DNA from: an uncultured Candidatus Saccharibacteria bacterium
GTDB lineage: Bacteria > Patescibacteria > Saccharimonadia > Saccharimonadales > CAMLKC01
Assembly: GCA_946479025.1 (NCBI GenBank)
Contig: CAMLDM010000026.1
Coordinates: forward strand, 1-12,900
Length of the DNA: 12,900 nucleotides
Direction: 5' to 3'
Below are positions 1-12,900 of the stretch, in pieces (within the stretch, counting starts at the first letter, position 1; the number at the start of each line of letters is the position of its first letter). A model generated the notes under the pieces. The model was not told the DNA's origin. It did not search any database and saw only the letters and a list, made by a program, of their open reading frames with translations. The position numbers and the translations under genes are program-made.

Positions 1-90
1 ACGCCGATCGATCAGTTTGACCAGGAAATTCACCGGTTCCTTGAAAAAATCAAGCAAGAAAAATTGCTGGAGCTACACGCTACAGCGTAA
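1..90 (+). CDS. 3' end of an unknown protein (partial)
   Basis: An open frame runs from the first base of the window to a TAA at 88-90 and encodes the last 29 residues of a protein. The tail is charged and probably helical (…FLEKIKQEKLLELHATA). It is not enough to assign a family. The gene converges on the DUF475 gene, and the two ends overlap by 11 bases (80-90). The start lies outside the window. The reading is supported by frame continuity and amphipathic composition only. Confidence 0.5.
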   Translation, partial: TPIDQFDQEIHRFLEKIKQEKLLELHATA

Positions 91-1141
91 CAAGATCGTC
101 CTTTTTGTTATCACGTATAGAGTGTATAACGGCAAGACCGATCACCGCGATCCCCACCAGCCCAATGATGGCTTCGGGAAATTCAAAGAATATACCGAGT
201 AGCAGCGTCGTAGCAAGCGCCGCAATTACATAATGCGCAGCATGTTCGAGGTAGCGGTAGGTTACCAGCACTTTTTTATGAACGATATAAAGCGTCAGCG
301 ACCGCACCCAAAGCGCCCCCACGCCAAGTCCGGCGGCAATAAGCAGCACGTCTTTTGTCACCGCGAACGCGCCGATAACGCCGTCGAAGCTAAAACTCGC
401 GTCCAGAATCTCAAGGTAAAGAAACGATGCGAACGCAGCCATGCCGGTCTGCTGGAGTATTTTTTTACCCATCTTTTTTTCCGCCCGCGCACGCGACCGG
501 GCAAACAGCTCCGAAGCGCCATGAATCAAAAGATACGTGCCGATGCCTATTACTCCGGCAACAGCCACTTCCTCAGAGTGATGATTGGAGGGAAGGACCA
601 CGATTACGACAAGGAGCAGCACACAGAGAAGGGCGTGCAGCCACTTTCGCCCAACGGCTTGCATAGGCTGTTCAACGCGCTGAATCCACTGCACGTCGCG
701 CGTGTTATCAAAGAAAAAGTGCAGCGCCAGCATGAGAAGAAACATACCGCCAAATGCCGAAATGCTCGGATGCGCATCGTGAAGCACTGCCGCGTAATGG
801 TTGGGATTGCTAAACGCCAGCTGCACCACTTGGTCGATCGGCAATCCAGAGCTGAACATGACGATCAAGATCGGGAAAACGATCCGCATGCCGAATACCG
901 CAATAAAAATACCGAGCGTCATAAACATCCGTCGCCAAAACTCACTCATCGACATAAGAATACGTGCATTAATGATAGCGTTGTCGAAACTGAACGTCAG
1001 CTCGATAATTACCAGCATAAGAGCCACGAGTGCAGCTTGCCAGCCCATAAATGTGCCGACGAGCGCCAGCACGACAACGCTGATAATTCCAGAAACGGCA
1101 AAAATACGAAGTGGCGAATGGCGATGGGGAAGTAAAGGCAT
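80..1141 (-). CDS. DUF475 / TerC-superfamily integral membrane protein
   Basis: The product is a polytopic inner-membrane protein of about 353 residues with many hydrophobic segments. Two acidic membrane motifs mark the DUF475 (TerC-like) family: ELTFSFDNAIINA near residues 47-59, and LEILDASFSFDGVIGAFA in the second half. TerC-superfamily proteins are linked to metal-ion handling and metal or tellurite stress; the substrate of DUF475 members is not established. A GTG at 1147 would add two residues. I prefer the ATG at 1141, because a TATACT box (1149-1154 on the minus strand) ends seven bases before it, which fits a leaderless transcript. No Shine-Dalgarno sequence is well placed for either start. 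The gene follows the surface-protein gene in the same direction but is separated from it by a terminator, so it is probably transcribed on its own. Confidence 0.88.
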   Translation of the reverse strand: MPLLPHRHSPLRIFAVSGIISVVVLALVGTFMGWQAALVALMLVIIELTFSFDNAIINARILMSMSEFWRRMFMTLGIFIAVFGMRIVFPILIVMFSSGLPIDQVVQLAFSNPNHYAAVLHDAHPSISAFGGMFLLMLALHFFFDNTRDVQWIQRVEQPMQAVGRKWLHALLCVLLLVVIVVLPSNHHSEEVAVAGVIGIGTYLLIHGASELFARSRARAEKKMGKKILQQTGMAAFASFLYLEILDASFSFDGVIGAFAVTKDVLLIAAGLGVGALWVRSLTLYIVHKKVLVTYRYLEHAAHYVIAALATTLLLGIFFEFPEAIIGLVGIAVIGLAVIHSIRDNKKDDLVTL

Positions 1142-1148
1142 ACTCACC

Positions 1149-1154
1149 AGTATA
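1149..1154 (-). promoter_or_regulatory. -10 box for the DUF475 gene
   Basis: TATACT on the minus strand lies exactly seven bases before the ATG at 1141, so transcription should begin at or next to the start codon. The -35 region falls inside the preceding terminator hairpin and is poor (TTACCC at 16 bp spacing). The call rests on the same -10-to-ATG geometry seen at other starts in the window. Confidence 0.4.
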
Positions 1155-1156
1155 CA

Positions 1157-1188
1157 GCAAAAGCCCCTCCGGGTAAGAGGAGGGGCTT
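1157..1188 (-). terminator. Intrinsic terminator of the surface-protein gene
   Basis: Two perfect 10-base arms (1161-1170 and 1179-1188, AAGCCCCTCC and its complement) enclose an 8-base loop. On the minus strand the hairpin runs into TTTT. It sits about 20 bases past the stop of the PKD/LPHTG gene and just upstream of the DUF475 start, so it should insulate the two genes. Confidence 0.85.
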
Positions 1189-1208
1189 CGTGTGCGGGCT
1201 AAAGTGGA

Positions 1209-3059
1209 TTAGCGCTTCAGCATTTCTGAGAGCAGGCCGCGGCGGCTGGCGATGTAGTAGCCAAGAGCCGTGATCATCGAACCGATTCCGACCGTGCTGC
1301 CGATAAGGCTGCCCGTACCGGTGTGTGGAAGCTCAACAGGAGTTGTGACACATTCGGTGCTGTTCTTTGGCAAGTTTTCTTTGCCTGGAACTTCACATGG
1401 CTTACATTCTTCGCTACCCATTGGTACGCCTGGTTTACATTCTTCCACGCAGCGCTTGTCGCCCATAGGGATGCCAGGCTTACACTCTTCCTGCTTTGGC
1501 TGGCAGGCTACGTCGCCGATAGGCTTGTAGTTGCCGGCTTCGCTTGGCTTTACGGTGATGATCTCACCGGTTTCCGGGTTACACACCTTTACAGGAGTAC
1601 AGGCGATGTCGCCGACTGGTTTGTATTTGTCCTGGTCTTCCTCGTTTACAACGATGATTTCACCAGTTTCAGGGTTACAAACTTCTACCTTGTTTGGCGG
1701 AGTAACCGTTACTTCTGCGGTACAGCTTTCGCTGGTAACCGTTTTGGTCTGACCATCTACTTTTACGGTAACCGACATTTTAGTCGTGTATGTACCTTCT
1801 TTATCGTAGGTGTGGTTAACCGTAGGAGTAGTAGCAGCCTGCTGTTTGCCGTCGCCAAAGTCGAAGGTGTAGCCTACGATCTCAGCGCCGTTTTTAGCAG
1901 TTGCCGTACCGTCGAATTTGTATTCCATGCGGCTGATCTTGGTAGATTCAAGGCTGTCACAAGTATAGACAGGAGCTTCCTCGATAGTAACTTCAGACGT
2001 ACAGTCTTCGCTCGTTACTGTTTTAGTCTGGTTGTCTACTTTCACAGAAACGGTGAGTCGTGCGGTGTAGGTGCCAGCACTTTCGTAGGTGTGCTTGACG
2101 CCCGTAGGATTTGTAGTGGTCTGCTTTTTACCGTCACCAAAGTCGAAGGTGTAGCCGGTAATAGTTGCGCCGCCAGCGGCACTCGCCGTACCATCAAAGC
2201 TGTATTCGGTGCGGCTGATCTTGGTAGATTCAAGACCGTCACAAGTGTAGGTTGGAGTTTCAGGCTGTGGCTTGACAGTGATCTTCATCTGACAGTGCTC
2301 GCCTGAGACCACTTTCGTTGAACTTCCGACCTTTACGTTGGCAGTCACCTTAATAGTATAAGTACCTTCTTTTGCGAAGTTGTGAGAAATAACGTTTGAA
2401 GACTGTGTCTTTTTAGTACCGTCACCGAAGTCGAAGTTATAACCGGTGACGCTGGCGCCATTCTTCGCGCTGGCTTTTGCTGTGAAGCGGTATTCGGTAC
2501 GGCTAAGGTCGACCGCAGCGAGGCCGTCACAAGTATAAACAGGTTTCTTTTTTGCTACGGCAATGACAGGGTTACCACATGAAGTGATGACTGCTGCTTT
2601 AAATTCGCCGTTGGAGTTAAAGAACACAAACGCAACGATTGATTCGCTACCGAATGATACGCTTGGCGTACGCTCGTAGTATGTCCTGCCGCCGATAACT
2701 TTTTTGTGACTGCCAGACATGTTGTGGCGGCCGATAGTCGTGGCGTTCGTTGCAACGGTTTCGCTGCCGACAGTAACGCGTCCGTCTTTGTGAACGGCAC
2801 CCATTTTAGCGTAGGTGCTGGCGTGAGTCATCTCGGTATCCGTCAGGCCGTAGGCGTGGTAGATGTTGTCGAGGTCACCCGTTGAGTTAGTTTTGTATTT
2901 TGATGCCAAAGAGCTCGAGCTCGTCGCACCACAGAAAATAATTGAATTGCTGTCACAATCCGTTGGCAGGGCTTTTGAAATGCCTCCCATAAAGTTCAAT
3001 AACAGTACGCCGCTCACAATAACGGTCAGAGCTGCTAAAGACGCATAAAACTTCTTCAC
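1209..3059 (-). CDS. Secreted PKD-repeat surface protein with LPHTG sorting signal
   Basis: This 616-residue protein is built for the cell surface. Residues 1-30 form a signal peptide (MKK, hydrophobic core, possible cleavage after SKA). Residues about 35-170 are an N-terminal region I do not recognise. Three PKD domains start near residues 175, 271 and 365, each with a GYxFDFGDG motif and one cysteine near each end, suggesting a disulfide per domain. Then come two copies of VCNPETGEI…YKPxGDxAC (cysteines 461 and 493), three short ECKPGxPMG-type repeats, LPHTG at 577-581, a hydrophobic stretch and a basic tail. Such C-termini are anchored by sortase; no sortase gene is in the window. I chose the GTG at 3059 because AAAGGAG sits five bases before it; the frame stays open to 3086. 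PKD modules usually mediate adhesion, so a role in host or surface attachment is plausible but inferred. Confidence 0.9.
   Translation of the reverse strand: MKKFYASLAALTVIVSGVLLLNFMGGISKALPTDCDSNSIIFCGATSSSSLASKYKTNSTGDLDNIYHAYGLTDTEMTHASTYAKMGAVHKDGRVTVGSETVATNATTIGRHNMSGSHKKVIGGRTYYERTPSVSFGSESIVAFVFFNSNGEFKAAVITSCGNPVIAVAKKKPVYTCDGLAAVDLSRTEYRFTAKASAKNGASVTGYNFDFGDGTKKTQSSNVISHNFAKEGTYTIKVTANVKVGSSTKVVSGEHCQMKITVKPQPETPTYTCDGLESTKISRTEYSFDGTASAAGGATITGYTFDFGDGKKQTTTNPTGVKHTYESAGTYTARLTVSVKVDNQTKTVTSEDCTSEVTIEEAPVYTCDSLESTKISRMEYKFDGTATAKNGAEIVGYTFDFGDGKQQAATTPTVNHTYDKEGTYTTKMSVTVKVDGQTKTVTSESCTAEVTVTPPNKVEVCNPETGEIIVVNEEDQDKYKPVGDIACTPVKVCNPETGEIITVKPSEAGNYKPIGDVACQPKQEECKPGIPMGDKRCVEECKPGVPMGSEECKPCEVPGKENLPKNSTECVTTPVELPHTGTGSLIGSTVGIGSMITALGYYIASRRGLLSEMLKR
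1950..2545 (-). repeat. Tandem PKD-coding repeats (in the surface-protein gene)
   Basis: The segments encoding the three PKD domains repeat with a period of 96 then 94 codons, measured between the cysteine codons at 2531, 2243 and 1961. The second and third are closest in sequence, sharing ESTKISR, GYTFDFGDGK and QTKTVTSE. They look like recent duplications and could recombine to change copy number. The third copy continues to roughly 1700. Confidence 0.75.
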
Positions 3060-3107
3060 ACTTTCTCCTTTGTCGGCTCTCCACAAGCCTCACCTTAGTT
3101 TGCTCGT

Positions 3108-3136
3108 ATATTATCATACATTGTCCTTTGTGTCAA
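3108..3136 (-). promoter_or_regulatory. Strong sigma70-type promoter of the surface-protein gene
   Basis: On the minus strand there is a consensus -35 TTGACA (3131-3136), a 17-base spacer, and -10 TAATAT (3108-3113) preceded by TGA, an extended -10. The predicted start near 3101 gives a leader of about 40 bases ending in AAAGGAG before the GTG. It is the closest match to consensus in the window, suggesting high expression of the surface protein. Confidence 0.85.
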
Positions 3137-3207
3137 TTATTGTGGTAATGCTGGTTTTTCAAAGTGTAAATACCCGATTGTTCATGTATATTCGTGCACA
3201 AATTTGC

Positions 3208-3213
3208 TATACT
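3208..3213 (+). promoter_or_regulatory. Extended -10 box for a leaderless kinase mRNA
   Basis: TGC-TATACT is an extended -10 element. It ends seven bases before the ATG at 3221, so the predicted first transcribed base is at the start codon. No clear -35 is visible, which extended -10 promoters can tolerate. It rules against the in-frame upstream GTG at 3194, which would lie ahead of the transcript start. Confidence 0.6.
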
Positions 3214-3220
3214 GTCATAT

Positions 3221-3805
3221 ATGAAATCGTTGAGTCTTAGTAAACCACACATTATTCTTATGGTGGGCGTTCCCGGTAGCGGCAAGTCTTTTTTTGCAGA
3301 AAAATTCGCTGAAACATTCCATGCACCGTACATTGCGCTCGAGAGGATTAGTTCGCTCATGGAAGACCCGAAAGCGGCCGAGGAAATTGCATGGTACCAG
3401 CTGGGCGAGCTGCTAAAAACTGGCCAATCCGTCATTGTTGAGGGCGGCACCGACACGCGTACTGCACGCTTGGAATTCGCTAAAAAGGCCCGTTCAAACG
3501 GCTACGATACGCTGTTTGTATGGGTACAGACCGATCCGGCAACTGCAAAAGACCGTTCCACGCGCATGACTAAGAACAGCACGAACCGCATCATGGAACC
3601 TGAGGAATACGACCGTGCGCTAAAGCGCTTCACTCCGCCGTCCGCCATTGAAAAACCTGTAGTTATCAGCGGCAAACACACTTATGCCACCCAGGCTAAG
3701 GTTGTACTGAAAAAGCTAACCGGCCCACGCGCAGCAATTTCCACACACTCCAGTGCTCCAGTCCGCCTCGAGCAGCCCGGCCGCCGTAATATCACTATTC
3801 GATAG
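3221..3805 (+). CDS. P-loop kinase, AAA_33 / zeta-toxin-like fold
   Basis: A 194-residue cytoplasmic NTP-binding protein. The Walker A motif GVPGSGKS is at residues 16-23, right after a hydrophobic strand, and is followed by helix, strand and acidic elements typical of small kinases (VIVEGGTDTRTAR, then FVWVQTDPATAKDR). An arginine- and lysine-rich segment, DRSTRMTKNSTNR, looks like a LID. The layout fits the AAA_33 group, which includes polynucleotide-kinase-like and zeta-like enzymes; the substrate cannot be told from the sequence. I chose the ATG at 3221 because the -10 box seven bases before it implies leaderless translation. The metallopeptidase gene follows 12 bases after the stop, so the two probably form an operon. 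No antitoxin-like partner is adjacent, which argues against a toxin role. Confidence 0.82.
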   Translation: MKSLSLSKPHIILMVGVPGSGKSFFAEKFAETFHAPYIALERISSLMEDPKAAEEIAWYQLGELLKTGQSVIVEGGTDTRTARLEFAKKARSNGYDTLFVWVQTDPATAKDRSTRMTKNSTNRIMEPEEYDRALKRFTPPSAIEKPVVISGKHTYATQAKVVLKKLTGPRAAISTHSSAPVRLEQPGRRNITIR

Positions 3806-3817
3806 GAATCCCTAACA

Positions 3818-4513
3818 TTGCCAACAATCACCGATGAAGAATTTGGCACGATCACTCTCCGCCGGAGCAGCCGGGCGTCACATGTCCGTATCCGCGTCGG
3901 ACCAGATGGCAGACTGCGCGCGTCGCTTCCACTCTACGCGCCGGTTTTTCTCGTAAAGCGGCTCGTTAAAAATTCCCGCGAACAGCTACGGGCCATGCTC
4001 GCCGAGCAGCACGAAGGCATCGTGTTCGAGCATGGTATGCAGATCGGCAAAAGCCATACACTCATCGTAAGGCCGGTCACCGCCAAGCAAACTACCGCGC
4101 GTCGGCATGGGCAGCAGATCATCGTGTCTCTTCCGGAAGATAAAAGCCTGCAGCATTCATCGGTCGCCCGGAAAGTCCGCGACGTCGTGATCGAGGCGCT
4201 CCGCGTCGAGGCAAAAAGCTACCTCCCAAAACGCCTGGCATATCTCGCGGAGGCCGGCGGCTTCTCCTACGAAAAAATACGCTTTTCCCACGCCAGTGGC
4301 CGGTGGGGAAGTTGCAGCAGCAACGGTACGATCAGTCTCAATATCGCGCTCATGAAGCTGCCGTTCGAACTGATAGATTACGTTCTCGTGCACGAACTAA
4401 GCCATACGGTAGAGATGAATCACTCAAAAGACTTCTGGAATTTGGTTGAATCCGGCGATCCGCAGTATCAAGTTCACCGGGCATCACTAAAAAAAGAAAG
4501 CCCCTCTATTTAA
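3818..4513 (+). CDS. YgjP-type zinc metallopeptidase domain protein
   Basis: A 231-residue protein matching the YgjP-like (SprT-related, formerly DUF45) metallopeptidase family. The zinc site is HELSH (192-196) with the third ligand in the NHSKDFW context at His202, giving HExxH-x5-H. Upstream, RFSHASGRWGSCSSNGTISLN-type residues carry the family's RWGSC motif. The N-terminal half (about 1-110) is the usual beta-rich part containing LRRSSRASHVRIRV. It starts with TTG at 3818; AGGA lies 11 bases before it and no nearer ATG is in frame. The protein is probably cytoplasmic, with no signal peptide. It is co-transcribed with the kinase. Physiological substrates of the family are poorly known. Confidence 0.88.
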   Translation: MPTITDEEFGTITLRRSSRASHVRIRVGPDGRLRASLPLYAPVFLVKRLVKNSREQLRAMLAEQHEGIVFEHGMQIGKSHTLIVRPVTAKQTTARRHGQQIIVSLPEDKSLQHSSVARKVRDVVIEALRVEAKSYLPKRLAYLAEAGGFSYEKIRFSHASGRWGSCSSNGTISLNIALMKLPFELIDYVLVHELSHTVEMNHSKDFWNLVESGDPQYQVHRASLKKESPSI

Positions 4514-4530
4514 AACGCTTACGCCTAGTG

Positions 4531-4536
4531 TATAAT
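4531..4536 (+). promoter_or_regulatory. -10 box of the histidine kinase gene
   Basis: A consensus TATAAT lies ten bases before the ATG at 4547. The predicted start leaves a leader of only about three bases and no room for a Shine-Dalgarno sequence. The -35 region is weak (ATTTAA at 17 bp). Confidence 0.55.
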
Positions 4537-4546
4537 AGCCACAGTT

Positions 4547-6181
4547 ATGTATGGTGGCGGGGTAACAATAAACAAACAGACGGCACAAGTCATTCGCATT
4601 GCCGGGTTAGTGGCGCCTGTTCTACTGCTCGGATACGGACTACTCGTACAGTACGGGATTATTACGAGCAGACACTACGCGAACGACACGGTGTTTTTTG
4701 AAATTATGATTCCGTTCATCGTTTTGGCATGCGTTCAATTCCTTTATCCGTCAAAGCGAGCGTACCAATCAGCAATTCGGCTCTTCGCATACCATATTGT
4801 TGCGATGCTGTACTTCGTGTTTATCGCCGGTTTCTCAACGCCGCTTGTTGCGCTGTGGATGCTGCTATTTCTAGCTTCGTACGCATATTTCTCCCGCCGA
4901 GGCCTCAGTCTTAGCATCCTCGCGCTTGTCGTCTCCCTTCTTATTGATTGGTGCATCCATCCCGACAGCATGATCCTAATAAGCAATACGTTCGCATTTG
5001 TTGCCGTCTCAATCGTAGGACTTACCGCTATTGCCATTAGTCGCGTTCAAGAAGTGGACGGCGTAGAGCTGACACGCAGCAGAGCCCAGGAATCACTTCA
5101 GCACGACCGTCTTCTTACGATCGTCAACAATTTGGCGGATGCGGTGCTTAGCACGGACGAAGACGGTATTATCAGAATATATAATGCAGCAAGCCTCAAC
5201 CTGCTCGATACCAACAATAGCCTGAACGGCCGTCATATCGATGAGATCCTGACACTCCACGACGCCGACAAAAACAAGATCAAGCTTTCCGACTGCCTTC
5301 AAAAAGCACGCGGTGTCGTTGTGCGAGATGATCTGACGATGCCGCTTGAGGACGAGACGATCCGCCTGGAAGTAACCTATTCGCCAATCCGGGGCAGCTA
5401 CAAAAATTCCAAGAAATCGAGCCAGCAGGACGGCTATATTCTTATCCTGCGCGACGTCACAAAGGCCAAAAGTCTGGAGGAAGAGCGCGACGAATTTATT
5501 AGCGTCGTTAGCCATGAACTACGTACGCCGATTACCATCGCCGAAGGAACCATCAGCAACGTCCAGGTGATGATGGGACGACCTAATATCTCGGAGAAGA
5601 TGCTGCAGGACGGAATCGCAACCGCGCATGAACAAGTCATGTTCCTGGCAAAGATGGTAAATGACCTCAGTACGCTTTCCCGTGCCGAGCGCGGCGTTGC
5701 CGACACGCCGGAAGTTATCGGGGTACGCGGCCTTGTCGATGATCTTTATAACGAGTATTCTCCGCAAGCCAAAGCCAAAAATCTTCATTTTGACCTTGAT
5801 CTTGGCACACATCTCGGCGAAGTCACTGCCAGCAGCCTTTACCTGCGCGAGCTCCTGCAGAACTTCATCACCAACTCGATCAAATACACGAAAGAAGGCG
5901 GCGTTACGCTGGCAGTCAAACGCAAGGACGACAAGATCATTTTCGAAGTGAGCGACACCGGCATTGGTATCAGTAAGTCTGATCAGGCGAAGATCTTCAA
6001 CAAATTCTACCGCTCCGAGGATTATCGCACTCGCGAGACGGGCGGCACGGGCCTTGGCCTGTACGTTGCCGTCAAGCTGGCGAAAAAACTCGGCACCAAG
6101 ATCGAAATGAAAAGCCGCCTCAATCACGGGTCAACCTTTGGCTTCGCGCTGCCGTCAAAGACAAAAACAAAGGACGCGTAG
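4547..6181 (+). CDS. Membrane sensor histidine kinase with PAS domain (orphan)
   Basis: A 544-residue sensor kinase. About six membrane segments occupy residues 12-165. A PAS-like domain covers about 185-310 (LADAVLSTDEDGIIRIYNAA…). The HisKA helix carries the phospho-acceptor His323 in SHELRTP. The ATPase domain has the N box around Asn443 (FITNSIKYTKEGG), the G1 box DTGIGI (470-475) and the G2 box GGTGLGL (499-505). All catalytic landmarks are present, so the kinase should be active. There is no extracellular sensor domain, so the signal is probably sensed in the membrane or by the PAS pocket. No response regulator lies on either side, so its partner must be elsewhere. It starts at the ATG nearest the -10 box, with no ribosome binding site. 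Confidence 0.93.
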   Translation: MYGGGVTINKQTAQVIRIAGLVAPVLLLGYGLLVQYGIITSRHYANDTVFFEIMIPFIVLACVQFLYPSKRAYQSAIRLFAYHIVAMLYFVFIAGFSTPLVALWMLLFLASYAYFSRRGLSLSILALVVSLLIDWCIHPDSMILISNTFAFVAVSIVGLTAIAISRVQEVDGVELTRSRAQESLQHDRLLTIVNNLADAVLSTDEDGIIRIYNAASLNLLDTNNSLNGRHIDEILTLHDADKNKIKLSDCLQKARGVVVRDDLTMPLEDETIRLEVTYSPIRGSYKNSKKSSQQDGYILILRDVTKAKSLEEERDEFISVVSHELRTPITIAEGTISNVQVMMGRPNISEKMLQDGIATAHEQVMFLAKMVNDLSTLSRAERGVADTPEVIGVRGLVDDLYNEYSPQAKAKNLHFDLDLGTHLGEVTASSLYLRELLQNFITNSIKYTKEGGVTLAVKRKDDKIIFEVSDTGIGISKSDQAKIFNKFYRSEDYRTRETGGTGLGLYVAVKLAKKLGTKIEMKSRLNHGSTFGFALPSKTKTKDA

Positions 6182-6182
6182 G

Positions 6183-7322
6183 TTATCTATCAATCTTTAT
6201 GCTGTTAGCCGGGGAAGCAGCGATCGCTACGTTACGCCCCTTCCATTTAGTGGTGTGCCTGGTGTATCCCCACACGCTCTGCACAAATAAAATAAGCTCC
6301 TGAAACACGACCACCGGCCAAAGCAGCCCGCCAAGCCACCACTTTCCACGCCATACATAGCTCGTATAAACACCGTAAAGCGCCATGAAAGCAGAGGTCA
6401 TCCAGAAGGCCATCGCCTGTGTCTCGGTCCAGCCGAAAATAAACCCACTTAGCAGCGTAGCCGACGGCAAGTTCAGAAGTGCCAGCACGACAAAGCCCAA
6501 AATCGCACTCGATGGCGTTCCACCAACCGTAGGATAAAGCACGCGGCGGCTGGTTTCCAACTGCGATTGCCACTTTTTCTCGTAACTGACGCCAAGCTCC
6601 TCATTGCTTATAACGCAGCGGTACGTACGCCCAAACAAAGCTGCAATGTACGCTTCCGGGTTCACGGTGTTTTTATATAACGTCAATCCATCTGCTTTCT
6701 TTAAAAGAGCTTCGCGATTAACTATCCATGCGGCACACGCCGCGGCCGGCATTTTAGGCCGGTTCAAGATCAACAGCCAAAAATACCTGAGCGTCCCCAG
6801 CAGAACGCTCGCCCGGCGAATGTCGGTCCGCTGCGGAATCACCGAAAGCATTTCTAGTTTCTCGTGGGCCATCCGACCCACCATCCGGCTAATCGTCGTC
6901 GGCTGGATAAACGTGTCAACATCAAGAAACAGCGCATACGTACCGCTCGCTTCGCGTGCCAGCACGTCTAAGGCATGATTTTTACCGAGCCAGCCCTTTG
7001 GCAATGCCGTTCCTGGCACAAACCGCACGCCTGCATGCGCAAACGAACGCACAAGAATGGACGTATCATCAGCCGAACTGTCATCAAAGACAATAATCTC
7101 AAGCTTTTTATAATCGCTTGCCAGCACCCGTTCCAGACACTGCGTCATAGCATGCGTCTCGTTCCTGGCCGGGATACAGACGCTGACGCTCGGCGCACTC
7201 GTGGGCGGCTTGTAGGAATCCCGGATAAGCGATTGCTTCAGCGAGCGCTGCAGCTGCAAGGTAAAAAGCACGATGATACCGGTTAGGATGCTCGAAATTA
7301 TAATACATAAAACCATATCCAC
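6183..7322 (-). CDS. Membrane-anchored family 2 glycosyltransferase (CrtQ/HpnB-like)
   Basis: A 379-residue GT-A glycosyltransferase. An N-terminal membrane helix (about 4-24) is followed by the catalytic domain: SVCIPARNE (47-55), the nucleotide-binding DDSSADD (80-86), GWLGKNHAL (110-118) and DVD (134-136), which binds the metal and sugar nucleotide. Three or four hydrophobic segments follow after about residue 275. The GWLGKNHAL motif and topology resemble carotenoid or hopanoid glycosyltransferases such as CrtQ and HpnB, but no isoprenoid genes are here, so the acceptor is unknown; a membrane lipid is a reasonable guess. The start is GTG 7322, or ATG 7316 two codons later; neither has a ribosome binding site. 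A TACGAT box at 7332-7337 would again give an almost leaderless mRNA. The gene is convergent with the histidine kinase, with one base between stops. Confidence 0.88.
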   Translation of the reverse strand: MDMVLCIIISSILTGIIVLFTLQLQRSLKQSLIRDSYKPPTSAPSVSVCIPARNETHAMTQCLERVLASDYKKLEIIVFDDSSADDTSILVRSFAHAGVRFVPGTALPKGWLGKNHALDVLAREASGTYALFLDVDTFIQPTTISRMVGRMAHEKLEMLSVIPQRTDIRRASVLLGTLRYFWLLILNRPKMPAAACAAWIVNREALLKKADGLTLYKNTVNPEAYIAALFGRTYRCVISNEELGVSYEKKWQSQLETSRRVLYPTVGGTPSSAILGFVVLALLNLPSATLLSGFIFGWTETQAMAFWMTSAFMALYGVYTSYVWRGKWWLGGLLWPVVVFQELILFVQSVWGYTRHTTKWKGRNVAIAASPANSIKIDR

Positions 7323-7343
7323 GATGTACTTATCGTACCATGC

Positions 7344-7372
7344 TTGACGTCGGGAGGGTAGCGCGTTATAGT
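7344..7372 (+). promoter_or_regulatory. Promoter of secE-nusG
   Basis: -35 TTGACG (7344-7349), a 17-base spacer and -10 TATAGT (7367-7372). The predicted start near 7379 leaves a leader of about 45 bases, holding a small hairpin (GCCT…AGGC, about 7387-7400) and the GGGAG ribosome binding site. It overlaps the divergent glycosyltransferase promoter region. Confidence 0.75.
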
Positions 7373-7424
7373 GGTACTTGACAGTCTGCCTACGAGCAGG
7401 CTATTTAATTTGGGAGAGCACACT

Positions 7425-7781
7425 TTGGCAACGAAGGATAAAAAAACAGCAGCCAAAAAAGCTGCGCCGACAAAGACGAACGTGACTCGCATCAAAGCGA
7501 GTAGCACTACCGCACCCAAACAAAAAGAAACGAAACCAACCGAAACAGTAAAAAAGCAGACCGCAAAGACAAAGGGTGTCCGCAACCCGCTTAAGCCTCT
7601 CGCGGCAATCGGCGGTTATTTCGCCGGTGCATGGTACGAGTTAAAGCAGGTCCGCTGGCCAAACCGCCGCGCTACTTGGGGAATGACGGCGGCAATGTTG
7701 GCATTCACCGCGTTTTTCGTGGTACTTATTTTGCTTCTCGACGCGTTATTTAAATATCTATTTGATCTAATTTTAGGATAA
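7425..7781 (+). CDS. secE: Preprotein translocase subunit SecE
   Basis: A 118-residue subunit of the SecYEG translocon, which clamps SecY in the membrane. The C-terminal 60 residues carry the family core: an amphipathic segment with the signature WYELKQVRWPNRRATWG, then one transmembrane helix (AAMLAFTAFFVVLILLLDALF). The N-terminal half is an unusually long, Lys/Ala/Thr-rich, probably disordered basic extension. I place the start at TTG 7425, because GGGAG lies eight bases before it and the predicted transcription start rules out the in-frame GTG at 7371. nusG follows after six bases, the classic secE-nusG pair. Confidence 0.93.
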   Translation: MATKDKKTAAKKAAPTKTNVTRIKASSTTAPKQKETKPTETVKKQTAKTKGVRNPLKPLAAIGGYFAGAWYELKQVRWPNRRATWGMTAAMLAFTAFFVVLILLLDALFKYLFDLILG

Positions 7782-7787
7782 GGAACT

Positions 7788-8333
7788 ATGTCACAAAACC
7801 GATACGACTCAACCCGCCAATGGTACGCTATTCACACTTACAGCGGCTACGAAGAAAAAGTAGCCGACAGTATCCGCCAGAGAATTAACGCCGTCGACAT
7901 GGCTGACAAAATCTTTGACGTCATGGTACCGAAGGAAAAACAAATCGAAATTAAAAACGGCAAACGCAAGGTCGTTGAAAAGAAAATTTTCCAGGGCTAC
8001 GCGCTAGTTGAGATGAAGCTCACCGACGAAACGTGGTTCATCGTACGCAACACGCCGGGCGTTACCGGCTTCGTTGGCAGCGGCACCGAGCCAACACCAG
8101 TTTCCGACTCTGAAATCACCAAGATCAAGAAACGTATGGGCGTCGATGATCCGAAGCACCAGATCGACTTCAAGGAAGGCGAGGTGGTCTCTATCACCGA
8201 CGGTCCGTTCAAGGGATTCGACGGCGCGATTTCAGAAATCGACACCCAAAAGGGCAAGATCAAAGTCATGGTCAGTATGTTCGGCCGCGATACGCCGGTT
8301 GAGCTCGACGCACTCCAGGTTACCAAAGTCTAA
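7788..8333 (+). CDS. nusG: Transcription termination/antitermination factor NusG
   Basis: A 181-residue NusG. The NGN domain (about 10-115) begins with QWYAIHTYSGYEEKVADSI and includes FQGYALVEM and RNTPGVTGFVG. It binds the RNA polymerase clamp and promotes processive elongation. The C-terminal KOW domain (about 125-181) has FKEGEVVSITDGPFKGFDGAI, the part that contacts S10 or Rho. The length is typical of the family. The ribosome binding site AAGGA lies just before the ATG. It is co-transcribed with secE and closed by a terminator right after the gene. Confidence 0.97.
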   Translation: MSQNRYDSTRQWYAIHTYSGYEEKVADSIRQRINAVDMADKIFDVMVPKEKQIEIKNGKRKVVEKKIFQGYALVEMKLTDETWFIVRNTPGVTGFVGSGTEPTPVSDSEITKIKKRMGVDDPKHQIDFKEGEVVSITDGPFKGFDGAISEIDTQKGKIKVMVSMFGRDTPVELDALQVTKV

Positions 8334-8346
8334 GGAAAATAGAGGA

Positions 8347-8371
8347 AGACCCGCATACGGCGGGTCTTTTG
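8347..8371 (+). terminator. Intrinsic terminator after nusG
   Basis: An eight-base perfect stem (AGACCCGC 8347-8354 with GCGGGTCT 8360-8367) and a five-base loop, followed by TTTTGTTTAT. It ends the secE-nusG transcript 14 bases after the nusG stop. Confidence 0.9.
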
Positions 8372-8376
8372 TTTAT

Positions 8377-8673
8377 ATGTCAGATCACGAGCACACCGTC
8401 ATCCGCGCATTCATTCCGCACCCCGAAGAGCCGACCAACTACCTTCGGTCTCCGAGCGGCGAAATTCCAGCGTACCTCCACGATCACAACAATGGCACGT
8501 ACGAACAAGGACTTCGCAAACTCGGCCAAGGATTGATCGGCTGCATCAACCTTTCCGTTCACCGGCGCGTACCGACGCGCGAATTGGAGGAAACGGCAGG
8601 GGAGATCGTCTACGAAACGAAGCCGCTCGACGGTTTCACGCCTCATCCGGACGATCTGTTCCAATGGCATTAG
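8377..8673 (+). CDS. Small hypothetical protein between nusG and rplK
   Basis: A 98-residue acidic, histidine-rich soluble protein of no family I recognise (N-terminus MSDHEHTVIRAFIPHPEEP, C-terminus TPHPDDLFQWH). No membrane segment or known motif is visible. The frame stays open upstream through the nusG terminator, but the ATG at 8377 is the only sensible start. No Shine-Dalgarno sequence precedes it, because the terminator's T-tract ends just before the ATG, and no -10 box is at the leaderless distance. Expression may rely on readthrough of the nusG terminator. Composition and length make it a likely gene, but the weak start signals keep confidence moderate. Confidence 0.55.
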   Translation: MSDHEHTVIRAFIPHPEEPTNYLRSPSGEIPAYLHDHNNGTYEQGLRKLGQGLIGCINLSVHRRVPTRELEETAGEIVYETKPLDGFTPHPDDLFQWH

Positions 8674-8676
8674 CCC

Positions 8677-8705
8677 TTGCTTTTTCTCCTTAAAAAGCAT
8701 ATAGT
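8677..8705 (+). promoter_or_regulatory. Promoter of rplK
   Basis: -35 TTGCTT (8677-8682), a 17-base spacer and -10 TATAGT (8700-8705), the same -10 as secE. The predicted start is near 8712. The leader then contains a small hairpin with ACTCG (8719-8723) and CGAGT (8730-8734) arms before AAGGA and the rplK start. Confidence 0.7.
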
Positions 8706-8751
8706 AGTGAAGTTACGCACTCGGTAATACGAGTAAAAGAAGGAAAATATA

Positions 8752-9177
8752 ATGGCAAAGAAAATTATCGGCAACTTGAAGCTTCGTATTCCAGCTGGCC
8801 GTGCAACCGCAGGTCCTCCAGTAGGTAGCACGCTTGGTCAGTGGGGTCTGAACATGATGGACTTCATCAACCCGTTCAACGATGCTACTAAAGGTGACAT
8901 GGGCAAAGACGTTATCGTGCATATTCAGGTGTTCGAAGACCGCACCTTCGCCTGGAAAAGCCTTGGCCAGCCAGTAGACGACGCGATCCGCGACGCTATC
9001 GGCATCAAAAAAGGAAGCGGCAAGCCACACAGTGAAAAAGTTGGCAAGATCACCCGCGCACAGCTTGAAACGATCGCAGAAGCTAAGAAAGATTTTCTTA
9101 ACGCGAACGACATGGAAGCCCGCGTAAAGATCATCGCCGGCACCGCACGCTCAATGGGCGTTGAAGTCGTCGAATAA
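8752..9177 (+). CDS. rplK: 50S ribosomal protein L11 (uL11)
   Basis: A 141-residue L11, full length. The N-terminal domain (1-70) has the family signature as LRIPAGRATAGPPVGSTLGQ, followed by GLNMMDFINPFN. The C-terminal RNA-binding domain (75-141) has KKGSGKPHSEKVGKITRAQL and GTARSMGVEV. It binds 23S rRNA at the GTPase-associated centre. The usual PxPP of the signature reads AGPP here, and the residue after LGQ is Trp instead of His or Arg. The ribosome binding site AAGGA lies about seven bases before the ATG. Most bacteria have rplA directly after rplK; here a terminator follows. Confidence 0.97.
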   Translation: MAKKIIGNLKLRIPAGRATAGPPVGSTLGQWGLNMMDFINPFNDATKGDMGKDVIVHIQVFEDRTFAWKSLGQPVDDAIRDAIGIKKGSGKPHSEKVGKITRAQLETIAEAKKDFLNANDMEARVKIIAGTARSMGVEVVE

Positions 9178-9196
9178 AGCAACCATTTTTAAAAAT

Positions 9197-9228
9197 GCAC
9201 CGCATCCGAAAGGTATGGTGCTTTTTAA
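9197..9228 (+). terminator. Intrinsic terminator after rplK
   Basis: GCACC (9197-9201) pairs with GGTGC (9217-9221). The stem continues inward with a few wobble and mismatched pairs to a CGAAA loop, and TTTTTAATTTTATTT follows. It lies about 20 bases after the rplK stop and ends a single-gene unit. A perfect 14-base palindrome (CATTTTTAAAAATG) lies just upstream, between stop and hairpin. Confidence 0.8.
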
Positions 9229-9249
9229 TTTTATTTACATTTTTGCAAA

Positions 9250-9317
9250 GTTATTTGTACGCATAATGGGAGTATGCTACGCTTAGTGTACGTAGGTAAC
9301 ATGTAAAGGAGGAACAC
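9250..9317 (+). promoter_or_regulatory. Leader region of the 100-residue protein gene
   Basis: Possible -10 boxes are CATAAT (9262-9267) and TATGCT (9273-9278); neither has a good -35. A dyad, CTACG (9277-9281) and CGTAG (9291-9295) around a nine-base loop, lies next to the second box and could be an operator or leader hairpin. The leader ends in AAAGGAGG five or six bases before the ATG at 9318, the strongest ribosome binding site in the window. Confidence 0.35.
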
Positions 9318-9620
9318 ATGAACACCGAAACACTTTCTCTCAATACCAAGGAGCAGCTTGAACCACGAGGCACCACGCTTGCAGATCTCGAAGCAATCAT
9401 CGAAAATGCCGCGGCGGCGCTAACGCCCCACGAACGGGCAATTCTGGAAAATCCCAACCCGACGCCACCAGAGCTAAGGGTAGCAGCTCAGGAAGCAAGC
9501 CCCGAAATAACGTTCGACGGACTTCTGCGAAAGACTCCGGAAATTGAAAGTCCTGGCCGCGACCACTCCATGAAGTTAAATATCAAAAAGGAGACTGACT
9601 GGGCATTTAAAGCCTGGTAG
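9318..9620 (+). CDS. Small protein, candidate precursor peptide of the synthetase-like enzyme
   Basis: A 100-residue soluble protein of no family I recognise. Residues 19-45 (TTLADLEAIIENAAAALTPHERAILEN region) look helical, 46-65 are Pro-rich, and the tail 68-100 is short, basic and aromatic, ending KETDWAFKAW. There is no signal peptide or cysteine. The consensus ribosome binding site implies high translation. The asparagine-synthetase-like gene starts 22 bases after its stop with no ribosome binding site of its own, suggesting coupling. A small protein ahead of such an enzyme is how lasso-peptide precursors are arranged, and macrolactam geometry is possible (for example Gly68 to Glu75, or Ser84 or Met85 to Glu92). 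However, the lasso leader motif and the Thr at -2 are not clearly present. It could equally be a partner protein. Confidence 0.75.
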   Translation: MNTETLSLNTKEQLEPRGTTLADLEAIIENAAAALTPHERAILENPNPTPPELRVAAQEASPEITFDGLLRKTPEIESPGRDHSMKLNIKKETDWAFKAW

Positions 9621-9642
9621 GCGGCGTGCGTGGTTTATCTTC

Positions 9643-11238
9643 ATGTTTTTAACCATACGGCGCAGCGACAACAGTAAGCCCGCAACACTATTTGAACAGG
9701 CGCAGACCGCCACACATCTGCATCTCTCTAACAATAAAGTACAGGTGCAGCTTGCCAAGCGACTCAGCTTCCCAATGACATACTGTCAGAAATTAGATGA
9801 TGGCAGTTTTCAGCTTGGTTATGGCAATACCAGCCCCTCACAAAACGAAGAGTTTTTGAAAATAACCATTCAAAAAGACGGAACAATTGATATTGAACGC
9901 GATGCGCGCGCGACGCTACCAGTTTTTTACGGTTACAGCGAAGGGATTTTCATACTAAGCAACGATTACGGCACTGTGGTTGAAGCGTTACCGAAGCTCA
10001 CTTTAAATTCAGACGACATCGTGCTTACTATCGCGCCGCGGCGCTTCCACCGCCCAACCTTGTGGCATGAAGTGGGGATGCTTCGTAGCGGAGAGGCGCT
10101 CCACGTCGGCGTGAGTAGGACGCCCGTTAAAACCATGCCTCGTGGACGAACATGGATCGGCACCAACGACCTGCCGGAATCTGACCCCGAAGAATTTCTG
10201 CCACGTTTGGATGACACGCTGGCTCGACACCTCCGCGCCTACGTTCCGTCGCCCGAGGAGCATCCGCCAGGATTTGAGGTAAGTGGCGGTCTGGACTCTT
10301 CAACAATTCTCTTATATTTTGCTCAAACGCACCCTGGTGCAGCCTGGCATGGCATGAGCATCTCGTATCCTGATTTGCAGCGAGTCACACAAGCCAATAA
10401 ACTCCACGCCATATCGAGCTACGCGCCGAACGGAACGCTTAGTCTTATAAAGATGGAGCAGATGTACGACGAGGCATCCGCCAGGTTCACCACCGCTGAT
10501 CCACGACCGTTCTCGGTCATCGACAGCACCGGCACCGCAAGCTTTGAAACGATCGCAAGCACTCTTGAAAAAGCGGGAGTGACAACTATCTTCAAAGGCA
10601 ACGGCGGCGATAACCTTTTCGATCACAACCTCACCGCAAGCTGGCAGCTCGACATAGGAGAAGAACCGATGAGGCGCGTATTGGCTCAACTACCGAACGA
10701 CTTTCTTACCGACCATTTTCGCGATCATCTGCGCGCCCTTAACGAGGGTAAAGGCGACGAAGAATATAAGCTTCCGACCTTATCTACAAGCGCCTGTGGA
10801 TCAGACCCAATAGTCAACTCATATATCCACCACGGCATCTGGCCGGCAAATCCATTTCTAGATACCGATTTCTTTACCTACTGCCAGGGGCTTCCGTACA
10901 AGTTCAAGCACAACAAGCATATTTCAAGGATTTACTACCGCGCTAAAAACTGGCCATCCGTTCTTTATGATGAGACATACCCGAACGAAGTCCCCGAAGA
11001 CGATCTCGAGAAGCCATACCTGACTGATGAGTTCGCGCAGATCATAGAGGATTTCGCGAACCGATCAGTGCTCGACTACCTGGGATACATCGACGCAGTA
11101 AAAATGCTTCAGGCATACCACGACATCAAAAATGGTGAGAGAGCCATCGATCCGGGAATTTTCACCATAAGCCTGTGGCTCAATATAGAATTTAATTTGC
11201 ATCTTGCAATGCGCGCAGGCCAATGGCAGCCTAATTAA
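9643..11238 (+). CDS. Asparagine-synthetase-like amide synthetase (lasso cyclase-like)
   Basis: A 531-residue protein. Residues about 1-165 resemble a degenerate glutamine amidotransferase domain (DARATLPVFYGYSEGIFILSND), but there is no Cys at position 2, so glutamine cannot supply ammonia. The synthetase domain follows: the ATP/PPi loop SGGLDSS (214-220) and a second motif, GNGGDNLF (319-326), replacing the GGDE of true asparagine synthetases. Enzymes of this type, such as the lasso cyclases McjC/LarC and beta-lactam synthetases, adenylate a carboxylate and form an intramolecular amide. The C-terminal third includes HNKHISRIYYRAKNWPSVLY and is less recognisable. The gene starts at ATG 9643 with no ribosome binding site, just downstream of the 100-residue gene. 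The synthetase fold is secure; the reaction is inferred. Confidence 0.85.
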   Translation: MFLTIRRSDNSKPATLFEQAQTATHLHLSNNKVQVQLAKRLSFPMTYCQKLDDGSFQLGYGNTSPSQNEEFLKITIQKDGTIDIERDARATLPVFYGYSEGIFILSNDYGTVVEALPKLTLNSDDIVLTIAPRRFHRPTLWHEVGMLRSGEALHVGVSRTPVKTMPRGRTWIGTNDLPESDPEEFLPRLDDTLARHLRAYVPSPEEHPPGFEVSGGLDSSTILLYFAQTHPGAAWHGMSISYPDLQRVTQANKLHAISSYAPNGTLSLIKMEQMYDEASARFTTADPRPFSVIDSTGTASFETIASTLEKAGVTTIFKGNGGDNLFDHNLTASWQLDIGEEPMRRVLAQLPNDFLTDHFRDHLRALNEGKGDEEYKLPTLSTSACGSDPIVNSYIHHGIWPANPFLDTDFFTYCQGLPYKFKHNKHISRIYYRAKNWPSVLYDETYPNEVPEDDLEKPYLTDEFAQIIEDFANRSVLDYLGYIDAVKMLQAYHDIKNGERAIDPGIFTISLWLNIEFNLHLAMRAGQWQPN

Positions 11239-11412
11239 TTCTCAACACCCGCGGTCGCAGCATTGCCAAGCGTCTCATGACGATGGCGCACGACGAAAGC
11301 AAGGGGACTGGGGCGGAGAAGATCAACCTCACCTCGAATCCTCACCGCGTCGAGGCACGAGAGTTCAGTGACCTCGCAGCCAGCGGGGATTTCACTTTCC
11401 CGTAGCTTTTCG
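11239..11412. other. Gap between the synthetase-like and Nudix genes
   Basis: About 170 bases with no terminator after the synthetase-like gene and no convincing gene. A minus-strand open frame (11441 to 11235) crosses it without start signals. Only the Nudix -10 box at its right edge is identifiable. Confidence 0.4.
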
Positions 11413-11418
11413 TATACT
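11413..11418 (+). promoter_or_regulatory. -10 box for a leaderless Nudix mRNA
   Basis: TATACT ends six bases before the ATG at 11425, so transcription should start at the A of the start codon. The -35 is weak (TTCACT at 11391-11396, 16 bp spacing). This geometry favours 11425 over the in-frame ATG at 11368. Confidence 0.6.
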
Positions 11419-11424
11419 TGCTTT

Positions 11425-11955
11425 ATGGCACATATCCACACCGAAAAAGGCCAACACGACCATACTATCAGTATTTATATCTTTCGTACCGATTTTGCCG
11501 AGCCGAAGGTGATGCTCCATTTTCACCGAAAAATGAAAATCTACGCCCAGTTTGGCGGGCATATTGAACTGAACGAGACTCCATGGCAAGCAGCTCTTCA
11601 CGAACTCCGTGAAGAAAGCGGATACGATATCGACCAGCTGAAGATTTTACAGCCACCGCAGCGACTGAAACGCGTCGAAAATGCCATAGTTCATCCGCAA
11701 CCAGCTGCGCATGTTACCATGACATACCCATCATTTGGCGGCCACAACCATACCGACAGCACGTATGTCTTCACGGCAGACGGGGAGCCTCGATACAAGC
11801 CGGAGGAAGGCGAGTCCACCGACATCCGTCTCTTTACGCGCGAGGAGGTCCTCGCCTCGGATCAGATCGACACCATTACGCGCGACATAGCCTTGTATGG
11901 TTTTGATGAGATTCTGGCTAACTGGCAGCCGCTTTCCCTGGGTGAATTCAATTAA
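11425..11955 (+). CDS. Nudix hydrolase
   Basis: A 176-residue cytoplasmic hydrolase of nucleoside-diphosphate-linked compounds. The Nudix box is GHIELNETPWQAALHELREE followed by SGY (about residues 47-69). It fits GX5EX7REUXEEXGU except that the first Arg is His. The metal-binding glutamates are intact, so activity is likely. Flanking strands (HTISIYIFRTDF, KVMLHFH, KMKIYAQFGG) and a C-terminal helix fit a single-domain Nudix fold. The HTISIYIF…KVMLHFHRK opening resembles ADP-ribose or NTP hydrolases, but the substrate cannot be assigned. I chose the ATG at 11425 because a -10 box ends six bases before it. It has its own promoter, so it need not be tied to the synthetase-like gene. Confidence 0.88.
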   Translation: MAHIHTEKGQHDHTISIYIFRTDFAEPKVMLHFHRKMKIYAQFGGHIELNETPWQAALHELREESGYDIDQLKILQPPQRLKRVENAIVHPQPAAHVTMTYPSFGGHNHTDSTYVFTADGEPRYKPEEGESTDIRLFTREEVLASDQIDTITRDIALYGFDEILANWQPLSLGEFN

Positions 11956-11977
11956 GTTGTAAAAACTGCTTATGTCA

Positions 11978-12008
11978 TTGACCGCCCAGCTATTGCCGGC
12001 GCTATAAT
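11978..12008 (+). promoter_or_regulatory. Promoter ahead of a structured non-coding region
   Basis: -35 TTGACC (11978-11983), a 19-base spacer and a perfect -10 TATAAT (12003-12008). The predicted start near 12015 lies about 260 bases ahead of the next gene, so the transcript begins with a long untranslated stretch. The spacer is two bases longer than ideal. Confidence 0.55.
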
Positions 12009-12014
12009 AAAGAA

Positions 12015-12230
12015 GGTCGTGAGAGTACTGGTGGAGAACCTTTTTACTAGCAGACCTTAATCAAACACCCGTGGGCATACACACTGGCTGAGCAGCAAAG
12101 CGTCCCTGTCGCACGTACATATTCGATCGCTACTTCAGGATCAAAGCAGTTTTCAAGCGGTGATTTCTGTTTCCTCGTAGCTTACTCTATAAATTCCGCA
12201 GCTGACCATCTTTCTAGTTGTCAGTTTTTT
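12015..12230 (+). ncRNA. Candidate structured RNA or attenuated leader
   Basis: About 215 bases bounded by a promoter and a T-tract hairpin, with no plausible coding frame. Local pairings found by eye include AAGGTC (12013-12018) with GACCTT (12053-12058) enclosing CTGGT/ACTAG arms (12028-12032, 12046-12050); AGAGTA (12022-12027) with TACTCT (12183-12188), joining the two ends; and ATCGCT (12126-12131) with AGCGGT (12156-12161). The 5' GGTC could instead pair with GACC at 12204-12207, which overlaps the terminator stem. I see no signature of tmRNA, SRP RNA, RNase P RNA or tRNA. It is either a free small RNA or the regulatory leader of the 82-residue gene. Confidence 0.42.
12202..12230 (+). 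terminator. Terminator-like hairpin upstream of the 82-residue gene
   Basis: CTGAC (12202-12206) and GTCAG (12220-12224) form a five-base stem with a 13-base loop, followed at once by TTTTTT (12225-12230). The stem is short, so termination may be partial or conditional. Its left arm overlaps GACC, which could pair with the RNA's 5' end. Confidence 0.5.
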
Positions 12231-12275
12231 ATTTACCTAAAATAAAACAGTTTTTCTCGAAAAAGGAGTAAGAAT

Positions 12276-12524
12276 ATGGCAAAATCTATCACCATTAACA
12301 GTCCGGTTGACGTCACCGCTATCGGCTTCGCTCGGAACATGCGGACATACCCACGCCGGATCGAATTCGAAGGCATGACCTACGATTTCATCGACGCGGG
12401 GCTCCGTACCATCATCCGAAAAGGCGACCGCATCGCGCAGATCTTCACGATGACGGATGGAGCAAACGACTACCGCCTCAGAAGCGAGGCGGGAAACTGG
12501 ACACTACTGAGCATGACTCGGTAG
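12276..12524 (+). CDS. Small hypothetical protein behind a long leader
   Basis: An 82-residue soluble, basic protein with no recognised family (MAKSITINSPVDVTAIG…, core FEGMTYDFIDAGLRTIIRKGDRIAQIFTMTDG). The alternating strand-like pattern suggests a small beta-rich fold. There is no signal peptide or membrane segment. AAAAAGGAGT lies eight or so bases before the ATG, an excellent ribosome binding site, and TTTTT-CTCG-AAAAA (12251-12264) could form a weak stem against it. A strong terminator follows seven bases after the stop, so it is a single-gene unit. The neat promoter, ribosome binding site and terminator make it a real gene. Confidence 0.8.
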   Translation: MAKSITINSPVDVTAIGFARNMRTYPRRIEFEGMTYDFIDAGLRTIIRKGDRIAQIFTMTDGANDYRLRSEAGNWTLLSMTR

Positions 12525-12530
12525 AGATGA

Positions 12531-12567
12531 GCAAAGGAGCCGTACAGGAGCGGCTCCTTTGCTTTTT
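12531..12567 (+). terminator. Strong intrinsic terminator after the 82-residue gene
   Basis: A perfect 12-base stem (GCAAAGGAGCCG 12531-12542 with its complement 12551-12562), an 8-base loop and TTTTT. It is the strongest T-tracted terminator hairpin in the window. Confidence 0.93.
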
Positions 12568-12574
12568 GACTTAA

Positions 12575-12621
12575 TTAATAAAAAATTATAGAGTAGTTAT
12601 AGTTCATTCAGTTAAGTGAAC
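12575..12621 (+). promoter_or_regulatory. Promoter with a possible operator dyad for the last gene
   Basis: TTAATA (12575-12580), 17 bases, then TATAGT (12598-12603), the same -10 as secE and rplK. An alternative is TTGACT (12566-12571) with TATAGA (12587-12592) at 15 bp. A dyad, GTTCA (12602-12606) and TGAAC (12617-12621), overlaps the end of the -10 and the predicted start, a position where a repressor or leader hairpin could act. Confidence 0.45.
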
Positions 12622-12643
12622 GCTTGAGAAACAGGGAGGTTCT

Positions 12644-12850
12644 ATGTTCGGCATGTCGAGCTTCGCAACAGGCTTCGTACTGATCGCAGGCATCGCCGGC
12701 ACCGTCACACTCTTCGTCGGGTGCTTCAACGCCTGGGCAGGGGCCTCGATCGCCAAGTCCGCAAGTAGGACTCAGATCGCCCAAGCCAACGCGCGCAAAG
12801 CCGAGGCCGAGCTGAAGCGTCTCGAAGGACGCGATGACTCATCCGCCTGA
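12644..12850 (+). CDS. Small single-pass membrane protein with a coiled-coil-like tail
   Basis: A 68-residue protein. Residues 8-35 form one hydrophobic segment (ATGFVLIAGIAGTVTLFVGCF), and residues 40-62 form a charged, Ala-rich helix (TQIAQANARKAEAELKRLEG) with coiled-coil character. GGGAGG lies five bases before the ATG, a strong ribosome binding site. No family is recognised; small membrane proteins of this shape often modulate larger complexes, but nothing here identifies one. The gene is visibly richer in G and C than its neighbours and is the only one in the window ending in TGA, so it may have been acquired or belong to a different sequence context that continues rightwards. Confidence 0.72.
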   Translation: MFGMSSFATGFVLIAGIAGTVTLFVGCFNAWAGASIAKSASRTQIAQANARKAEAELKRLEGRDDSSA

Positions 12851-12855
12851 CCTCT

Positions 12856-12889
12856 GGGCCGCGGCGTGACGCACAGTCCGCCGCGGCCC
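12856..12889. repeat. GC-rich perfect inverted repeat after the last gene
   Basis: Arms of 11 bases, GGGCCGCGGCG (12856-12866) and its exact complement (12879-12889), with a possible extra GAC/GTC pairing inside. It begins five bases after the stop and would form a very stable hairpin. No T-tract follows within the window, so it may be a Rho-independent-like or mRNA-stabilising hairpin, or a different element. Confidence 0.65.
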
Positions 12890-12900
12890 GCCCGCAATTC

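Follow-up and report, generated by a model that had tools for sequence, protein, structure and literature searches.

A gene for a 100-residue protein that lies directly upstream of a gene for an asparagine-synthetase-like enzyme raises the question of whether the two form a peptide-modifying pathway and, if so, of what kind. We analyzed such a pair in a contig of an uncultured Candidatus Saccharibacteria bacterium (CAMLDM010000026.1, positions 1 to 12,900; this whole 12,900-nucleotide stretch is referred to as the window). The initial annotation had described the pair as a two-gene peptide-macrolactam cassette resembling a lasso pathway. The two parts of that proposal fared differently: a reduced unit of precursor and synthetase is plausible, given that short ORFs precede the clade nearest to the enzyme and that the enzyme stands apart from ordinary AsnB, but the lasso identity is unsupported. 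Together the two genes may make up a minimal pathway that modifies a peptide, though probably not a lasso peptide. Our main reading, which we give a probability of roughly 0.5, is that the pair would be a two-gene RiPP-like unit of a non-lasso kind: the enzyme would activate a carboxylate on the small protein as its adenylate, which an amine would then trap.

Such an activity would have company. Synthetase-like enzymes that act on ribosomal peptides include lasso, amidating and nitrile-forming enzymes, and about 300 RiPP-linked synthetase-like candidates are uncharacterized, according to the available portion of a 2026 preprint (PMC13060819). CPR genomes with graspetides are described in the accessible part of PMC8939145, and CPR genomes with LAP and lantipeptide genes in that of PMC7298704. 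Lasso peptides from Saccharibacteria were absent from the titles and abstracts surveyed.

Two genes downstream of rplK

The genes of the window run in the order secE, nusG and rplK, then a hairpin, the 100-aa gene, the 531-aa enzyme gene and a NUDIX gene. The features of the pair, with the basis for each, are:

9197..9226, + strand: terminator-like hairpin with a T run, separating the pair from rplK (folding)
9305..9312, + strand: Shine-Dalgarno sequence AAAGGAGG of the small gene (sequence)
9318..9620, + strand: 100-aa protein, proposed substrate, precursor-like (codon use; no relative found)
9643..11238, + strand: 531-aa glutaminase-less asparagine-synthetase-like enzyme (PF00733 at 37.6 bits, predicted fold, placement)
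10282..10302, + strand: SGGLDSS ATP pyrophosphatase loop, residues 214-220 (alignment)
10597..10614, + strand: GNGGDN, residues 319-324 (alignment)
10840..10845, + strand: W400-P401 of the IWPxxPF motif (alignment)
10987..10989, + strand: E449, beside the AsnB lysine column, 448 (alignment)

Both ORFs are real genes. The coordinates claimed for them (9318-9620 and 9643-11238) were confirmed, the distance between them measures 22 nt as claimed, and the ribosome binding site attributed to the 100-residue gene is present at 9305-9312, ending five bases ahead of the ATG. Codon use was compared with that of nine training genes from the same window (0.16-0.59). The small ORF scores a gene-like 0.191 bits per codon in frame, against -0.54 and -0.44 in the other forward frames and -0.26 when reversed, and the enzyme scores 0.12. 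The short gap and the strong ribosome binding site suggest co-expression, and no terminator-like site was found on the + strand between the two genes by pattern scan. The hairpin that separates the pair from rplK folds at -11.5 kcal/mol (9192-9233; z -2.54, with 6/200 shuffles equally good) and is absent from the output of the terminator pattern scan.

The usual neighbor of rplK is rplA (L1). Here, at 9178-12900, rplK (L11) is followed by the small gene and the enzyme instead, and the four ORFs scanned downstream of rplK, the small gene aside, gave no match to L1. The scanned window ORFs also gave no match to a transporter, a protease or an RRE, nor to the PF13471 leader protease. Other genes in the window include a DUF475/TerC-family membrane protein (80-1147, - strand) with a 300-aa ORF on the opposite strand, a protein of 625 aa that contains three PKD stretches and, at its C-terminus, weakly matches an LPXTG-type anchor (1209-3086, - strand), and, at 3194-4513 (+ strand), a kinase-like P-loop protein (AAA_33, zeta-toxin-like) with a YgjP-like metallopeptidase after it. 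Two short ORFs without a Pfam or NCBIfam match lie at 12276-12850 (+ strand), and the terminator-like hairpin between them (12529-12564) has 15 pairs.

The 100-aa protein had few matches of any kind. A shared-word search of 5.8 billion proteins, limited in reach, recovered only the protein itself among 24 candidates; Pfam, PADLOC and PHROG gave no match, and the one NCBIfam match scored 16.9 bits against a cut-off of 425. Lasso precursors are marked by a Thr at position -2, a YxxP leader motif and a ring of 7-9 residues that joins Gly, Ala, Ser or Cys to Asp or Glu. The initial annotation had suggested several rings in the tail of the small protein, but spacings of 7-9 from G/S/A/C to D/E are no more frequent there than by chance (residues 66-100 contain 2, and 5000 shuffles of this tail average 2.15), and position -2 of the three suggested rings is occupied by Phe, Asp and His. 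It had also remarked that the classic leader motif is not evident, and YxxP is indeed absent from the 100-aa protein.

Position of the enzyme among synthetase-like proteins

We searched 5.8 billion proteins for relatives of the enzyme, taking candidates by exact shared words and scoring the best 7995. Among the matches listed were P0002 (59% identity, a 386-aa fragment), P0003 (39%) and P0004 (30%). These three metagenomic relatives and the window enzyme itself (P0001) are referred to as the window family. Among the matches listed by a profile search were 11 further synthetase-like proteins, more distant than these. The MFLTI start of the enzyme is supported by its relatives, because P0004 begins identically and P0003 begins alike, with MASFLTI. 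Two further points of the initial annotation are borne out by the protein: the SGGLDSS loop is kept at residues 214-220, and the N-terminal Cys is missing from the start, MFLTIR. PADLOC matched neither of the two window proteins, nor P0003 or P0004, and a defense system was set aside.

An earlier structure model from 4 sequences was poor (pLDDT 44.5). With 15 sequences, the predicted structure reached a pLDDT of 76.8 and a pTM of 0.80, and the model has a synthetase fold along its whole length. Beta-lactam synthetase 1JGT, carbapenam synthetase 1Q15 and TsnB9 7YLZ were among the best fold matches; identity to these and to AsnB 1CT9 is 11-14%. A lasso cyclase is not named among the structure-library matches listed, which has no bearing on the lasso question either way. 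Against the AsnB-type family model TIGR01536 the enzyme scores 32.1 bits, and P0004 scores 63.9 bits against the AsnB NCBIfam model (cut-off 267.1 in both cases). P0004 and P0003 score 32.9 and 16.2 bits against the lasso model NF033535 (cut-off 525), and the window enzyme scores 20.5 bits against NF033561, the albusnodin/ikarugamycin macrolactam cyclase model (cut-off 300).

The nearest clade consists of uncharacterized glutaminase-less synthetase-like enzymes from plasmids of rhizobia, Xanthomonas and Streptomyces and from two IMG/VR contigs. Examples are Rhizobium hidalgonense WP_138386464.1, Xanthomonas sacchari WP_043095693.1 and Streptomyces sp. F12 WP_024127717.1. No description of the clade was found among the titles and abstracts surveyed. 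A tblastn search of plasmids with P0004 gave 66 records, some of which are N-acetylglutaminylglutamine amidotransferases outside the clade. Our set of 17 clade loci comprises 15 diverse plasmid loci, chosen from 42-66 records per search, and the two IMG/VR loci. The remaining plasmid records, many of them near-copies, lie outside the set, and related loci within it are not independent (about ten lineages). In seven Rhizobium plasmids, mostly from clover (H45-H51), roughly the first third of a clade enzyme is all that is present, at 95% identity; these truncated copies are apparently remnants and were left out of the clade counts.

Three clade members match phrog_29141 at 173-338 bits, yet a phage origin was rejected: tblastn with P0004, the window enzyme and P0018 found no phage record. 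Among IMG/VR sequences, 0/25 candidate stretches were retained with alignment A1 and 2/27 with alignment A4. Candidate homologs in Bacillota were also rejected, matching phrog_29141 only weakly (17.7-25 bits, frames of 613-762 aa, 11/398 genomes and 0/14 controls). The GTDB contigs gave a single 22% match, from Lachnospiraceae (1/65 candidate stretches), whose frame begins like AsnB.

A profile of the 17 clade members, built without the window family, gives P0001-P0004 scores of 110.1, 104.6, 130.2 and 126.7 bits. The same proteins score 67.6, 42.1, 70.7 and 87.9 bits against a profile of 19 AsnB-type proteins, and 0.5, -0.6, -0.7 and 13.4 bits against a profile of five lasso cyclases, a narrow control set drawn from Bacillota only. 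The clade profile reaches at most 75.0 bits on AsnB-type rows and 46.7 on lasso rows. When one subclade at a time was left out, the window family scored 80-130 bits, the left-out members 179-359 and the AsnB-type rows at most 71.3. The affinity resides in the C-terminal part (48-64 bits to the clade, against 15-20 to AsnB-type proteins and about 0 to lasso cyclases); the ATP-loop part does not separate the groups (37-54 bits to AsnB-type proteins, 37-46 to the clade). In a tree of 44 rows, with the fragment P0002 left out, a branch with 100/99 support divides the window family and the clade from the AsnB-type and lasso rows; the tree is unrooted, it contains long branches, and the composition of some rows is biased. 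Profiles and tree thus place the window enzyme as a deep sister branch of the plasmid clade, not inside it. They also set it apart from ordinary AsnB-type proteins, as the initial annotation had needed; the missing Cys2, the score under the family cut-off and the tree together rule out an ordinary AsnB.

Individual residues were compared in 45 rows (4 window family, 17 clade, 5 lasso and 19 AsnB-type). Three positions, Q250, W400 and E449, are all present in the 21/21 window and clade rows. At position 250 the other 24 rows have E or D. W400 occurs in 4/4 window family, 17/17 clade and 5/5 lasso rows and in 0/19 AsnB-type rows, and the adjacent P401 in 4/4, 16/17 and 0/5 of the first three groups, Pro not being among the AsnB-type residues listed. 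E449 (4/4 and 17/17) is replaced by R in 5/5 lasso rows, and Arg429 is common to the window enzyme and the lasso controls, unlike AsnB. The catalytic Cys2 is found in 14/19 AsnB-type rows and in 0/4 of the window family, of which P0002 is a fragment. The dyad positions 324 and 329 of the window enzyme were mapped from spacing, following the description in the available part of PMC13060819. The dyad Tyr (329) occurs in 0/21 window and clade rows, 0/5 lasso rows and 16/19 AsnB-type rows, and is Asn in the window enzyme. Column 324 is N in the window enzyme, E, E and D in its three closest homologs and E in 16/17 clade rows. AsnB-type rows have K in column 448 (19/19); the clade has K in 10, R in 5, P in 1 and V in 1, so that a basic residue is kept in 15/17, and the window family has N in 3 (the window enzyme among them) and Y in 1. 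By alignment, then, the enzyme departs from AsnB at some positions in the way that lasso cyclases do, and has residues of its own clade in addition. The GGDN that had been likened to lasso cyclases does not hold as a resemblance: 5/5 controls have [AQ]RGN, whose N aligns with D323 of the window enzyme.

Short ORFs and neighboring genes at clade loci

Inspection by hand gave, at 17/17 clade loci, a 31-54 aa ORF that has a ribosome-binding-like site and lies upstream of the enzyme at a gap of -7 to 258 nt. This was a hand choice, in that several loci offered more than one candidate with such a site and one was chosen; at L028 and L032 an unannotated ORF was taken over an annotated small gene. 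Six of the chosen ORFs lie in or equal annotated hypothetical genes (L019, L021, L024, L026, L027 and L030), and for Streptomyces sp. F12 (L024) an internal ATG was used, which gives 42 aa of an annotated 61-aa ORF. We also counted by a rule (ATG, 30-60 aa, a Shine-Dalgarno-like site, a gap of -10 to 260), itself set after the clade ORFs had been seen. With the chosen starts, ORFs of this kind precede 16/17 clade enzymes and 3/62 other genes. Because the 62 controls had been listed by hand and some genes were overlooked, the count was repeated with annotated starts, giving 15/15 plasmid loci against 6/87 other genes, these being the listed annotated CDS of at least 100 aa from the 15 plasmid tables; among those of the other genes with at least 150 nt free upstream the figure is 3/58. 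For L032, the enzyme start at 4001 (tblastn) was used in the hand inspection and the chosen-start count and the annotated start at 4152 in the profiles and the annotated-start counts.

The short ORFs of the clade are conserved as proteins. Differences by codon position 1/2/3 number 4/9/26 in a Rhizobium ORF pair, and 7/9/15, 7/5/17 and 9/8/18 among three 31-aa ORFs. A [GSN]DSx(3-4)Y motif is present in 10/17. The 100-aa protein of the window lacks this motif and is about twice as long as these ORFs; it does lie upstream of its enzyme at a 22-nt gap, but with 100 aa it falls outside the 30-60 aa range of the rule. Compared with each of the 17 short ORFs it shows no similarity (65 to 500 of 500 shuffles as good), and a likeness to a Rhizobium short ORF noticed by eye was rejected as homology, being at shuffle level (123/500 as good). 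Since the small protein is unlike the clade short ORFs, its role rests on position and analogy.

Other genes recur at these loci. ABC transporters lie near the clade enzyme at L021, L024, L029 and others, phosphotransferase and GNAT neighbors at L026, L029 and L031, and a phosphotransferase alone at L025 and L032. At L029, L031 and L032, the 31-aa ORFs end in GDSxRxRY- or GDSARFRY-like sequences and a phosphotransferase follows the enzyme, with a GNAT gene at L029 and L031, which suggests that these three are a compact peptide cluster. AHL synthase genes near three rhizobial loci (L019, L030 and L032) hint at quorum control of the peptide pair. On one IMG/VR contig, a 2OG-Fe(II) oxygenase gene lies upstream of the clade enzyme (L023, 1-669). 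The leader protease family PF13471 is found 2.2-3.3 kb from the cyclase match in 5/5 lasso controls, one of which (L008) has a small gene of the paeninodin family (46.3 bits, cut-off 27). PF13471 occurs in 1/17 clade records, about 194 kb from the enzyme, and thus near none of them.

Proposed activity, alternatives and known systems

We propose that the small protein would serve as substrate. The enzyme would bind ATP and adenylate a carboxylate of the small protein, either a Glu or Asp side chain or the C-terminus; adenylation is argued for by the ATP loop and the synthetase fold, and a carboxylate on a ribosomal peptide is suggested by the paired small gene. An amine would then displace AMP with no glutaminase involved; without the glutaminase Cys, glutamine is less likely to donate the nitrogen. 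An internal Lys or the N-terminus as nucleophile would give a lactam or isopeptide, and free ammonia, the alternative, would give an amide. The absence of the Glu-Tyr dyad, whose Tyr the lasso controls also lack, weakly favors a lactam-type outcome.

A somewhat unlikely alternative is that the enzyme has a small-molecule substrate (amino acid, sugar or nucleotide precursor) and that the gene beside it encodes an unrelated or a regulatory protein. Beta-lactam and carbapenam synthetases, TsnB9 and AsnB have small-molecule substrates, and the first two, with the hydroxyamidotransferase TsnB9, are among the best fold matches; the small protein also brings neither a found relative nor a precursor hallmark. 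The regular pairing of the sister clade with short ORFs conserved as proteins speaks against this alternative, as do the narrow gap and the strong ribosome binding site in the window. That the synthetase is decaying or catalytically dead and has been retained as a binding protein is improbable: the frame is open over 531 aa with gene-like codon use and an intact ATP loop, and the relatives at 59, 39 and 30% identity keep the IWPxxPF motif and E449, although Glu324 and the basic residue 448 have been lost from the window protein. As both are mostly kept in the sister clade, their loss does favor an altered or reduced activity, and it is possible that the activity of the window enzyme is altered or that it has none. 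A genuine reduced lasso pathway, whose leader protease and RRE would be encoded at another place in the genome, is very improbable, for the features held in common with the five lasso controls (no glutaminase Cys or dyad Tyr; Trp400 and Arg429, unlike AsnB) and the weak NF033561 and NF033535 matches, far under their cut-offs, are set against about 0 bits to the lasso profile of five Bacillota sequences, a different motif 2, no nearby leader protease at any of the 17 clade records and no lasso core or leader signal.

Returning to the two-gene RiPP-like unit, it is conceivable, and we suggest it tentatively, that these loci represent a new RiPP class, in which a glutaminase-less Q250/W400/E449 synthetase would form a lactam or amide without a lasso-type protease, and which would extend from rhizobial and Streptomyces plasmids to the window lineage, there as two genes with a 100-aa substrate. 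With its own residues, its short genes and no lasso protease nearby, the clade is a defined test case, whose genes could be expressed from rhizobia or Streptomyces in culture.

PesC nitrile synthetase and the C-terminal amidases TsrC and ScdTA, as described in the available part of PMC13060819, are likewise synthetase-like and act on a ribosomal-peptide carboxylate; PesC takes its nitrogen from glutamine or ammonia, and the five enzymes compared there keep the Glu-Tyr dyad, which the window enzyme lacks. NF033561 macrolactam cyclases are matched weakly by the window enzyme and 4/5 clade members tested (20.5-35.4 bits, cut-off 300), a likeness of profile score only. Lasso cyclases (NF033535; L007-L011) belong to the same synthetase family and resemble the window enzyme in lacking Cys2 and the dyad Tyr and in having Trp400 and Arg429, but differ in their [AQ]RGN motif, in R at 449 and in a leader protease 2-3 kb away. 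The plasmid clade agrees with the window enzyme in size, in the missing glutaminase Cys, in GGD(E), [IL]WPxxP(F/L), Q250 and E449, and in a short ORF directly upstream. It differs in sequence (15-19% identity), in the size of its short ORFs (31-54 aa) and their lack of relation to the 100-aa protein, and in the transporter, phosphotransferase, GNAT and AHL synthase genes near several of its loci. The window pair would be a distant, stripped-down form of the clade unit.
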